DNA of 64,000 bases from Neobacillus sp. YX16. Its GTDB lineage: Bacteria; Bacillota; Bacilli; Bacillales; Cytobacillaceae. A program made the translations under genes and the position numbers. Under the pieces are notes generated by a model that had not been told where the DNA came from, searched no databases, and worked only from the letters and a program-made list of their open reading frames with translations. The stretch is from positions 2,556,001-2,620,000 of the forward strand of contig NZ_CP126115.1 of the NCBI RefSeq assembly GCF_030123505.1. The letters are read 5' to 3'. Positions within the stretch are counted from its first letter, which is position 1. Each line of letters opens with the position of its first letter. Positions 1 to 64,000 of this stretch are shown here, piece by piece.

Positions 1-289
1 AGAAGAAGGTAATCATCGCTTTTTGTTTGCCGATACGCATCGCATGAATCCCAAGTCCAACAGTAAAACTACTAGTTAAGAGTAGGATTGTTTCAAAAAG
101 AACGGGAGTAATTTGGAAAATCTCTGCTCCAGTTGGTCCGCTTCCCGTTCTATTCTCTAAAGTGAAATAGGTGGCGAAAAGGGTAGCGAAAAGCATAATT
201 TCGGCACCAAGAAAGATCCAAAATCCTAAGATTTTTAAACTGTTTTCTTCGGTACTATATTCTAATGGAAGCGAGTTATCTATTTTCAT
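1..289 (-). CDS. qoxC: Quinol oxidase aa3 subunit III, N-terminal part (cut by window edge)
   Basis: Subunit III of the cytochrome aa3 menaquinol oxidase, a heme-copper oxidase subunit with no redox centres. Only the first 96 codons lie in the window; the rest runs off the left edge. The reading starts MKIDNSLPLEYSTEEN and continues into a membrane helix (ILGFWIFLGAEIMLFATLF), typical of the COX3 family. The ATG follows a GAGGTG ribosome binding site that lies inside the end of qoxB, and the qoxB stop is only 3 bp upstream, so the two are translationally coupled. Identification rests on family recognition and on gene order qoxA-qoxB-qoxC. Confidence 0.9.
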   Translation of the reverse strand, partial: MKIDNSLPLEYSTEENSLKILGFWIFLGAEIMLFATLFATYFTLENRTGSGPTGAEIFQITPVLFETILLLTSSFTVGLGIHAMRIGKQKAMITFF

Positions 290-292
290 CTT

Positions 293-2236
293 TTATGCAC
301 CTCGCAAGTTTGTTTCTGTTTCTTCAATTTCTTTAACAGAGATATAACGGCCATGGTCTTGTTCAAATGACCTAAGAGCCATACATCCGAAAATTCCTAG
401 AGTAGTAACGACGACAGGAATCCACAAACTGAAAATAAAGGAGAATCCCCAAACAAAGAAGATACAGCTCATAATGAATGGGATACCGCTATTATTTGGC
501 ATATGAATTTTCTCGTATTCACCTTTAAATAGGACATGACCATTTTTCTTTGCATCCCATAATGCCTCATTGGAACGTACATCTGGTAAAATAGCAAAAT
601 TATATTCTGGCACTGGTGTATGTGTCGACCATTCTAGTGTACGCGCATCCCAAGGATCATTACTGATATCTCTTGATTCATAACGAGTACTATAGTAGAT
701 ATTGTAAACAATTAACACAAAACTAATAGCCATTATTGCAGCACCAACAAACGAAACCATATTCATTGGTCCAAATCCAGCAGATTCAGAATATGTGTAC
801 ATCCTGCGTGCCTGGCCATCTAAACCTGAAATATACATCGGCATGAATGCCAAGATAAAGCCAATAGACATTAACCAAGCCGTCCATTTTCCAATTCTTT
901 CATTTAACATGAAACCAAACATCTTTGGCCAATAATAATGCAGTCCTGCAAGCATTGCATAGACGACACCAGGAATAATAACATTGTGGAAATGCGCCAC
1001 TAAGAACATCGTATTATGATATTGATAGTCTGCTGCAGACATTGCAAGCATTACTCCGGTTACTCCGCCAAGTGTAAAAAGCGGAATGAAAAGCATGCTA
1101 TAAAGCATTGGTGTGGTAAAAACTATTTTTCCTTTTCTCAGCGTGAGCAGCCAGTTAAAAATCTTAACTCCTGTCGGAACGGCAATCGCCATGGTTGTTA
1201 TCGAGAAGATACTGTTTGTTAAGGCACCTTGCCCCATGGTAAAGAAATGATGTGCCCATACTAAGAAGGATAGAAGGGAGATAATAACCATCGACCCAAC
1301 CATAGATGTATAGCCGTATAGGTTCCGACGTGCAAAGGTTGAGATTATCTCACTATAAATACCGAAAGCTGGCAGGATTAAGATATATACTTCAGGGTGA
1401 CCCCAAACCCAGAATATGTTGGCCCAAAGCATATCCATACCGCCATTATCCATGGTAAAGAAATTAGTTCCAAATTGACGATCAAGCGTTCCCATAGCAA
1501 GTAACACAGCTAAAACTGGGAATGCGAAAACGATGATAACGTTCGCGATTAAAGCAGACCAAGTAAACATTGGCATTTTCATTAATGTCATACCAGGTGC
1601 TCTCATTTTAAGAATCGTAGTGATAAAGTTAATACCTGTCATTAATGTACCAATACCTGCAATTTGAATCGCAATCATATAATAATTGGTACCGACAGAT
1701 TCACTAAATTCGTTGCCTGCAAGCGGGAAATAAGATGTCCAGCCTGCGTCAGGTGAGCCTCCAACAACGAATGAAATGTTGAACAGCATTGCACCCATAA
1801 AAAATAACCAGAAGCTTAATGCATTCAAACGTGGAAATGCAACATCACGTGCTCCAATTTGTAGTGGAACAACAAAGTTCATAAAGAACATGATGAAGGG
1901 CATTGCCATAAAGAGGATCATTACAATCCCATGTGTGGTGAAAATCTCGTTATAATGCTGTGCATCAAGCAGAGTGTTTTCTGGTACTGCCAGCTGGGCA
2001 CGCATCATGATGGCATCAACTCCGCCACGGAAAAGCATCAACAGGGCAGATAATAAATACATAATACCAATTCGCTTGTGGTCAACAGTTGTTAACCATT
2101 CACGCCATAGGTAGCCCCATTTTTTAAAATAAGTTAATCCAGCAATAACGGCAATGAGTGTAAGGCCAATTGCAGCCATCGAAGCATAAATCGCAATACT
2201 TGGATGTGGAACGGCAAATCGATTAAAGAAATCCAT
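293..2236 (-). CDS. qoxB: Quinol oxidase aa3 subunit I
   Basis: Catalytic subunit of the proton-pumping menaquinol:O2 oxidoreductase in the cytoplasmic membrane; it binds heme a, heme a3 and CuB. At 647 residues it matches the Bacillus QoxB length (about 649). Visible signatures are HPEVYIL (CuB histidine and the cross-linked tyrosine), WAHHFFTMG (two CuB histidines) and VAHFHNVI (histidines for heme a3 and heme a). Many hydrophobic helices run through the whole length. A strong AAAGGAGAT site precedes the ATG. It sits between qoxA (38 bp upstream) and qoxC, so it is the middle gene of one operon. Certain at family level. Confidence 0.96.
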   Translation of the reverse strand: MDFFNRFAVPHPSIAIYASMAAIGLTLIAVIAGLTYFKKWGYLWREWLTTVDHKRIGIMYLLSALLMLFRGGVDAIMMRAQLAVPENTLLDAQHYNEIFTTHGIVMILFMAMPFIMFFMNFVVPLQIGARDVAFPRLNALSFWLFFMGAMLFNISFVVGGSPDAGWTSYFPLAGNEFSESVGTNYYMIAIQIAGIGTLMTGINFITTILKMRAPGMTLMKMPMFTWSALIANVIIVFAFPVLAVLLAMGTLDRQFGTNFFTMDNGGMDMLWANIFWVWGHPEVYILILPAFGIYSEIISTFARRNLYGYTSMVGSMVIISLLSFLVWAHHFFTMGQGALTNSIFSITTMAIAVPTGVKIFNWLLTLRKGKIVFTTPMLYSMLFIPLFTLGGVTGVMLAMSAADYQYHNTMFLVAHFHNVIIPGVVYAMLAGLHYYWPKMFGFMLNERIGKWTAWLMSIGFILAFMPMYISGLDGQARRMYTYSESAGFGPMNMVSFVGAAIMAISFVLIVYNIYYSTRYESRDISNDPWDARTLEWSTHTPVPEYNFAILPDVRSNEALWDAKKNGHVLFKGEYEKIHMPNNSGIPFIMSCIFFVWGFSFIFSLWIPVVVTTLGIFGCMALRSFEQDHGRYISVKEIEETETNLRGA

Positions 2237-2274
2237 TTATAATATCTCCTTTCAAGGGAAGATTACTTTTTATT

Positions 2275-3192
2275 TTAATGACCCGCACTTTCATGGCCAT
2301 CATGGGAATCTGTGTGAGATTCAGTTTCAGGTGTTTCTGTTGATTCTTCGGAATGATTATGACCTGTTGGCGGCGGTGAAAATTCTAAGTGAGTCCCAGT
2401 GTACGTTTGTTGCCCAAGATGACCAGGTTCTAATAATTCCTCGAATTTTTTCTCCGTAATCGGTTTTGCAGTTTCTTTAACTTCTTTTACCCAATCGTCA
2501 AATTCATCTTGAGACATGGCTGTCACATTGAAGGTGTTTTCAGCAAATCCTTTACCCGAGAAGTTAGCGTTTCGTCCCATGAATTCACCAGGGACATCTG
2601 CAGCTAAGTGTAAGGTTGTAACCATGTCAGCCATTGCGTACTTTTGTCCGCCTAACTGTGGAATCCAAAAACTTGTAATCGGACCGTGAGAATAAAGTTT
2701 AAATTCAAGAGCTCTGTCTGTTGGTATATATAAGTAATTTACTGTTTCAATTCCTTCTTCTGGATAACTAAAGTGCCATTTCCAGTTAGAGGATGAAGCA
2801 TAAACCACTAATGGCTTTGTATCTTCATATCCTTTCGGTTTTGCCTCAACAATGTAGTTACTTTGAACGGATATATAAGATAGAAAAGCAACAATTAATA
2901 CTGGAATACCTACCATAATAACCTCAACCCAAAGGTTTCCTTCAATATGAGGTGGTTCATAATCTGGTCGTTGTTTAGAAGCGCGATACTTTACCAACAT
3001 GTAGACTAACATTGAGAAAACTGCAATAACAATCAAGGACATAATTCCTATCGACAATAGGATGTCACTAGCCTGCCTTTCTGCTTGAGGACCTTTAGGA
3101 TCCAAGACAAGTAATGGCTCACATCCAGCTAATACGGTGATGATTGTAAAAAACACTGAAAATAAAACCACTTTAATTCCTTTTTTGTACAT
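2275..3192 (-). CDS. qoxA: Quinol oxidase aa3 subunit II (lipoprotein)
   Basis: Subunit II of the aa3 menaquinol oxidase. The N terminus is a lipoprotein signal ending in the lipobox LAGC (Cys24), followed by two membrane helices and an extracellular cupredoxin-like domain (residues about 120-240). The Cys/His cluster that binds CuA in cytochrome c oxidases is absent, as expected for a quinol oxidase. The C-terminal 35 residues are rich in His, Glu and Ser. Length 305, against about 321 in B. subtilis. The start is set by a GAGAGGAG site 9 bp upstream. First gene of the qox operon; a Rex-like operator lies 39-56 bp upstream of the start. Confidence 0.95.
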   Translation of the reverse strand: MYKKGIKVVLFSVFFTIITVLAGCEPLLVLDPKGPQAERQASDILLSIGIMSLIVIAVFSMLVYMLVKYRASKQRPDYEPPHIEGNLWVEVIMVGIPVLIVAFLSYISVQSNYIVEAKPKGYEDTKPLVVYASSSNWKWHFSYPEEGIETVNYLYIPTDRALEFKLYSHGPITSFWIPQLGGQKYAMADMVTTLHLAADVPGEFMGRNANFSGKGFAENTFNVTAMSQDEFDDWVKEVKETAKPITEKKFEELLEPGHLGQQTYTGTHLEFSPPPTGHNHSEESTETPETESHTDSHDGHESAGH

Positions 3193-3512
3193 GTTTTTTA
3201 ACTCCTCTCATTGATTATCATTGTAGTTGTTCGTGAATTCATTCACAAACTAAGGTGGAGGTTTATATAAAATAATTACTACCTAATAATAAATACGTAA
3301 TTGGTTTCATTATCCCGTAACACAATATTAACAACATTGGTGTGATGTTTATATACGTATTTTGAAGAATTTGTGACAAATTTGTTAAGGTTTTTATTTC
3401 CTTAAATAGATATTCAGTGGGATTGTCTTCAGCCTAAGTGATAAATAATTGTCTAAATTTAGATATTAATGGGATAATGTAGATGAATACATAGGAATAG
3501 GAGAGACATATT
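3193..3512. other. Divergent intergenic region between qoxA and the HesB-like gene
   Basis: This 320-bp region separates two divergent genes. Besides the Rex-like site it holds a 7-1-7 palindrome, AATTTGTGACAAATT, at 3368-3382, and a possible minus-strand promoter overlapping it (TTGTCA, 18 bp, TATATA). Toward the HesB-like gene there is a plausible sigma-A promoter: TTGTCT at 3449-3454, an 18-bp spacer and GATAAT at 3473-3478. No coding potential is seen. Confidence 0.45.
3231..3248 (-). promoter_or_regulatory. Candidate Rex operator upstream of qoxABC
   Basis: Read on the minus strand, the site is TTGTGAATGAATTCACGA. The Gram-positive Rex consensus is TTGTGAA-N4-TTCACAA, so it matches 13 of 14 specified bases. 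Rex is an NADH-sensing repressor of respiratory and fermentative genes. The site lies between the likely promoter region and the qoxA ribosome binding site. The assignment is inferred from consensus matching only. Confidence 0.55.
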
Positions 3513-3818
3513 ATGAAAGTCAAAATCAATCGCCATGCAGCGAAAGCATTGAAAAAAATGTTGGAAGGGCCGGAAGCAGAAGGGAAATTGTTCCGTGTTT
3601 ATGTAACCAATATGCATGGTGACCATGCGCATTATGATTTAATGCTTGATACCCCAACAGAGCATGATGAAGTGGTTAAAACAGATAAGGACGTTGATTT
3701 AATACTCGATACTCGAGATGAATATCTAGATGGAGTTTGGATTCAAATGTTCCATGTTCCAAAAGAGGAATGGCTGATTACCAATCCATCAAAAGGCGGC
3801 CATCATCACCATCATTAA
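3513..3818 (+). CDS. HesB/IscA-like protein lacking cysteines, with His5 tail
   Basis: A 101-residue protein that looks like the HesB-like (iron-sulfur biosynthesis) fold of Bacillus: VKINRHAAKALKKML at the start, then LFRVYVTN and a central beta-rich part. Classic IscA/HesB proteins ligate iron or clusters through three conserved cysteines, but this protein has no cysteine at all, so a cluster-carrier role is doubtful. It ends in GGHHHHH, a natural pentahistidine that could bind metal. A GGAGAG site precedes the ATG. It is a single-gene unit with its own promoter and a strong terminator. Its function is unknown to me; the family call is by overall resemblance. Confidence 0.7.
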   Translation: MKVKINRHAAKALKKMLEGPEAEGKLFRVYVTNMHGDHAHYDLMLDTPTEHDEVVKTDKDVDLILDTRDEYLDGVWIQMFHVPKEEWLITNPSKGGHHHHH

Positions 3819-3840
3819 ATATAGAAACAATAAATGAATT

Positions 3841-3870
3841 CCACCTGACGTTATTCCAGGTGGATTTTTT
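3841..3870 (+). terminator. Rho-independent terminator after HesB-like gene
   Basis: A perfect 7-bp stem, CCACCTG/CAGGTGG, with a 10-nt loop, followed directly by six T. Confidence 0.85.
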
Positions 3871-3913
3871 GATTGTAATTTTCAAAATATTTTCATATAA
3901 TCCAATTACTTAC

Positions 3914-3951
3914 TAAAGGCTGTGTTTAAATTGGGCACCTTGAACACAGCC
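3914..3951. repeat. Inverted repeat upstream of ABC exporter
   Basis: AGGCTGTGTT and AACACAGCCT face each other across an 18-bp spacer, ending about 22 bp before the exporter start. There is no T-run on either side, so it does not look like an ordinary terminator. It could be a leader hairpin or a small dispersed element. Confidence 0.5.
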
Positions 3952-3972
3952 TAACTAAAAAGGAGATCTGCG

Positions 3973-5688
3973 ATGATTCGACGTTTCTTTTCCTATTACA
4001 AACCGCATAAAAAGCTTTTTATTCTTGATTTTAGCAGCGCGGTTGTTGTTGCGGTTTTAGAATTAGCCTTTCCGCTAGCAGTATCATGGTTTATTGATGA
4101 ATTGCTGCCGGGGGGAGATTGGCAAACCATTGTGACAGTTAGTATTGCGCTTTTGACTGTTTACGTACTTAGTACCTTCTTGCAGTTTGTTGTGAATTAT
4201 TGGGGTCATAAGCTAGGGATTAATATTGAAACAGATATGAGGCAAGAACTCTTTGAGCACGTCCAAAAACAGTCTTTCCGTTTTTTTGACAATACAAAGA
4301 CAGGACATATTATGAGTAGGATTACCAATGACCTTTTTGACCTCGGGGAACTTGCACACCATGGACCTGAAGATGTTTTCATTGCCGTGATGACGTTTAT
4401 CGGTGCATTCTGGATTATGTTGACGATAAATGTGAAACTAGCACTTGTCGCAGTTTTGATTCTCCCCTTGTTAGCATTACTAGTGGTAGTTTGTAATTTA
4501 AAGATGAATAAAGCTTGGAGCCATATGTACACTAGCATTGCAGATGTAAATGCGCGAGTGGAAGATAGTGTATCAGGAAGCCGTGTGGTTCAATCATTTA
4601 CAAATGAAGATTTTGAGATTGCAAGATTTCGAAAAAATAATCATAAATACCGAAATGCAAAACTAGTTGGATATCGCGTGATGTCTTTCAGTTTATCTGG
4701 TATTTATATGATGACCAGGTTAATTACCATTATTGTACTTGTTTATGGAGCATGGCTAAGCTTTACAGGGCATCTTTCATATGGGGAACTCGTTGGATTT
4801 GTCCTCTATGTAAATGTTCTCTTTAAACCAATTGATAAAATTAGTGCAATTATGGAATTGTATCCTAAAGGAATGGCTGGATTTAAACGTTTTATGGAAA
4901 TTATCGACTCCGAGCCAGAGGTACAAGATACGGATGATGCCATAGAAGTAGCTTCACTTAATGGTAATATTGTCTTTAAAGATGTTTCCTTTAGTTATGA
5001 CCAGCAAAAATCAGTACTAGAAGATATTAACCTAAACATCCATGCAGGTGAGACCATTGCGTTTGTTGGCCCATCAGGAGCAGGTAAAACCACAATTTGT
5101 TCATTAATCCCTAGGTTTTATGATGTGAGCAATGGCAGTATTATGATTGATGGATTCGATATCCGTAATATGACAAAAAAATCACTCCGCTCTCAAATCG
5201 GAATTGTTCAACAAGATGTCTTTCTATTTACGGGAACTATTCGAGAAAATATCGCATATGGAAAACGGAATGCTTCAGATGAGGAAATAATAGTGGCTGC
5301 AAAACGTGCGCATCTTGAGAAATTTATTCAATTACTGCCTGATGGTTATGAAACAGAAATTGGTGAAAGGGGATTAAAACTATCCGGCGGTCAAAAGCAA
5401 AGATTAGCGATTGCAAGGATGTTTTTGAAAAATCCACCTATATTAATTTTAGATGAGGCTACATCTGCACTCGATACTGAAACAGAAATGGTCATCCAAG
5501 AAGCTTTAAACGAACTTGCAAAAAACCGAACAACACTGATTATTGCTCATAGACTTGCAACCATTCGGAATGCAGACCGAATTATTGTCGTGACGGAAGA
5601 AGGAATTGCCGAGGAAGGCGGTCATGATGAGTTAATTGAACAAGGTGGTATTTTTGCAAATCTTCATCGTGTCCAATACCAGCAATAA
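3973..5688 (+). CDS. ABC exporter, fused membrane and ATPase domains (MsbA/BmrA type)
   Basis: A 571-residue half-transporter that works as a dimer in the cytoplasmic membrane. Residues 1-310 form a six-helix type I exporter domain. Residues about 330-570 form the ATPase with Walker A GPSGAGKTT, signature LSGGQKQR, Walker B ILILDEATSALD and the switch histidine in IIAHRL. Export of lipids, drugs or peptides is typical for the family; the substrate cannot be told here. The ATG has an AAGGAG site. It stands alone between hairpins and resembles the unlinked Bacillus multidrug-type exporters. Confidence 0.88.
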   Translation: MIRRFFSYYKPHKKLFILDFSSAVVVAVLELAFPLAVSWFIDELLPGGDWQTIVTVSIALLTVYVLSTFLQFVVNYWGHKLGINIETDMRQELFEHVQKQSFRFFDNTKTGHIMSRITNDLFDLGELAHHGPEDVFIAVMTFIGAFWIMLTINVKLALVAVLILPLLALLVVVCNLKMNKAWSHMYTSIADVNARVEDSVSGSRVVQSFTNEDFEIARFRKNNHKYRNAKLVGYRVMSFSLSGIYMMTRLITIIVLVYGAWLSFTGHLSYGELVGFVLYVNVLFKPIDKISAIMELYPKGMAGFKRFMEIIDSEPEVQDTDDAIEVASLNGNIVFKDVSFSYDQQKSVLEDINLNIHAGETIAFVGPSGAGKTTICSLIPRFYDVSNGSIMIDGFDIRNMTKKSLRSQIGIVQQDVFLFTGTIRENIAYGKRNASDEEIIVAAKRAHLEKFIQLLPDGYETEIGERGLKLSGGQKQRLAIARMFLKNPPILILDEATSALDTETEMVIQEALNELAKNRTTLIIAHRLATIRNADRIIVVTEEGIAEEGGHDELIEQGGIFANLHRVQYQQ

Positions 5689-5695
5689 CTTTCTT

Positions 5696-5734
5696 GGGAA
5701 AATCTCTACGAAGTAAGTGGGGATTTTTCCTATT
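5696..5734 (+). terminator. Probable terminator after ABC exporter
   Basis: GGAAAATC faces GATTTTTCC (one bulge) across a short loop, starting 8 bp after the stop codon and followed by a T-rich stretch. Confidence 0.55.
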
Positions 5735-5788
5735 TTGTGAGAAAATGGATAGTCTATTAAGGTAATGGTTTTAAAGGAGTGATTATTA

Positions 5789-6538
5789 ATGGAAAATTAT
5801 AAAAGTGATAATGAGATAAAATTAATTGCACTTGATATGGATGGTACACTGCTTAATGATGAACACGAAATTTCAGAGGCAAACCGACAGGCGATTTCGG
5901 AAGTACAAGAAAAAGGAATTCATGTAGTCCTCAGTACTGGCCGATCTTTAAGAAAATGCGAAAAACATGCGGATTCACTTGCGTTGTCCTCTTATTTAGT
6001 AACCGTAAACGGCAGTGAAATCTGGGATGATAAAAGAGGTTTAGTGGAGAGAAATCTTTTGAAAACAGAGTCCATTCAATGGATGCTAGAGCTTACTGAT
6101 AAGCATAAGATAAGATTTTGGGCGATAAACACAAATCGAAACTGGTTTGACGAAATGCCGGAGGATATTCATGCGGAGGAATGGTTGAAATTCGGGTTTA
6201 ACATAAAAGATGTACCAACAAGGGATAAAATTCTTAAAGAGCTAGAAGCAAGAGGAGAGTTTGAATTAAGTAACTCGACTCCAACAAATATCGAAGTAAA
6301 CCCAGTTGGGATTAATAAGGCAAAAGGGCTGGCTTTAGTCTGTGAGCGCCTTGGAATTCATATGAAGAATGTTATGGCCGTAGGTGACAGTCTAAATGAT
6401 TTAGCAATGATTGAAGAGGCTGGCTTAGGTATTGCAATGGGAAATGCTCAGGAAATGGTAAAACAAGCAGCATCTTGGGTCACCACAACCAATAATGAAG
6501 ATGGTGTCGCTGTGGCAATCCGTAAATGGGTGCTTTAG
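5789..6538 (+). CDS. HAD-superfamily phosphatase, Cof type (IIB)
   Basis: A 249-residue soluble phosphohydrolase of the Cof/IIB subgroup, which usually acts on sugar phosphates or flavin and pyridoxal phosphates. Motif I is LDMDGTLL (nucleophile Asp16, acid/base Asp18), motif II is STGRS, motif III the Lys in NKAKGLAL, and motif IV is GDSLNDLAM. The cap domain lies between motifs II and III. The start follows AAAGGAGTG at good spacing. No operon partner; the true substrate cannot be predicted from sequence. Confidence 0.88.
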   Translation: MENYKSDNEIKLIALDMDGTLLNDEHEISEANRQAISEVQEKGIHVVLSTGRSLRKCEKHADSLALSSYLVTVNGSEIWDDKRGLVERNLLKTESIQWMLELTDKHKIRFWAINTNRNWFDEMPEDIHAEEWLKFGFNIKDVPTRDKILKELEARGEFELSNSTPTNIEVNPVGINKAKGLALVCERLGIHMKNVMAVGDSLNDLAMIEEAGLGIAMGNAQEMVKQAASWVTTTNNEDGVAVAIRKWVL

Positions 6539-6622
6539 TACTATCATTTACGGACATATAAACATTATACTGAAAAGAAATTTTTATTTTCATGAATTAA
6601 AATTGACTCTTTTGAGAAATAC

Positions 6623-6668
6623 TTATAACCAAGAGAAATTGTTTAAAAACAATTTCTCTTGGTTATAA
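6623..6668. repeat. 22-bp perfect inverted repeat upstream of csp
   Basis: Two perfectly complementary 22-bp arms (6623-6644 and 6647-6668) are separated by only 2 bp. The left arm begins TTATAACCAAGAG. The right arm contains a TATAAT at 6664-6669, and a TTGACT lies upstream at 6603. It sits 63 bp before the cold-shock start codon. It could end transcription of the HAD gene in both directions or fold at the 5' end of the csp mRNA. Confidence 0.8.
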
Positions 6669-6730
6669 TAATCTGGCAAGACTATATTGCAATTTCATGT
6701 AATTGTTACATGCTAGGAGGAGCTACAAAG

Positions 6731-6931
6731 ATGGAACATGGTAAAGTAAAATGGTTTAACGGTGAAAAAGGCTTTGGATTTATTGAGCGTGACGGAGGAG
6801 ACGACGTATTCGTTCATTTCTCTGCAATTCAAGGCGAAGGCTACAAAACGTTAGATGAAGGTCAAGAAGTAACGTTTGAAATCGAAAATGGACAACGTGG
6901 TCCACAAGCGGTTAACGTTCGTAAAGCATAA
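6731..6931 (+). CDS. Cold-shock protein, CspA/CspB family
   Basis: A 66-residue single cold-shock domain that binds single-stranded RNA and DNA and acts as an RNA chaperone. It has RNP-1 (KGFGFI) and RNP-2 (VFVHF) and the usual full length. The start is the ATG at 6731 behind AGGAGG (6715-6720); upstream in-frame codons would add about 24 residues foreign to the family. The mRNA leader is structured (22-bp inverted repeat), in keeping with post-transcriptional control known for csp genes. The ATGGAACATGGTAAAG beginning is typical of Bacillus Csp proteins; which paralogue it is cannot be decided. Confidence 0.95.
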
Positions 6932-6950
6932 TTAACCTTCTAACTCAAAA

Positions 6951-6979
6951 ACAGACTCCAATTGTGAGTCTGTTTTTTT
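6951..6979 (+). terminator. Terminator after csp
   Basis: An 8-bp perfect stem ACAGACTC/GAGTCTGT with a 7-nt loop, followed by seven T. Confidence 0.88.
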
Positions 6980-7009
6980 ATTGTGCTGTGAGAGATTTTT
7001 TATTATGTA

Positions 7010-7113
7010 ATGAGAGCCCGGAAGCCGTTCAAAAAAGGGAATACGGTCACTCATAAAGGTGATGAGAGCCCGAGAACGGCAAAAAGAAGAAAGAGAGATC
7101 ACTCATAGAAGAG
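7010..7113. repeat. Two tandem copies of a 52-bp intergenic repeat
   Basis: Both units begin ATGAGAGCCCG (7010 and 7062), contain TCACTCATA near their end, and are exactly 52 bp long; their middles have diverged. The unit structure resembles, in the opposite orientation, the four-copy 52-bp repeat at 43844-44051. It fills most of the 304-bp gap between csp and ywbE, in which I see no gene. Confidence 0.75.
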
Positions 7114-7235
7114 AGGCCTTTATAATAAAAAAACCTCTACAATAAGTAGAGGTTCATTATGTGATAAGTAAAATGGTTATTTATAGTATGGGGTTAATTT
7201 AGAAATTCATACATAAGGGTAGTTCATTTTACCTA

Positions 7236-7442
7236 TTAGGTAGACTTTGAATTCAATATTTCCTGCACTCTGCCAACCTGTCCATCCGTTAACCTAACTT
7301 TTATCCCATGGGGATGAGAGCTGGAATTTGTTAAAATATCCTTCACTACACCCCTCGTAAGTTTACCGGTTCTTTGATCAGCCTTAAGTACAATATTTAC
7401 CTCGATACCAGCAGTGATGTCTTTTCTATTTTGTCCGTTCAT
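7236..7442 (-). CDS. ywbE: YwbE-family protein (DUF2196)
   Basis: A 68-residue small protein of the YwbE family, whose role is unknown. The family features are visible: RKDITAGIEVNIVLKADQRTG near the N terminus and HPHGIKVRLTDGQVGRVQ in the middle, with several KOW-like Gly and Val positions suggesting a small beta-barrel, possibly RNA-binding. Its ATG overlaps the stop of the upstream small gene by one base (TAATG), so it is translationally coupled. No ribosome binding site of its own is obvious. Confidence 0.85.
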   Translation of the reverse strand: MNGQNRKDITAGIEVNIVLKADQRTGKLTRGVVKDILTNSSSHPHGIKVRLTDGQVGRVQEILNSKST

Positions 7443-7645
7443 TAAACACCCATTTTTCTACGAGTATTACTTACTTTTTTCGTTTGTTGACTTTTCATTT
7501 TCTGGCTATTTTGAAGACCGCCTTGGCTGTTATTCGCTGCTGCAGCTTTGTTCTTCTTATTGGCTAACTGCTGCTTCATAGCTTCCTGCAAACTCATTTT
7601 CTTTTTTGGTTCTTCATTTTGATTTGTTTGATTGTTTTCTGACAT
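7442..7645 (-). CDS. Small basic hypothetical protein upstream of ywbE
   Basis: A 67-residue, highly polar, probably disordered protein rich in Gln, Asn and Lys. An acidic N terminus is followed by MSLQEAMKQQLANKKN (a likely short helix) and a basic tail ending NTRRKMGV. I do not recognise a function. It has a GGAGGA-type site ahead of the ATG and overlaps ywbE by one base, so the two are co-translated. The basic tail would suit nucleic-acid or ribosome association, but this is a guess. Confidence 0.65.
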   Translation of the reverse strand: MSENNQTNQNEEPKKKMSLQEAMKQQLANKKNKAAAANNSQGGLQNSQKMKSQQTKKVSNTRRKMGV

Positions 7646-7804
7646 TAGAAAATCCTCCTGAAAAAATATGAACTAGATACTTACAGTATAAGCTATTTTT
7701 TCTTAAATTAACAATTTAATGAGAGAAAGAAACTCTGGCGGAATACACAGAATATTCTTTTCTTTAAATTGTTTCGTAAGTTTGTTGATTAAATAAAAGC
7801 TATT

Positions 7805-7819
7805 TTATAATCATTATAA
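7805..7819 (+). promoter_or_regulatory. PerR box upstream of katA
   Basis: TTATAATCATTATAA matches the Bacillus PerR consensus TTATAATnATTATAA at every position. It lies 7 bp before the -35 element of the katA promoter. PerR is a metal-dependent peroxide-sensing repressor, so katA should be induced by peroxide. Confidence 0.88.
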
Positions 7820-7826
7820 TTTAGTA

Positions 7827-7854
7827 TTGATTTTTATAAAATTTTAATTATAAT
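7827..7854 (+). promoter_or_regulatory. katA sigma-A promoter
   Basis: TTGATT at 7827-7832, a 16-bp spacer and a perfect TATAAT at 7849-7854, 36 bp before the catalase start codon. Confidence 0.75.
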
Positions 7855-7889
7855 GTAGTTAGTAATTAAATAGTTTACGAGGTGATTAA

Positions 7890-9350
7890 ATGAGTAACGA
7901 TAAAATATATTTAACAACAAGTTATGGAGCACCAGTTGGAGATAATCAAAATTCGATGACTGCGGGTTCTCGCGGACCAATATTAATCCAGGATGTGCAT
8001 TTACTTGAAAAACTGGCACATTTTAACCGTGAGCGTGTACCTGAAAGGGTTGTTCATGCGAAAGGTGCTGGAGCCCATGGATATTTTGAAGTCACCAATG
8101 ATATGTCAAAATACACAAAAGCAAAACTATTTAATGGGGTTAATAAGCGAACACCTATGTTCATTCGATTCTCAACTGTAGCTGGAGAATTAGGTTCAGC
8201 TGATACTGTACGTGATCCACGAGGCTTTGCTGTAAAGTTTTATACCGAGGAAGGTAATTACGATTTAGTAGGAAACAATACTCCGATTTTCTTTATCAGA
8301 GATGCTATTAAATTTCCTGACTTCATCCATACACAAAAAAGAGACCCGCGTACACATTTGAAGAATCCAAATGCGGTTTGGGATTTTTGGTCATTATCTC
8401 CAGAATCATTACACCAAGTAACGTACTTAATGGGAGACCGTGGTATACCAGCAACCCTTCGTCATATGAATGGTTATGGAAGTCATACCTTTAAATGGGT
8501 AAATGAAGAAGGTGAAGCTGTTTGGGTGAAATACCACTTTAAAACAGAGCAAGGCGTTAAAAATATGTCAAACGATGTAGCTGCTAAGCTTGCTGGTGAA
8601 AATCCAGATTATCATACAGAAGATTTATTTAATGCGATTGAAAAAGTCGACTTCCCTAAATGGAGGCTATATGTACAAATTATGCCTTTAGAAGACGCGA
8701 ATACTTATCGCTTCGATCCATTTGATGTAACCAAAATTTGGTCACATAAGGATTACCCATTAATTGAAGTAGGTCAAATGGTGTTAAATCGTAATCCAGA
8801 AAACTATTTTGCAGAAGTAGAGCAGGCAACCTTCTCACCTGGTACGCTGGTTCCTGGTATTGAGCCTTCTCCAGATAAGATGCTTCAGGGGCGTTTGTTT
8901 GCTTATTCGGATGCACATCGCTATCGGGTGGGTGTAAATCACAATCTACTGCCTATTAACACTCCAAAGGTAGTAGTAAACAACTATCAACGTGATGGTC
9001 AAATGCGAACTGACCATAATGGGGGCGGTTCAGTATACTATGAACCTAACAGCTTTGGCGGTCCAACAGAAGCACCTCAAACGAAAACAACTGCATTCCC
9101 TGTTTCTGGTGTTGCTGAAAGTGTTGCCTATGACCACAGCGATCACTATACACAAGCTGGCGACCTTTACCGGTTAATGTCTGAGGACGAGCGGGCTCGT
9201 TTAATTGAAACAGTGGTAGGAGCAATGAAGCCTGTTGAGAGAGATGATATTAAACTTCTTCAGATTCAACATTTTTATAAAGCAGATTCAGAGTATGGAG
9301 AGCGAGTAGCCAAAGGACTAGGCTTGGCCATTCCTCAGGAAGTAAAATAA
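7890..9350 (+). CDS. katA: Monofunctional heme catalase, small-subunit KatA type
   Basis: A 486-residue cytosolic catalase that disproportionates hydrogen peroxide; B. subtilis KatA has 483 residues. The distal active-site motif [15 protein letters not shown] carries catalytic His56. The distal Asn lies in VGNNTPIFF. The proximal heme ligand is Tyr339 in [12 protein letters not shown]. Start: ATG behind GAGGTG. The gene is monocistronic, with a PerR box and sigma-A promoter upstream and a terminator just after the stop, which fits the vegetative peroxide-inducible catalase rather than a spore catalase. Confidence 0.96.
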
Positions 9351-9360
9351 AATATCGAAA

Positions 9361-9404
9361 TAACAAAAAGGCTGTTCATTTTGGACAGTCCTTTTGTTAT
9401 TTTT
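9361..9404 (+). terminator. Terminator after katA
   Basis: TAACAAAAAGG-CTGT faces ACAG-TCCTTTTGTTA with one bulge, followed by TTTTT. Confidence 0.82.
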
Positions 9405-9496
9405 AGATTATTTAATATAATATTGCTAAATTTCGACACCTTTTTTAACACCCTCATATTAAAGTAGTGCATAAGAGAAAAGGGAGATAGACTTAA

Positions 9497-10345
9497 ATGA
9501 ATAACAAAACAGCTATTGTAACCGGTACCTCAAGCGGATTTGGATTAAGTACTTCTGTAGAGTTAGCACGAAAGGGATTTACTGTTATTGCTGCCATGAG
9601 AAACAGCAATAAAAGCAGTGAGCTTTTGCAGCGAGCAAGGAAGCATGGAGTTGAATCCAAAATCATCGTTCATGAATTAGATGTTACGAATGAAGGGTCA
9701 ATCAAGGCCTTTCAAACATGGATAAACGAGGAGTTTGGAAGAGTAGACGTATTGATTAATAATGCTGGATATGCTGGCGCTGGGTTTGTGGAAGAAGTAT
9801 CGATGGATGAATATCGTCAACAATTTGAAACGAATGTTTTCGGAGTTTTCGCCGTTACCAAGGCCATTTTGCCTTTAATGAGGATACAAAAACAGGGGTG
9901 TATTATCAATATTAGCAGTATTAGCGGGAAAGTAGCTTTTCCTGGTCTTTCACCCTATGCTGCCTCAAAGCATGCCATCGAGGGCTGGAGTGAAAGTCTC
10001 CGCTTAGAAATGCAGCCATTTGATGTGAAGGTAGTATTGGTTGAACCTGGTTCCTACAAAACCAATATCTGGTCAACAGGTAAACAGGTTGCAGAAGAAT
10101 CATTAAAGTCTCACTCTCCATATCAGGATTATATGCAAAGCATTGAAAAATATATTGCAGAAGGGGAAAACAGCTTTGGCGACCCCGAGGATGTGGCAAG
10201 AAAAATAGCTAAGATTGCAACAATGGGAAACCCGGATTTTAGGTACCCAATTGGCCGTGGAGTTAAAGCTACAATTATATTGAAAAATTTTTTACCATGG
10301 GGACTTTGGGAAAAAATAATACTAAGTAAATTGTTTATAAAATAG
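9497..10345 (+). CDS. Short-chain dehydrogenase/reductase
   Basis: A 282-residue classical SDR oxidoreductase. The cofactor motif TGTSSGFG is at residues 9-16, NNAGYAG lies near residue 90, and the catalytic Ser/Tyr/Lys set is in ISSISG and YAASKHAIEGW. The C-terminal extension after residue 220 ends in a hydrophobic stretch (TIILKNFLPWGLWEKIIL), seen in retinol-dehydrogenase-like SDRs that lie against membranes. Upstream AAGGGAG supports the ATG. No conserved neighbours, so the substrate is unknown. Confidence 0.85.
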   Translation: MNNKTAIVTGTSSGFGLSTSVELARKGFTVIAAMRNSNKSSELLQRARKHGVESKIIVHELDVTNEGSIKAFQTWINEEFGRVDVLINNAGYAGAGFVEEVSMDEYRQQFETNVFGVFAVTKAILPLMRIQKQGCIINISSISGKVAFPGLSPYAASKHAIEGWSESLRLEMQPFDVKVVLVEPGSYKTNIWSTGKQVAEESLKSHSPYQDYMQSIEKYIAEGENSFGDPEDVARKIAKIATMGNPDFRYPIGRGVKATIILKNFLPWGLWEKIILSKLFIK

Positions 10346-10442
10346 AGCATCTTATTATTAGATGTTGTCGTTTTTAGGAAGGAATTTTAGGAGTAAAGTG
10401 AGAATAGTAGATATATAAGCAACAAAAAGAGGAGTGATAGGA

Positions 10443-10913
10443 TTGGAAATTCAAGTACTTGAAAAAGAAGAAATAAAGGTAATTGGAATTTCACGGAGTG
10501 GCACTTATTCTCAAATGTACAACATACCAGATTTATTTAATGAAATGAAAGAAAGGTTAGAGGAGGTACCTAATCAAACAAATGATGCAATCTTAATCGC
10601 GCCCTTTCATAGCAGAGAAACAGAATTCACCTTTTATGTAACGACACCAGTCGAAAAGGTAGAAAATGTCCCTGATGGTATGGTCGGATTTACCATTCCC
10701 CGCAAGAATTATGTTTATTCTTCCTATAAAGGAAGTCTTGAAGAATTAGAAAATACATACAGGCAAATGTTAGTTTGGATGCAAGAGTATGGGTATGAGT
10801 TAGACAATCATGCCTTGAGCTTAAAAGTGCTTAAAGAAAATGAATTTGATAGTGGAGGCGGCATGCATTTTGAACTTTATCTGCCTGTGAAAAGCTATAA
10901 GGATACCTACTAA
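10443..10913 (+). CDS. GyrI-like / effector-binding domain protein
   Basis: A 156-residue stand-alone domain of the GyrI-like (AraC/BmrR effector-binding, SOUL-related) superfamily. The N-terminal MEIQVLEKEEIKVIGISRSG, the mid-segment FYVTTPVEKVENVPDGMVGF and the C-terminal MHFELYLPVK are typical. Such proteins bind small hydrophobic or cationic ligands, or inhibit gyrase; which applies is not visible. I chose TTG at 10443 because AGAGGAG (10428-10434) lies 8 bp before it; the in-frame GTG at 10434 would overlap that site. Confidence 0.72.
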   Translation: MEIQVLEKEEIKVIGISRSGTYSQMYNIPDLFNEMKERLEEVPNQTNDAILIAPFHSRETEFTFYVTTPVEKVENVPDGMVGFTIPRKNYVYSSYKGSLEELENTYRQMLVWMQEYGYELDNHALSLKVLKENEFDSGGGMHFELYLPVKSYKDTY

Positions 10914-11005
10914 AGACTGAATTTTGGGGAGAAGATTTTGTTTCCTCTTTCTTTTTTTAGCATTTCTCATTATTATTATGTATACTAATAGTAATCATAT
11001 TGAAT

Positions 11006-11146
11006 ATTCCTTCGGGGTCAGGTGAAAATCCTAACCGGCGGTGATGAAGCATAGCTTCTTAGTCCGTGACCCGGTTAACAATTGTTAAGCGGTGGATCTG
11101 GTGCAAATCCAGAGCCGACAGTTAAAGTCTGGATGGGAGAAGGAAA
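11006..11146 (+). promoter_or_regulatory. FMN riboswitch (RFN element)
   Basis: The conserved RFN core is clear: ATTCCTTCGGGGTCAGGTGA near the 5' end, CCTAACCGGCGGTGA, AGTCCGTGACCC, then TGGATCTGGTGCAAATCCAG and CCGACAGTTAAAGTCTGGAT, closing with GGGAGAAGGA. It senses FMN and controls the rib genes downstream through the terminator at 11213. Confidence 0.97.
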
Positions 11147-11212
11147 AAAATCTGGTTTAGCCAAGGGAGTAGTTTACCCTTTTTTAAGCTCTATTTTCTT
11201 ATTGCCTTTTCC

Positions 11213-11256
11213 AAGGACCCTGAAGTGTTTTATCTCTTCAGGGTCCTTTTTTATTC
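11213..11256 (+). terminator. FMN riboswitch terminator
   Basis: A perfect 13-bp stem, AAGGACCCTGAAG/CTTCAGGGTCCTT, with a 10-nt loop and a T-rich tail. It lies between the aptamer and ribE and is the expression platform that stops transcription when FMN is bound. Confidence 0.93.
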
Positions 11257-11324
11257 TTTTATGAGTGTTAGGAAAGAAGTATTTTTTCAAGGATTTGCAA
11301 AAAATAGGTAAGGAGGTCAAAGCT

Positions 11325-11984
11325 ATGTTTACCGGTATTATTGAAGAATTAGGAGTAGTAGTCAATATCCAGCGAAGCGGTGAATCATTTGTTCTTACAA
11401 TTGATGCAAAAAAAATTCTTAAGGATGTGCATCTTGGAGACAGTATCTCGGTAAACGGAGTTTGCCTGACTGTCACCAGCTTTTCTGGCAATCAGTTTAC
11501 AGTAGATGTTATGCCTGAGACCGTGAAAGCATCCAGTTTACAATCCCTGAAACGTGGGGCCAAAGTGAATCTTGAAAGAGCGATGGCAGCAGGAGGCAGG
11601 TTTGGAGGTCATTTTGTTTCAGGTCATATTGATGGAACTGGCGTAATAAAAAGTAAAAAACAAGTTGAAAATGCAATTTATTACGAAATTGAGGCCTCTC
11701 CAGAAATATTAAGGTATGTAATCGAAAGAGGTTCAATTGCCGTTGACGGGACAAGCTTGACTGTATTTGGAGTTACAAATGAAACGTTTACTTTATCACT
11801 CATCCCCCATACATTATCTGAGAGTATTATTGGTCTTAAGGAATCAGGTGATATTGTCAATTTAGAATGCGATATGATTGGAAAGTATGTTGGACATTTT
11901 TTAACGAGCAGTCAAAATAATAGTAAAAAGAAGAGTCCATCCGGTATTAGCGCGAGTTTTTTAGAAGAGAATGGTTTTCTATAG
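11325..11984 (+). CDS. ribE: Riboflavin synthase (alpha chain)
   Basis: A 219-residue trimeric enzyme that dismutates two 6,7-dimethyl-8-ribityllumazine molecules into riboflavin and a pyrimidine. The two internally repeated lumazine-binding barrels are visible: MFTGIIEELG and GDSISVNGVCLTV in the first, MAAGGRFGGHFVSGHIDGTG and GSIAVDGTSLTV in the second. The start is the ATG at 11325 behind AAGGAGG (11310-11316); the longer reading from 11265 lacks homology. First gene after the FMN riboswitch; the usual ribD is absent. Confidence 0.95.
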   Translation: MFTGIIEELGVVVNIQRSGESFVLTIDAKKILKDVHLGDSISVNGVCLTVTSFSGNQFTVDVMPETVKASSLQSLKRGAKVNLERAMAAGGRFGGHFVSGHIDGTGVIKSKKQVENAIYYEIEASPEILRYVIERGSIAVDGTSLTVFGVTNETFTLSLIPHTLSESIIGLKESGDIVNLECDMIGKYVGHFLTSSQNNSKKKSPSGISASFLEENGFL

Positions 11985-12020
11985 TTACATCAAAATTGTT
12001 TTAGAAAGGGGAGATTAGCA

Positions 12021-13148
12021 TTGTTTGATAATATGGAAGAAGCATTGAATGATTTAAAAGAAGGTAAAGTCATCATTGTTTGTGATGACGAAGACAGAGA
12101 AAATGAAGGTGACTTTATCTCTTTAGCTGAAAAGGCTACACCAGAGGTAATCAATCTAATGGCTACACATGGTAGAGGATTAATCTGCGTTCCAATTGAC
12201 GAGGACTTAGCACAGAAACTTGAACTTTTTCCAATGGTTGCAGTTAATACAGATGTGCATGGTACGGCGTTTACAGTCAGTATTGACCATAAATATTCAA
12301 CCACAGGTATTTCTGCCTTTGAGCGTTCCGCAACTGTATTAAGCATGCTTGACCCTGAATCTAAGCCTTCTGATTTCAAGAGACCAGGTCATATATTCCC
12401 TTTAGTGGCCAAAAAAGGCGGAGTTTTGAGGAGAACAGGTCACACTGAGGCGGCAGTAGATTTGGCAAGATTATGCGGATCTATGCCTGCAGGAGTCATT
12501 TGTGAAATCATGAATGAAGATGGCACAATGGCACGTGTGCCGGAGTTGCGGAAAATTGCCGATGAGCTTAATGTGAAGATGATCACCATTAAAGATTTAA
12601 TTGAATACCGCAATAAAAAAGACAAGCTAGTTAAACGAGAAGTGGAAATAAATTTACCAACGGAATTTGGTGATTTTAAGGCTGCAGGGTATTCAAATGT
12701 TATTGATGGAAAAGAACATTTAGCATTAATAAAAGGAGAAATAAATTCTGAGAATCCTATCCTTGTTCGTGTGCATTCAGAGTGTTTAACAGGCGATGTT
12801 TTTGGGTCGTACCAATGTCAGTGCAGACCACAGTTACATGCAGCATTAACACAAATTGAACAGGAAGGAAATGGTGTGCTCCTATATATACGTCAGGGAG
12901 GCAGTGGTTTACTTGATAAATTGCGGGAGGATAGTCATAACACCTTCGAGGGAAATGAAAGGAATGGAATTGGAGAAGAGCTAAGGGAATTTGGCATCGG
13001 TGCCCAAGTTTTAAAAGATTTAGGGATTAGAAAAATGAAGTTGTTAACCAATAACCCGCGAAAAATTAAAGGCATTAAGGGATATGATCTTGAAATCGTC
13101 GAAACCGTTCCCTTGCAAATGGAATTACACGAGGAAAAAGTAAAATAA
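12021..13148 (+). CDS. ribBA: RibBA: DHBP synthase fused to a divergent GTP cyclohydrolase II domain
   Basis: Residues 1-200 form 3,4-dihydroxy-2-butanone-4-phosphate synthase, with [19 protein letters not shown] and GHTEAAVDL intact. Residues about 205-375 are GTP cyclohydrolase II. Its zinc cysteines survive (Cys255, Cys266, Cys268), but RCDCGPQL reads QCQCRPQL. The signature RQEGRGIGL reads RQGGSGLL, the catalytic tyrosine (E. coli Tyr105) is replaced by Asp, the general-base Asp126 by Glu320, and about seven residues are missing; Arg322 is kept. Total length is 375, against about 398 in B. subtilis. DHBP synthase is probably active; GCHII activity is doubtful. TTG start behind AAAGGGGAG. 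Confidence 0.9.
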
Positions 13149-13177
13149 AAAACTAAAAAATATATGGAGGTTTTAAC

Positions 13178-13645
13178 ATGAGTAATTTTTATGAAGGTAA
13201 TTTAGTAGGATCAGGTTTAAAAATTGGAATTGTTGTGGGACGTTTTAATGAATTTATTACCAGCAAATTGCTGAGCGGTGCACAGGATGCCTTAAAAAGA
13301 CATGGTGTAAGTGAGGAAGATGTGGACATCGCATGGGTGCCAGGAGCATTTGAAATTCCGCTAATTGCTCAAAAAATGGCAAATAGTAAAAAGTATGATG
13401 CTGTTATTACATTAGGTACCGTTATTCGCGGTTCCACACCACATTTTGACTATGTATGTAATGAAGTAGCCAAGGGTGTTTCAAAAATTAATCTCGATAG
13501 CGGCATCCCCGTTATTTTTGGAGTTTTAACAACAGATTCGATTGAACAAGCAATTGAGCGAGCAGGAACAAAGGCTGGAAATAAAGGATGGGATGTAGCG
13601 ACTGGTGCCATTGAAATGGCTAATTTAATCCGAAATATGGAATAA
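13178..13645 (+). CDS. ribH: 6,7-dimethyl-8-ribityllumazine synthase
   Basis: A 155-residue lumazine synthase that condenses the pyrimidine intermediate with dihydroxybutanone phosphate and in Bacillus assembles into a 60-subunit capsid. Key parts seen are [10 protein letters not shown], the substrate loop VPGAFEIPL, the [14 protein letters not shown] segment with the catalytic His, and [17 protein letters not shown]. Length is normal and no key residue is missing. A TGGAGG site precedes the ATG. Last gene of the riboswitch operon. Confidence 0.96.
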
Positions 13646-13732
13646 TAAGATCGTTTTTGAAGAAATTTGTGAAAAATGATACATTTAAATTTTTATTCGA
13701 TATAATAGGTCTATCATAAAAATATTTAAAGA

Positions 13733-13936
13733 ATAGGTGCTTAAATCTTTTTCTTAAAGATTTTTAGCTTAAAAGGGAAGTTTGGTTAAATGCCAACGCG
13801 GTCCCGCCACTGTAAATGGGAGCAACCTACAATATGTCACTGTCAATTTGATGGGAAGACGTAGGAAGTCATGACCATGAGCCAGGAAACCTGCCTAATT
13901 CTTGTGCACCAAAAGACCTACGAGGATAGGGAGATG
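13733..13936 (+). promoter_or_regulatory. Cobalamin riboswitch
   Basis: Adenosylcobalamin-type aptamer. The conserved parts are AAAAGGGAAGTTTGGTTAAA, CCAACGCGGTCCCGCCACTG, the TGGGAGCA segment, and the B12 box ATGAGCCAGGAAACCTGCC near 13877-13895. The terminator at 13981 is its expression platform, and the cobalamin uptake and salvage genes follow directly. Confidence 0.96.
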
Positions 13937-13980
13937 TGGACGACTAGAATCATTTTTTATAATGGAATCTATTCAAACCA

Positions 13981-14019
13981 ACATCTCTACGTTATTGTAG
14001 AGGTGTTTTTTGTTTTTTG
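13981..14019 (+). terminator. Cobalamin riboswitch terminator
   Basis: ACATCTCTAC pairs with GTAGAGGTGT (one G-T pair) over a 6-nt loop, followed by TTTTTTGTTTTTT. It lies just before btuF. Confidence 0.88.
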
Positions 14020-14073
14020 GGTGCAGGCTTTTTTATGATGTATTTTGACTTAAAAGTCATAGGGGGAAGAAAA

Positions 14074-15039
14074 ATGAAAAAATTATCATCATTATTACTT
14101 ATTCTATTGTTAACAATAGGTGCTTTGGCAGCATGTGGTGAACAGAAAGAACCTGTAAAGGATGAAGGAAACAGCAGCACTGAGCAAAAAGGAGAAGAAA
14201 CAGCCTTTCCAGTAACCATAAAAGATGCATTAGATAATGAGGTTACGATAGAGGCAAAACCCGAAAAAATTGTTTCTGTTATACCGAGTAACACAGAGAT
14301 TGCTTTTGCCTTAGGACTTAATGAAGAAATTGTAGGTGTATCTAATTTTGACAATTTTCCTGAAGAAGCAGCATCAAAAGAGAAAATCGGTGATATGGAA
14401 CTAAATATCGAAAAAATTATTTCTTTACAACCCAATCTCGTATTGGCACATGAATCAACTGCTGATAATGGGAAAGAAGGACTTCAACAGCTTAGAGATG
14501 CTGGAATTGCCGTTTTAATTATTAATGACGCTCTAAATTTCGAAGAGGTGTATGACACAATCAACGTGATTGGAAAAGCTACAGGTGAAACAAAGGCTGC
14601 GGAGGATTTAATTAAAGGGATGCAGGATAAATTAGCTGAAATTAAAGCCAAGGCGGGCGAAATAAAGGAAAAGAAAAAGGTGTTTGTAGAGGTATCTCCT
14701 GCTCCAGAAGTGTTTACAACGGGAAAAAACACATTTATGGATGAAATGATCAGTTTGATTAATGCTGAAAATATTGCAAACGATCAAGAAGGATGGGTTA
14801 AAATGGATCAAGAATCAATCATTGATCGAAACCCGAATGTCATCATTACTACATATGGTTTTTATACTGAAAATGCTACAGAATTAGTGTTAGGTAGACA
14901 AGGCTGGGAAAATGTCAATGCGATTAAGAATAAGCAAGTTATCGATGTAGATTCTGACACTGTAACACGTTCAGGTCCAAGGATTGTTGAAGGAGTAGAG
15001 GAACTTGCAAAGGCTGTCTATCCGGAAGTTTTTAAATAA
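14074..15039 (+). CDS. btuF: Cobalamin/corrinoid-binding lipoprotein
   Basis: A 321-residue substrate-binding lipoprotein of an ABC importer (class III, BtuF/FhuD fold), anchored outside the membrane. The signal peptide ends in LAAC (Cys21), followed by a Glu/Lys/Ser-rich linker. The fold motifs are KIVSVIPSNTEIAFALG and EKIISLQPNLVLAHES; a long helix around residues 180-215 joins the two lobes. The start is the ATG at 14074 behind AGGGGG; longer in-frame readings overlap the riboswitch terminator. Control by the cobalamin riboswitch makes B12 or corrinoid the likely ligand rather than a siderophore. Confidence 0.92.
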   Translation: MKKLSSLLLILLLTIGALAACGEQKEPVKDEGNSSTEQKGEETAFPVTIKDALDNEVTIEAKPEKIVSVIPSNTEIAFALGLNEEIVGVSNFDNFPEEAASKEKIGDMELNIEKIISLQPNLVLAHESTADNGKEGLQQLRDAGIAVLIINDALNFEEVYDTINVIGKATGETKAAEDLIKGMQDKLAEIKAKAGEIKEKKKVFVEVSPAPEVFTTGKNTFMDEMISLINAENIANDQEGWVKMDQESIIDRNPNVIITTYGFYTENATELVLGRQGWENVNAIKNKQVIDVDSDTVTRSGPRIVEGVEELAKAVYPEVFK

Positions 15040-16066
15040 TAAAGTATTAGCCTATTTGATAGCAGGAAGCTTCCTGCTCCTTTCAATTTTATTGGGTATT
15101 TCGATAGGAACCGTTTCGGTTCCTATCTTTACCATTATCCAAATCATAATATCGAAGCTATTTGGCTTAATTTCACTAGATCAAATTGACCCCATGTTTT
15201 CGAGTATTGTTTTAAACATTCGTTTACCACGAGTTATATTGGCTGGTTTAGTAGGAGCATCACTAGCGATTGCAGGAGCGGCCTTTCAAGGTCTATTAAG
15301 GAATCCATTAGCGGATCCCTATACGTTAGGCGTATCATCAGGTGCGTCCGTCGGGGCGGTACTCACTTTGTTTTTTAACCTATCAATCCCTATAATCGGA
15401 AGCTTTACGCTGCCATTACTCAGCATTTTGTTTTCATGGGTTACGATTTTTTTGGTACTGGCTTTCGCCCGAAAAATTGAACGCTCGATGAGAGTGGAAA
15501 CGATTATCTTAACGGGAATCATCTTTAGTTCCTTTCTCGGTGCCATTATTTCACTCATGATTGCCTTAACTGGTGATGAGCTTAGGCAAATTATTGGCTG
15601 GCTCTTGGGAAGTGTATCGATGAGAGGCTGGGAATACATAAAAATTATTTCACCTTTTTTTGTACTAGGATCTGTCATACTTATTTTTAATGCAAAAGAA
15701 TTAAATGCCATGTCCTTCGGTGAAGAACGAGCCCACCATTTAGGGGTAAACGTTCAAAAGAGAAAATTGATGATCCTGACTGCAGGATCGATTTTGACAG
15801 GAGCTGCAGTTGCGGTTTCAGGAACGATTGGTTTTGTGGGACTGGTGATTCCACATCTTTCTCGATTATTATGGGGTCCCGATCATAGGCACCTGCTTCC
15901 ACTATCAATCATTACGGGAAGTGGATTTTTAATTGTAGCAGATTTAATCTCAAGAACAATTATTTCCCCAACTGAGCTGCCGATTGGAGTCATAACGGCT
16001 TTATTTGGTGCCCCGGTATTTGCGTTAATTCTGTTACAGAGAAAAAGAACGGAAAGAAGTGGATAA
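15005..16066 (+). CDS. btuC: Cobalamin ABC importer permease
   Basis: A 353-residue FecCD/BtuC-family permease with about ten membrane helices. Family landmarks are NIRLPRVILAGLVGASLAIAG, GLLRNPLADPYTLGVSSGAS and, near the C terminus, TIGFVGLVIPHLSRLLWGPDHR, which contacts the ATPase. The TTG at 15005 follows AAGGAG (14990-14995) and overlaps btuF by 35 bp; no later ATG or GTG precedes the first helix. It sits 3 bp before btuD, so the importer components are coupled. Confidence 0.93.
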   Translation: MQRLSIRKFLNNKVLAYLIAGSFLLLSILLGISIGTVSVPIFTIIQIIISKLFGLISLDQIDPMFSSIVLNIRLPRVILAGLVGASLAIAGAAFQGLLRNPLADPYTLGVSSGASVGAVLTLFFNLSIPIIGSFTLPLLSILFSWVTIFLVLAFARKIERSMRVETIILTGIIFSSFLGAIISLMIALTGDELRQIIGWLLGSVSMRGWEYIKIISPFFVLGSVILIFNAKELNAMSFGEERAHHLGVNVQKRKLMILTAGSILTGAAVAVSGTIGFVGLVIPHLSRLLWGPDHRHLLPLSIITGSGFLIVADLISRTIISPTELPIGVITALFGAPVFALILLQRKRTERSG

Positions 16067-16069
16067 AGG

Positions 16070-17536
16070 ATGCTTAGGGTTCAAGATGTTTCAGGCGGTT
16101 ATTCAGATGAATCTGTACTCAAGGATATTTCCTTTGAAGTTCAAACAGGTGAGTTATTCGGGATATTGGGACCTAATGGAAGCGGCAAGACGACTTTGTT
16201 AAAAATGATTAGTGGAATCCTGCCGATTGCTAGAGGTGATATATTTATTAAAGAGAAAAGGCTTCAGGAATATAATTCTAAACAACTTGCACAAATCGTA
16301 GCGGTTTTATCACAACATTCACAGCAATCCTTTTCTTATACCGTTAAAGAAACCGTTTCACTTGGCCGTTATGCCCATCAATCAGGCTGGTTTCAGACCT
16401 GGGGAGAAATGGATGAAAGTATCGTACAGCGTGTAATGAAGCAGACGGGTATCGCTTCCTTCCAAAATAAAAGTATTCAAGAGTTATCCGGTGGTGAAAA
16501 ACAAAGGGTATTTCTGGCGCAAGCTCTTGCTCAAGAACCCGAAATTCTTCTTTTAGATGAACCAACGAACCACTTAGATTTATCTTATCAAAAGGAATTA
16601 CTGGATTTATTAAAACACTGGACGACAGAAACGGGTTTAACAGTCCTTTCAATCTTTCATGATTTAAATCTTGCAGGCTTATATTGTGATCGATTGCTAC
16701 TGCTTGAAAACGGAAGTATTAATATCAACCATATCCCGAATGAAGTGCTAAGGGAAGAAAGAATACGAGACGTCTATCATACTGAAATTAAGAAGCATCC
16801 CCATCCAAGAGTAGCAGCTCCTCAAATGGTGTTATTACCCAAAGAGAAGCAGGAAAAGAAAAAAATACAAATCGATGAAAGGATGCTGCGAAGGACCAAT
16901 GAGTTTATCGAGTTAAAAGCACCTTCACATTTAAGGACGATGTCTTCTGGGGTTATTGGATCGGGAACAGGCTGGCATCATACGTTTGTTAATCGACATG
17001 TTGATAAGGACTATAACTGCAGTGATCATCGCAAGGAAATGGCAGGCTTTTTAAAAGAAAAGGGCTTTGAACCTTCTGAAACAGTAGGAATGATGACAGC
17101 AGTCATCCTTGAAGATGTTTCCTTTAAGCACATCGAAGGGACTGGTTTTTCTGTCTTTGTTCTCGTAACCGCGGGTGTTGGTAACGCCATAGACTGTTCC
17201 AAAAGTGAACAGCATACCTTTGATCAGGTGCCTGGCACCATCAATACCTGGATTTTCGTTAATGGTGAGTTAACGGAGGAAGCATTTATTCAATCTATAA
17301 TGACTGCTACAGAAGCAAAGGCGAAAGCACTACATGATTTAAGCGTTATCGATGGAGTGACAGGCACCATTGCTACTGGTACTTCGACGGATAGTATTTT
17401 AATTGCTGCTACCCAGACTGGTGAGGTTTTGGAATATGCGGGTACCATTACTCCTTTAGGAAAACTCATTGGAAAAGCCGTATACGAGTGCACGGCTGAG
17501 GGTATTCGAAAATCTCAAAAAAGGAAATTCGTATGA
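16070..17536 (+). CDS. btuD: Cobalamin ABC importer ATPase fused to CbiZ amidohydrolase
   Basis: A 488-residue two-domain protein. Residues 1-245 are the ATPase, with Walker A GPNGSGKTT, signature LSGGEKQRV, Walker B ILLLDEPTNHLD and the switch His in IFHDLN. Residues about 275-485 are a CbiZ domain (LRTMSSGVIGSGTGWHHTFVNR, LVTAGVGNAIDCS, TGTIATGTSTDSILIA). CbiZ cleaves the aminopropanol side chain of adenosylcobinamide-type corrinoids to give adenosylcobyric acid, so imported foreign corrinoids can be rebuilt by CbiB, CobS and partners. The same fusion is known in other bacilli (YvrA-like). It overlaps cbiB by 4 bp. Confidence 0.93.
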   Translation: MLRVQDVSGGYSDESVLKDISFEVQTGELFGILGPNGSGKTTLLKMISGILPIARGDIFIKEKRLQEYNSKQLAQIVAVLSQHSQQSFSYTVKETVSLGRYAHQSGWFQTWGEMDESIVQRVMKQTGIASFQNKSIQELSGGEKQRVFLAQALAQEPEILLLDEPTNHLDLSYQKELLDLLKHWTTETGLTVLSIFHDLNLAGLYCDRLLLLENGSININHIPNEVLREERIRDVYHTEIKKHPHPRVAAPQMVLLPKEKQEKKKIQIDERMLRRTNEFIELKAPSHLRTMSSGVIGSGTGWHHTFVNRHVDKDYNCSDHRKEMAGFLKEKGFEPSETVGMMTAVILEDVSFKHIEGTGFSVFVLVTAGVGNAIDCSKSEQHTFDQVPGTINTWIFVNGELTEEAFIQSIMTATEAKAKALHDLSVIDGVTGTIATGTSTDSILIAATQTGEVLEYAGTITPLGKLIGKAVYECTAEGIRKSQKRKFV

Positions 17537-18516
17537 TTGCCTATCATTTGATTGCTATAACCATTGCATATTTCATTGATAAGCTAGTAGGAGATCCCCC
17601 TCATTGGCCACATCCTGTTAGATGGATAGGATCGTTGATTTCATTCTTCGAAAAACGCTTAAATCATGGAAAAAGTAAAAGATTAAAAGGGGTCGCTATG
17701 CTCCTTTTTGTTTTATTGATAGCCTTCTTGATAGTAAAGGTATTTGTAGTAATTAGTTATAGGATTCACCCAATTGCTGGTATTATCGTTGAAAGTATTA
17801 TTATTGCAACAACAATTGCCCAAAAAAGTTTAAAAGAAGCTTCGCTTGATGTCTATGGCCCCTTAGAAAAAGGGGACTTGGCTGGTGCAAGAATAAAACT
17901 ATCTTACATTGTCGGAAGAGATACAGAAACATTAAATGAAGGTGAAATTGCACGCGGAGCAATCGAGACGGTGGCTGAAAATACGAGTGACGGGGTGACA
18001 GCACCGTTGTTTTGGGCCCTAATTGGGGGAGCGCCGCTGGCAATGGTTTATCGTGCAACGAATACCTGTGATTCGATGGTAGGATATGTGAATGATAGAT
18101 ATAAAGATTTCGGCTGGGCTTCTGCTAAATGGGATGATGTAATGAATTGGATTCCAAGCAGAGTTACAGGAATCCTTATGCTAATCGGGACAAAGCCTAA
18201 CAAAATGGAGTATAGACGGGCTTGGATGATATTGTTCCGAGATGCCAAGAAGCATCCGAGTCCAAACAGCGGCTGGGGTGAAGCAGCGGTGGCTGCCATT
18301 TTAGGGATTCAGCTTGGCGGTATAAATTATTACAAAGGAATACTTTCAAATCGGGCAAGGATGGGGGAGCCTCTTCACCCCATTCAAGCAGGTCATATTT
18401 TATTAGCTAATAGAATCTTAGATAAAACAGTCTTTTTATTTTTGCTGTTTTTATGGATAGGAGGGATGATTCTTGAAATGGCCATCACATGGATCAAATC
18501 CGCAGCACCTTTTTAA
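17533..18516 (+). CDS. cbiB: Adenosylcobinamide-phosphate synthase
   Basis: A 327-residue integral membrane protein that attaches (R)-1-aminopropan-2-ol phosphate to adenosylcobyric acid. The N terminus carries the family signature FIDKLVGDPPHWPHPVRWIG, then ETVAENTSDGVTAPLFW and ATNTCDSMVGY in the middle and HPSPNSGWGEAAVA near the C terminus. Four to five membrane helices are predicted by eye. The start ATGA overlaps the btuD-cbiZ stop. Its substrate is what CbiZ releases, and its second substrate comes from the next gene (cobD). Confidence 0.95.
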   Translation: MIAYHLIAITIAYFIDKLVGDPPHWPHPVRWIGSLISFFEKRLNHGKSKRLKGVAMLLFVLLIAFLIVKVFVVISYRIHPIAGIIVESIIIATTIAQKSLKEASLDVYGPLEKGDLAGARIKLSYIVGRDTETLNEGEIARGAIETVAENTSDGVTAPLFWALIGGAPLAMVYRATNTCDSMVGYVNDRYKDFGWASAKWDDVMNWIPSRVTGILMLIGTKPNKMEYRRAWMILFRDAKKHPSPNSGWGEAAVAAILGIQLGGINYYKGILSNRARMGEPLHPIQAGHILLANRILDKTVFLFLLFLWIGGMILEMAITWIKSAAPF

Positions 18517-19549
18517 GTCGATGGGACTTGCGCTCCCAGAAAAGTATATAGATTTTAGTGCAAATATTAATCCTATAGGTCCGCCTCCCCTGCTAAAAGA
18601 GAAATGGAATGATTTTTATCAAGAAATTACCGTGTATCCTGACCCATTTGCCGAAAAACTTAAGAGCCGGATCGTAGAAAGTGAACAAATTTCTGATGAT
18701 TTCATCTTAATTGGAAATGGCGGAGCGGAACTCATTACCCTTGTGGCAAGGTTCCTTCAAGGAAAAAAGGTAATAGTGGTGGAACCAACTTTTTCTGAAT
18801 ATGAAAAGGCTTGTCGGGCTAATCATTGTGAGATTCAGTATCATCAATTAAAAGAGCCAAATTTTGTGCTAAGTATGGATGAGCTACGCCCAAGTTTACC
18901 GAGTGCAGATGCTTTATTCTTATGTAATCCAAATAATCCAACTGGTATTCAATATTCTGTATCAACCGTACTTTCAATTATTGAGGAATGTCAAAAACAA
19001 AAATGCTTCGTGATTTTGGATGAAGCTTTCTATGATTTTTTAATAGATTATCATTCTTTTATTCCTTACATATATAAGTTCTCAAATTTAATCATCATCC
19101 GTTCGATGACAAAAATGTTTGCAATTCCTGGACTCCGGTTAGGATATTTAGCTGCAACCCCAGATACTATTGTCAAACTTAGCACACTGCAGCCACATTG
19201 GAGTATCAATACCATTGCCTTATTGGCGGGAGAACTTTGCCTGCAAAATAAAGATTTTATTAATGAGACTCGAAGTTATATAAGGGAAGAACGGGAGCGG
19301 TTATTTACATTTTTTAATAAAAATACTTTTGAGATTACACCTTCCCAAATAAATTTTTATTTGTTACGAGATCCCTTTCTCAAGGATCAGTTTAGCTTTT
19401 TTGAATTTCTTTTACACCAAGGGATTATTCCTCGCCATACGTTTAATTTTCCAGGGTTGGAAGGAAATTGGCTTCGCTTTGCGATAAAAAGTAAGGAAGA
19501 AAATAGTAAATTAATGGAGGTGTTGCTGGAATGGCGGCAGCTTCATTAA
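18473..19549 (+). CDS. cobD: L-threonine-O-3-phosphate decarboxylase
   Basis: A 358-residue PLP enzyme of the aminotransferase I/II fold that makes aminopropanol phosphate for CbiB. Family features: HGSNP near the N terminus, DFSANINPIGPP, NPNNPTG, LDEAFYDF, and RSMTKMFAIPGLRLGY with Lys214 as PLP lysine. The TTG at 18473 follows AGGAGGG and gives MKWPSHG; the nearby ATG at 18478 is out of frame. It overlaps cbiB by 44 bp. Histidinol-phosphate aminotransferase is the closest alternative, but the operon context decides. Confidence 0.92.
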   Translation: MKWPSHGSNPQHLFKSMGLALPEKYIDFSANINPIGPPPLLKEKWNDFYQEITVYPDPFAEKLKSRIVESEQISDDFILIGNGGAELITLVARFLQGKKVIVVEPTFSEYEKACRANHCEIQYHQLKEPNFVLSMDELRPSLPSADALFLCNPNNPTGIQYSVSTVLSIIEECQKQKCFVILDEAFYDFLIDYHSFIPYIYKFSNLIIIRSMTKMFAIPGLRLGYLAATPDTIVKLSTLQPHWSINTIALLAGELCLQNKDFINETRSYIREERERLFTFFNKNTFEITPSQINFYLLRDPFLKDQFSFFEFLLHQGIIPRHTFNFPGLEGNWLRFAIKSKEENSKLMEVLLEWRQLH

Positions 19550-20103
19550 TCTTTATTTCTGGCGGGGTCAGGAGCGGGAAAAGCAGCTTTGCAGAAAAAT
19601 TAGCACTAGAGCTCGCAAAGGAAAATGGTGGTCAATTAAACTATTTGGCAACAGGTGTGGCTTCGGACCAAGAAATGAAGGAACGAATTGCAAAACACCG
19701 GAGTGACCGAGAGATAGGAAAGTACCGATGGAGAACGATTGAACAGTCACTAAATATTGGGGAGATTGCTCATATTTTTAACGATGAAGATATTATTCTT
19801 CTTGATTGTGTTACGACCCTCTTAAATAATGAACTGTTTTCTGCAAACCAAAAATGGGATGAGTCTTTTTTGACAAAAGTAATGGAAACGATCATAACAG
19901 GGATAAATGACATACGTGACAGAGCAAAAGTTTTAATTGTTGTTAGTAATGAAGTTTTCCATGAGTCAATGGTCGAAAATGAACTAGTATTTTCATATGG
20001 ACGTATTCTTGGGAAGATTCATCAGCAATTGGTGAAGGCCGCTGATCAAGCATTTTTAGTTGAAGCGGGAATAGCGATCAACATGAAGGGAGTTAGGATA
20101 TGA
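19531..20103 (+). CDS. cobU: Adenosylcobinamide kinase / guanylyltransferase
   Basis: A 190-residue bifunctional enzyme that phosphorylates adenosylcobinamide and then transfers GMP to give AdoCbi-GDP. The P-loop GGVRSGKS is at residues 11-18. KHRSDRE carries the histidine position that takes GMP in CobU, followed by WRTIE; LLDCVTTLLNN is the Walker B-like strand and VVSNEVFHESMVENE the third motif. It overlaps cobD by 19 bp and cobQ by 4 bp. A shorter, degenerate paralogue lies at 22911. Confidence 0.94.
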   Translation: MAAASLIFISGGVRSGKSSFAEKLALELAKENGGQLNYLATGVASDQEMKERIAKHRSDREIGKYRWRTIEQSLNIGEIAHIFNDEDIILLDCVTTLLNNELFSANQKWDESFLTKVMETIITGINDIRDRAKVLIVVSNEVFHESMVENELVFSYGRILGKIHQQLVKAADQAFLVEAGIAINMKGVRI

Positions 20104-21605
20104 AAGGAATTATGATTCAAGGAACCGCATCCGATGTTGGGAAAAGCCTCATTGTGACCGCGCTCTGCCGGATGTTTGCCAATGATGGAGTAAAAGTAGT
20201 TCCCTTCAAATCTCAAAATATGTCCAATAATTCTTATGTGACAAAGGATGGAAAAGAAATTGGCAGAGCACAAGGAATCCAGGCGGAAGCTGCAAAAATT
20301 GAGGCAACTGTATGGATGAATCCTATTCTTTTAAAGCCCCGCTCGAATCAGGATTCTGAGATTGTATATTTAGGTAAAGCGTTGAAAACTCTTTCAGGAA
20401 GAGGGTATCGAGAAACTTTTTATGAAAAGGGGCTTGAGGTGATTCAGAAGTCTTTAAATCAGTTATCAAGTGAATACGAACTAGTGGTTATAGAAGGTGC
20501 CGGGAGTCCGGTTGAAATCAATCTCAAGGATCGAGAGCTTGTGAATATGAAGGTGGCTGAGCTGGCAGATGTTCCTGTGATTCTGGTAGCGGATATTGAC
20601 AGAGGCGGAGTTTTTGCAAGTATTGTTGGCACTATTGAGCTTTTTGAACCCGAAGAAAGACAAAGAGTTGCAGGCATTATTATTAATAAATTCCGCGGTG
20701 ATATCAGTTTATTTGAAGATGGGATTCAGTGGCTGGAAAAGAAAACGGGAATTCCTGTATTAGGTGTACTGCCATATGTAGAAAAACATATGATTGATGG
20801 GGAAGATTCTTTGTCATTAAGCAATCAATTTTCAAACAGGAAAAAAGGGAATCTGGATATTGCTGTCATCCATCTCCCATTTGTTTCGAACTATAGTGAT
20901 CTGGAACCATTTCTATATGAAGAGGATGTTTCGATTCGCTGGGTCAAACATCCTTCTGATTTTGGTAATCCCGACGCGGTCATTATTCCTGGGACCAAGA
21001 GTACGATCCATGATTTGAATACGCTAAGAGATAGACATTTAGATAACTTGATTCAAAATCATATAGAACATGGCGGTTATGTTGTAGGTATTTGTGGAGG
21101 GTATCAAATTCTGGGTGAAGAAATTATCGATGAAATGGGTTCGGATACAGGGATACCTAACAAAAGCGTGGCAGGATTGGGATGGATTCCAGGCAGAACC
21201 ACTTTTTATGATGAAAAAGAAACAGTGAGAGCTGCAGGAGTCTACCACGAAAATACAGGTTTGATCACAAATGGAAAGCTAGAAGGGTATGAAATACATT
21301 TAGGGAAGACAGTACTACATCAGCAAGGCTGTTCATTTCTAGTGCTTGAAAATGGAAAAGAAGAAGGGTTTTACGGCAAAAATGGTCTAATTATTGGAAC
21401 GTATCTGCATCATCTTTTTCATAATGATGAATGGAGAAATCATTGGTTAAACATGATTCGAAAAAGCAAAGGCTTACACAGTAAAGAAACCATTTATATA
21501 AATGAGTACAAAGATAAAAGATATGATGAAATTGCGGGAAAAATGAGAGAACATCTAAATTTTGAACAGCTAAATGACATGATCCATAAGTGGTGCTCAA
21601 AATGA
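20100..21605 (+). CDS. cobQ: Adenosylcobyric acid synthase (glutamine-hydrolysing)
   Basis: A 501-residue amidase that adds four amide groups to adenosylcobyrinic acid a,c-diamide. Residues 1-230 are the dethiobiotin-synthetase-like ATP domain (MIQGTASDVGKSLIVTALCR, KSQNMSNNSYV). Residues 250-445 are a class I glutamine amidotransferase domain with nucleophile Cys332 in GICGGYQILG and a catalytic His in GTYLHHLF. No genes for the earlier corrin ring steps are in the window, so either they lie elsewhere or the enzyme works only on salvaged a,c-diamides. The ATGA start overlaps cobU. Confidence 0.95.
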   Translation: MKGIMIQGTASDVGKSLIVTALCRMFANDGVKVVPFKSQNMSNNSYVTKDGKEIGRAQGIQAEAAKIEATVWMNPILLKPRSNQDSEIVYLGKALKTLSGRGYRETFYEKGLEVIQKSLNQLSSEYELVVIEGAGSPVEINLKDRELVNMKVAELADVPVILVADIDRGGVFASIVGTIELFEPEERQRVAGIIINKFRGDISLFEDGIQWLEKKTGIPVLGVLPYVEKHMIDGEDSLSLSNQFSNRKKGNLDIAVIHLPFVSNYSDLEPFLYEEDVSIRWVKHPSDFGNPDAVIIPGTKSTIHDLNTLRDRHLDNLIQNHIEHGGYVVGICGGYQILGEEIIDEMGSDTGIPNKSVAGLGWIPGRTTFYDEKETVRAAGVYHENTGLITNGKLEGYEIHLGKTVLHQQGCSFLVLENGKEEGFYGKNGLIIGTYLHHLFHNDEWRNHWLNMIRKSKGLHSKETIYINEYKDKRYDEIAGKMREHLNFEQLNDMIHKWCSK

Positions 21606-22390
21606 AATTTCTAAAGGGTTTCTTACTCGACCTGCAATTTTTTACTGCCATTCCCATACGTTTTGAATTACCAATGGATATACCTCATCTAAAAAGTGCT
21701 GTTCAAGCCTTCCCTTTAGTAGGACTTCTACAAGGGGGGATATATGCCTCACTTTTTTATGTCTTGACTGAATATACGCCTTTGTCCACTCTTGCAATCG
21801 CGTTCTTTCTTTGGCTCATGAGTATTCTGTTAACAGGCGGAATTCACTTAGACGGCTGGATGGATGCAAGCGATGCTTATTTTTCATACGGCGATCAGCC
21901 GAAAAGGCTAGAGATTATGAAGGACCCAAGAACTGGTGCCTTTGGTGTAATCTCGGTTATTGTCTTGTTAAGCTGCCGTTTTCTCTTTATTTATGAGATT
22001 ACCGAAAATGTACAAGTAGTTTCATACTGGATGATTGCAGCTATCCCATTTTTGAGTAAAAGTGTCATGGGTGTCCTGCTGCTTACTGTAAAGTCCGCTA
22101 AAAATGAGGGACTAGGCGCTTTATTCCAAAGTGCCGCAACAATAAAGGTATTATGGATTTATCCCTTTTATTTTTCTGCCATTCTTGGTCTCATGACTTT
22201 CGTTGATAATGGCTTCTTTCTTCTTTCGATTTTGATTGTTATTGCCTGTGCTAGTTTGCTAGTATGTCGCCGAAAAGCAGTAAGCTGGTTTGGTGGGATT
22301 ACGGGGGATGTTTTAGGTGCTGCTGTGGAAGGGACTGAATTATTTTTATGGATGACACTGTGGTTATTGCATTATTTCGCCATGGCCTAA
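21602..22390 (+). CDS. cobS: Cobalamin-5'-phosphate synthase
   Basis: A 262-residue membrane enzyme that joins AdoCbi-GDP and alpha-ribazole (phosphate), the last condensation of the nucleotide loop. The signature LTGGIHLDGWMDASDA (residues about 80) and DPRTGAFG are present, as is the GGITGDVLGA stretch near the C terminus. Six to seven membrane helices. The ATG at 21602 makes an ATGA overlap with cobQ. The GTG at 21590 upstream is in frame but less likely. Confidence 0.94.
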   Translation: MKFLKGFLLDLQFFTAIPIRFELPMDIPHLKSAVQAFPLVGLLQGGIYASLFYVLTEYTPLSTLAIAFFLWLMSILLTGGIHLDGWMDASDAYFSYGDQPKRLEIMKDPRTGAFGVISVIVLLSCRFLFIYEITENVQVVSYWMIAAIPFLSKSVMGVLLLTVKSAKNEGLGALFQSAATIKVLWIYPFYFSAILGLMTFVDNGFFLLSILIVIACASLLVCRRKAVSWFGGITGDVLGAAVEGTELFLWMTLWLLHYFAMA

Positions 22391-22959
22391 CAGAGGAGAA
22401 TAAACGGAAAGCCTATTTAGGATGGAACGATTCTTCTTTATGCACACAGTCTGCGAATCTGAGCACGAGCAACAGGTACGATCTCTATTATTCAAGTGAT
22501 TTGCCAAGATGTATAACGACAGGGAATATCCTTTTTCCAAATAACGATCTGAATCTGTTACCTCATTTAAGGGAAATGAATTTTGGTCAATGGGAAGGAA
22601 AAACCTATGAAGATTTAAAAGAATTTCCTCTATATCAACAATGGCTATCAAATCCTACATCCTATTGTCCGCCAGGCGGAGAGTCATTTGAGGAATTCAC
22701 ACATAGGATTCAAAATGGGTGGGGAAAGATTGCTGGAAAAATTCTCTCTGAAAACATCGAACGCTGTGCCATTATCACGCATGGCGGAATCATTCGATAT
22801 TTATTGTCTAAATATGCACCTATGAAAAATGATTTTTGGTATTGGCAAGCACCGCATGAGCAAGGATATGAACTTATTTTTGAAAGAGAAGCATTAAGGA
22901 GGGGTGATCGTTGCACTTTATTACGGGAGGTGCCTTTAACGGCAAAAGAGCATGGGTAA
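22348..22959 (+). CDS. cobC: Alpha-ribazole phosphatase, histidine phosphatase family
   Basis: A 203-residue enzyme of the phosphoglycerate-mutase-like family that removes phosphate from alpha-ribazole phosphate or cobalamin phosphate. The phosphohistidine motif is RHGLTEEN (His12), with YYSSDLPRC, LREMNFGQWEGKTYEDL and ITHGGIIRYL as the other core motifs. It begins inside cobS (43-bp overlap). Specificity is assigned from the operon; by sequence alone it could be a general phosphatase of the family. Confidence 0.88.
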   Translation: MDDTVVIALFRHGLTEENKRKAYLGWNDSSLCTQSANLSTSNRYDLYYSSDLPRCITTGNILFPNNDLNLLPHLREMNFGQWEGKTYEDLKEFPLYQQWLSNPTSYCPPGGESFEEFTHRIQNGWGKIAGKILSENIERCAIITHGGIIRYLLSKYAPMKNDFWYWQAPHEQGYELIFEREALRRGDRCTLLREVPLTAKEHG

Positions 22960-23360
22960 AGAATACTTACGGTTTAACTGGCAGCTGGCTTTCAGCTTAT
23001 CAGGAAACACCTCTGACAGAAAACTTTAACCATATTAATAGTGATTTACTAGTTTTAGAAGGAATCGAAATTTGGATAAAAGAGTTAACCAAAACATATG
23101 ATTCATACAGAAGCCGGGAAATTTGGATTCAAATCATAAACAATTGGCTTTCCTGGGAAAAAGCAGAGCTCGAGCGAAGACTAGTGGTAATTGGGACGGA
23201 TATCACAAAAGGAGTTGTCCCGATAGAGAGAGAAAATAGATTATGGCGGGATGTAACAGGATGGGCCTACCAAGATCTTTCTGCAATGGCGGATAAAGTG
23301 GATGTCATTTGGTATGGATTAAATCAAACAATCAAACAAACGGGGGATGAGAAGCAATGA
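22911..23360 (+). CDS. CobU-like protein with altered P-loop
   Basis: A 149-residue protein related to CobU but shorter. The P-loop position reads GGAFNGKRAW, so a Walker-like GxxxxGK is kept although the GxxRSGKS pattern of CobU is not. The KHRxxR segment with the GMP-accepting His is gone. VVIGTDITKGVVPIERENRLWRD matches the third CobU motif region (VSNEVFHESMVENE). The TTG start at 22911 follows AAGGAGGGG and lies within cobC. It may be a kinase-only or regulatory paralogue; the function is not established by sequence. Confidence 0.7.
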   Translation: MHFITGGAFNGKRAWVKNTYGLTGSWLSAYQETPLTENFNHINSDLLVLEGIEIWIKELTKTYDSYRSREIWIQIINNWLSWEKAELERRLVVIGTDITKGVVPIERENRLWRDVTGWAYQDLSAMADKVDVIWYGLNQTIKQTGDEKQ

Positions 23361-23941
23361 AACTTTATACAAGAACGGGCGACAAAGGAAAAACTAGTAT
23401 TATTGGAGGAAGAGTAGACAAGGATGATATTCGAGTGGAAGCCTACGGAACAGTAGATGAAGTAAATTGTTTTGTAGGGCAGGTTATGACTGAACTCGAT
23501 GAGGTAACTTTTAAGGATGTATTAGTGGATCTTGAGAAAATCCAGCATGAATTATTTGATTGTGGCGGGGATCTTGCCAATATTTCCGATAAAGTTGAGT
23601 TTAAGCTGGAGAAAGAAACCATTGAGTACCTAGAAAAGAAAATCGATGAGTATATTTTAGAAGCTCCAGAGCTCGAAAGGTTTATTCTACCTGGCGGCAC
23701 AAAGCCCTCCGCTTCGATTCATATTGCCAGAACGGTGACAAGAAGAGCAGAGAGATTAGTTGTCTCCTTAATGAAAAACGACGAGAAAACGCCTGAAATA
23801 GCATTAAAATATCTAAATCGACTTTCAGACTATTTCTTTGCCTTAGCAAGAGTGGTAAATTATCGACTAAACGTAAAAGACGTAGAATATGTTCGGAGTG
23901 CAAAAGTGTTCAGGGATGGGAAGCGGAAAGATGAAAAGTAG
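23357..23941 (+). CDS. yvqK: Cob(I)alamin adenosyltransferase, PduO type
   Basis: A 194-residue ATP:corrinoid adenosyltransferase (B. subtilis YvqK, 193 residues) that makes the Co-C bond of adenosylcobalamin. Motifs are MKLYTRTGDKGKTS (ATP binding), GTVDEVNCFVG, FDCGGDLA, FILPGGTKPSASIHIARTV with the catalytic Arg, and LNRLSDYFFALAR. It overlaps the CobU-like gene by 4 bp. Its product is the ligand of the riboswitch that controls the operon. Confidence 0.94.
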   Translation: MKLYTRTGDKGKTSIIGGRVDKDDIRVEAYGTVDEVNCFVGQVMTELDEVTFKDVLVDLEKIQHELFDCGGDLANISDKVEFKLEKETIEYLEKKIDEYILEAPELERFILPGGTKPSASIHIARTVTRRAERLVVSLMKNDEKTPEIALKYLNRLSDYFFALARVVNYRLNVKDVEYVRSAKVFRDGKRKDEK

Positions 23942-24425
23942 AATGCTCATTTTACTGGCTTTATTTTCAGCCTTATCTGCAGTTGGGGCTGCGATTAAAA
24001 TTCCGGCAATCATCGGCACTGTAGCTTTCGATGTTTTTCCAGCATTACTGGCTGCTGCCTTGTTAGGGAGTGGAGCAGGTGCCATTGTTGGTGCGTTAGG
24101 GCATTTGTTATCTGCCTTAATCGCAGGTTTTCCATTAGGACCGATGCATGGTTTAATAGCAATCGAAATGGCAGTTCTTGTCTATATTTTTGGTGTTCTT
24201 TATAAAAAGAATAAAAAGGTTATTGCGAGTATTCTATTTATCCTTGCAAATGCATTTGCTGCCCCATTGCCGTTTATTTTTTTAATGAATATAGCATTTT
24301 ATGTCGCAATCGTTCCGTCATTATTAATCGGATCAATAATCAATGCAGTCATCGCTTTGGTGGCAATTCCACGGCTAAAATCGTTGGTCAAACAAGATAT
24401 AATTAAAAGAGATGTAAAGTTATGA
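23931..24425 (+). CDS. cblT: Putative alpha-ribazole transporter, ECF S-component-like
   Basis: A 164-residue hydrophobic protein with five to six membrane helices and an N-terminal ALFSALSAVGAAIKIPAIIG, the AxxxA-type helix usual in ECF S-components. The position between a cobalamin adenosyltransferase and a CblS-like kinase matches the CblT-CblS pair reported in Listeria and Geobacillus, where CblT takes up alpha-ribazole. I chose ATG 23931 (SD-like GGGAAGCGG upstream, 11-bp overlap with the previous gene) because upstream in-frame codons add a non-hydrophobic tail. Transport by an unlinked ECF module is inferred. Confidence 0.75.
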   Translation: MKSRMLILLALFSALSAVGAAIKIPAIIGTVAFDVFPALLAAALLGSGAGAIVGALGHLLSALIAGFPLGPMHGLIAIEMAVLVYIFGVLYKKNKKVIASILFILANAFAAPLPFIFLMNIAFYVAIVPSLLIGSIINAVIALVAIPRLKSLVKQDIIKRDVKL

Positions 24426-25135
24426 GAGATATCATCACAATCCCGTTAAATAATGAAGAATCGCTTATCATCGCGAGTGATAATAGTGGTGGTATTGGAA
24501 TGAAAGAACATGATCTTATTCAGGTCTCCTACGAAACAGTCGCGTATTATGCATTTAGAGTAGCAGCAATGGAATGTATCGCAGCAGGGGGGGAGCTAGT
24601 TTCAGTAGTTCTTCATAATTTTTGTGGAGATGACTCATGGAGTGAACTCGTAAATGGAATTCAAAAAGGATTGGCAGAATTGAACCTAGGGAATATACCT
24701 ATCACTGGCAGTACAGAGAGTAATTTCCATCTGAAACAATCTGCGGTTGGTTTAGTAGTACTAGGAAAAAAGCCTTTTGATAAAATAACAGAGAAGATTT
24801 TTTCAAATGATCTTAACTTTGCCGTAATCGGTAAGCCTCTTGTTGGGAATGAAGTGATGGATCATGCGCACGAGGTTGTACCTTTATCGACTTTCCGGAA
24901 AGTCTCTAACCTTCAGGATATTATGGTTTGGCCCGTCGGTTCAAAAGGAATCCTAGCAGAGTTCAATCAGATGTTTCCTTCTAAAGAATTTACAAAGGAA
25001 ATGCTTGGAGCGGATCTTGACGTATTAAAATCATCGGGACCGGCAACTTGCTTTATTATTGCCTTTGAACAAGATCAAGAAGAGGCTATAAAAAAAATAG
25101 CAGCAGCGTTTTACCATTCCATTACAGTTAAATAA
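24422..25135 (+). CDS. cblS: Putative alpha-ribazole kinase, AIR-synthase-like fold
   Basis: A 237-residue protein resembling the PurM/AIR-synthase-related fold (N-terminal SDNSGGIGMKEHDLIQVSYE, mid GGELVSVVLHNFCGDDSW, then ITGSTESNF). CblS of Listeria and Geobacillus belongs to this group and phosphorylates alpha-ribazole to alpha-ribazole-5'-phosphate, the substrate of CobS; it lets a cell without CobT salvage the lower ligand. It starts in an ATGA overlap with cblT and closes the operon. No cobT is seen in the window, in keeping with this bypass. Confidence 0.78.
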   Translation: MRDIITIPLNNEESLIIASDNSGGIGMKEHDLIQVSYETVAYYAFRVAAMECIAAGGELVSVVLHNFCGDDSWSELVNGIQKGLAELNLGNIPITGSTESNFHLKQSAVGLVVLGKKPFDKITEKIFSNDLNFAVIGKPLVGNEVMDHAHEVVPLSTFRKVSNLQDIMVWPVGSKGILAEFNQMFPSKEFTKEMLGADLDVLKSSGPATCFIIAFEQDQEEAIKKIAAAFYHSITVK

Positions 25136-25165
25136 AATAGCACGCCGTTGTGGCGTGCTATTCTT
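25136..25165. terminator. Bidirectional terminator between cblS and the PBP gene
   Basis: AATAGCACGCC pairs perfectly with GGCGTGCTATT over a 5-nt loop; T-rich sequence follows on both strands. It overlaps the stop codon of the convergent PBP gene. Confidence 0.88.
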
Positions 25166-27260
25166 TTATTCCTTGAAGTTTTTGGATAACCGTATCAATG
25201 CCTTTTCCGATTGAAATCATCGCATCTTCAAAACCTTTTTTCCATACTGGGGCCTGTTCTTGAATCTTTTCACCGAGCTTTTGGGCATTTTGATTTAATT
25301 CTTTTTTGATTTTTTCTGCCTGCTCTTTTATCTCTTCTCTTGTCTGTGTTTTACCAGCTAATTGGTCATTAATCGAAACGACATCAAACGTTTCACTTTG
25401 TATATGAGGGATGGATGATTTCATGATTTCTTTGAAAATCGGGACAACATTTCCAGAACCGCTGCTTGGTAGATAATGTTGTCGATCGGTTTGGTCATAT
25501 CCTATCCATATCGCTGCGACTAAATTAGGTGTGTAACCAACCATCCATTGATCTTTCGTCCCGTTTATATCATTAAAGGGAAGCTGGGTGGAACCTGTTT
25601 TTCCAGCTATCTGAACATCAGGAATACGTGCGTTTTTGCCAGTTCCAGATTCTACAACATTAAGAAGCATAGCTGTCATCTTATCAGCATTCTCCTTTGA
25701 AGTTACCTTTGTGGTTTCCGGTTCCCGTTCCGCAATGATATTTCCAGTAGGACCTACTATTTTGGTAATAAGATGGCTGTCTTGTCGCTTACCGCCATTT
25801 GGAAATGCAGAGAATGCATTTGCTAATTGAAGCGGAGATACTCCTTTGTTCATTCCCCCTAATGCAATCGCAAGGTGTTTATCCTCTTTTTCGACTGGCA
25901 ATCCAAAGGCTTTAAGCTTGTCTAATCCTTTCTCGAGACCAATTTCATTTAAGAGCCAGACGGCTGGGACATTTAACGAGTCTTCCAAAGCTTTATACAT
26001 CTGAACCTTCCCCTGATAGGTTTTTGAGAAATTTTCTGGATTGTATTCTCCAAAAGAAGTAGGCTCATCAACAAGCTCGGAATTGAATGTATAGCCATCT
26101 TCAAGAGCTGGTGTATATACCGCGAGCGGCTTAATCGTTGAACCTGGCTGAGCCTTTAATTGGGTAGCTCGGTTAAATCCTCTAAATACATGCTCACCAC
26201 GGCCGCCAACAAGAGCGAATACACCTCCTGAAGAGGGGTCCATCAGGACAGAACCGGTTTCAACAATGCGATCTTTGGAACTTTTCGGGAAAAGGGATTT
26301 ATTATTGTTTACCTTTTCGAGTCCTGCCTGCAGGTTTTGATCTAATTCGGTATATATCCGGTACCCTCTGGTTAAAATTTCTTCCTGCGTTAATCCGTAT
26401 TTATTGATTGCTTCGTTTAAGACCGCATCCACATAATAAGGATATTTACGCTCAACAAAACTTCCGCTGCCGCTATTAATCTCGATCTTTTCTTCCTTAG
26501 CCGCTGTGTATTGTTCCTTCGTAATCATCTCAAGCTCATTCATCTTGCTAAGAACGACATTTCTGCGTTTTATTGCAACATCATAGTTTTTTGTTGGATC
26601 AAGGTAATTTGGTGACTGCAATAACCCTGCAAGCAAGGCAGCCTCACTAATGGTAACTTCGGTAATCGTTTTATTAAAATATCTTTTTGATGCATTACTG
26701 ATTCCCCATGCACCGCTCCCAAAATAAACTTGATTTAAGTACATTTGTAAGATTTCATCTTTTTTATAGACTTTCTCGATCTTCACCGCCAAAAATAGCT
26801 CTTCTGCTTTTCGTTTATAGGTTTGTTCAGGTGAAAGTAATGCATTTTTCGCTAATTGCTGTGTTAGCGTACTGCCGCCGCCAGTAATCTCTCCCGCAAA
26901 TAAATTGTTGAAAAAAGCCCTCATTATTCCCTTAAGATCAAATCCTTTATGTTCATAAAAACGCTCATCTTCAATGGCAACCACTGCACCAGGAACATAT
27001 TTCGGGAGCTCATCAATCTCAATCCCTCCAGTCCGATTGGTCGCTACATTTGTTGCCACACTTTCATTACGATCATAAATGACAGTCGGTTGACTGAGAC
27101 CTTCCTTTAATGTCTGTACATTGGCTCTAGTTGCAAGCCAGCCGAAATAAACAATGGTTACGAGGATGACAATCAGAATAACTAATAATAATAGCTGTGT
27201 AATATGTTTCTTTTTCCAGAAACGGACAATCATTTCCCAATAGGGGCGTAATTTCTCCAT
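25158..27260 (-). CDS. Class A penicillin-binding protein (glycosyltransferase and transpeptidase)
   Basis: A 700-residue bifunctional cell-wall synthase anchored by one N-terminal helix (residues 20-40). The GT51 domain (about 60-240) has the catalytic Glu98 in AIEDERFYEHKGFD and GGSTLTQQLAKN. The transpeptidase domain (about 330-610) has STIK with Ser374, SLN (428-430) and KTGST. The C-terminal 60 residues form a charged helical tail (EEIKEQAEKIKKELNQ). Length and layout fit the pbpF/pbpG group (PBP2c/2d) rather than ponA. Monocistronic on the minus strand. Confidence 0.93.
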   Translation of the reverse strand: MEKLRPYWEMIVRFWKKKHITQLLLLVILIVILVTIVYFGWLATRANVQTLKEGLSQPTVIYDRNESVATNVATNRTGGIEIDELPKYVPGAVVAIEDERFYEHKGFDLKGIMRAFFNNLFAGEITGGGSTLTQQLAKNALLSPEQTYKRKAEELFLAVKIEKVYKKDEILQMYLNQVYFGSGAWGISNASKRYFNKTITEVTISEAALLAGLLQSPNYLDPTKNYDVAIKRRNVVLSKMNELEMITKEQYTAAKEEKIEINSGSGSFVERKYPYYVDAVLNEAINKYGLTQEEILTRGYRIYTELDQNLQAGLEKVNNNKSLFPKSSKDRIVETGSVLMDPSSGGVFALVGGRGEHVFRGFNRATQLKAQPGSTIKPLAVYTPALEDGYTFNSELVDEPTSFGEYNPENFSKTYQGKVQMYKALEDSLNVPAVWLLNEIGLEKGLDKLKAFGLPVEKEDKHLAIALGGMNKGVSPLQLANAFSAFPNGGKRQDSHLITKIVGPTGNIIAEREPETTKVTSKENADKMTAMLLNVVESGTGKNARIPDVQIAGKTGSTQLPFNDINGTKDQWMVGYTPNLVAAIWIGYDQTDRQHYLPSSGSGNVVPIFKEIMKSSIPHIQSETFDVVSINDQLAGKTQTREEIKEQAEKIKKELNQNAQKLGEKIQEQAPVWKKGFEDAMISIGKGIDTVIQKLQGIKE

Positions 27261-27431
27261 TGTGTCTCCTTTCCTTCAAAAGGGATTTTGCTTTATTCAT
27301 TATAAATTTATTATCAGAAAAACACCAATCATTGCCTTTATTGGAGAATGATAAAAATATTTAAATAACCTGTAGGGGGTTGATGAGGAGACTACGTCTA
27401 TTAAGGTGAAGTAGGGAAACAGGAGGAAATT

Positions 27432-28121
27432 ATGATTACAATCAAAAACTTAAGTCATGAATTTACTGTAGGAAAAAAAGGAAGACAAACCGTCATCCCA
27501 GTACTTAGAGATATTTCTATTGAAGTTGAAAAAGGGGAAATCGTAACCATAGTTGGCAGGAGCGGTTCTGGTAAATCAACTCTATTAAATCTTGTAAGTG
27601 GTTTTATTCACCCGAACGAAGGTGAAATTTGGATCAATGGTGAGAAGGTTTCAGAATTGAATGAGACCAAATTTGCAGATTTTAGAATCAAGAACCTCGG
27701 TTTTATTTTTCAAAGCTTTCAATTGATTCCGAGTATGACAGCTTTTCAGAATGTGGAACTTCCACTTATTTTAAAAGGGGTCAGTGAAGATAAAAGAAAA
27801 AAACAGACGGAGGAAATGCTGGCTAAAGTTGGTTTGTTAGATTACCAGGAACACTACCCAGGAGAATTATCAGGGGGACAGCAGCAGAGGGTAAGTATTG
27901 CTCGTGCTTTAATTGTTAATCCTCCTATTATTCTAGCGGATGAACCCACTGGCAGTCTTGACAGTGAAACAGAGGAAGATTTATTGAAGTTTATCAAGCA
28001 GTTGAATGCAGATTTAGGGATTACCTTTCTAATCATTACCCATGATGAAAAGGTAGCTGAAATCGGTCATCGAACCATTGAATTAGCTGATGGGCGAATG
28101 AAAGAGGAGGTGCTTGTATGA
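27432..28121 (+). CDS. ABC transporter ATPase, MacB/LolD type
   Basis: A 229-residue ATPase with Walker A GRSGSGKST, Q-loop IFQSFQLIPSMTAFQN, signature LSGGQQQRV, Walker B IILADEPTGSLD and switch His in IITHDE. Such subunits pair with FtsX/MacB-type permeases in mechanotransmission or peptide and lipid export. The start has GGAGG at proper spacing, and the stop overlaps the permease start by 4 bp. No two-component system is adjacent, unlike in BceAB-type resistance modules. Confidence 0.9.
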   Translation: MITIKNLSHEFTVGKKGRQTVIPVLRDISIEVEKGEIVTIVGRSGSGKSTLLNLVSGFIHPNEGEIWINGEKVSELNETKFADFRIKNLGFIFQSFQLIPSMTAFQNVELPLILKGVSEDKRKKQTEEMLAKVGLLDYQEHYPGELSGGQQQRVSIARALIVNPPIILADEPTGSLDSETEEDLLKFIKQLNADLGITFLIITHDEKVAEIGHRTIELADGRMKEEVLV

Positions 28122-29473
28122 AGCTGAGAGACCAATTCCGTTTCGTTCGTCAAAATATGAAGAAAAATAGAACAAGAGTTTACATGACCATTCTTGCAAC
28201 AGCAATGGGCTGTGCATTCTTAATTGTTCTTGCATCCGTTGGATTTGGATTACAAAAATCAGTTGTAAAGGAAATCTTAGAGGGCGGGATTGTTACCCAA
28301 ATTGATGTTTATGGACAAGAAACAAATGATGGAAACGGTTATCGCCAGATAGAAGTTAAAGATATTCAAGCATTTGAAAAGCTTGAGGATGTTAAAGCCG
28401 TAACTACGAGGAAAATGCTCCAGCAGGAAGGTACCTATTCGATTGAAAATTATCAGCTAAGTACACAAACCGTGGTCGCTGACTTTCCGTCTGAAATAAA
28501 AGCAGGTTTTGAATTGTCAGCTGGCCGTCTGGCAATGGCAAAGGATGAAGTAGTGGTCGGCTATCATTTCCCACTCAATCTTTCTGTAAAAGGGGAGACG
28601 CAAAAAGAGTGGTTTGACGAAAAAGGGCAATTGAAAGAAGAATTTCGTTTCAATGGGGAACTTATTGGAGAAAAAATCAATCTTACTGTTCAAAAAGTAG
28701 AGGGGGGTAAACCTGTAGATAAGATCATACCCCTTACTGTTGTGGGTATTTCTAAAAAACCAACGAAGGAATGGCAAGAGGATAGAAGTGTATATATTTC
28801 AGAGGACATCCTGATGGAAATCGAGGCATTTACGGGAACACCAAAAGGGATTGTCCTCGATTCAAATAGTGGGGTGGAGTTAGCTGAACTTGAAGCTGAT
28901 AAGAATACTTTTGATGATGTGAAAATTCACGCAAAAAATATGGAAGGTGTCCAAGGGATAGCGGACAAATTAAAAGAAGAGAAATACGCAACCTATTCAG
29001 TAGTAAATGAATTGAAGCAAGTTAATTTGATGTTTGCCATCGCAAAAGTAGGACTTATTTTTATAGGGACGATTGCGATTCTAATTGCTTCAATCGGAAT
29101 TTATAATACGATGACGATGGCCGTAACAGAACGTGCGCCTGATATCGGTATTATGAAAGCAATCGGAGCAACTCCTCGAACCATAAAGCGAATTTTCCTG
29201 CTGGAGAGTAGTTATATTGGGTTGATTGGGGCATTAATTGGTACCGTTGTTTCCTACGGGATAAGTTACGCAGTTAACTTTGTTATTCCTCTAATCATTA
29301 AGCAGGCATTTGGTGAGGAAACCCCTCCTGATCTAATATTTAGCGATATTCCACTTAGTCTGCCGATTATCTGTGTGGCGATCTGTTATGGTGTTACAAT
29401 CCTTTCAGGTCTTCGTCCTGCACAAAGAGCAACGAAAGTGGATGTTTTAAAAGCAATGAGAAGAGAAATATAA
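28118..29473 (+). CDS. ABC transporter permease, MacB/FtsX type
   Basis: A 451-residue permease: one N-terminal helix (residues about 20-45), a large extracellular domain (50-300), then three helices (about 307-335, 355-385, 415-440), the normal MacB/FtsX layout. The segments MTMAVTERAPDIGIMKAIGATPRTI and ALIGTVVSYGISY are typical of the family. The extracellular domain is acidic and Lys-rich. It is coupled to the ATPase by an ATGA overlap. Substrate unknown. Confidence 0.88.
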   Translation: MKLRDQFRFVRQNMKKNRTRVYMTILATAMGCAFLIVLASVGFGLQKSVVKEILEGGIVTQIDVYGQETNDGNGYRQIEVKDIQAFEKLEDVKAVTTRKMLQQEGTYSIENYQLSTQTVVADFPSEIKAGFELSAGRLAMAKDEVVVGYHFPLNLSVKGETQKEWFDEKGQLKEEFRFNGELIGEKINLTVQKVEGGKPVDKIIPLTVVGISKKPTKEWQEDRSVYISEDILMEIEAFTGTPKGIVLDSNSGVELAELEADKNTFDDVKIHAKNMEGVQGIADKLKEEKYATYSVVNELKQVNLMFAIAKVGLIFIGTIAILIASIGIYNTMTMAVTERAPDIGIMKAIGATPRTIKRIFLLESSYIGLIGALIGTVVSYGISYAVNFVIPLIIKQAFGEETPPDLIFSDIPLSLPIICVAICYGVTILSGLRPAQRATKVDVLKAMRREI

Positions 29474-29564
29474 ATAAGATTCTGTGATATTGGCGGACAA
29501 CCATTTTCGGTCCAAGCATATGTTAGTAGAAAGAACTCCTATAACATAGGAAGGAGATGGGGAA

Positions 29565-29831
29565 ATGATCAACTGGAAAGTCCGCTTTAAAAACAGGAGC
29601 TGGGTTGTGGCCTTTATTGCTCAGTTAATGATTGTTGCGCAAATGCTCTTGGGAGGATTAAATGCATTAGGGATTACTGATTTTCAACTTTCAGATGCCA
29701 TTCAGCAATCCATTTTAACGTTTGTTAATGCATTATTTATTTTACTTTCGATGATTGGACTTATTCAAGACCCAACGACAAAAGGTATGAGCGACAGCGA
29801 ACGAGCAAAAACATATAAAGAACCAAACTAA
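29565..29831 (+). CDS. Phage-type holin (phi LC3 family), orphan
   Basis: An 88-residue small membrane protein. INWKVRFKNRSWVVAFIAQ at the N terminus, two membrane helices and the C-terminal IQDPTTKGMSDSERAKTYKEP are hallmarks of phi LC3-type holins, which form pores that release endolysin. A strong GGAAGGAGATGGGG precedes the ATG. No endolysin, tail or other phage gene is close, so it is either a prophage leftover or a domesticated gene. It has its own terminator. Confidence 0.85.
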   Translation: MINWKVRFKNRSWVVAFIAQLMIVAQMLLGGLNALGITDFQLSDAIQQSILTFVNALFILLSMIGLIQDPTTKGMSDSERAKTYKEPN

Positions 29832-29839
29832 TAACAGGT

Positions 29840-29886
29840 AACGCTCGACTTCCCAATGTGGTTGGTCGGGCGTTTTAATTTTTTGT
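29840..29886 (+). terminator. Terminator after holin
   Basis: AACGCTCGAC pairs with GTCGGGCGTT (one G-T pair) over a 15-nt loop, followed by TTAATTTTTTG. Confidence 0.75.
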
Positions 29887-30006
29887 AGAATATTGTTGGT
29901 AAAAGGAGATTGAAATTTCTGAATCGTCGATAAGGTAAAAGGTATAATTGAAATGAGGATAAATGAACATTTTGATAAAGATATCAGTAAGAAAGGGGTT
30001 CTTTAC

Positions 30007-30216
30007 ATGTGGTCCTGGTTTGGAATGGGTTTACTAATATATAGCCTTTTTATTATCCTAGAGGAGTCCATCTATCTTATTTGGAATCGATATGTTTATG
30101 GACCTAAAGTGAGAAAATCGAGACTTTGGAAAAGAATCATATTGGGAATGGTCTTTATTATTCGATTACATGTAAAGAATACACATAGAGTAAATTCAGG
30201 AAAACAATCCGCATAA
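30007..30216 (+). CDS. Small single-helix membrane protein, unknown
   Basis: A 69-residue protein with a hydrophobic N terminus (MWSWFGMGLLIYSLFIIL, one helix) and a basic C-terminal tail. I do not recognise the family. I chose ATG 30007 because GAAAGGGG lies upstream. The in-frame ATG at 29953 has a TATAAT only 5 bp before it, so it is probably not transcribed from there. The gene faces the histidine kinase gene across a shared terminator. Confidence 0.5.
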   Translation: MWSWFGMGLLIYSLFIILEESIYLIWNRYVYGPKVRKSRLWKRIILGMVFIIRLHVKNTHRVNSGKQSA

Positions 30217-30250
30217 AAAAATCCTTTACCAATGGTAAAGGATTTTTTTT
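30215..30250. terminator. Bidirectional terminator, perfect 16-bp stem
   Basis: Seven A, ATCCTTTACC, a 3-nt loop, then GGTAAAGGAT and T-run, symmetrical on both strands. It serves the small membrane gene and the convergent kinase gene. Confidence 0.9.
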
Positions 30251-31538
30251 ATCTTACGTTTGGAAGATCGGTTGTAAGCGATGAATTTTGTTCAATTGGC
30301 AGGATAATATCGACAGTGGTTCCAAAATCAATTTCACTGTCGAAATGAATGGTTCCTTTGTGAGATTGAACTATTTTATAGCTGACGGTTAATCCTAGGC
30401 CTGTACCTTTTTCTTTTGATGAATAGAAGGGCTCCCCGATCTTTTCCAATCTCTCTTTTGAAATGCCACAACCATTATCTTTAACTGCAATAGAAACTTG
30501 GTTATTTTCGATTTGTTCAAGACTAATCCAAATGGTTCCACCATTTTTTGATGCTTCAATCGAGTTTTTTATTAGATTGATAAACAATTGCTTTAGCTGG
30601 TTTGGTTCACATTCTAGTATAAGATCCTCTTTCGGAAAATTGTACTCTATTTGAACATTATAAAGTGTCGCTTCAACACCCAACAATGAAATGACATCTT
30701 TCAGTATTTTTTGAATAGCTAACTTTGTATATTGTATATGTTGAGGTTTGGCTAATAGTAAGAGTTCACCAACAATATGGTTAATTCGATTTAATTCATC
30801 AAGCATAATTTGGTAATAATCTTGGTGCTTATCATCTTCCATTTGCAATAATTGTACAAAACCTTTTAAAGAGGTGAGTGGATTCCTAATTTCGTGGGCG
30901 ACACTAGCAGAGAGCTCGCCAACTACCGATAGTTTCTCAGTTCTGTTATGACGTTCTTCTGTTTGTCTTAAAGTAGTAATATCTCGGCCAATGATTACTA
31001 ATCCTTCCCTGCTTCCATTTTCATGGAACAGCGGGACTTTAATAGTATCGAAGATTTTGGACGATCCATCAGGCAACTGTACAACTTCTTCGCAGCGAGT
31101 AATAGTCCCTCTTTCCCACGTTTCTTCATCCGATATTTCACAGTTTAGAAGAGCCTCCGCATAAAAATCGGTATATTGTGCTAATTCAGAGTCCTTTTTC
31201 CCACGATAGTCGACATTCTCCAGTTGAAATAATTTCAATCCAAAATCATTTGACTGAATCCAACGACCTTCCCCATCTTTAAAGTTTACAAAATCCACCA
31301 TTGAATTAATAAGGGTTGATAAACGTTTTTCTTGTTCTTTAGTGGAATTTAGCTCTTCTTTATTTAGGATTAAAAAATAAAAGATTGCACCTGTTACTAT
31401 AATATAGAAAATCTCTTTTCCTCTTTCAACATAATAATCGAGGGAGGAGGGAATAAAATGTGTTATTACAAAATTACTTGCGTATATCCATATAAAGCTT
31501 GATATTAGGTACAGGAATACCAATTTCATTTTCTTCAT
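30249..31538 (-). CDS. Orphan PAS sensor histidine kinase
   Basis: A 429-residue membrane kinase: two N-terminal helices (about 7-27 and 42-60) with a short external loop, a PAS domain (about 72-190), HisKA with phospho-acceptor His215 in SVAHEIRNPLTSLKGF, and the ATPase domain with NLIKNSIEAS, DNGCGIS and GTGLGLTVS. No response regulator gene is adjacent. This architecture and HisKA sequence resemble the Bacillus sporulation kinases (KinA-E group) that phosphorylate Spo0F; that role is inference. The start follows ACAGGAGA. Confidence 0.88.
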   Translation of the reverse strand: MKKMKLVFLYLISSFIWIYASNFVITHFIPSSLDYYVERGKEIFYIIVTGAIFYFLILNKEELNSTKEQEKRLSTLINSMVDFVNFKDGEGRWIQSNDFGLKLFQLENVDYRGKKDSELAQYTDFYAEALLNCEISDEETWERGTITRCEEVVQLPDGSSKIFDTIKVPLFHENGSREGLVIIGRDITTLRQTEERHNRTEKLSVVGELSASVAHEIRNPLTSLKGFVQLLQMEDDKHQDYYQIMLDELNRINHIVGELLLLAKPQHIQYTKLAIQKILKDVISLLGVEATLYNVQIEYNFPKEDLILECEPNQLKQLFINLIKNSIEASKNGGTIWISLEQIENNQVSIAVKDNGCGISKERLEKIGEPFYSSKEKGTGLGLTVSYKIVQSHKGTIHFDSEIDFGTTVDIILPIEQNSSLTTDLPNVR

Positions 31539-31824
31539 GTAATTCTCCTGTTCTGGGAAAGAAAAGTTTTAGAAAATCAAAAAAAATATAGTCACATAGT
31601 ATATAGTACTAGAAACTGTAGAAATATGGAACATCTGAAAACTGGAAATCAAAAAAGGTTACAAATTGGTAACGACTTTATTATAAAGTGTGTTACCGAT
31701 ATGGACCCCTTTTTTATGGACATTTTAAATGTAAGCAGCAAGGTTACTATCCTAACTTGCTGCTTCTTTCTTGGGTTATGTCAAATTTTGAAAAAGAGAA
31801 AATAGTAAATATAAATAAAAAAAC

Positions 31825-31853
31825 TTGTTTTATCTGAAAGTTCAGAATAAAAT
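31825..31853 (+). promoter_or_regulatory. Sigma-A promoter of the acyl-CoA dehydrogenase operon
   Basis: TTGTTT at 31825-31830, exactly 17 bp, then TAAAAT at 31848-31853. The palindromic operator begins 8 bp after the -10 box, overlapping the expected transcription start. Confidence 0.65.
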
Positions 31854-31861
31854 TAGAGTTA

Positions 31862-31881
31862 CATACCAACCGGTAGGTATG
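31862..31881 (+). promoter_or_regulatory. Palindromic operator O1, TetR-family type
   Basis: CATACCAACCGGTAGGTATG is a 20-bp palindrome with one mismatched pair. It shares 16 of 20 bases with O2 at 36856 and has the same placement after a -10 box. The form (ATACC...GGTAT with a central ACCGGT) is typical of TetR-family repressor sites. No tetR gene is in the window. Confidence 0.72.
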
Positions 31882-31956
31882 CATCCGGTTCTGTCTGCAT
31901 AATATTATTTACGGGTTTTATGACTAAATTCTACTAATAAGGATGGAGTGAAAGGT

Positions 31957-33135
31957 ATGCATTTACGTCTGACAGATGAACAAAAAATGGTCCAAAAGAC
32001 AATTAGAAGATTTGTAGAAAAAGAATTGATTCCACTAGAAAATGAGGTATTGCGAAATGAAAGGGAAGGGAAACCAAGCCTTTCTAAAGAAGTACTAAAG
32101 GAGCTTCAATTAAAAGCAAAGGAAGCAGGTTTCTGGGGTATTAATACACCTGAAGAGTATGGTGGAGCTGATTTAGGGCAAATGATGATGGCGATTGTAT
32201 TAATGGAGGTTTCCAAAACGTTCGTTCCATTTAGCTTTGGTGGTTCTGCAGATAACATCCTTTATTATGGGAACGAAGAACAAAAGAAAAAATACCTACT
32301 GCCTACCATTAATGGCGAGAAAAAGTCATGCTTTGCCATGACAGAGCCTGGTGCTGGTTCTGATACGAGAAACATCAAGATGACAGCTGTAAAAGACGGC
32401 AGTGACTGGGTGTTAAATGGGGAGAAGACGTTTATAACCGGTGGGAATGAAGCGGATTTTGTTATGGCGATTGCGATTACAGATAAAAATCTGCACCAAT
32501 CTACTCAAGGGCGAGAAGGAGTTACCTGCTTTATTGTTGACAGGGATATGGGCTGGAAATCAGAGTATATACATACGATGGGTGAATGGGGTCCAGCCGG
32601 CCTAGTATTCGAAAATGTTCGAGTTCCGGAAGAGAATATTCTTGGTGAGTTACACAAGGGCTATAATCTTGGATTAGAATGGATTGGTTTTGCTAGATGG
32701 GTTGTCGGCGCAAGAGCGGTAGGTGCAGCAGAGAGACTATTACAGATGGCGATTGACTATTCAAAAGAGAGGATTACCTTTGGAAAACCGATTGCAGAAA
32801 GACAAGCGATTCAATGGCAAATTGCTGATTCAGCAGTAGAAATTGAAGCAGCTAAATGGTTGGTTTTAAATGCGGCCTTCACACTTGATAACGGTGAGGA
32901 TAATCGTCACTTAGCTTCAATGGCAAAGCTTTATGGTGCGAATATGGGAAACAAAGTGGTAGACCGTGTGCTTCAAATCCATGGGGGAATGGGCTATACA
33001 AGAGAACTGCCAATCGAGCGCTGGTACCGTGAAGCAAGACTTTGGAGAATTTACGATGGAACCGATGAAATTCAGCGAATGATTATTGCTAGGAATTTGA
33101 TTAAGGGACATGTTAAGGTTGGTCAATACGTATAA
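31957..33135 (+). CDS. Acyl-CoA dehydrogenase
   Basis: A 392-residue FAD enzyme that introduces a trans-2 double bond into an acyl-CoA. Signatures seen: FAMTEPGAGSDTRNIKM (FAD and substrate binding), WVLNGEKTFITGG, and the C-terminal QIHGGMGYTRELPIERWYREAR. At the usual catalytic-base position IYEGT the protein reads IYDGT (Asp367), as in some ACAD10/11-type members. ATG 31957 is preferred to the in-frame GTG 31948 because GGAG lies 8 bp before it. First gene of the operon driven by the O1 promoter. Confidence 0.93.
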   Translation: MHLRLTDEQKMVQKTIRRFVEKELIPLENEVLRNEREGKPSLSKEVLKELQLKAKEAGFWGINTPEEYGGADLGQMMMAIVLMEVSKTFVPFSFGGSADNILYYGNEEQKKKYLLPTINGEKKSCFAMTEPGAGSDTRNIKMTAVKDGSDWVLNGEKTFITGGNEADFVMAIAITDKNLHQSTQGREGVTCFIVDRDMGWKSEYIHTMGEWGPAGLVFENVRVPEENILGELHKGYNLGLEWIGFARWVVGARAVGAAERLLQMAIDYSKERITFGKPIAERQAIQWQIADSAVEIEAAKWLVLNAAFTLDNGEDNRHLASMAKLYGANMGNKVVDRVLQIHGGMGYTRELPIERWYREARLWRIYDGTDEIQRMIIARNLIKGHVKVGQYV

Positions 33136-33210
33136 TATTATTTGTAAGCGTTATCTATTAATTGCTAGAATTCAAGATTGTGAAAATGATAAGTTTGGGA
33201 GGAAATAGAA

Positions 33211-33975
33211 ATGGCAGGTAGATTTACTGGAAGAGTGGCGTTTGTAACAGGAGGAAGCAGGGGGATTGGGAAAGGAATCGTTGAACGTTTTGCCGAGGAA
33301 GGCGCGAAGGTAGCGTTTATTGATTTAAATGAAGAGGCATTAGTAGAAACAACGAGTGAACTAAGAGAAAAAGGTTTTGAAGTTTTTTCAAAGGTCGCAA
33401 ACGTAGTTGATGCCGAGCAAGTAGAAAGTGCCTTTAAAGAGGCGTATGATGCACTTGGCTCGATTGATATTCTAGTAAATAATGCAGGCGTTATTCGTGA
33501 TAATCTTTTATTTAAAATGACAGACACTGACTGGCAAATGGTCATGGATGTTCACTTAAAAGGATCTTTTAATGCTGCACGTGCAGCTCAAAAGTATATG
33601 GTTGAAAATAAATATGGACGAATCATAAATATTTCATCCACCTCCGCTCTTGGCAATCGAGGTCAGGCAAATTACGCAGCCGCAAAAGCAGGATTACAGG
33701 GATTCACAAAAACACTTGCGATTGAGCTAGGAAGATATGGTATTACTTCAAACTCTGTTGCACCTGGGTTTATTGAAACGGAAATGACGAAGGAAACGGC
33801 GGATAGAATCGGAGTTCCATTTGAGCAATTAATTCAAGCGAGTGTAGCCAATATCCCTGTTGGAAGAAGTGGAAAGCCTGAAGATATTGCCAATGCGGTG
33901 GCATTCTTTGCCGATGAAAAATCTTCCTTTGTTAATGGTCAGGTAATTTATGTTGCTGGCGGACCGAAAAATTAA
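33211..33975 (+). CDS. SDR oxidoreductase, FabG-like
   Basis: A 254-residue classical SDR, probably a 3-hydroxyacyl-CoA dehydrogenase or 3-ketoacyl reductase in this context. Cofactor motif TGGSRGIGKG (residues 14-23), NNAGVIRDN, ISSTSALGNRGQANYAAAKAG with the catalytic Ser, Tyr and Lys, and VAPGFIETEMT. Asp at the end of beta-2 (FIDLNEE) favours NAD over NADP, hence an oxidative direction. GGGAGG site before the ATG. It follows the acyl-CoA dehydrogenase by 75 bp and precedes two hydratase genes. Confidence 0.88.
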   Translation: MAGRFTGRVAFVTGGSRGIGKGIVERFAEEGAKVAFIDLNEEALVETTSELREKGFEVFSKVANVVDAEQVESAFKEAYDALGSIDILVNNAGVIRDNLLFKMTDTDWQMVMDVHLKGSFNAARAAQKYMVENKYGRIINISSTSALGNRGQANYAAAKAGLQGFTKTLAIELGRYGITSNSVAPGFIETEMTKETADRIGVPFEQLIQASVANIPVGRSGKPEDIANAVAFFADEKSSFVNGQVIYVAGGPKN

Positions 33976-33999
33976 AAACTAAAGTGAGGCGAGGATAAA

Positions 34000-34449
34000 T
34001 TGTTCAGTGATCAAGTTGGGAAACGTTCCACGAAAGTAAAAAACGTAGTGGAAAGAGGAGCGGTGAAGAAATTTGCGGAAGCCATCGGAGATATTCACCC
34101 TATCTATTTTGAAGAAGAAACAGGGAGAAATTCAAGATTTCGAAACAATATTGCTCCGCCAACATTTCCGAGGACGTTTGACTATGGAGTAATTGAGGGA
34201 TTAAATCTTCCCAATAAAGGCTTAATCCACGGGGAACAGACTTTTCATTACGAACGGCCGTTATTGGTTGGTGAAGAGATTGTATGTTACTCCGAAGTAA
34301 AAAAATACTTTGAGAAAAAAGGTAATTTTGGTGAAATGGGTTTTCTTGTCCTAGAAAGCTTTGGTGAAGATTTAGCTGGTAATACTATTTTTAGTTCAAC
34401 CTCGACAGTGGTTATTACTGAAGCAGTGAGGAAGGTGCTTACAAAATGA
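34000..34449 (+). CDS. MaoC-like dehydratase, N-terminal type (FAS1-like)
   Basis: A 149-residue hot-dog-fold protein of the MaoC N-terminal type. KKFAEAIGDIHPIYFEE resembles the hydratase motif region but with altered catalytic residues; APPTFPRTFDYG and GLIHGEQTFHYERPLLVGEEI are the usual family blocks. Such subunits pair with a catalytic MaoC partner, here the next gene, to form an (R)-specific enoyl-CoA hydratase heterodimer, as in mycobacterial HadAB-like pairs. TTG start behind GCGAGG. The 4-bp overlap with the next gene supports equal expression. Confidence 0.85.
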   Translation: MFSDQVGKRSTKVKNVVERGAVKKFAEAIGDIHPIYFEEETGRNSRFRNNIAPPTFPRTFDYGVIEGLNLPNKGLIHGEQTFHYERPLLVGEEIVCYSEVKKYFEKKGNFGEMGFLVLESFGEDLAGNTIFSSTSTVVITEAVRKVLTK

Positions 34450-34847
34450 GTACTCTTACACAGTTACTAGTTGGTGAATCAGTAAAAGAAATTCAGTTAG
34501 AGCCTGTCTCAAGAATCGATTTGATTAAATATGCAGGTGCATCTGGAGATTTTAATCCGATTCATACCATTGATGAGGAAGCAAAAAAGGCTGGATTACC
34601 AGGAATAATCGCACATGGTATGTGGACGATGGGTAATCTTGCAAAGCTTTTTACACGATATTTTGAAGAGGGATTCGTCAAGGATTATTCCATCCGTTTT
34701 AAAGGAATGGTCTTTTTAAATGATGTGATTACACTGAAAGCTACCTTGAAGGAAGTAGATGAACCCAACCTTCGTTTCCATGTTCAGGCTGTAAACCAAA
34801 ATGGGAATGAAGTTTTAAAAGGTGAGATTTTGTTTACCCAATATTAA
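34446..34847 (+). CDS. MaoC-like enoyl-CoA hydratase, catalytic subunit
   Basis: A 133-residue hot-dog protein. The hydratase-2 motif is intact: YAGASGDFNPIHTIDEEAKKAGLPGIIAHGMW, in which Asp and His are the catalytic pair. It should hydrate trans-2-enoyl-CoA to (R)-3-hydroxyacyl-CoA together with the preceding subunit. It starts in an ATGA overlap. The stereochemistry differs from classical (S)-specific beta-oxidation, so the SDR of this operon rather than a FadB-type enzyme would do the following oxidation. Confidence 0.88.
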   Translation: MSTLTQLLVGESVKEIQLEPVSRIDLIKYAGASGDFNPIHTIDEEAKKAGLPGIIAHGMWTMGNLAKLFTRYFEEGFVKDYSIRFKGMVFLNDVITLKATLKEVDEPNLRFHVQAVNQNGNEVLKGEILFTQY

Positions 34848-34855
34848 AGATTAAT

Positions 34856-34900
34856 AACCCGGCTAAAAGAGAGATTCATGCTTGAGGCTGGGTTTATTAC
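34856..34900 (+). terminator. Possible terminator/attenuator before the aldolase gene
   Basis: AACCCGGC pairs with GCTGGGTT (one G-T pair) across a 22-nt loop, followed by a T-rich but interrupted tail. It may cause partial termination between the MaoC genes and the aldolase gene. Confidence 0.4.
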
Positions 34901-34932
34901 TATGTTTTGTAATTAAAGGAGGAGAACCCTTT

Positions 34933-35700
34933 ATGACCACAAAAATGACACTAAGCTATGCCCCGCCAGTATTTCCAACCAGGGAAGAAGAGAGAAATCA
35001 CTTGAAACAAAAATTAGCGGCAGCATTTCGTTTATTTTCTAAATTTGGATTTGACGAAGGCGTTGCTGGCCATATAACTGCACGTGACCCAGAGAGGATG
35101 GATCATTTTTGGGTGAATCCATTTGGGATGCATTTTAGCCAAATAAAGGCATCAGATTTAATCCTTTGCAATCATGAAGGGACTGTAGTGGAAGGTAATT
35201 TTCCTGTTAACCGGGCTGCGTTTGCAATTCATTCCCAGATCCATGCTGCAAGGCCGGATGTAATAGCTGCTGCGCATGCCCATTCTGTTTATGGGAAGTC
35301 GTGGTCATCTTTAGGACGCCTTCTTGATCCGATTACACAGGATGCGTGTGCCTTTTACAATGATCATTCTTTATTTAATGATTTTACAGGTGTTGTTTTA
35401 GATACGGAGGAAGGGAAACGGATTGGTAAGGCTCTTGGAAATCGCAAGGCTTGTATTTTGAGAAATCATGGGTTGCTAACCGTAGGAAAGTCGGTGGATG
35501 AAGCAGCCTGGTGGTTTATAACTATGGAGCGTTCCTGCCAAGCTCAATTGCTCGCTGAAGCGGTTGGCACCCCTGTTGAAATTGATGATGAAAATGCAGC
35601 TTTCACATATGAAACTGTTGGTACAACAGATGCAGGCTGGTTCCAATTTCAGCCATTATGGAATCGGATTGTGAAAGAGCAGCCTGATTTATTAGCTTGA
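34933..35700 (+). CDS. Class II aldolase/adducin-domain protein
   Basis: A 255-residue zinc-dependent aldolase/adducin-type protein. GVAGHITARDP, HSQIHAARPDVIAAAHAHSVYG (two metal histidines) and ILRNHGLLTVGKSVDEAAWWF (third His) are present. Related proteins cleave sugar phosphates, or act in catabolic clusters as decarboxylases or aldolases on keto acids; the substrate is unknown. The start is ATG 34933 behind AAAGGAGG. Its place in a fatty-acid-like gene cluster is recurrent in bacilli but not explained. Confidence 0.85.
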   Translation: MTTKMTLSYAPPVFPTREEERNHLKQKLAAAFRLFSKFGFDEGVAGHITARDPERMDHFWVNPFGMHFSQIKASDLILCNHEGTVVEGNFPVNRAAFAIHSQIHAARPDVIAAAHAHSVYGKSWSSLGRLLDPITQDACAFYNDHSLFNDFTGVVLDTEEGKRIGKALGNRKACILRNHGLLTVGKSVDEAAWWFITMERSCQAQLLAEAVGTPVEIDDENAAFTYETVGTTDAGWFQFQPLWNRIVKEQPDLLA

Positions 35701-35767
35701 TGATTGCTCTCTGATGAGTCGTAATTTGGTCTTTTCAGAGAAATATATACCTCCCGGAGGAATATAC

Positions 35768-36676
35768 ATGAGGATTGGTATAGCAGGTACTGGTGCTATA
35801 GGCGGTTATATAGGCGGATTATTATGTAAAGCCGGAAATGAAGTTGTCTTCTTAGCACGAGGCAATAACCTGAAAACCTTAAGAGAAAAAGGATTAACAA
35901 TAGATAGTGAAGTAGAGAAGTTTACTATCAATGAGACATTTACTGATCAATATAAAGCCTTTTCTGATGTTGATTTGCTTTTGTTTTGTGTTAAATCAAC
36001 AGCAACAAATGAAGTAGCTAAAAAGTTAAAGCCGATATTAAAAGAAGAATGTTTCATCCTTACCCTGCAAAATGGAGTGGATAATGAAGAAATTCTTTCA
36101 GCTGAATTTGGAGAAAATAGAATTCTTTCAGCAGCTACCTATATTCAGGCTGGTGTAAAAGAACCAGGGGTTGTGACTCAAATTGGCGCGTCCCCTAGAC
36201 TAATCATTGGCGCACTAGATTATAGTTTGAAAGAAAAAGTAAATGAATTCTCCTCGTTATTTAATTCCGCAAGCATTGTAACGAATACCTCGAGCAAAAT
36301 TTTAGAAATGAAGTGGAAAAAACTTATTTGGAATGTTACCTTCAACCCACTTACAGCTTTGATAGAATCACCGATAGGTGCAATTTATGATGATAAAGGA
36401 TTAAATCAAATTGCTACTAATATCTGTAGAGAGGGAATTGCTGTAGCAAGAAAACTTGGATTTACTATTGAGGATAAATATTTTGAACAAATCATGGCTC
36501 AGGGACATATGGCACGGAATCATCATACATCTATGCTTCAGGATAGACTTGGCGGTAAGAGGATGGAGCTAGAATCTATCTGTGGTTATATTGTAAAAAA
36601 AGGGAAACAGGTGAAGGTAGATACTCCTGTCCTTGAAACCATTTATCACATTTTATCTTTTTACGAAAAATCATAG
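35768..36676 (+). CDS. Ketopantoate-reductase-family dehydrogenase (PanE/ApbA)
   Basis: A 302-residue NADPH-binding oxidoreductase. Rossmann motif GIAGTGAIGGYIGGLL (residues 4-19), CVKSTATNEV, LQNGVDNEE, and the C-terminal domain with KWKKLIWNVTFNPLTALIE (catalytic Lys) and ELESICGYIVKKGK. It could be a real 2-dehydropantoate 2-reductase, but the position inside a catabolic cluster suggests another 2-keto or 2-hydroxy acid. ATG 35768 follows CCGGAGG; the longer in-frame reading has no site. Confidence 0.85.
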   Translation: MRIGIAGTGAIGGYIGGLLCKAGNEVVFLARGNNLKTLREKGLTIDSEVEKFTINETFTDQYKAFSDVDLLLFCVKSTATNEVAKKLKPILKEECFILTLQNGVDNEEILSAEFGENRILSAATYIQAGVKEPGVVTQIGASPRLIIGALDYSLKEKVNEFSSLFNSASIVTNTSSKILEMKWKKLIWNVTFNPLTALIESPIGAIYDDKGLNQIATNICREGIAVARKLGFTIEDKYFEQIMAQGHMARNHHTSMLQDRLGGKRMELESICGYIVKKGKQVKVDTPVLETIYHILSFYEKS

Positions 36677-36730
36677 AAAAGGAAAAAATTCAATAAAGAT
36701 AGATTAATATAGAAAAAATTAAGACTTATA

Positions 36731-36764
36731 CTGCTTGCTCCAACCAGAATAAGCAGATTTTTAA
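36731..36764 (+). terminator. Probable terminator of the first catabolic operon
   Basis: CTGCTT pairs with AAGCAG across a 14-nt loop, followed by ATTTTTAAAAA. It lies 55 bp after the ketopantoate-reductase-like gene and before the next promoter. Confidence 0.5.
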
Positions 36765-36815
36765 AAATAATATGATTGTAAAATACTAACGAGAAATTTG
36801 GTGAAAAAATAGATA

Positions 36816-36844
36816 TTGAATATTATAAATATTTTGTATATTAT
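36816..36844 (+). promoter_or_regulatory. Sigma-A promoter of the SDR-thiolase-liv operon
   Basis: TTGAAT at 36816-36821, 17 bp, TATTAT at 36839-36844. The operator O2 starts 11 bp further on. Confidence 0.68.
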
Positions 36845-36855
36845 GTCCTTAGCAA

Positions 36856-36875
36856 CATACCAACTAGTTAGTATG
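36856..36875 (+). promoter_or_regulatory. Palindromic operator O2, TetR-family type
   Basis: CATACCAACTAGTTAGTATG is a 20-bp palindrome with one mismatched pair, nearly the same as O1 and in the same position relative to its -10 box. The two operons are probably repressed by one protein. Confidence 0.72.
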
Positions 36876-36924
36876 TAGAAAATTCATATAGATAGATAAT
36901 ATATGTCAATGGGAGGAAACGTCG

Positions 36925-37698
36925 ATGCATGTGAAGGAATTATTTGATTTAACAGGAAAAGTTGCGATTGTTACAGGCGGAGGCAGGGGGCTTGGTCAAC
37001 AAATTGCAGAGGGATATGCAGAAGCTGGTGCCAGTGTTGTGGTTTGTTCAAGAAAGTACGAAGCGTGTCAGGAAGTCAGTGAAGGGTTAAAGAAAATGGG
37101 TGTAGATAGCCTTGCATTAAAATGTGATGTAACCAATCCAGAAGATGTAAAGAAGGTGGTCGAAACCACTCTGGAAAGGTTTGGGAGGATTGACATCCTC
37201 GTAAATAATAGTGGTGCTACCTGGGGAGCACTGGTAGAAGAAATGCCGCTAGATGCATGGAAAAAGGTAATGGACGTCAATGTAACCGGTACCTTTCTCA
37301 TGTCACAGAGTGTGGGCAAAGCCATGCTCGAGCAAAAGTCTGGAAAAATCATTAATATTGCCTCTGTGGCTGGTCTCAAAGGCAGTAACCCAAAATATAT
37401 GAATACCATTGGCTACAATACCTCTAAAGGGGCGGTCATTACTTTTACAAAGGATTTAGCGGTTAAATGGGGACCACACGGAATCTATGTAAATGCAATT
37501 GCACCAGGTTTTTTCCCTACGAAAATGTCAAAAGGGCTGCTTGAGAATGGCAGCGAAGGAATTCTAGAAGGGACTCCATTACGTAAGTTCGGATCAGATA
37601 CTGACTTAAAAGGAGTTGCTTTATTCCTAGCGGCACCAGCTTCTAATTTTATTACAGGGGACATTATAGTTGTGGATGGCGGCGCCCACGCAATGTAG
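36925..37698 (+). CDS. SDR oxidoreductase
   Basis: A 257-residue classical SDR. TGGGRGLGQQ (residues 18-27), NNSGATWGALVEEM in place of the usual NNAG, IASVAGLKGS and YNTSKGAVITFTKDLAVKWG with catalytic Tyr and Lys, and NAIAPGFFPTKM. The SRK after beta-2 (VVVCSRKYE) suggests NADP. It resembles gluconate 5-dehydrogenase-like and 3-hydroxyacyl-type SDRs. First gene behind O2; a GGGAGGAAA site precedes the ATG. Confidence 0.87.
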   Translation: MHVKELFDLTGKVAIVTGGGRGLGQQIAEGYAEAGASVVVCSRKYEACQEVSEGLKKMGVDSLALKCDVTNPEDVKKVVETTLERFGRIDILVNNSGATWGALVEEMPLDAWKKVMDVNVTGTFLMSQSVGKAMLEQKSGKIINIASVAGLKGSNPKYMNTIGYNTSKGAVITFTKDLAVKWGPHGIYVNAIAPGFFPTKMSKGLLENGSEGILEGTPLRKFGSDTDLKGVALFLAAPASNFITGDIIVVDGGAHAM

Positions 37699-37733
37699 AT
37701 TGGAAATCAAATAGAGCCAAGGGGTGAAGTTAG

Positions 37734-38903
37734 ATGAAAAGAGATGCTGTAATCGTTTCAGCGGTTAGAACAGCTATTGGCAGGCAGGGTGGTGCCCTTG
37801 CTGCAATACCAGCACATGTTCTAGGTGCAGAGGTGATAAAAGAAGCAATAAAGCGTGCAAATATTGACCCTGAAATGATTGATGATGTCCTAATCGGAAA
37901 TGTTTTATCAGGTGGAGGAAATATTGCTAGATTAACAGCTTTGCAGACAGGATTATCGTTGAATCTGCCAGGTATAACGGTCGACCGCCAATGCGGGTCG
38001 GGTATTAATGCAATCAATCTAGCAGCTCAAGCCATTCGAGCAGGCGATGGGGATATTTATATTGCTGGTGGTACAGAGAGTATGAGCCGGGCGCCGTATT
38101 TGATGGATCGTCCTGAAAGGCCATACAGTGCTTCACCCCCTAGCTTTAGAAAATCACAGCTTTCACCAAAGGAAATTGGAGATCCTCCAATGGGAATCAC
38201 AGCTGAGAATCTCGTAGAAAAATATAAGATTACGAGAGAAGAACAAGACGAATTTGCCTTTCAGAGTCAACAAAGAATGAGTGTGGCAATGGAAGAGGGG
38301 CGCTTTGATGAACAAATCGTTCCAATTACAATACCGGTAAAAAAGGGTGAGCCACTAGTATTTAAGAAGGATGAACATCCACGTCCGCAAACAACCCTTG
38401 AGGCATTGTCGAAGCTTCAGCCTTCCTTTTTAAAAGATGGAACTGTAACAGCTGGAAATAGTTCTGGATTAAATGATGCTGCCGCCGCTCTCGTCATTAT
38501 GTCGAGAGAAAAAGCGGAAGAATTCAATCTAACCCCTTTAGCAGTTATTCGCTCCTATGCAGTAGCGGGTGTTGACCCGAATATTATGGGAATTGGACCA
38601 GTTCCAGCCGTGAAAAAGGTAATGGAGAAGTCCGGGTTAACATTAGAAGAGATTGATTTGATTGAAATCAATGAAGCCTTTGCGGCACAGGTTCTTGCTT
38701 GTAATCGTGAGCTTAACATGGATTTAGAAAAAGTAAATGTAAACGGCGGCGCAATTGCACACGGACATCCGCTTGGTGCTACAGGTGCTATTTTGGTAAC
38801 GAAAGCTGTTTATGAACTAAAACGAACGAATGGAAGATATGCCCTCATTACGGCTTGTATTGGCGGCGGTCAGGGAATTGCTGCCATAATTGAAAAAGAG
38901 TAA
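37734..38903 (+). CDS. Thiolase (acetyl-CoA C-acyltransferase)
   Basis: A 389-residue type II thiolase. The acyl-accepting Cys87 is in DRQCGSGINAI. The C-terminal catalytic parts are NEAFAAQVLA, NGGAIAHGHPLGATGA (His) and CIGGGQGIAAI (second Cys). It should cleave 3-ketoacyl-CoA to acetyl-CoA and a shortened acyl-CoA, closing the beta-oxidation steps of the first operon, though biosynthetic condensation is possible. GGGGTGAAG precedes the ATG. Confidence 0.93.
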   Translation: MKRDAVIVSAVRTAIGRQGGALAAIPAHVLGAEVIKEAIKRANIDPEMIDDVLIGNVLSGGGNIARLTALQTGLSLNLPGITVDRQCGSGINAINLAAQAIRAGDGDIYIAGGTESMSRAPYLMDRPERPYSASPPSFRKSQLSPKEIGDPPMGITAENLVEKYKITREEQDEFAFQSQQRMSVAMEEGRFDEQIVPITIPVKKGEPLVFKKDEHPRPQTTLEALSKLQPSFLKDGTVTAGNSSGLNDAAAALVIMSREKAEEFNLTPLAVIRSYAVAGVDPNIMGIGPVPAVKKVMEKSGLTLEEIDLIEINEAFAAQVLACNRELNMDLEKVNVNGGAIAHGHPLGATGAILVTKAVYELKRTNGRYALITACIGGGQGIAAIIEKE

Positions 38904-38973
38904 AGCAGAGTGAAGCAGAGGCAAAATACTCTGGCGTGAACTTCAAGAAGAAGGACTGAAGAAAGGAGGAAGT

Positions 38974-38985
38974 ATGGTTAAGTAA
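38974..38985 (+). other. Three-codon minigene M-V-K-stop with strong ribosome site
   Basis: AAAGGAGG (38962-38969) is followed 4 bp later by ATG GTT AAG TAA. This would be translated only as a tripeptide. It is followed at once by an 11-bp hairpin. It may be a leader minigene or the remains of a lost gene between thiolase and livH. Confidence 0.4.
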
Positions 38986-38992
38986 TTAGGGA

Positions 38993-39022
38993 ACCATTGG
39001 AGCGAGGATTGGCTCCAATGGT
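38993..39022 (+). repeat. 11-bp perfect hairpin before livH
   Basis: ACCATTGGAGC pairs perfectly with GCTCCAATGGT across 8 nt. There is no T-run, so it is more likely an mRNA processing or stability element between thiolase and the transporter genes than a terminator. Confidence 0.55.
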
Positions 39023-39049
39023 ATCATCGTGTGAAATTAGGAGGGAAAT

Positions 39050-39913
39050 ATGGAGATATTGATTCAGCAATTGTTTAATGGGTTAACAATTGGAAGCGTT
39101 TACAGTCTAGTGGCTTTAGGATTAACGCTAGTTTATGGAATCCTTCACATTCCAAATTTTGCACATGGTGCATTATACATGATGGGTGGCTACATAACGT
39201 TAACCATGATGACTAAATACGGATTTCACTATTGGCTAGCAATTTTTATATCTATTTTGGTGGTTGGACTAATAGGCGTTCTAATGGAAAGGTTTGTTTT
39301 TCATCCTCTCAGAGAGGCACCACCCATTCATGATAAGATCGCTGCCATTGGTATTCTCTTATTCTTGGAAGCATTTGCTCAATTTGTCTGGGGAGCAGAA
39401 TATCAAAGCATGCCAACTCCGTATGGACAGGTTGTTGAAATCTTTGGATTAACCTTCACGATGCAGCGCTTGCTTATTGTCATTGCCGCAATTGTCGTCA
39501 TGATTCTTTTAACATTATTCTTGAAAAAAACCTTTACTGGTTCAACGATTATTGCCATGTCACAAAACCGTGAAGGAGCAAACCTTGTTGGAATTAACAC
39601 AAATAAAGTTGCCATGCTTACCTTCATGATTTCTGGTGGTTTAGCGGCAATAGCGGCTTCCTTGAGCGCGCCAATTAATCTAGTATTTCCAGGAATGGGA
39701 CATCTTGTTATTTTAAAAGCTTTTGTCATCATTATTCTTGGTGGGATGGGAAGTGTTCCTGGAGCAATTTTAGGCGGCTATATTTTAGGGTTTACTGAAA
39801 GCTTAGGGGCAACCTATATATCCAATGAATACAAGGACATTATAGCCTTTGTACTCCTTGTCATTATTCTATCAGTTAAGCCAACTGGTCTTTTCTCAAA
39901 GGGGGGCCACTAA
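39050..39913 (+). CDS. livH: Branched-chain-amino-acid-type ABC permease, LivH
   Basis: A 287-residue permease with about eight helices. It has FNGLTIGSVYSLVALGLTLVYG and PNFAHGALYMMG at the N terminus, and ILGGMGSVPGAILGGYILG, the cytoplasmic loop contacting the ATPase, near the end. GGAGGG site before the ATG. Although the family is named for branched-chain amino acids, many members import aromatic acids, amides, urea or short acids; the catabolic context suggests a carboxylate-like substrate. Confidence 0.92.
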   Translation: MEILIQQLFNGLTIGSVYSLVALGLTLVYGILHIPNFAHGALYMMGGYITLTMMTKYGFHYWLAIFISILVVGLIGVLMERFVFHPLREAPPIHDKIAAIGILLFLEAFAQFVWGAEYQSMPTPYGQVVEIFGLTFTMQRLLIVIAAIVVMILLTLFLKKTFTGSTIIAMSQNREGANLVGINTNKVAMLTFMISGGLAAIAASLSAPINLVFPGMGHLVILKAFVIIILGGMGSVPGAILGGYILGFTESLGATYISNEYKDIIAFVLLVIILSVKPTGLFSKGGH

Positions 39914-40914
39914 TGTCGAAGATTCAAAAAATTGTTATTCTCGTACTCATACTTTTTGCCATCGTCTTTCCTTTAATAAGCAAGAACGACTATTTCATTC
40001 ATATTATGACACTTTCCTTTATTTGGATGATTGGTGTTTATGGACTAAATCTTCTAGCAGGTTTTACCGGCTACCTATCCTTGGCACATGCTGGTTTCTT
40101 TGCCATAGGTGCCTATTCTCTTGGGTTGTTAACCGCTAAAGCAGAAATGAATTTCTGGCCGGCTCTTTTTTTATCACTCGTCATTACTGGTGTATTAGGG
40201 TTCTTTGCAGGTCTTATCTCACTAAGAACGAAGGAGCATTTTTTTGCAATTTACACACTTTGTGTTGGCTACATTATTTATCTTGTTATTGATAAATGGG
40301 ACAGCCTAACAGAGGGTGTACGTGGATTAATTGGTATTCCAGCACCAGCAAACATCGGACCTCTTTCTTTTGAGACACTTCATTCTCATTATTATTTAGT
40401 ATTGTTTTTCCTTCTACTAGTTGTTCTTATCATGTATCGAATCGTTCACTCCCTATCAGGCAGGACCTATATCGCCATACGCAATAGTGAAGATTTGGCA
40501 CAGACGATTGGGATTTCCACGATGAAAAATAAATTAACGGTCTTTGTTATTTCAACGGTTATTGCAGGTTTATCAGGGGCTCTTTATGCTTCATTTGTCC
40601 GTTTTATTGGACCTGATATTGGATCGATTGCTATTGTGTTTGATTTTCTTACCTATTTACTTGTAGGCGGGATTGGCACTCTAAGCGGTCCCATTGTTGG
40701 TACGCTGCTAATCGTCGTCCTTTCACAGCGTCTTCAGTTTTTACAGGATTACCGGATGCTCGTTTTCGGACCGGTGTTAACACTGTTGATTATTTTTTAT
40801 CCTCGGGGAATTGTTGGGGCAGTGGCTGCCTTTGGTCAGAAGCGCAGAGGACAGGTTCATAAATCAAACATCCAAGCAGCGAACCTGCCAGAAGAACAAG
40901 TAAAGGAGGGGTAA
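39913..40914 (+). CDS. livM: Branched-chain-amino-acid-type ABC permease, LivM
   Basis: A 333-residue second permease of the HAAT family with about nine helices. GLNLLAGFTGYLSLAHAGFFAIGAY is the family signature, and LVGGIGTLSGPIVGT is the coupling loop. It starts in a one-base TAATG overlap with livH, so the two are translated together. The last 30 residues are charged and cytoplasmic. Confidence 0.92.
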   Translation: MSKIQKIVILVLILFAIVFPLISKNDYFIHIMTLSFIWMIGVYGLNLLAGFTGYLSLAHAGFFAIGAYSLGLLTAKAEMNFWPALFLSLVITGVLGFFAGLISLRTKEHFFAIYTLCVGYIIYLVIDKWDSLTEGVRGLIGIPAPANIGPLSFETLHSHYYLVLFFLLLVVLIMYRIVHSLSGRTYIAIRNSEDLAQTIGISTMKNKLTVFVISTVIAGLSGALYASFVRFIGPDIGSIAIVFDFLTYLLVGGIGTLSGPIVGTLLIVVLSQRLQFLQDYRMLVFGPVLTLLIIFYPRGIVGAVAAFGQKRRGQVHKSNIQAANLPEEQVKEG

Positions 40915-40916
40915 GC

Positions 40917-41684
40917 ATGATATTTCTAGAAACGAAGAAGTTAACTAAAAATTTTGGTGGTTTAGTGGCTGTTAACAATGTTGACTTTGTGATTGAGCAA
41001 GGAAAGATAAATGCCATTATTGGTCCAAATGGTGCTGGGAAGTCTACCTTTTTTAACTTAATCAGCGGCTTTCATCCTCCAAGCTCAGGACAGGTTATCT
41101 TTAAAGGACAGGATGTTACCCATATACCTGCTAATAAAATAGCTCAGCTGGGGGTGGCAAGAACCTTCCAAACTACCAATCTATTCGAGCAATCAACGGT
41201 TTTAGATAATATTATTGTCGGTCATCGATTACGGACAAAGTCTAATTTGTTCGATGCGATTTTCCGTACAAAACGGCTTAAAACGGAGGAAGCCCTTTGT
41301 CGTGATAAAGCATTGGAGGTTATTGAATTTGTTGATTTGCAAAAGGCAGCGCATAAACCGGTTGCAGGCTTAACACAAGAAGAGAAAAAAAGGACAGCAT
41401 TTGCGCTTGCACTGGCGACTAATCCCGAAATTGTTTTTCTAGATGAACCAGCTGCCGGAGTCAACCCTGATGAAACAGAAGGCTTGGCAGATTTAATAAG
41501 AAAGATGGCAGATAAAGGAGTCACAGTTTGTCTAATTGAGCACAAAATGCAAATGATTATGAAGTTGGCAGACAAAATTATGGTGTTGAATTATGGTGAA
41601 AAGATTGCTGAGGGTAAACCAGCAGAAATTCAGAATAATGAAGCGGTGATAAAGGCTTATCTGGGAGGTAGTGCAATTGCTTAG
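40917..41684 (+). CDS. livG: HAAT-family ABC ATPase, LivG
   Basis: A 255-residue ATPase: Walker A GPNGAGKST, the Q-loop in VARTFQTTNLF, a signature that is unusual (LTQEEKKRTAFALAL in place of LSxGxQR), Walker B IVFLDEPAAGVNPDE, and switch His in LIEHKM. The weak signature motif suggests that the paired LivF carries the canonical site. AAAGGAGGGG precedes the ATG two bases after the livM stop. Confidence 0.9.
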   Translation: MIFLETKKLTKNFGGLVAVNNVDFVIEQGKINAIIGPNGAGKSTFFNLISGFHPPSSGQVIFKGQDVTHIPANKIAQLGVARTFQTTNLFEQSTVLDNIIVGHRLRTKSNLFDAIFRTKRLKTEEALCRDKALEVIEFVDLQKAAHKPVAGLTQEEKKRTAFALALATNPEIVFLDEPAAGVNPDETEGLADLIRKMADKGVTVCLIEHKMQMIMKLADKIMVLNYGEKIAEGKPAEIQNNEAVIKAYLGGSAIA

Positions 41685-42384
41685 TTTGAAAAATATCTCT
41701 GTCAAATATGGAGGCTTTACAGCTGTTCATGACATAAATATCGAAGTAAGTGAAGGAGAAATTGTTGTTTTATTAGGTTCAAATGGTGCAGGCAAAAGCA
41801 CCACCTTTCGAACAATCAGCGGTTTATCTAAGCCTTCAAAAGGTGAGGTTTTTTTTGAAGGTAAATCCTTAAACAAGGTTTCAGCCGATAGAATTGTTCA
41901 ATTAGGGATTGGGCAATGTCCGGAGGGAAGGAAGCTTTTCCCGGCAATGACGGTTCAGGAAAACCTGAAGATGGGGGCTTTTGTTCATAGAAGGAAGAAA
42001 GACGAAATAAAAAAATCCTTGGAGCATGTGTATGAACTATTTCCTATTCTCCGTGATAAGAATGACGATGCTGCCGGATCCTTAAGTGGTGGACAGCAGC
42101 AAATGTTAGCTATCGGCAGGGCTCTAATGTCAAAACCAAAGCTGATGCTGCTTGATGAACCGTCAGTAGGACTTGCTCCGTTAATTGTGGAGCAAATGTT
42201 TGAGGTCATTCAGCAAATAAATCGGGAGGGGACAACGATACTGTTGGCTGAACAAAATGCCAACGCAGCCTTAAAAATAGCAGATAAAGGCTATGTTTAT
42301 GAAAATGGCTCTATTGTCCTTCAAGGATCTTCAGAAGAGTTATTTGCAAATGATGAGGTTAGGAAGGCGTACATAGGAGCTTAG
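41677..42384 (+). CDS. livF: HAAT-family ABC ATPase, LivF
   Basis: A 235-residue ATPase: Walker A GSNGAGKST, IGQCPEGRKLFPAMTVQENL, canonical signature LSGGQQQMLAIGRAL, Walker B LMLLDEPSVGLAP, and switch region LLAEQNANAAL. I place the start at TTG 41677, 8 bp after GGGAGG (41663-41668); the GTG at 41671 is too close to that site. It overlaps livG by 8 bp. Confidence 0.91.
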   Translation: MLSLKNISVKYGGFTAVHDINIEVSEGEIVVLLGSNGAGKSTTFRTISGLSKPSKGEVFFEGKSLNKVSADRIVQLGIGQCPEGRKLFPAMTVQENLKMGAFVHRRKKDEIKKSLEHVYELFPILRDKNDDAAGSLSGGQQQMLAIGRALMSKPKLMLLDEPSVGLAPLIVEQMFEVIQQINREGTTILLAEQNANAALKIADKGYVYENGSIVLQGSSEELFANDEVRKAYIGA

Positions 42385-42468
42385 AATTGTAGGTCATCTA
42401 AGGGGGTGATGTTCACATTCACCATGTTTTGCGACTGAAAATTCAATGAAAATACGAGGGGGAAAACC

Positions 42469-43677
42469 ATGAAAAAAATGAAGTGGCTTTTTATATTCAG
42501 TATGATATTCGTATTAATTTTCAGCTTAGCAGCCTGCAATAGTTCTTCCAGTACATCAGGGAAAAATGATGATAAAGAAGATGATAATAAGAGTGGAGAA
42601 GTAGGAACTGTGAACATTGGGTATACAGGACCTTTAAGCGGACCTGCTGCCTTTTATGGTGAGCGTACCTTAAATGGTGTGAAAATGGCAGCCGATGAAG
42701 TAAATGCTGCCGGCGGTTTTGAGGTCAATGGCAAGAAGTACAAGTTAAATGTCGTTTCCTTAGACGATAAATACCTGCCAAATGAAGCGGGAGCCAATGC
42801 AAAGAGATTGGTTCAGGAAAATAAACCACCGATTATATTTACTCCTCACAGTGGTGGGATTTTCGCTCTACAAGTATTTAATCAGTTGGATAAATTTATT
42901 ATTGGCGCATATTCTAGTGAACCGAAAATTACAGAGGTAGGTAATAAGTTAACCGTTCGAATACCGCCTCGTTATGATGGATATTTACAGCCATTTACAG
43001 AGTATGCAATGGATAACTTTGGTAAGAACGTTGCCTTTCTGCCAACTGCTTCTCAATATGGTAAGGACTGGTCAGCTAACTTAAAGAAATACTGGGAAAA
43101 AGAAGGCGGAAAGGTTGTTTACGATTCTGCAATTGACTTTTCAAAGGAAACAGATTTCTTCACCATATTAACGAATGCTCTAAAAGAAAAGCCAGATGTA
43201 TTATTTATCGGTGGAGCATCTGAACCTACAGCGAAGGTAGCAAAGCAAGCTCGTGAGCTCGGCTTCAAAGGCGGTTTCATCGTTATGGATCAAGCGAAAT
43301 TTGATGAAATGAAGGCAGTAACAGGTTCTTATGATTTATTGAATGGCTCAATTGGAGTAATGCCGCTTGTTGATTCTCAAGAGGCTGCGATACCTGATTT
43401 TGTGAAACGGTACAATGAAAAATACGGTGAGAATCCTGGTTCTGAAGCGGGACTAAATTATATTGGCATGCATGTGTTTGTTGAGGCAATGAAAGCTGCT
43501 GGTTCAGTGGATGATGTTGAAAAAATACGAGCTAAAATGCAAGCTGGTTTGGAAAATTTGCCAGAGGATAAAAAAATCTATGTTGTAGAAAAAATTGGTG
43601 ATGATGGCGGATTTGAATTTGATTTGTCAGTCGCTGCTGTAGAAGACGGAAAAATAGTTCCAATTAAAGTAGATTAA
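42469..43677 (+). CDS. livJ: HAAT-family substrate-binding lipoprotein
   Basis: A 402-residue periplasmic-binding-fold protein (Peripla_BP_6 type) anchored as a lipoprotein: signal ending LAAC (Cys23), Ser/Asp/Lys-rich linker (25-48), then VNIGYTGPLSGPAAFYGERTLNG and two lobes. Sequence motifs do not name the ligand; LivJ-type proteins bind amino acids, but also aromatic acids and amides. It is the last gene of the O2 operon and completes the transporter. Confidence 0.9.
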   Translation: MKKMKWLFIFSMIFVLIFSLAACNSSSSTSGKNDDKEDDNKSGEVGTVNIGYTGPLSGPAAFYGERTLNGVKMAADEVNAAGGFEVNGKKYKLNVVSLDDKYLPNEAGANAKRLVQENKPPIIFTPHSGGIFALQVFNQLDKFIIGAYSSEPKITEVGNKLTVRIPPRYDGYLQPFTEYAMDNFGKNVAFLPTASQYGKDWSANLKKYWEKEGGKVVYDSAIDFSKETDFFTILTNALKEKPDVLFIGGASEPTAKVAKQARELGFKGGFIVMDQAKFDEMKAVTGSYDLLNGSIGVMPLVDSQEAAIPDFVKRYNEKYGENPGSEAGLNYIGMHVFVEAMKAAGSVDDVEKIRAKMQAGLENLPEDKKIYVVEKIGDDGGFEFDLSVAAVEDGKIVPIKVD

Positions 43678-43718
43678 TAGAGATAGTTTAATAGAACAGG
43701 GCAAATCTATATAAAGCT

Positions 43719-43748
43719 CCCTCTTGTGTTTAGTAGGACACAAGGGGG
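43719..43748. repeat. Hairpin after livJ
   Basis: CCCTCTTGTGT pairs with ACACAAGGGGG (one G-T pair) over 8 nt. No T-run follows on either strand, so termination is uncertain. Confidence 0.45.
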
Positions 43749-43843
43749 GATTCCTGTGTGATTGGAGTTCCATTTTTTCTAATGGCTTTGTTCGTAAACT
43801 TTGTTGCTTTTCGTATGAATCAGGATTTCAAGGACATCGAGGC

Positions 43844-44051
43844 TATAAGTGACCGTAAGCGATAAAAAATCGTGGAAGTAGTAACTAATAGGGGGTATAA
43901 GTGACCGCAAGCGCTGAAAAATCGTGGAAGTGGTAACTAATAAGGGCTATAAGTGACCGTAAGCGCTAAAAAATCGTGGAAGTGGTAACTAATAGGGGGT
44001 ATAAGTGACCGCAAGCGCTGAAAAATTGAAAAAGTGGTAACCAATAGACTA
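43844..44051. repeat. Four tandem copies of a 52-bp repeat
   Basis: Units start with TATAAGTGACCG at 43844, 43896, 43948 and 44000 and are all 52 bp. Units 1 and 3 share GACCGTAAGCG, and units 2 and 4 share GACCGCAAGCGCTG, so a 104-bp pair was duplicated. Each unit contains AATCGTGGAAGT (changed in unit 4) and GTAAC(T/C)AATA. It fills most of the 497-bp gap between livJ and the acyl-CoA ligase gene, where no gene is seen. The same period and similar ends occur at 7010-7113 in opposite orientation. Confidence 0.85.
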
Positions 44052-44174
44052 CAAGTGCAACGTGTCCTCATCAGCCCCATTGTGAAAAATTCTAAGATAA
44101 TTTCTGTTCAACTGAAAACAACAATATATGCGAAAATAGCCTTTCTAATAGTTCCTTTAAAAGGAGTTGGTGTT

Positions 44175-45692
44175 ATGAGGCTTAGTGATTTGCTTGAAAC
44201 AAACATTAGTCAGTTTGGTGAGTATCCTTTTCTACATTTTAAAGAAAAGCAATATACAAACATTGAATGTAAGATGTTTGCTGACAAATTCGCAAGCGGG
44301 CTCACCAAGTATGGTATAGATGTGGGTGATAGAGTCATCGTTTGTATGCCAAACTGTCCAGAAGTTATTTTTGCTTATCAAGGGATAACTAGAGCAGGCG
44401 CTATTATTGTACCAGTTATGTTTACCCTCCATCCAAAAGAACTGCATTATATTGCATTGAATTCTGGAGCAAAAGCAGTAATTACCTCTTCAAATATTCT
44501 AGGAAATGTAGAGAAGGCACTTGAGGGGTTACCTCTTCAACCATTAGTTGTCGTAGTAGATCAGCCTTCATGTGAACGAAGGTTAAACTTTTATGATGTT
44601 AAGGGTGAGGAGACATTTGTTCCTGGTAGTGAGCGGAAGGAGGATGATACAGCTGTTATTCTTTACACATCTGGTACCACAGGAAATCCAAAAGGTGTTT
44701 TGTTAACGCATAAAAATTTAACGAGTAACGCTCAAAATTCAGTCAAGCATAATGAACTTGAAAGGGGAACAACCATTGGCGTTCTGCCGCTTGCACATGT
44801 CTATGGGCTGACCATCTCCAATATTTGCCTTTTAATGGGGAGTTCAATAGTTACTTTTTCCAAATTTGACACGGAATCAATATTTAAAGCAATCGAGAAA
44901 TATGAAGTGAAAACTTTTTCGGCAGTGCCGTCGATGATTCATGCTTTAGTTTCCTATTCTGATGCAGACCAATTTAATAGCTCAAGTCTCGAATCAGTTA
45001 GTTCAGGTTCAGCACCGCTCCCTGTCTCTCTACTGCATGCTTTTGAAAAAAAGTTTGGTGCCAAGGTTTATGAAGGCTACGGTTTATCGGAGGCTGCACC
45101 TATAGTAACGGCTCATAAAGTTGGTATTGAAATAAAACCTGGCTCAGTCGGAATTCCAATACCGGGAGTGGAGGTGAAAATTGTCGATGACAATGGAGTC
45201 GAGGTGGCATGTGGTGTGGTAGGTGAGCTTTGTGTCCGCGGTGAAAACGTGACACCAGGATATTATCAAAATGTGGAAGAATCAAGGCGTGTCCTGATTG
45301 ATTCCTGGTTACATACAGGTGATATGGCACGAATGGATGATGAGGGGTATGTCTACATTGTTGATCGCAAAAAGGACTTAATTATTCGTGGTGGATTTAA
45401 TGTCTATCCACGGGATGTCGAAGAGATTTTGAACGCTCATGCAACTGTTTCGGAAGTCGCAGTGGTAGGCATTCCTGATGAAAAGATGGGAGAAGAAATG
45501 GTCGCCTGTGTTGTGGTAAAACAGGAGGCAATTGTAAGTGAAGAGGAATTAATAGCTTATTGTCAGGAGCATCTAGCAAAAAACAAAACTCCACGAAGAA
45601 TTGTTTTTCTTGAATCCCTGCCACGGAACGGTGTTGGAAAAATATTAAAAACTCATTTGAGAAAATCCGTGGCAGAAATAGAGATAAAGTAA
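44175..45692 (+). CDS. Acyl-CoA synthetase (AMP-forming)
   Basis: A 505-residue ANL-superfamily ligase that activates a carboxylic acid to its CoA thioester. P-loop ILYTSGTTGNPKGV, YEGYGLSEAAPI, the hinge region HTGDMARMDDEGYVYIVDRKKDLI and the C-terminal catalytic lysine in NGVGKILK are all present. The start is ATG 44175 after AAAGGAG. Length suits a medium- or long-chain fatty acid or aryl acid ligase. It is the first gene of a four-gene run with R2lox, aldehyde dehydrogenase and alcohol dehydrogenase. Confidence 0.92.
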   Translation: MRLSDLLETNISQFGEYPFLHFKEKQYTNIECKMFADKFASGLTKYGIDVGDRVIVCMPNCPEVIFAYQGITRAGAIIVPVMFTLHPKELHYIALNSGAKAVITSSNILGNVEKALEGLPLQPLVVVVDQPSCERRLNFYDVKGEETFVPGSERKEDDTAVILYTSGTTGNPKGVLLTHKNLTSNAQNSVKHNELERGTTIGVLPLAHVYGLTISNICLLMGSSIVTFSKFDTESIFKAIEKYEVKTFSAVPSMIHALVSYSDADQFNSSSLESVSSGSAPLPVSLLHAFEKKFGAKVYEGYGLSEAAPIVTAHKVGIEIKPGSVGIPIPGVEVKIVDDNGVEVACGVVGELCVRGENVTPGYYQNVEESRRVLIDSWLHTGDMARMDDEGYVYIVDRKKDLIIRGGFNVYPRDVEEILNAHATVSEVAVVGIPDEKMGEEMVACVVVKQEAIVSEEELIAYCQEHLAKNKTPRRIVFLESLPRNGVGKILKTHLRKSVAEIEIK

Positions 45693-45711
45693 AGTTACTA
45701 GGAGGTCAAAA

Positions 45712-46605
45712 ATGGCAGAGAGAAAAATATTAACGACAAGTAAAAGAGGTTTATTGGAGGATTCATTCCCGTTTCGTTTATATCAAAAGGCGAAAAGATT
45801 AGGAACCTGGAATCCAGCAGATATTGATTTTAGTCAGGATGCTAGAGACTGGAAAACCCTCAATTATGAACAAAAGGAAGATATTCTACGCTTAATTTCA
45901 CAGTTTCAAGCTGGGGAAGAAGCAGTAACGCTGGATTTACTCCCGCTTATCATGGCGATTGCAAAAGAAGGACGTCTTGAAGAAGAAATGTTCTTAACTA
46001 CTTTCTTATATGAAGAAGCAAAGCATACAGAATTTTTTCGGCTTGTACTGAATGCCCTCGGCGAAAGAGGGGACTTGTCCCATTTCCATACAGAGACATA
46101 TAAAAAAATCTTCTATGAAATCCTTCCAACCACGATGGAACGTCTTGTGACGGACCAATCTCCAGAAGCCATTGCAGAAGCCTCCGTTGTCTATAACATG
46201 TTTGTTGAAGGTGTCTTAGCAGAAACAGGTTATTATTCTTTTTACCAAGCGTTAGAAACTGCTAATATCATGCCTGGTCTTTTAGAAGGCATCGGGAATT
46301 TGAAAAAGGATGAGTCCCGGCATATTGGCTATGGCACCTTCCTGCTTCAACGATTAATTTGTGAACACCCTCATCTCTTTGATTTTGTTGCGGCGAAAAT
46401 GACTGAACTTACTCCTTTGTCTCTTAGATTAAATGAGGAAGGGATAGCAGGAAGGGAGGTAAGTGCATTCGGCGGTGATCCAGCATTGGTCATGGATTTT
46501 ACGCTTAAACAGCTGTCAGTAAGGATGGAAATTCTAGCACGAGCAAAAGGCAAAAAAATCGAAGAGATTTATAGATTCTCAGAAAGTGAATTAGGGGTTT
46601 TATAA
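45712..46605 (+). CDS. R2-like ligand-binding oxidase (R2lox), Mn/Fe type
   Basis: A 297-residue ferritin-fold oxidase, related to the ribonucleotide reductase R2 subunit but acting alone. All six metal ligands of Geobacillus R2lox are found: Glu69, Glu102 and His105 (EEAKHTEFF), Glu166, Glu201 and His204 (DESRHIGYG). The residues that form the tyrosine-valine ether cross-link are present as Val72 and Tyr161 (VVYNMFVEG). The radical-storing R2 Tyr is not expected. The cofactor activates O2 next to a bound fatty acid; the natural substrate is unknown. AGGAGG before the ATG, 19 bp after the ligase stop. Confidence 0.93.
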   Translation: MAERKILTTSKRGLLEDSFPFRLYQKAKRLGTWNPADIDFSQDARDWKTLNYEQKEDILRLISQFQAGEEAVTLDLLPLIMAIAKEGRLEEEMFLTTFLYEEAKHTEFFRLVLNALGERGDLSHFHTETYKKIFYEILPTTMERLVTDQSPEAIAEASVVYNMFVEGVLAETGYYSFYQALETANIMPGLLEGIGNLKKDESRHIGYGTFLLQRLICEHPHLFDFVAAKMTELTPLSLRLNEEGIAGREVSAFGGDPALVMDFTLKQLSVRMEILARAKGKKIEEIYRFSESELGVL

Positions 46606-46621
46606 AAAGGAGGAATAAAAA

Positions 46622-48145
46622 ATGGCAGTAAAAGTTGAAGTTCAAAGTTTTCCGCTTTTTATTAATGGAAAGTGGGAACCTGCAAGCAATCAAGAAACCT
46701 TTGATGTCTTTAACCCTGCAACAGGAGAGTTAGTAGCGAAAGTAGCTAAAGGCACCGTGGCGGATGTTGATACTGCAGTTATGGCGGCAAGGGAGGCGTT
46801 TGATAACACCGAATGGAAAAACATGAACCCGAAAGACCGGGCTAAAGTTTTATATGCCATTTCTTATCAAATTGCAGAGCATGCCGAAGAGCTAGCCTAT
46901 TTAGAAGCGATTAGTTCAGGCGGTACCGTACGCCGAATTGGAAACAGTGATATTTTACAAATGGTCGACCTTTTCCAAACATTGGCGAACTTTACATTAG
47001 AATATCCATTCTCTGAAACCTTGCCAGTACCGCCATTTCCAGGTCCGGCACATAATTTTATCTGGCGTGAGCCAATTGGAGTCTGTGCAGCAATAACACC
47101 GTGGAATCTACCGATGGTCATTGCAACCTGGAAAATCGCCCCTGCATTAGCAATGGGAAATACAGTGGTCATTAAGCCTGCAAGCTATACGCCATTATCC
47201 ACCTTAAAGCTGGCTGAATTGATTTCAAAGGTTGTCCCACCTGGAGTCATTAACGTAGTAACAGGTCCTGGGGCTGAAATTGGCGAAGCATTAGTTCGTC
47301 ATCCAAAGGTTGACAAGGTAGCATTCACTGGTTCTACAGAAATAGGCAGGAGAATCATGAGTTTGGCTTCTGAAAGTATTAAAAATACAACCTTAGAGCT
47401 TGGAGGAAAATCACCAAACATTCTTTTAGAGGATGCAGACCTCAGCATTGCCCTTCCGGGAAGTCTCTTTGGAGTGTTCTTACATTCTGGTCAGCTATGT
47501 GAAAGTGGAACTCGTTTATTTGTTCCAGATTCCTTATATGATCAAGTTGTTGCCGGACTTGTCGGATTAACAAGTAAGTTGAAGCTCGGAAACCCACTAG
47601 ATCCTGCGACGGACGTAGGTCCTGTCATTTCAAAAAAGCAAAAAGAAACCATCCTTTCATACATTGAGGCTGGTAAACAAGAAGGAGCCACCCTTGTCTG
47701 CGGTGGGAAAGAAGTGAAAGTAGCTGGCTGCGAGGATGGATACTTTGTTGAACCCACCATTTTCACCAATGTGACCAATGATATGAAAATTGCTCAGGAA
47801 GAAATTTTTGGACCTGTATTATGTGTAATCCGTTATTCCGAATTAGACGAAGCCATTAAGATGGCCAATGATAGTATTTATGGATTGGCAGCTGGTGTTT
47901 GGACGCGTGATGTCAATAAAGCGTATGAGGTTGCAAGGAAATTGCAGGCTGGTGTCGTTTGGATTAATGACTGGCATATGCTTAGAAGCGATGCTCCATT
48001 TGGCGGATATAAGCAGAGCGGCATTGGCAGAGAAATGGGTCAGCAATCATTAGACGCCTATACACAAACAAAGCATGTTCACACATCGATGGCTCCAGAG
48101 CTTGAGAAACGCAACTGGTATGGAATTCTATTTGGCCAAAACTAA
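46622..48145 (+). CDS. NAD(P)-dependent aldehyde dehydrogenase
   Basis: A 507-residue ALDH-superfamily enzyme oxidising an aldehyde to its acid. [19 protein letters not shown], the glutamate in LELGGKSPN, and catalytic Cys293 in [13 protein letters not shown] are present; [13 protein letters not shown] follows. Substrate specificity is not visible. It follows R2lox by 16 bp with AAAGGAGG and is followed closely by the alcohol dehydrogenase, which suggests a consecutive alcohol to aldehyde to acid route feeding the acyl-CoA ligase. Confidence 0.93.
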
Positions 48146-48164
48146 TGAAGAGGTGAAGAAGATA

Positions 48165-49373
48165 ATGAAAACTTCCTTATCACAGTTTATGCTTCGCACT
48201 GGAATATACAGTGGTTCGAATTCACGGGCAATGGTACCTAGCTTGTTTGCTGGACTAGGTGCGAAAAGAGTCGTTCTTTTAAGTGACAGAGGGTTAGAAA
48301 AAGCAGGTGTTGTTGAAAAGGTTGCAGAAATCTTTAACTTAACGGGTCATGGCAGCGGTCCACAGCTGGTCGGTCAATATCTTGATATTACGCAGGATGC
48401 AGAAAGCCGCTGTATTAATGATGCAGTCCGTTATGTAAAAGAGGTAGGCGGAGATGCCCTGCTAGCAGTTGGCGGAGGTAGTGTTTTAGATACTGTTAAA
48501 GGTGTTAAATATGCACTTCATAAAGGATTATCGGATATTAAGGAAGCAATTCCTGGAGGGCTTTTATACGAACAATTTCCAAAGGCAAACTTTATCCCGA
48601 TTCCACATATAGCGATTCCGACTACAGCGGGAACAGGGTCTGAAGTTTCTCCAATTGCAGTTATTTTCAATGAAGATATCCAAATGAAGACAAATATTAT
48701 TAACCCATTCATTAATGCGGATATGGCAATTCTTGATCCTGAATTAACACTTGGTCTGCCGCCTTTTATCACGGCCTTTACTGGGTTTGACGCCTTAACC
48801 CATGCCATTGAAGCATTTGCGTCGCCGACAGCGACTGCTCTGACTGATGCCTATGCACTGCATGCAATTAGGTTAATTGGAAAAAATCTTCCAGTGGCAG
48901 TGTCAGAAGGAACGAATATCGCTGCTCGGATGGATTTACTGCAGGCAAGCTTAATGGGTATTACTGCTTTTAGCTTTGCTTTGAATGCTATTCCAGTGCA
49001 TAATTTGGCCCACGCCTATGGTGCATTGTTCCGGATTCCACATGGTTTGGCCAATGCTGTTTTCCTTCCAGTGGTCATGGAAATGGTTCCTTCATTATAC
49101 CTGCCAAAAGTGAATGAACTTGCTGCGGCCTTGGATGTCGAGGTGAAAGGTGATAGTGATGAAACGGCATTAGCCAAAGTAGTAGAAAAGATTCGTTTAT
49201 TGCAGCATAAAGTCGGTCTTCCTGCTGATTTTAAGCAGTTTAATATCACCGAAGAAAATCTTGAACAGACGATTCCTGCGGTGATGAAAGATCCAGCAGC
49301 ACTAAGCTTCCCAATGCCTAAAGAATTGATTTTAGCAATTGGACAAAGAGTTGTACCACTTGCTGTGAAATAA
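48165..49373 (+). CDS. Iron-containing alcohol dehydrogenase (group III)
   Basis: A 402-residue metal-dependent alcohol dehydrogenase. GGGSVLDTVKGVKYAL (NAD binding), IPTTAGTGSEVSPIAVI, and the metal-binding histidines in FDALTHAIEAF and HNLAHAYGALFRIPHG are visible. ATG 48165 is placed behind AGAGGTGAAG; a longer in-frame reading would overlap the ALDH gene with no site. Last gene of the ligase-R2lox-ALDH-ADH run, with a strong terminator after it. Confidence 0.92.
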   Translation: MKTSLSQFMLRTGIYSGSNSRAMVPSLFAGLGAKRVVLLSDRGLEKAGVVEKVAEIFNLTGHGSGPQLVGQYLDITQDAESRCINDAVRYVKEVGGDALLAVGGGSVLDTVKGVKYALHKGLSDIKEAIPGGLLYEQFPKANFIPIPHIAIPTTAGTGSEVSPIAVIFNEDIQMKTNIINPFINADMAILDPELTLGLPPFITAFTGFDALTHAIEAFASPTATALTDAYALHAIRLIGKNLPVAVSEGTNIAARMDLLQASLMGITAFSFALNAIPVHNLAHAYGALFRIPHGLANAVFLPVVMEMVPSLYLPKVNELAAALDVEVKGDSDETALAKVVEKIRLLQHKVGLPADFKQFNITEENLEQTIPAVMKDPAALSFPMPKELILAIGQRVVPLAVK

Positions 49374-49389
49374 GATAGTAGATTTCATC

Positions 49390-49427
49390 AAGCTAGTGGC
49401 GAAGAAGCTACTAGCTTTTTATTTTTT
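49390..49427 (+). terminator. Terminator of the ligase-R2lox operon
   Basis: AAGCTAGTGGC pairs with GCTACTAGCTT (one G-T pair) over a 6-nt loop, followed by TTTATTTTTT. Confidence 0.88.
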
Positions 49428-49502
49428 GAAAATGAGTCCTTTGTCTTATTCATTCTTTTTGCTATAGTAATAGATATTGAATCTATTTATTTGAGGTAAA
49501 AC

Positions 49503-50246
49503 ATGAAGAAAATTATAGTAAGCATGGTCGTATTTACTATTGCATTATTAAACACTAATTTACCAGACCAGCTATCGAGCTGGAATCCAGAAAAAAAAGT
49601 AGGTAGAACATCCTTAGTCAATAGGGAAATAGGAATAATGAAAAAAGAATCGTTTCTACCAGAAAGCAAACTTTTAGATGTTCCGCTCATCAACCAGTTC
49701 TCAGAACCTCATTTATATAAAGGCTGTGAAGTAACAAGTTTAGCCATGATTCTAAATCATCATGGCATTGAGGTTACAAAAAACCAGTTGGCAGAAAAAA
49801 TAATTACGGTCCCGTTTGAATACCCTAATCAGAAAAAAGGGAACCCGCACGTGGGTTTTGTTGGTGATATGGCTGATGGACCAGGGTTGAGTGTCTATAA
49901 TGAACCCATTTTTGATCTTGCTAAGGAATATGCAGGGGAGAAAGTCATGAATTTAACCAATAGTCCCTTTGATGATTTACTTAAAAAGGTAGGAAGAGGT
50001 ATACCAGTTTGGGTGATAATCACCAGTAAATATACTCCAGGTACCGCTTCATTTGAAAAGTGGGACACTCTTCAAGGAACCATGTATGTTACCTTTAATG
50101 TTCATAGTGTTGTCATTACTGGCTACGACCAAAATTCTCTCTACATTAATGATCCATTTGGTTATAAAAATAGAAAAGTAGACAAAAAGAATTTTATTCT
50201 CTCATGGGAAGAAATGGGCAGCCAAGCGATTGCGATTGAAAAATAA
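49503..50246 (+). CDS. Secreted C39-like cysteine protease (YvpB-like)
   Basis: A 247-residue papain-like C39-family protein with an N-terminal hydrophobic signal or anchor (residues 3-20). The catalytic Cys75 is in YKGCEVTSLAMIL, the His in FNVHSVVITGYD, and the Asp in NDPFGY. Length and pattern match Bacillus YvpB-type proteins, whose targets are unknown; there is no neighbouring bacteriocin or ABC gene, so processing of leader peptides is unlikely. GAGGT precedes the ATG. Confidence 0.83.
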   Translation: MKKIIVSMVVFTIALLNTNLPDQLSSWNPEKKVGRTSLVNREIGIMKKESFLPESKLLDVPLINQFSEPHLYKGCEVTSLAMILNHHGIEVTKNQLAEKIITVPFEYPNQKKGNPHVGFVGDMADGPGLSVYNEPIFDLAKEYAGEKVMNLTNSPFDDLLKKVGRGIPVWVIITSKYTPGTASFEKWDTLQGTMYVTFNVHSVVITGYDQNSLYINDPFGYKNRKVDKKNFILSWEEMGSQAIAIEK

Positions 50247-50288
50247 AAAAATGGTTCAATCATTTGATTGGACCATTTTTATTTTTTC
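50246..50288. terminator. Bidirectional terminator between the C39 gene and motB
   Basis: AAAAATGGTTCAATC and GATTGGACCATTTTT pair (one G-T) across 4 nt, with A/T runs on both sides. The genes on each side converge here. Confidence 0.87.
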
Positions 50289-51040
50289 TCACGTAATATT
50301 ACAATATTAACACGTCGATTTGCCTGGCGGTTTTCAGCTGTATCATTCGGATACAACGGTTGAAATTCCCCGTGGCCCGTAAATTGCATTCGGTTTTCTG
50401 CAATTGATTTTGAAGCAAAATAATGTAACACACTTACTGCTCTAGCAGAAGATAGCTCCCAGTTTGAAGAATATGCCGCATTTCCAATTGGAACATTGTC
50501 AGTGTGGCCTTCAATACTAATAGGGTTGGGTAGTGTGTTAATTAATTTCACAATGGCATCCAGTGTTTTAAACGAACTTTCTTTTAATACTGCTTTTCCT
50601 GAATCGAATAGCAAGACATCCTTTAATGCAATTTCAACGCCACGCCTAGTATCTTGAAGCGTAACAACGGCTTCGAGATTATTTTCAGCAACATATTTCT
50701 CTAATTGAGACTTTAAATTATCGAGTTCAGCATCTTCAATTTCATTTGTAATCGGAGCAGGATTTTGATCGGGAGCAGGTTCCTTTGCAATTTCCTTTTC
50801 AATTTCACCTTTTTGAGAAACAGAGAGACCTGAATTGGTGCTTTCAATTTTTGTGCCTGTAAATTCAGATTTGAATGACTCCATAATAGAATGAAACTTT
50901 TGATTATCTATTTCACTTGAAGCAAACAAAACAATAAATAGTGCTAATAGCAGGGTTAAAATGTCGGCATAAGGAATTAACCATGACTCGTCAACATGAT
51001 CCTCATGTTCTTCCTCGAATTTTTTATGCAATCTGCTCAT
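50279..51040 (-). CDS. motB: Flagellar stator protein MotB
   Basis: A 253-residue stator subunit. One membrane helix contains the ion-binding Asp26 in WLIPYADILTLLLALFIVLFASSE. The OmpA-like peptidoglycan-binding domain (residues about 130-250) has IEGHTDNVPIG, NWELSSARAVSVLHYF and NRRVNIVI. ATG 51040 (GAGGA 9 bp upstream) is preferred to the ATG 6 bp before it and to longer readings. It overlaps motA by 17 bp. Proton or sodium use cannot be settled from sequence by eye; MotS is the alternative. Confidence 0.9.
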   Translation of the reverse strand: MSRLHKKFEEEHEDHVDESWLIPYADILTLLLALFIVLFASSEIDNQKFHSIMESFKSEFTGTKIESTNSGLSVSQKGEIEKEIAKEPAPDQNPAPITNEIEDAELDNLKSQLEKYVAENNLEAVVTLQDTRRGVEIALKDVLLFDSGKAVLKESSFKTLDAIVKLINTLPNPISIEGHTDNVPIGNAAYSSNWELSSARAVSVLHYFASKSIAENRMQFTGHGEFQPLYPNDTAENRQANRRVNIVILREKK

Positions 51041-51821
51041 GAACATCGTCCTCAATTTTCTTTTCGAACTTCTTGCGTTCCTTAGGGTCAATATACACTA
51101 CAAGTTTTTTCTCTAAGGCGCTTGGGGACACTCCTCGGTAGATGGCAAGCAATCCTTCGATTGTTAGAAGCTTTAGTTCTTGTTCTTTTTTCGAAATCCT
51201 TTTTAATTTATTCGCTAAAGGGTGCCAAAGTACATAACCAGAAAATATTCCAAGTAATGTTGCAATAAATGCAGCTGAAATTGAATGTCCTAGTTTATCA
51301 ACATCGTTTAAATTTCCAAGGGAAGCTATGAGTCCAATTACTGCGCCAAGTACACCTAACGTCGGTGCATAGGTTCCAGCTTGTGTAAAAATAAGCGCCC
51401 CTGTTTTGTGTCTCTTATCTATAGCAGCAACCTCATCCAATAATACTTCCTCAATAAACTCAAGTTCATATCCATCAATTATCATTTCGAGCCCTTTTTT
51501 TAAGAAAGGATCCTTAGTATTACCTGAAATTTCTTCTAAAGCAAGTATGCCCTCTTTTTTTGCAATTTCTGAGCATTCTATTAAACTAGAAATTTGAGCA
51601 GATTTTGAAGGTAATTTCGGTTCAATAAAGGCAATTTTTAACAGTAAAGGGAATTTCTTAAGTTCACTGAATGGGAAGGCAATTAATATTGCAGCTGCAG
51701 TTCCACCAAAGATAATTAGATAAGCTGCTGGATTGTATAATGCCGATAATGAGGCACCTTTTAAAACCATCCCAACACCAATAGCTATTAGTGCTACCAA
51801 AATACCAATAAAACTAGACAT
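51024..51821 (-). CDS. motA: Flagellar stator protein MotA
   Basis: A 265-residue stator subunit with four membrane helices. LVALIAIGVGMVLKGASLSAL and NPAAYLIIFGGTAAAILIAFP form the first two. FTQAGTYAPTLGVLGAVIGLIASL and HSISAAFIATLLGIFSGYVLWHPLANKLKR form the last two, with the conserved prolines. The cytoplasmic loop (residues 60-150) carries the rotor-interacting charged residues. AAAGGAG precedes the ATG. It is transcribed divergently from cheR. Confidence 0.93.
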   Translation of the reverse strand: MSSFIGILVALIAIGVGMVLKGASLSALYNPAAYLIIFGGTAAAILIAFPFSELKKFPLLLKIAFIEPKLPSKSAQISSLIECSEIAKKEGILALEEISGNTKDPFLKKGLEMIIDGYELEFIEEVLLDEVAAIDKRHKTGALIFTQAGTYAPTLGVLGAVIGLIASLGNLNDVDKLGHSISAAFIATLLGIFSGYVLWHPLANKLKRISKKEQELKLLTIEGLLAIYRGVSPSALEKKLVVYIDPKERKKFEKKIEDDVHEQIA

Positions 51822-52122
51822 GATAATCTCCTTTTATAAAAATAATCTATAATGTAATTGTACGTCACTCGAGAAAATCAGACAAATGTTTTTTGTTTTG
51901 TTTGAAAAGAATCAAACATCTTATCAAACAAAAAAGTAAAAACTACTAGATAAGTTTTTTTGGAAAAGTTATTTTTATACTAACTAAAACCTGCAACTAC
52001 TGATAAAATAACAGTTATGGAATAAATTGTGATGTTATTAAGGCGAAATTACTAACCTAGTATTTACAAATAAATAATAACTTACCCAAATAGACCAACT
52101 CAACTAAAGTAAGGTGATAATA
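51822..52122. other. Divergent intergenic region motA / cheR
   Basis: This 301-bp A/T-rich region must hold the promoters of motAB and of the cheR run. I see a weak hairpin TTTTGTTTGA...TCAAACAAAA at 51896-51933. A loose sigma-D-like element toward cheR (CTAA, 15 bp, ACTGATAA, 51980-52006) differs from the TAAA/GCCGATAA consensus at several bases. No gene is supported. Confidence 0.4.
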
Positions 52123-52965
52123 ATGCACGATATTGGACTAGTAAGATTAAGCCACATAATTAAAGATTATTGTGGATTGAGTTTCAATGAACGGCTTTCT
52201 ACTTTAAAGAAGAAGGTTGATAATAGAATTACAGAATTGGGTGTTACATACTCTGACTATTGTGAATACTTAACTCGAAATCCCTTGGAGTGGGATATCA
52301 TGATCGAGTTAGTAACCATAAATGAAACGTATTTTTATCGTGAAGAAAATCAATTAATTGAATGCAGTTCAGTAGTCCTGCCAATGTTGAAAAAGAAGAG
52401 ATTTGGCGGTCCTATTCGAATTTGGAGTGCAGCCTGCTCAACAGGTGAGGAGCCCTACACACTAGCTATGCTCATACAAGAAACCGGCCAATTCCTTCCA
52501 GGATCAATTGAGATTATTGCCACCGATATCAATAAAAGAGTTATTGAAAAAGCAAAAAAGGGATGGTATCACCAAGGGTCCTTTGCATTTAGAAGAATCC
52601 CTGAAAATCTGTTAAAAAAATACTTTACACCTATCGATTCAGGGTATCAAATTAAAGAATCAATCAAAAAAATGGTAAATTTTCAAAATTTAAATTTACT
52701 TAACAAACAAAACACGTCTCAAATAGGTGAAGTCGATATTATTTTTTGCAGGAATGTTTTAATCTATTTTGATCAGATGACAACAAAACAGGTAATAGAT
52801 AGTTTACATGAAAATTTAGCACCGGATGGATATTTGTTTCTTGGACATGCCGAATCAATAACGGACAGCGATCTAGGTTTTCAAAAAGCATATTCAGAGA
52901 ACACTTTTTACTATCGAAAGGAAACGAATCAAAATGAAACAGTACCGTATTTTAGTAGTAGATGA
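52123..52965 (+). CDS. cheR: Chemotaxis protein methyltransferase CheR
   Basis: A 280-residue S-adenosylmethionine-dependent enzyme that methylates glutamates of chemoreceptors. An N-terminal four-helix part (residues 1-70) is followed by LVTINETYFYRE, the SAM site IWSAACSTGEEPYTLAM, IIATDINKRVIEKA, and IIFCRNVLIYFD. ATG 52123 follows AAGGTG; an in-frame GTG overlaps that site. It overlaps cheB by 32 bp, so the methylation and demethylation enzymes are co-expressed. Confidence 0.94.
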   Translation: MHDIGLVRLSHIIKDYCGLSFNERLSTLKKKVDNRITELGVTYSDYCEYLTRNPLEWDIMIELVTINETYFYREENQLIECSSVVLPMLKKKRFGGPIRIWSAACSTGEEPYTLAMLIQETGQFLPGSIEIIATDINKRVIEKAKKGWYHQGSFAFRRIPENLLKKYFTPIDSGYQIKESIKKMVNFQNLNLLNKQNTSQIGEVDIIFCRNVLIYFDQMTTKQVIDSLHENLAPDGYLFLGHAESITDSDLGFQKAYSENTFYYRKETNQNETVPYFSSR

Positions 52966-53971
52966 TTCTGCATTTATGAGAAGGGCTATTAGTCTAATGT
53001 TGGATAATGATCCACAATTATTTGTGGTTGGAATAGCTAGGAATGGTGAAGAGGCTGTAGAGAAAGTAAAACGACTTCAGCCTGATCTTGTTACGATGGA
53101 TGTAGAAATGCCTAAAATGAACGGATTACGGGCATTAGAAGAAATTATGAATTCAAATCCGGTACCGGTTGTAATGCTAAGTTCTCGTACTGGAGAAGGT
53201 GCAAAAGAATCGTTAGAGGCACTTGATTTAGGAGCAGTTGATTTCTTTTTAAAAGATTATCTACTAAAAAATCACGGAGATGGAAACCAAACTGAGGAAT
53301 TTATTTTGCGTTTAAAAGGAATTGTTGAGACAAAGGTTTCAAGTTCCTCTCCTATCAAAACCACACCTGAAATAGGAAATAAACTCAGAAAAAAGCGCCA
53401 AACTGACCTGATTTTCATTGGCTGTTCAACGGGGGGACCATCTGCTTTGCAAAAAATACTACCGCATTTTCCCAAGAATTTTTCGATTCCTATTGTGGTG
53501 GCACAGCATATGCCACCAGGTTTTACTCAACCACTTGCAGAGAGGTTTGACACATTGTGTCAACTACAGGTGAGGGAAGCACAGAATGGTGAAACTGTGA
53601 AAGCAGGGACGATTTATATTGCTCCTTCAGGTTATCAAACAAGTTTTGAAAAAAAACTAGATGACTCTGTAATTTTTAAGGTGAATAAACATGATTCTGA
53701 TAAAGCACTATATAAACCATCCATTGATATTTCATTGGAATCTGCAGCTCCAATTTATAGAGACAGACTTTTATCAGTCATTCTTACTGGGATGGGGATG
53801 GACGGTATGCGCGGATGTGGTTTCGTAAAAAAACATGATGGAAATGTGTTTGTGGAAGCCGAAGAGTCGTGTATTGTCTATGGGATGCCAAAAGCAGTTC
53901 TTGAAGCGGGTTATGTAGACGGGCAATATGAAGTTTCAAAAATATATGAGGAGATAATGTCTTTTATTTAA
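52934..53971 (+). CDS. cheB: Chemotaxis protein-glutamate methylesterase CheB
   Basis: A 345-residue two-domain protein. The receiver domain (1-125) has LVVDDSAFMRR, phospho-acceptor Asp56 in VTMDVEMPKMNG and Lys at LKDYLL. The methylesterase domain (155-345) has catalytic Ser165 in GCSTGGPSAL, His in AQHMPPGFT and Asp in LTGMGMDG. It removes methyl groups from receptors and deamidates glutamines. Upstream AAAGGAAA gives a modest ribosome site inside cheR. Confidence 0.95.
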   Translation: MKQYRILVVDDSAFMRRAISLMLDNDPQLFVVGIARNGEEAVEKVKRLQPDLVTMDVEMPKMNGLRALEEIMNSNPVPVVMLSSRTGEGAKESLEALDLGAVDFFLKDYLLKNHGDGNQTEEFILRLKGIVETKVSSSSPIKTTPEIGNKLRKKRQTDLIFIGCSTGGPSALQKILPHFPKNFSIPIVVAQHMPPGFTQPLAERFDTLCQLQVREAQNGETVKAGTIYIAPSGYQTSFEKKLDDSVIFKVNKHDSDKALYKPSIDISLESAAPIYRDRLLSVILTGMGMDGMRGCGFVKKHDGNVFVEAEESCIVYGMPKAVLEAGYVDGQYEVSKIYEEIMSFI

Positions 53972-54144
53972 TAGATTGATAACAAGTTCACAAAATCTAT
54001 AAAATTGTAAGATAAAAACACAAACTCTATCAAAAACAATTCAAAGGTAACCATAATCATCGAAAATTTTCATGACGAAGAGCAGGCATATGAGTTATAA
54101 TGTTTACTATTAGAAGTAGTAAGAAAACCGGAGGCGATAAATTT

Positions 54145-57100
54145 TTGGACATTACACATAGCCTAGTCAAAATAAATCAAACTAATATTCCTGAAGCTGG
54201 AATTCAAAGGTTATCCAAACAACTTGATGCCCCGGAGAAATCCTTTAATCAAATATTAGCTCTGTTTAATTTAAATGGAAAGATCCCTCAAAAAGAAGAG
54301 GCAATGAATTTAGTAGCAACGGGTAACCCAGAGGAAATTGACTTAATTACCCTCAATAATTGGGAGAACAGAAAAGAAGACCTAATGGAATTGGAATCTA
54401 TATTGAACATTTTTTTGAGTGAAATCAAAATAGTTAATAACTCTACTAATTCTGATGAATCTAGCAATCTTCATTCGAGCAGCAAAACTATATCATTGGC
54501 TGATTATACAGCATATAATCCCATTCAAGAGGTTACATCGGATTTTACTAAGGAATTAATAGGATGGTTTCAGAATATTGAGAATAAAAATGAACCTGTT
54601 TCCATTGATTCAGATCATGTCATAGAGAAACTCACTAAATTAGTGGGTGCCCTTCAGATTAAAGAGGATCAAATAAGCTTTGATATTGAAGATGATGTTG
54701 TTCAAAAAATACAAATGACATATGAAGAAATAAAATCTTATCTGGACATATCAAAAACGACACCAAAAGGTAACATAGGGGTTTTGGAAGAACAAGATAT
54801 GCCAAATAACTTAAAGACCAACCCCTTAACGGTTAGTGATTACATAACCAATATTGTGGAGGGTGCTCAGTCTGTAAAGAGAGAAGAAATCAAACTAAAT
54901 AAGGGTGAAGTCCCAGAAATAAAAATTGCACAAACATCGCTTAACAATGCAGAAAGCATTAAGTCTATAAAAAGTGACATAACTACAATACCCTCCATGG
55001 ATAACGGCCCGAAAATACATATTGAAGGGACTTTGCCAATTATGTTGGACCATGAACAAATACCACAGAACAGAGAAATATCTCCAAGCGGGGTAGAGGT
55101 CCGACAGACAATAGAGCGTACTATGGCAATATCATTTAAGAAAAGCAATTCTGCTTTAAATGGTGAAGAAACTGTAGAGAATAGCGTAGAAAGTAGTCAG
55201 ACTCTAGGGAATGAAGAGCCACTGCCGTACAAAATAGAAAGTGGACAGATCCTAAAGAGTGAAGAGCCATTGCCCTCCAAAATGGAAAGTAGGCAGATCC
55301 TAAAGAGTGAAGAGCCATTGCCTTTCAAGGAAGAAAGTGGACAGGAACTAAAAAGTGAAGAGCCATTGCCTTCGAAGGAAAAAAGTGGACAGATCCTAAA
55401 GAGTGAAGAGACATTGCCTTCCATGGAAGAAAGTGGGCAGATCCTAAAAAGTGAAAAGCCATTGCCTTCCATGGAAGAAAGTGGGCAGATCCTAAAAAGT
55501 GAAAAGCCATTGCCTTCCATGGAAGAAAGTGGGCAGATCCTAAAGAGTGAAGAGCCATTGCCTTTCAAGGAAGAAAGTGGACAGATCCTAAAAAGTGAAG
55601 AGCCATTGCCTTCGAAGGAAAAAAGTGGACAGCCCCTAAAGAGTGAAGAGCCATTGCCTTCCATGGAAGAAAGTGGGCAGGTCCTAAAAAGTGAAAAACC
55701 ATTGCCTTTCAAGGAAGAAAGTGGACAGGAACTAAAAAGTGAAGAGCCATTGCCTTTTAAGATAGAAAGTGGTCAGACACAAAAAAGTGAAGAACAATTA
55801 CCATACAAAGTTTTAGATACTCTGACACTAAAGAGCGAAGAAACAATATCTACCAAGGTATCTAATAAACTAGAAAAAAGTTCGGTATCAAGTTTAGAAG
55901 ACACATTAGACTTTCAAATATTGAATAGACAACCCTATATGGTCGATGACATTTCAAAAAAGAAGATAGATAGAGAACAACCTATCAAGGTGGCAGAAAC
56001 GTTACAGGATTGGCTGTATGGAAGGCAAAATAGGATAGAGGGTAATCTATCATTCAAAACTGGAGACAGATTGCCAATGAAATTGGAAGAAATGGTGAAT
56101 CAGTCTAGTCTTGAATCTAATAAAAATAATAATAAAGAAGAAAATCCTGTTGTTTCACCAACACTCATTCAGCCAAATTTTGACCCATCTTTAATAAAGG
56201 AATCTATTTCATTTTCTAAAAATTTAGATGAATTACCGAGCTCCAAGCCTGATACAATGGGTGCAATATTATTCCAGCCTGGGATGGATCAGGACATTAG
56301 TACAAAAAAACCACAGAGTACGCCAAACCTTGCGTTAACGACTATTGTTCCAGAGGTAAGCGAGTTTGAAGGCAGTTTCTTAATCAGTGAAGATCCATTG
56401 CCTTCCAAGGTAGAGAGCCGTCAGATTTTAATGAATGAGCCACTGCTGTACAAAGTAGAAAGTGGTCAGTCTCAAAAGAGTGAAGAACAATTACCATACA
56501 AAGTTCAAGATACTCAGACACTAGAGAGCGAAGAAACTATATCTAATAAAGTAGATAAAAGTCAGGTATCAAGTTTAGAAGACACATTAGAGTTTCAAAT
56601 GTTGAATAGACAACCCTATATGGTCGATGACATTTCAAAAAAGAAGCTTGATAGAGAACAACCTATCATGGTGGTAGATTCTTTACAGGATTGGTTAAAT
56701 GGAAGGCAAAAAAGGATAGAGGGTAATTTGTCATTCAAAACGGGAGACAGACTACCAATGGAAGAAATGGTGAATCATTCTAGTCATGAATGGAATAAAG
56801 ATCGTAATATAAAAGAAAATCCTGTTGTTTCACCATCACTTATCCAGTCAAATTTTGAACCATCTATAATAAAGGAATCTATTTCATTTTCAAATAATTT
56901 AGATGAACTACCGAGTTCCAAGCTTGATACGGTTAGTGTACCAATTTCACAATCTAGGATGGATATTGACATTGATACAAAAACTCCACAGAGTACGTCA
57001 AACCTTACGTTAGCAACCTTTGTTCCACAGGTAAGCGAATTTGCAGGCCGTTACGTAAGGATTTTAAACGGGCACATAGGAAGCACGGAAGCTAAATTTA

Positions 57101-57498
57101 ATTTATTTCCAGAACACTTGGGCCATCTAGAAGTTAAAATCGTTTCTCAAGACGGACAGGTTTCGGTACAAATCGTTACTGACTCTTCCATTGCCAAAGA
57201 ATCCTTAGAAGGTCAACTCCATCAGTTAAGGCAGTCCCTTCAAACTCAAGGCTTGCAGGTGCAAAAGCTGGAAATTGTCCAACAAATGCCAGATTCTTTC
57301 GATTCTAATCAAGCTGGATTATCGTTTTCACAAGGTAATTCAGGTTCATCCCAAGAACAACCATCCTATTACCTAACACGTGAAGAGACCAAAAAGCAAT
57401 CGGGTGGAGAAGAACAGGAACTGGAGAGAGAGCACGTACCGTTGACATATGGAGAAACTGCACCAAAATCAGCCACAAGAATTGATTTCACGGCCTAG
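54145..57498 (+). CDS. fliK: FliK-like flagellar hook-length control protein with extended repeat region
   Basis: About 1117 residues, more than twice the usual Bacillus FliK (about 490). The C-terminal hook-length domain (about 966-1055; GRYVRILNGHIGSTEAKFNLFPEHLGHLEVKI and QLHQLRQSLQTQGLQVQKLEI) is clear. The middle carries 13 copies of a 16-residue unit such as ESGQILKSEEPLPSKE (residues 349-556), then a segment of about 200 residues present twice. TTG 54145 lies 10 bp after GGAGG; the in-frame ATG 54100 has no site and would add 15 residues. It lies just before flgD and flgE, the usual fliK place. Confidence 0.9.
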   Translation: MDITHSLVKINQTNIPEAGIQRLSKQLDAPEKSFNQILALFNLNGKIPQKEEAMNLVATGNPEEIDLITLNNWENRKEDLMELESILNIFLSEIKIVNNSTNSDESSNLHSSSKTISLADYTAYNPIQEVTSDFTKELIGWFQNIENKNEPVSIDSDHVIEKLTKLVGALQIKEDQISFDIEDDVVQKIQMTYEEIKSYLDISKTTPKGNIGVLEEQDMPNNLKTNPLTVSDYITNIVEGAQSVKREEIKLNKGEVPEIKIAQTSLNNAESIKSIKSDITTIPSMDNGPKIHIEGTLPIMLDHEQIPQNREISPSGVEVRQTIERTMAISFKKSNSALNGEETVENSVESSQTLGNEEPLPYKIESGQILKSEEPLPSKMESRQILKSEEPLPFKEESGQELKSEEPLPSKEKSGQILKSEETLPSMEESGQILKSEKPLPSMEESGQILKSEKPLPSMEESGQILKSEEPLPFKEESGQILKSEEPLPSKEKSGQPLKSEEPLPSMEESGQVLKSEKPLPFKEESGQELKSEEPLPFKIESGQTQKSEEQLPYKVLDTLTLKSEETISTKVSNKLEKSSVSSLEDTLDFQILNRQPYMVDDISKKKIDREQPIKVAETLQDWLYGRQNRIEGNLSFKTGDRLPMKLEEMVNQSSLESNKNNNKEENPVVSPTLIQPNFDPSLIKESISFSKNLDELPSSKPDTMGAILFQPGMDQDISTKKPQSTPNLALTTIVPEVSEFEGSFLISEDPLPSKVESRQILMNEPLLYKVESGQSQKSEEQLPYKVQDTQTLESEETISNKVDKSQVSSLEDTLEFQMLNRQPYMVDDISKKKLDREQPIMVVDSLQDWLNGRQKRIEGNLSFKTGDRLPMEEMVNHSSHEWNKDRNIKENPVVSPSLIQSNFEPSIIKESISFSNNLDELPSSKLDTVSVPISQSRMDIDIDTKTPQSTSNLTLATFVPQVSEFAGRYVRILNGHIGSTEAKFNLFPEHLGHLEVKIVSQDGQVSVQIVTDSSIAKESLEGQLHQLRQSLQTQGLQVQKLEIVQQMPDSFDSNQAGLSFSQGNSGSSQEQPSYYLTREETKKQSGGEEQELEREHVPLTYGETAPKSATRIDFTA
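55189..55812 (+). repeat. 13 tandem 48-bp repeats in fliK
   Basis: Thirteen 16-codon units (consensus ESGQILKSEEPLPSKE, with changes such as KSGQ and PLPFKE) follow in frame without interruption; a degenerate fourteenth unit extends to 55860. Units 6 and 7 are identical in protein and nearly identical in DNA, so the array is recently active. Confidence 0.95.
55765..56373 (+). repeat. Segmental duplication in fliK, copy 1
   Basis: Begins with ESGQTQKSEEQLPYKV and runs through NRQPYMVDDISKKKIDREQP, GNLSFKTGDRLP and NPVVSPTLIQPNFDPS to VPEVSEFEG. The second copy at 56458-57049 has the same order of motifs. Confidence 0.9.
56458..57049 (+). repeat. Segmental duplication in fliK, copy 2
   Basis: Begins with ESGQSQKSEEQLPYKV, contains NRQPYMVDDISKKKLDREQP, GNLSFKTGDRLP and NPVVSPSLIQSNFEPS, and ends VPQVSEFAG, which leads straight into the conserved FliK domain. 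It is therefore likely the original and copy 1 the insertion. Confidence 0.9.
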
Positions 57499-57513
57499 AA
57501 GGAGAGAAGGATA

Positions 57514-57948
57514 ATGAGCAGTTGGGTGGATATTTCTAATGTGCCAAAGAATAATTCCATTTTTAATAATAAGAGCTTTGAACAAAAGAGTTCACTTGGT
57601 AAGGATGATTTTCTACGAATTCTTACCACACAATTATCACATCAAGATCCGTCAAGTCCCTTGCAGGATAAAGACTTTATTGCTCAAATGGCTACTTTTA
57701 GTTCTCTTGAGCAAATGACAAATTTAAACAAAGCATTTGAGAAGTTTGCTAATCAGCAAATGAGTCAGTTTGCAGGTTCTATTGGAAAAGAAATTACCTG
57801 GACAGAAGCAGAATCAACTATCCCCAAAACGGGTGTCGTTGATGGTGTATCCGTCCAAAATGGGAATTATTTTTATATGGTCGGGAATGAAAAAGTTCCT
57901 GTAGACTCTGTTACCGAAATTAAACAACTTACATCTGAAACGAAATAA
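57514..57948 (+). CDS. flgD: Flagellar hook assembly protein FlgD
   Basis: A 144-residue hook-cap protein, short as in other Bacillus FlgD forms. The conserved N-terminal part LGKDDFLRILTTQLSHQDPSSPLQDKDFIAQMATFSSLEQM is complete and is followed by a small C-terminal domain (SIGKEITWTEAES...VDGVSVQNGNYFYMVG). GAAGGAGAG precedes the ATG, 15 bp after fliK. Confidence 0.94.
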   Translation: MSSWVDISNVPKNNSIFNNKSFEQKSSLGKDDFLRILTTQLSHQDPSSPLQDKDFIAQMATFSSLEQMTNLNKAFEKFANQQMSQFAGSIGKEITWTEAESTIPKTGVVDGVSVQNGNYFYMVGNEKVPVDSVTEIKQLTSETK

Positions 57949-57982
57949 ATTTAATAGGCTATCTAAATAGGAGGATTACAAA

Positions 57983-58921
57983 ATGTTAAAATCACTTTAC
58001 TCTGGTGTTTCTGGTATGAAGGGGTTTCAAACGAAACTCGATGTTATTGGAAATAATGTTGCTAACGTCAATACAGTAGGATTTAAAAAGAGCAGGGTTA
58101 TGTTTCAAGATATTATCAATCAAAATATTTCTGGTGCTACAGCACCTACTGGACAGCAAGGCGGGGTAAATCCTAAGCAAATAGGTCTGGGAACTAAGAT
58201 AGCGGCCATCGATACTGTACATACACCAGGCAGTCCGATGACAACGAATATGGCAACCGATTTGGCAATTGATGGGGATGCTTATTTTGTAGTAAGTCCT
58301 GAAGATCCACTTTTAAATGGTAAGAACTATCTAACAAAGGCTGGGAACTTCAGTCGTGATGCAAATGGGGATCTGGTCAATTCAAATGGTTTTTATGTTG
58401 TAGGGACAGTTGTTTCTAATGGAGAACCAATAAATATTAATATAAATGTATCTTTTGATGAAAAAGCAAAAGCTAATGCTTTAGATGAGGAAACCGATCA
58501 ATCAAACTTCACTTCCTACTCTATTGATTCTAATGGATATATTACTGTTGTTCGTGAGGACAGTGTGAGTGGTAAATTAGCATGGACGGAAGCAGATGGG
58601 TATTTTCTAAATGATACAGGGGACGAAAGTCTAAATGTTTCGATTGCAACTGCTGTTGTTCCGAATCCTAGTGGTTTGAAAAAGGTTGGAAATACGATGT
58701 TCGAGGTAACACCAAATGCAGCTACAGGTGAAGTTGTTTTTGGAAGAATTGAAGACAACAAAGGCGGTCAAATTACATCTGGTGTCCTAGAAATGTCAAA
58801 TGTTGATTTAACGGATGAATTCACAGAGATGATTGTTGCGCAGCGTGGTTTTCAAGCAAACGCTAGAACAATTACGACTTCTGATTCTATTTTAGAAGAG
58901 GTTGTCAATTTAAAACGATAA
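57983..58921 (+). CDS. flgE: Flagellar hook protein FlgE
   Basis: A 312-residue axial protein. N-terminal MLKSLYSGVSGMKGFQTKLDVIGNNVANVNTVGFKKSR and C-terminal DLTDEFTEMIVAQRGFQANARTI are the coiled-coil ends shared by rod and hook proteins, with the variable outer domain between them (MATDLAIDGDAYFVV). It is slightly longer than B. subtilis FlgE (264). The position after fliK-flgD makes hook protein the natural call; a FlgG-type rod protein is the alternative. AGGAGG before the ATG. Confidence 0.9.
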   Translation: MLKSLYSGVSGMKGFQTKLDVIGNNVANVNTVGFKKSRVMFQDIINQNISGATAPTGQQGGVNPKQIGLGTKIAAIDTVHTPGSPMTTNMATDLAIDGDAYFVVSPEDPLLNGKNYLTKAGNFSRDANGDLVNSNGFYVVGTVVSNGEPINININVSFDEKAKANALDEETDQSNFTSYSIDSNGYITVVREDSVSGKLAWTEADGYFLNDTGDESLNVSIATAVVPNPSGLKKVGNTMFEVTPNAATGEVVFGRIEDNKGGQITSGVLEMSNVDLTDEFTEMIVAQRGFQANARTITTSDSILEEVVNLKR

Positions 58922-58978
58922 TTTAATTTAGTGTAAGTAGAGACTTATAACTCATGGAAGAGTTAGGGGGTATGGCCT

Positions 58979-59953
58979 TTGGCAGATATATTATCGCAAC
59001 AAGAGATAGACGCCCTTTTATCGGCCATAAATAACGGCGATTTACAAGCAGCAGATGTGAAAATAAAAGAAGAAAAAGTAAAAGTATATGATTTCAAGCG
59101 TGCGATGCGATATTCCAAAGAACAGTTAAGGAGTATTACCAGAATTCATGAGAACTTTACAAGAATGCTAACGTCCTATCTTGCTACACAGCTTAGGACA
59201 AACGTTCAAATTGAAATCGATTTGGTAGAACAAGTGACTTATCATGAGTTTATTGCATCACTCCCATCTAAGACGATTTTGAATATTTTTGAAGTGAAAC
59301 CCATGGATGGAAAGATGGTTTTAGAGATTAATCCGCTTGTTGCCTATGCTGTGATAGAAAGATTATTAGGTGGACAAGGTGACCCTTCAGCTCGTGATGG
59401 TTCATTAACAGAAATTGAAATGGTTCTCATGCAAAAGGTTCTACGCAAAACATTTGATTTGTATCAAAATGCTTGGCAAAATGTTGAGAAAATGAATATT
59501 AAGTGGGAAGCAATGGAATCGAATCCGCAATTCATACAAATTGCTTCTTCTAACGATACTGTGATTGTAATCGCACTCCGTGTCACGATTGGAGAAACGA
59601 CAGATCGGATGACGATTTGTCTTCCGCACCTAATCGTTGAACCAGTGTTACCAAGATTATCGAATCAACAATGGTTTTCTTACTCAATGAAAGCCAACGT
59701 CCCACAACAAGATAAATTACAGCAAAACCTGGATCATGTTCGTGTACCGGTAATTGCTGAACTTGGAAGGGCAACCTTACCTGTTTCAGACCTGCTTAAC
59801 TTGCAAATTGGTGATGTGATTGGAATTGAAACTGATAAAATTCAGGTCAAAGTTGGCCAATTTACTAGATTTGTAGGGAATCCAGGTGTTCAAAAAGGGC
59901 ATTACGCAATTCAGGTTGATCAAGTAATTAACACGGAAGGAGATAATCTATAA
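58979..59953 (+). CDS. fliM: Flagellar motor switch protein FliM
   Basis: A 324-residue C-ring protein. The N-terminal LSQQEIDALLSAI binds phosphorylated CheY. The middle CheC-like domain includes RIHENFTRMLTSYLATQLR. The C-terminal SPOA domain includes VIAELGRATLPVSDLLNLQIGDVIGI. TTG start 58979 behind TTAGGGGGT; the nearby ATG at 58972 is out of frame. It follows flgE by only 57 bp, without the swrD and fliL genes usual at this place in Bacillus. Confidence 0.94.
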   Translation: MADILSQQEIDALLSAINNGDLQAADVKIKEEKVKVYDFKRAMRYSKEQLRSITRIHENFTRMLTSYLATQLRTNVQIEIDLVEQVTYHEFIASLPSKTILNIFEVKPMDGKMVLEINPLVAYAVIERLLGGQGDPSARDGSLTEIEMVLMQKVLRKTFDLYQNAWQNVEKMNIKWEAMESNPQFIQIASSNDTVIVIALRVTIGETTDRMTICLPHLIVEPVLPRLSNQQWFSYSMKANVPQQDKLQQNLDHVRVPVIAELGRATLPVSDLLNLQIGDVIGIETDKIQVKVGQFTRFVGNPGVQKGHYAIQVDQVINTEGDNL

Positions 59954-59954
59954 G

Positions 59955-61082
59955 ATGAGTGGAGCAACATTATCACAAGAAGAAATCAATGCACTCTTTA
60001 GTCAAATGGATAATAGTAACCAAAATTTCTCATTATCAATCGACGATTTCCTTAGTTCAATGGAGAAAGATGCGTTAGGCGAAATTGGAAATATTTCATT
60101 AGGAAGCTCTACCACTGCTCTTTCCGCTTTACTGAATCAACGAGTCGAAATTACTACACCTACACTCTCTGTAATAGAGCAGGCACGTATGGAGGAAATG
60201 ATTCAGGAGAAGCATGTAGCCGTACATGTTGACTATACTGAAGGAATCCGTGGAAAAAATCTGTTAATGATTAAAGAAAATGACGCTAAAATAATAGCCA
60301 ACTTGATGATGGGCGGAGATGGAACTACTCTTGAACCAGAACTATCTGATATGAGTTTAAGTGCAGTTCAAGAAGCGATGAATCAAATGATGGGATCTGC
60401 AGCTACATCCATGTCGACGTTGTTTAGTCAAAAAGTTGATATTTCACCTCCAACGATTGATGTACTTGGCTTTCCTCCAAAAAAATTGGAAAGTCTTCAG
60501 GATGATATTATTATCAAAGTATCGTTCCGTTTAGCAGTAGGCAGCCTAATAGATTCGAATATGGTTCAATTTATTCCGCTTTCCTTTGGTAAAGAAATGA
60601 TTGGAAAAATATTGCAATATGAAGCACCTACTGCAAATAAAGTAGTAGAGGAAGTTAAGGCTGCTGGAGCAATATCTCCATCACCGACTACAGCTAATTA
60701 TGCGCCACCTATTCCATCAATGGAAAAGGCTGAAATTTCTCATGTACAGGCAAATGCGAATGTTCAAAAGGTCGAATTTTCTACTTTCCCATCATCCTCA
60801 GATAAGTCTCAGGGCGTACCAAGTAATATCGACTTATTATATGATATACCCTTGGAAATTACGGTTGAATTAGGACGTACCAATTTGCAAATTCGTAAAA
60901 TTCTTGAATTGGGTCCTGGAGCCGTCATCCAACTTGATAAATTAGCTGGAGAACCAGTAGATATTTTAGCCAATCAAAAGTTAATCGCAAAAGGTGAAGT
61001 GGTTGTGATCGAAGAGAACTTTGGTGTACGGATAACGGACATCATTAGCACTATAGATCGTCTAACTAAAATGACTAACTAA
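59955..61082 (+). CDS. fliY: Flagellar motor switch phosphatase FliY
   Basis: A 375-residue CheC-FliN fusion. An N-terminal CheY-binding peptide (LSQEEINALFSQM) is followed by a CheC domain with two phosphatase sites: Glu43/Asn46 in LGEIGNISLG and Glu140/Asn143 in VQEAMNQMMG. A Pro/Ser-rich linker (about 235-290) leads to the FliN/SPOA domain (DIPLEITVELGRTNLQIRKILELGPGAVIQL). It dephosphorylates CheY-P at the motor. The ATG, one base after the fliM stop, has GGAAGGAG upstream. Confidence 0.94.
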   Translation: MSGATLSQEEINALFSQMDNSNQNFSLSIDDFLSSMEKDALGEIGNISLGSSTTALSALLNQRVEITTPTLSVIEQARMEEMIQEKHVAVHVDYTEGIRGKNLLMIKENDAKIIANLMMGGDGTTLEPELSDMSLSAVQEAMNQMMGSAATSMSTLFSQKVDISPPTIDVLGFPPKKLESLQDDIIIKVSFRLAVGSLIDSNMVQFIPLSFGKEMIGKILQYEAPTANKVVEEVKAAGAISPSPTTANYAPPIPSMEKAEISHVQANANVQKVEFSTFPSSSDKSQGVPSNIDLLYDIPLEITVELGRTNLQIRKILELGPGAVIQLDKLAGEPVDILANQKLIAKGEVVVIEENFGVRITDIISTIDRLTKMTN

Positions 61083-61110
61083 TAAAACATAAAAGAACGG
61101 AGGAATATCT

Positions 61111-61473
61111 ATGTCTAGGGTACTAATTGTAGATGATGCCGCATTTATGCGAATGATGTTAAAGGATATTTTAACGAAGAATGGACTTCAAGTTGTTGGT
61201 GAAGCTGTGAATGGATTCGATGCTGTTGAAAAATTTAAAGAACTTCAGCCTGATGTTGTAACAATGGACATTACAATGCCAGAGAAGGACGGAATTACGG
61301 CCGTTAAGGAAATTAGAGCGTTGTATCCGCAAGCAAAAATTATTATGTGCTCAGCTATGGGGCAGCAACCAATGGTATTAGAAGCAATTCAAGCTGGTGC
61401 CAAGGATTTTGTAGTAAAGCCATTTCAACCAGATCGTGTAATGGAATCTATTAAAAAAGTGTTGGGAATATAG
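61111..61473 (+). CDS. cheY: Chemotaxis response regulator CheY
   Basis: A 120-residue single receiver domain. LIVDDAAFMRMMLKDIL carries the acidic pair, Asp53 in VTMDITMPEKDG is the phospho-acceptor, the Ser/Thr switch is in IIMCSAMGQ, and Lys lies in FVVKPFQPD. ACGGAGG site before the ATG. It lies directly after fliY, as in B. subtilis, and is the output of the CheA pathway that changes motor direction. Confidence 0.96.
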   Translation: MSRVLIVDDAAFMRMMLKDILTKNGLQVVGEAVNGFDAVEKFKELQPDVVTMDITMPEKDGITAVKEIRALYPQAKIIMCSAMGQQPMVLEAIQAGAKDFVVKPFQPDRVMESIKKVLGI

Positions 61474-61498
61474 GTAGTCATACGAGGAGTGAGCTTTC

Positions 61499-61894
61499 TT
61501 GGCTGCAGCAAAGTTAGGAAATTGCCCTAAATGTAGAAAGCTTTACCTGCGAATAAGAGACATCTGTGAAGACTGCTATCAAAAACAAGAAGAGGATTAC
61601 CTGATGGTAGCCTCTTACCTCCGTGAAAATCCGGGAACTACGATTCAAGTACTTAGTGATGAAACAAAGGTTAGTATTGCTCTTATACGCCATTTTATTA
61701 TCATTGGAAGAATTATCACGACTCAATTTCAAAACCTTTCCTATCCATGTGAAACGTGTGGAAATATGATTAAAACAGGAAAAATCTGTTCAACGTGTAG
61801 AGAAAAAATCAATCTACTTACTACCAATGATGAGAATTCAAACAACAATTCCGATGAAAAGTTGGCCGGAGGCTACATTACTAGATATTTGTAA
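61499..61894 (+). CDS. yvyF: YvyF-like flagellar-operon protein
   Basis: A 131-residue protein with two zinc-ribbon-like cysteine pairs: CPKC...CEDC (residues about 9-26) and CETC...CSTC (about 85-100), flanking a small helix-turn-helix-like domain (TTIQVLSDETKVSIALIRHFIIIGRI). This is the pattern of the flagellar-operon protein YvyF (TIGR03826) that in B. subtilis lies near flgM; a regulatory role is suspected. Its location after cheY differs from B. subtilis. TTG start behind CGAGGAG. Confidence 0.8.
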   Translation: MAAAKLGNCPKCRKLYLRIRDICEDCYQKQEEDYLMVASYLRENPGTTIQVLSDETKVSIALIRHFIIIGRIITTQFQNLSYPCETCGNMIKTGKICSTCREKINLLTTNDENSNNNSDEKLAGGYITRYL

Positions 61895-61900
61895 AGAAAA

Positions 61901-61946
61901 AAGCGAGATGTATTGGGACTATGTGCCACTATGTCTCGTTTTTTTA
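61901..61946 (+). terminator. Terminator after yvyF
   Basis: CGAGATGTA pairs with TATGTCTCG (two G-T pairs) across a 17-nt loop, followed by seven T. It ends the flagellar run. Confidence 0.75.
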
Positions 61947-61947
61947 T

Positions 61948-62127
61948 TTTAATTACCAATCAACCAATGAGCAGGCGAAATATGGACGAGAAATTAGTAT
62001 AGAGGTTGGAAATGTTCTAGAACAAACGGATGCCTTAAATATGAGTATTGAAACGCAAACCCACGAGGTTGAAGAAATGGTATATGCGATTGATGAGGGA
62101 AAAGTACAGATCGATAAACTAAAGTAA
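61948..62127 (+). pseudogene. Possible gene fragment, coiled-coil C terminus
   Basis: An open frame of about 60 codons with no start codon or ribosome site of its own; it begins at the yvyF terminator. Its sequence (YGREISIEVGNVLEQTDALN, then EVEEMVYAIDEGKVQIDKLK) is strongly helical and heptad-like, so it looks like the C-terminal remnant of a coiled-coil or chemoreceptor-like gene. I do not recognise the parent. Confidence 0.35.
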
Positions 62128-62341
62128 TAATATTTACCTTCTGGAAGGTGTGGCAGGGTCAAATCTCTTCCTACTAATCAGGAGGTTTTTTATATATTCA
62201 TAAAACACAAATGAAGGAAAAGTGTTTTCTAAACAAAAAAACTAAAAAACTATCAAAAGTAATAGTAGAATAGTCAAAATATATGCTACTATATGACTAT
62301 TATAATAACTTTTATTTGATGTTTGAAGAGGAGAGGAATAA

Positions 62342-64000
62342 ATGGTAAAAGGGCTTCCAAAAATCATAAAAAGAACAACTTCAGATGAAACGAAGAGTAA
62401 ATTAAAGGGGAAACCCTCCAATGCAAAGCCTGGGAAGAATGTAATCATAACGAACCAGCAAAGTGAAGGGACAGGAGACAAAGGAAATAAACCAACCACT
62501 AAGCCATTTTGGACAGTGGTAAACTCCATTCCATTGAAAGTTAAGCTGTGGGGCAGTTTTATCATTGTTCTTCTTTTCCTTGGTTGTGTCTCTCTAGTGT
62601 CGTTCAACAATATCAATCAATTAAATGATCAAATGCTGTACATTGGAAATACACAAGTACAAAAAACTCAAATTATAGGTGACTTAAAGGAAGAGGTCAA
62701 CAATATACGTCAAAATGCTGCAAAGCACGCCTATGAACGGGGCTCTGGAAATAAAGTTATAATGGAGAATTTTATCAATAAAGATATTGAAAATATTAGA
62801 AAGAATATTAAAGCACTAACGAAACTAATCGATTCAGATAAAGATAAAAAGCTGTTGGAAGACTTTAATAAGAACTTCGAAATAATGGCTGAATTTTTAC
62901 CCTCATTCTATGAAGGTTCTAGAACGAATGACTATAGCATATCAGATAAACAGATGAAGCTATTAGCTCAAAACGGTGGAAGTACAATAGTAGCACTAAA
63001 TCGCCTGGATCAAAATGTTACCAAAAGTACTAGTACAATTGTAAAAAATACAGAACAAGATTCCACAGATTCAATGAATGAAATCATTGTTGTATCGTTA
63101 GTGGGCGTTCTCCTAAGTGTTATTATTTTATTTTTCTCAACTAGATTAATTTCACTTTCTGTTAATAGGGTAGCAAAAAATGTAGACATTTCAACCATAT
63201 CGGTTGAAGAAATTAAAAATTCGATTGAACGTACAGCAGTAAGTGCTCAAGAATTAGATACTTCCATGCACAAGGCAAATGATTCAATAAGTGCACTTGT
63301 TACTTCGATCCAGCAAGTTGCAGCAGGTAATGATGTGACAACTGAGAGTGTCGATGAAATATCTGCAGCTGTTGAGCAAATGAGTGCATCCATTAATTTA
63401 GTAGCAGGCAGTGCGGATTACTTAAATGTAACTGCCGAAGAAACATCTGCAGCGATTCAAGAAATGATGGCTTCGATTGAACAAGTTGCTGGTAATGCGG
63501 GTGATGTGAGTAAGAGTGTTGAACTTTTTGCAACTAGAATTGAAGAAATGAGCAAGTCCATTACGGGTGTAAGTGACAACGCAGTTAGCCTAACACATAC
63601 CGCTGAACAAACGGCAGAAACCATTGAGGAAATGGTTGTTTCTATTAAACAGGTTGCAGGAAGTGCACATAAAGTGAATGAATTGGCAAACTCTGTTAAG
63701 CAGGATGCTCTTGAAGGTACATTATCCTTAAATGAGACATTGAATTTTATGAAAGAAATTTCTCAGGTTATCCAACAAGGAAGTATTATTATGGAAAACC
63801 TAGGGAAAAGTTCTGAAGAAATCGGCACTATTGTAAAAGTGATTGATGATATCGCAGATCAAACCAATCTGTTAGCACTTAACGCAGCAATAGAGGCTGC
63901 ACGTGCAGGCGAACATGGAAAAGGATTTGCAGTTGTAGCGGATGAAGTTCGAAAATTAGCGGAGCGCTCTGCTAAAGCAACAAAAGAAATTTCAAAAATT
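62342..64000 (+). CDS. Methyl-accepting chemotaxis protein (cut by window edge)
   Basis: 553 codons are in the window and the frame is open to the edge. There is an unusually long, basic cytoplasmic N terminus (residues 1-65, rich in Lys, Pro and Asn), then helix TM1 ([20 protein letters not shown]). A four-helix-bundle sensor with no known ligand motif (about 90-240) is followed by TM2 ([19 protein letters not shown]) and the signalling domain, with the hairpin-tip sequence [40 protein letters not shown]. The ATG follows AGAGGAGAGG. It likely senses small solutes. Confidence 0.93.

What the first reader, a model, noticed from the sequence alone, without database searches (positions are those of the whole stretch)
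44175..49373. R2lox in an operon with acyl-CoA ligase, aldehyde and alcohol dehydrogenases
R2lox has a known Mn/Fe cofactor and a bound fatty-acid-like ligand but no known physiological substrate. All metal ligands and the cross-link Val72/Tyr161 are kept here. Direct coupling (16-20 bp spacers) with enzymes for alcohol to aldehyde to acid to acyl-CoA suggests R2lox performs the first oxygenation of a hydrophobic compound.
Basis: partly seen in the sequence, partly recalled or inferred. Interest (0 to 1): 0.72.

Follow-up and report, generated by a model that had tools for sequence, protein, structure and literature searches.

The report
Mn/Fe oxidase gene in alcohol-degrading operon
A bacterial oxygen-using enzyme of debated function sits in what looks like an operon with three enzymes that turn an alcohol into metabolic fuel, which suggests that it makes that alcohol; a 2024 paper already proposed this for a distant relative, so this is a solid new example rather than a discovery.

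Summary
In detail: ligase, R2lox, ALDH and iron-type ADH lie head to tail at 44175-49373 with 19, 16 and 19 bp spacers. R2lox keeps six metal ligands, Val72/Tyr161 and tunnel Ala170. The premise is dated: PMC10867098 (2024) reported such a cluster around GkR2loxI and claimed alkane monooxygenase activity, on thin data. The window gene lies in another R2lox clade, 47% identical. Of 64 Bacilli loci, 51 have an Fe-ADH, 47 an ALDH and 44 a ligase nearby; 30 control stretches have 0, 1 and 2. Other clades use a non-homologous zinc ADH. In the genus, 9 of 9 paralogous ligase-ALDH-ADH cassettes carry an alkylsulfatase, an alcohol-releasing enzyme. Best reading: R2lox makes the alcohol that feeds this cassette; its substrate is unknown, alkane being one option. 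Against generality: 14 of 15 loci from other phyla show none of these partners, and 10 of 17 R2loxI-clade loci lack the ADH/ALDH pair. New member of a known kind.

The parts
44175..45692 (+). acyl-CoA ligase (AMP-binding + C-terminal domain, 505 aa)
   Evidence: best PDB matches are 4-coumarate:CoA and fatty acyl-CoA ligases
45712..46605 (+). R2lox, R2-like ligand-binding oxidase (297 aa), NF006202 type
   Evidence: residues; tree
46622..48145 (+). aldehyde dehydrogenase (507 aa)
   Evidence: tree
48165..49373 (+). iron-type alcohol dehydrogenase (402 aa)
   Evidence: tree
49390..49417 (+). intrinsic-terminator-like hairpin after the ADH
31948..33135 (+). acyl-CoA dehydrogenase, found near R2lox in many Bacilli loci
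33211..34847 (+). SDR (33211-33975) and two MaoC-type hydratase halves (34000-34449, 34446-34847), often in one block with the acyl-CoA dehydrogenase
36925..38903 (+). second SDR (36925-37698) and thiolase (37734-38903)
39050..43677 (+). branched-chain-amino-acid-type ABC importer; accessory, binding-protein family in 16 of 63 loci
   Evidence: 39050-39913 permease, 42469-43677 binding protein; the second permease and the two ATPases are named from their look, not scanned; spread

Best explanation
The four genes form one unit for burning a reduced carbon compound. R2lox, with an O2-activating Mn/Fe (or Fe/Fe) centre at the end of a hydrophobic tunnel, hydroxylates a C-H bond to give an alcohol (inferred). 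The Fe-ADH oxidises the alcohol to an aldehyde, the ALDH oxidises that to an acid, and the ligase makes the acyl-CoA (inferred from family membership). The acyl-CoA then enters nearby beta-oxidation genes (acyl-CoA dehydrogenase, MaoC pair, SDR, thiolase; inferred). Shown here: gene order, spacing, residue conservation, conservation of the association across genera, and exchange of the enzymes around the alcohol step. Not shown: transcription, activity, substrate, electron donor.
For: (1) Spacers of 19, 16 and 19 bp, no terminator-like site in the junctions. (2) Metal, cross-link and tunnel residues kept (meaning of A171 from PMC6399176 passages). (3) Same strand within 6 kb, 64 Bacilli loci: Fe-ADH 51, ALDH 47, ligase 44, Fe-ADH+ALDH 44, all three 33, none of the partners 7; 30 control stretches, either strand: Fe-ADH 0, ALDH 1, ligase 2, one of them with ALDH plus a zinc ADH. 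Order-wide, 20 loci that I picked for genus spread: Fe-ADH 14, ALDH 14, ligase 5. (4) The ADH step stays while the enzyme changes: NDMA-type zinc ADH on 4 of 4 actinobacterial plasmids opened, 3 with ferredoxin and an FAD reductase; zinc ADH + SCP2 + ALDH, either strand, in 7 of 17 R2loxI-clade loci; ALDH and Fe-ADH in 9 of 9 R2loxII-clade loci, of a separate lineage in the 7 of them that were put in the tree. (5) In the genus, 9 of 9 genomes with the ALDH paralogue (E 1e-200 or better) have ligase-ALDH-Fe-ADH followed by an alkylsulfatase as the next detected gene; this enzyme class cleaves alkyl sulfates such as SDS (PMC5426288, start of abstract in listing), so it frees alcohols. The ALDH and ADH of these cassettes fall in the same wide group as R2lox-linked ones.
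Against: No activity or transcript data. A ferredoxin-reductase-type gene was matched near R2lox in only 1 of 63 genome-contig loci and 1 of 20 order-wide loci, which are the same species' gene, although a monooxygenase needs electrons. 14 of 15 loci from other phyla show no ADH, ALDH or ligase match within 6 kb (five of these contigs are under 9 kb; ORFs around four were listed, not annotated). 10 of 17 R2loxI-clade loci lack the ADH+ALDH pair; most of these lie beside beta-oxidation genes, and one (L166) is cut by its contig end. Two haloarchaeal plasmids show no such set. In the genus, of 40 genomes with full-length R2lox 3 lack the Fe-ADH, 8 the ALDH and 7 the ligase; 7 keep the Fe-ADH and 4 the ALDH without R2lox. 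Known R2lox structures bind a fatty acid that coordinates the metals (PMC6399176), which does not point simply to an alkane.
Confidence: 0.6

Rival explanations
1. R2lox here is an n-alkane monooxygenase, as claimed for GkR2loxI; alkanes are the substrate.
For: PMC10867098 reports C10-C24 alkane loss by G. kaustophilus, alkane loss with crude recombinant GkR2loxI, and a similar cluster. The own genome has two members of the FA_desaturase superfamily, which includes AlkB, not resolved further; LadA and CYP153 were not searched.
Against: The window protein is 47% identical to GkR2loxI and lies in another clade. The paper measured alkane loss in crude lysate and found the double ligand mutant only 'slightly' weaker. 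A solute-type ABC importer beside the operon is odd for alkane use (inference).
Confidence: 0.25
2. R2lox hydroxylates an acid or fatty-acid-like compound taken up by the cell, and ADH and ALDH turn the hydroxyl into a second carboxyl before CoA activation.
For: R2lox structures hold a long-chain fatty acid at the metals (PMC6399176); a solute importer and acyl-CoA genes lie next door.
Against: In those structures the fatty acid head group, not the chain end, is at the metals; the importer's binding protein is in only 16 of 63 loci.
Confidence: 0.2
3. R2lox acts beside the pathway, not in it (on an aldehyde, or as a protective or metal-dependent accessory), and the neighbourhood reflects shared regulation only.
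For: Fe-ADH persists where only 3' pieces of R2lox are left (G043, G019, G030); R2lox stands without these partners in 14 of 15 loci of other phyla.
Against: The partner function rather than the partner gene recurs across clades; the alkylsulfatase cassettes suggest that the slot is an alcohol source. Two R2lox proteins showed no aldehyde-deformylating activity (as told in PMC10867098).
Confidence: 0.15

Closest known systems
GkR2loxI (GK2771) cluster, Geobacillus kaustophilus HTA426 (PMC10867098)
   Same: R2lox with ALDH, ADH, ligase and beta-oxidation genes; same metal and cross-link residues
   Different: 47% identity and a different clade; in locus L171, whose R2lox is 99% identical to GkR2loxI, the ADH is zinc-type with an SCP2 gene, not Fe-ADH
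GkR2loxII (GKP26) on pHTA426 and its clade
   Same: ALDH and Fe-ADH in 9 of 9 loci, adenylate-forming ligase in 6 of 9
   Different: 26% identity to the window R2lox; separate ALDH/ADH lineages; UbiD decarboxylase in 8 of 9 loci
Alkylsulfatase-ligase-ALDH-Fe-ADH cassette of the same genus (L118, L134, L196-L202)
   Same: paralogous ligase, ALDH (63-65%) and Fe-ADH (51-54%)
   Different: an alkylsulfatase and no R2lox
Rhodococcus plasmid R2lox clusters (pROB01, pRB11, pR8L1)
   Same: R2lox with an ADH in 3 of 3, and an ALDH in 3 of 3 (in pR8L1 about 8 kb away); ligase in the 2 stretches that reach far enough
   Different: NDMA-type zinc ADH, ferredoxin and FAD reductase, SCP2, and in two of the stretches MCE import genes

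Membership tests
R2-like ligand-binding oxidase (R2lox) | match above curated model cut-off | tested here: met
   NF006202 338 bits, cut-off 315
R2-like ligand-binding oxidase (R2lox) | six metal ligands (4 Glu, 2 His) | tested here: met
   E69, E102, H105, E166, E201, H204
R2-like ligand-binding oxidase (R2lox) | Val and Tyr of the ether cross-link | tested here: met
   V72, Y161; V in 144 and Y in 146 of 146 rows
R2-like ligand-binding oxidase (R2lox) | Ala lining the ligand tunnel where RNR R2 has Phe | tested here: met
   A170; Ala in 146 of 146 rows; the genome's own R2-type protein reads F there in a pairwise alignment
R2-like ligand-binding oxidase (R2lox) | Mn/Fe cofactor, cross-link formed, bound fatty acid | not testable with these tools
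   needs purified protein
Ribonucleotide reductase small subunit R2 | tunnel Phe; large-subunit gene as partner | tested here: not met
   Ala170; none of the 15 neighbouring genes scanned with Pfam between 31948 and 50246 is a large subunit; a separate R2-type gene lies at 2356980 in the genome
R2loxI group (GkR2loxI, reported alkane monooxygenase) | falls in the GkR2loxI clade | tested here: not met
   separate branch (quick tree, SH-aLRT only); 47% identity
R2loxI group (GkR2loxI, reported alkane monooxygenase) | alkane hydroxylation | not testable with these tools
   no assay possible

The most novel reading that the evidence does not exclude
R2lox is an alcohol-making hydroxylase used as an interchangeable front end: bacteria couple it repeatedly and independently to whatever ADH/ALDH/ligase set they have (Fe-ADH here, zinc ADH in R2loxI and actinobacterial clusters, a second Fe-ADH lineage plus UbiD in R2loxII), and the same Bacilli cassette accepts either R2lox or an alkylsulfatase as its alcohol source.
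Probability: 0.4. Interest if true: 0.65.

Novelty: new member of a known kind. Interest (0 to 1): 0.48.

Why it matters
R2lox has well-studied chemistry but a disputed job. The exchange patterns found here (ADH class differing between clades; an alkylsulfatase in place of R2lox beside paralogues of the same three enzymes) point to an alcohol product more firmly than one cluster does. They also give a mesophilic operon in which the substrate can be sought by deletion and metabolite analysis.

Tried and rejected
RNR small subunit: rejected on tunnel residue, family model and context. Chance neighbourhood: rejected by control stretches, which are 30 coordinates picked by hand and counted on either strand, whereas R2lox loci were counted on the same strand. 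'R2lox always travels with the dehydrogenases': rejected by the genus profile and other phyla. A known regulatory RNA in front of the operon: Rfam lists none there at gathering score; a 13-pair hairpin at 43719-43748 after the binding-protein gene may end the importer unit. A promoter-like site on the + strand between 43678 and 44175: none found, so the start of transcription is unknown. Structure prediction was not run, because 47% identity to a solved R2lox already fixes the fold.

Limits: partners were found by tblastn with fixed seed proteins (E 1e-10, over 30% of the query), so other enzyme classes were missed. The 64 Bacilli loci are the best-matching ones, many from one genus, so they are not independent; one is titled Chryseobacterium (L067). 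The order-wide 20 were picked from the rows, and one of them (L138) is a 3-kb contig. Of 35 plasmid records with a match I opened 7. The tree used 111 of 146 rows (short, broken and near-identical rows dropped), is a quick tree, and warns of long branches; the trees are also quick and midpoint-rooted. The genus table was typed by hand, counts only high-identity rows, and sets aside G045 (R2lox split, with in-frame stops); its Fisher values ignore shared ancestry. Searches scored only part of the first-look candidates in some genomes. In one search my residue numbering was off by one (corrected); L096, a Bacillus, was counted among other phyla (corrected); my extraction of the genome's R2 protein took the large subunit (replaced).
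Full report
WHAT IS THERE. The window lies in a one-contig genome of 6.23 Mb; the nearest named loci are from Bacillus sp. 7884-1 (R2lox 99%) and Neobacillus niacini (98%). Four genes run head to tail on the + strand: acyl-CoA ligase 44175-45692, R2lox 45712-46605, ALDH 46622-48145, Fe-ADH 48165-49373, with spacers of 19, 16 and 19 bp. A terminator-like hairpin follows the ADH and none lies in the junctions, though the total count of such sites is not above shuffles. Upstream on the same strand are an acyl-CoA dehydrogenase, an SDR, two MaoC-type halves, a class II aldolase, a ketopantoate-reductase-like protein, a second SDR, a thiolase and a branched-chain-type ABC importer.

THE PROTEIN. 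R2lox passes the curated cut-off of NF006202. Its best solved relatives are GkR2loxI structures (4HR0 and variants), at 47% identity. The metal ligands and the Val/Tyr pair are E69, E102, H105, E166, E201, H204, V72 and Y161; over 146 aligned rows each of these is kept in 144 to 146. The tunnel alanine is Ala in 146 of 146. PMC6399176 (passages) states that this Ala is conserved in R2lox and is Phe in RNR R2 proteins; the genome's own R2-type protein shows F there in a pairwise alignment. A quick tree (111 rows) places the window gene in a Bacilli group apart from the GkR2loxI and GkR2loxII clades. Genome G545 holds both a GkR2loxI-type gene (L171, 99%) and a window-type gene (L147, 69%); it is probably Geobacillus thermocatenulatus, because L147's R2lox is identical to that of L081 and the contig lengths agree.

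SPREAD. A full-length relative at 74% or more is in 40 of 61 genus genomes (G045 with a split gene not counted). R2lox-like matches at E 1e-15 or better, of all types, are in 73 of 397 order genomes; NF006202 is over its cut-off in 7 of 398 phylum genomes.

CONSERVATION OF THE NEIGHBOURHOOD. A scan of one genome per species gave 79 loci (best 80 of 395 relatives). Of 64 Bacilli loci among them (R2lox 55-99% identical), 51 have an Fe-ADH, 47 an ALDH, 44 a ligase, 44 both dehydrogenases, 33 all three and 7 none of the partners, same strand and within 6 kb. In 20 order-wide loci that I picked for genus spread, the counts are Fe-ADH 14, ALDH 14, ligase 5. In 30 control stretches from the same and related genomes, either strand: Fe-ADH 0, ALDH 1, ligase 2; one control has an ALDH with a zinc ADH. 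Median gaps, estimated from match ends in the genome-contig loci, are 31 bp (ligase-R2lox, n=38, 12-385), 35.5 bp (R2lox-ALDH, n=42, 15-738) and 20 bp (ALDH-ADH, n=43, 16-404). The acyl-CoA dehydrogenase/SDR/MaoC block is nearby in many loci, but on different sides of the operon in different genera.

EXCHANGE OF PARTNERS. (i) R2loxI clade, 17 loci (L127, L161-L175, L183): 7 have a zinc-type ADH, an SCP2 protein and an ALDH, either strand; 10 lack the pair, most of them beside beta-oxidation genes, and L166 is cut by its contig end. (ii) R2loxII clade, 9 loci (L111, L129, L176-L180, L184, L185): ALDH and Fe-ADH in 9, UbiD decarboxylase in 8 (not L129), ligase in 6; the 7 ALDH/ADH pairs put in the trees form a separate lineage. 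(iii) Actinobacterial plasmids, 4 opened: NDMA-type ADH in 4, FAD reductase and ferredoxin in 3, ligase in 3, ALDH in 3. (iv) A further clade at 52-56% identity (L156-L160): ligase 4, Fe-ADH 3, ALDH 3 of 5; L130 and L131: ALDH and a distant zinc ADH in 2 of 2; the L128/L181/L182 type: ligase and acyl-CoA dehydrogenase in 2 of 3, no ADH+ALDH pair. (v) Haloarchaeal plasmids, 2 opened: no such set, apart from two ligase-like genes on the opposite strand in one. (vi) Other phyla: 14 of 15 loci show no ADH, ALDH or ligase match; five contigs are under 9 kb.

THE ALKYLSULFATASE CASSETTE. The genome carries a second ligase-ALDH-Fe-ADH set at about 2.15 Mb. Next to it is a 645-aa protein with alkylsulfatase dimerisation and C-terminal domains. 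In all 9 genus genomes in which one search lists this ALDH paralogue, the alkylsulfatase is the next detected gene after the ADH; L203, fetched for a more distant Fe-ADH, has neither. The ALDH and ADH of this cassette fall in the same wide group as R2lox-linked ones, with branching order unresolved for ALDH. Alkylsulfatases of this type hydrolyse primary alkyl sulfates such as SDS (PMC5426288, start of abstract as listed), so they release alcohols. The parallel suggests that R2lox fills the same slot as an alcohol source. This is inference from position, not a demonstrated reaction.

LOSS PATTERNS. Among 60 genus genomes (G045 set aside), R2lox and ligase occur together in 33, R2lox without ligase in 7, ligase without R2lox in 1, neither in 19. 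For Fe-ADH the figures are 37, 3, 7, 13; for ALDH 32, 8, 4, 16. Pieces of the 3' end of R2lox remain in place in G043, G019 and G030, next to an intact Fe-ADH. So the dehydrogenases can be kept without R2lox, as expected if it is a substrate-specific entry step; looser ties fit as well.

PRIOR ART. PMC10867098 (parts 1 to 3 of 4 read, and passages) described the GkR2loxI cluster with ALDH, ADH, ligase and beta-oxidation genes, noted ADH, ALDH and a CoA ligase near GkR2loxII, and claimed alkane hydroxylation by GkR2loxI. Activity was measured as loss of alkane in crude lysate; the authors write that the double metal-ligand mutant was 'slightly, but apparently, decreased'. Searches for R2lox with gene cluster and aldehyde dehydrogenase, for R2-like with ADH, monooxygenase, plasmid and ferredoxin, and for pairs among R2lox, UbiD, alkyl sulfatase, NDMA-ADH and sterol carrier protein returned no other paper on these associations in this open-licence library. 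FEBS Lett 2022 (Diamanti et al.) is not held and may contain related context.

VERDICT. The wider survey strengthens the alcohol-source reading but leaves substrate and electron donor open.

Noticed in passing
L118:6966-13746 (own genome, about 2.152-2.159 Mb); L134, L196-L202: Paralogous ligase-ALDH-Fe-ADH cassette followed by an alkylsulfatase in 9 of 9 genomes; in L118 an MFS gene, small genes and a hydrolase-fold gene follow that look like polyester (PHA) synthesis genes (that last reading is from memory).
   Followed up: partly
L111, L176-L180, L184, L185: GkR2loxII-type R2lox with ALDH, Fe-ADH and a UbiD-family decarboxylase in 8 of 9 loci of the clade; the substrate may be aromatic (guess).
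   Followed up: partly
window 43844-44047: Four 52-bp tandem repeats just upstream of the ligase; one further weaker match elsewhere in the genome and no exact match in 223 fetched loci.
   Followed up: partly
PDB chain 9ldl_C: The best solved match of both the ALDH and the Fe-ADH is one 886-aa chain: the ALDH matches residues 2-486 and the ADH residues 504-866, a natural ALDH-ADH fusion.
   Followed up: no
L112-L114, L117, L127, L161, L162, L164, L167, L168, L170, L171, L175: An SCP2 (sterol-carrier-like) gene recurs beside R2lox in two clades, and the alkylsulfatase also ends in an SCP2-like domain.
   Followed up: no
window 54100-57498: 1132-aa ORF with many near-identical internal repeats beside motility and chemotaxis-type genes; looks like a flagellar hook-length protein (from memory, not scanned).
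   Followed up: no
window 11004-11148, 13718-13912 and 6608-6979: FMN riboswitch, cobalamin riboswitch and cspA thermoregulator above gathering score.
   Followed up: no
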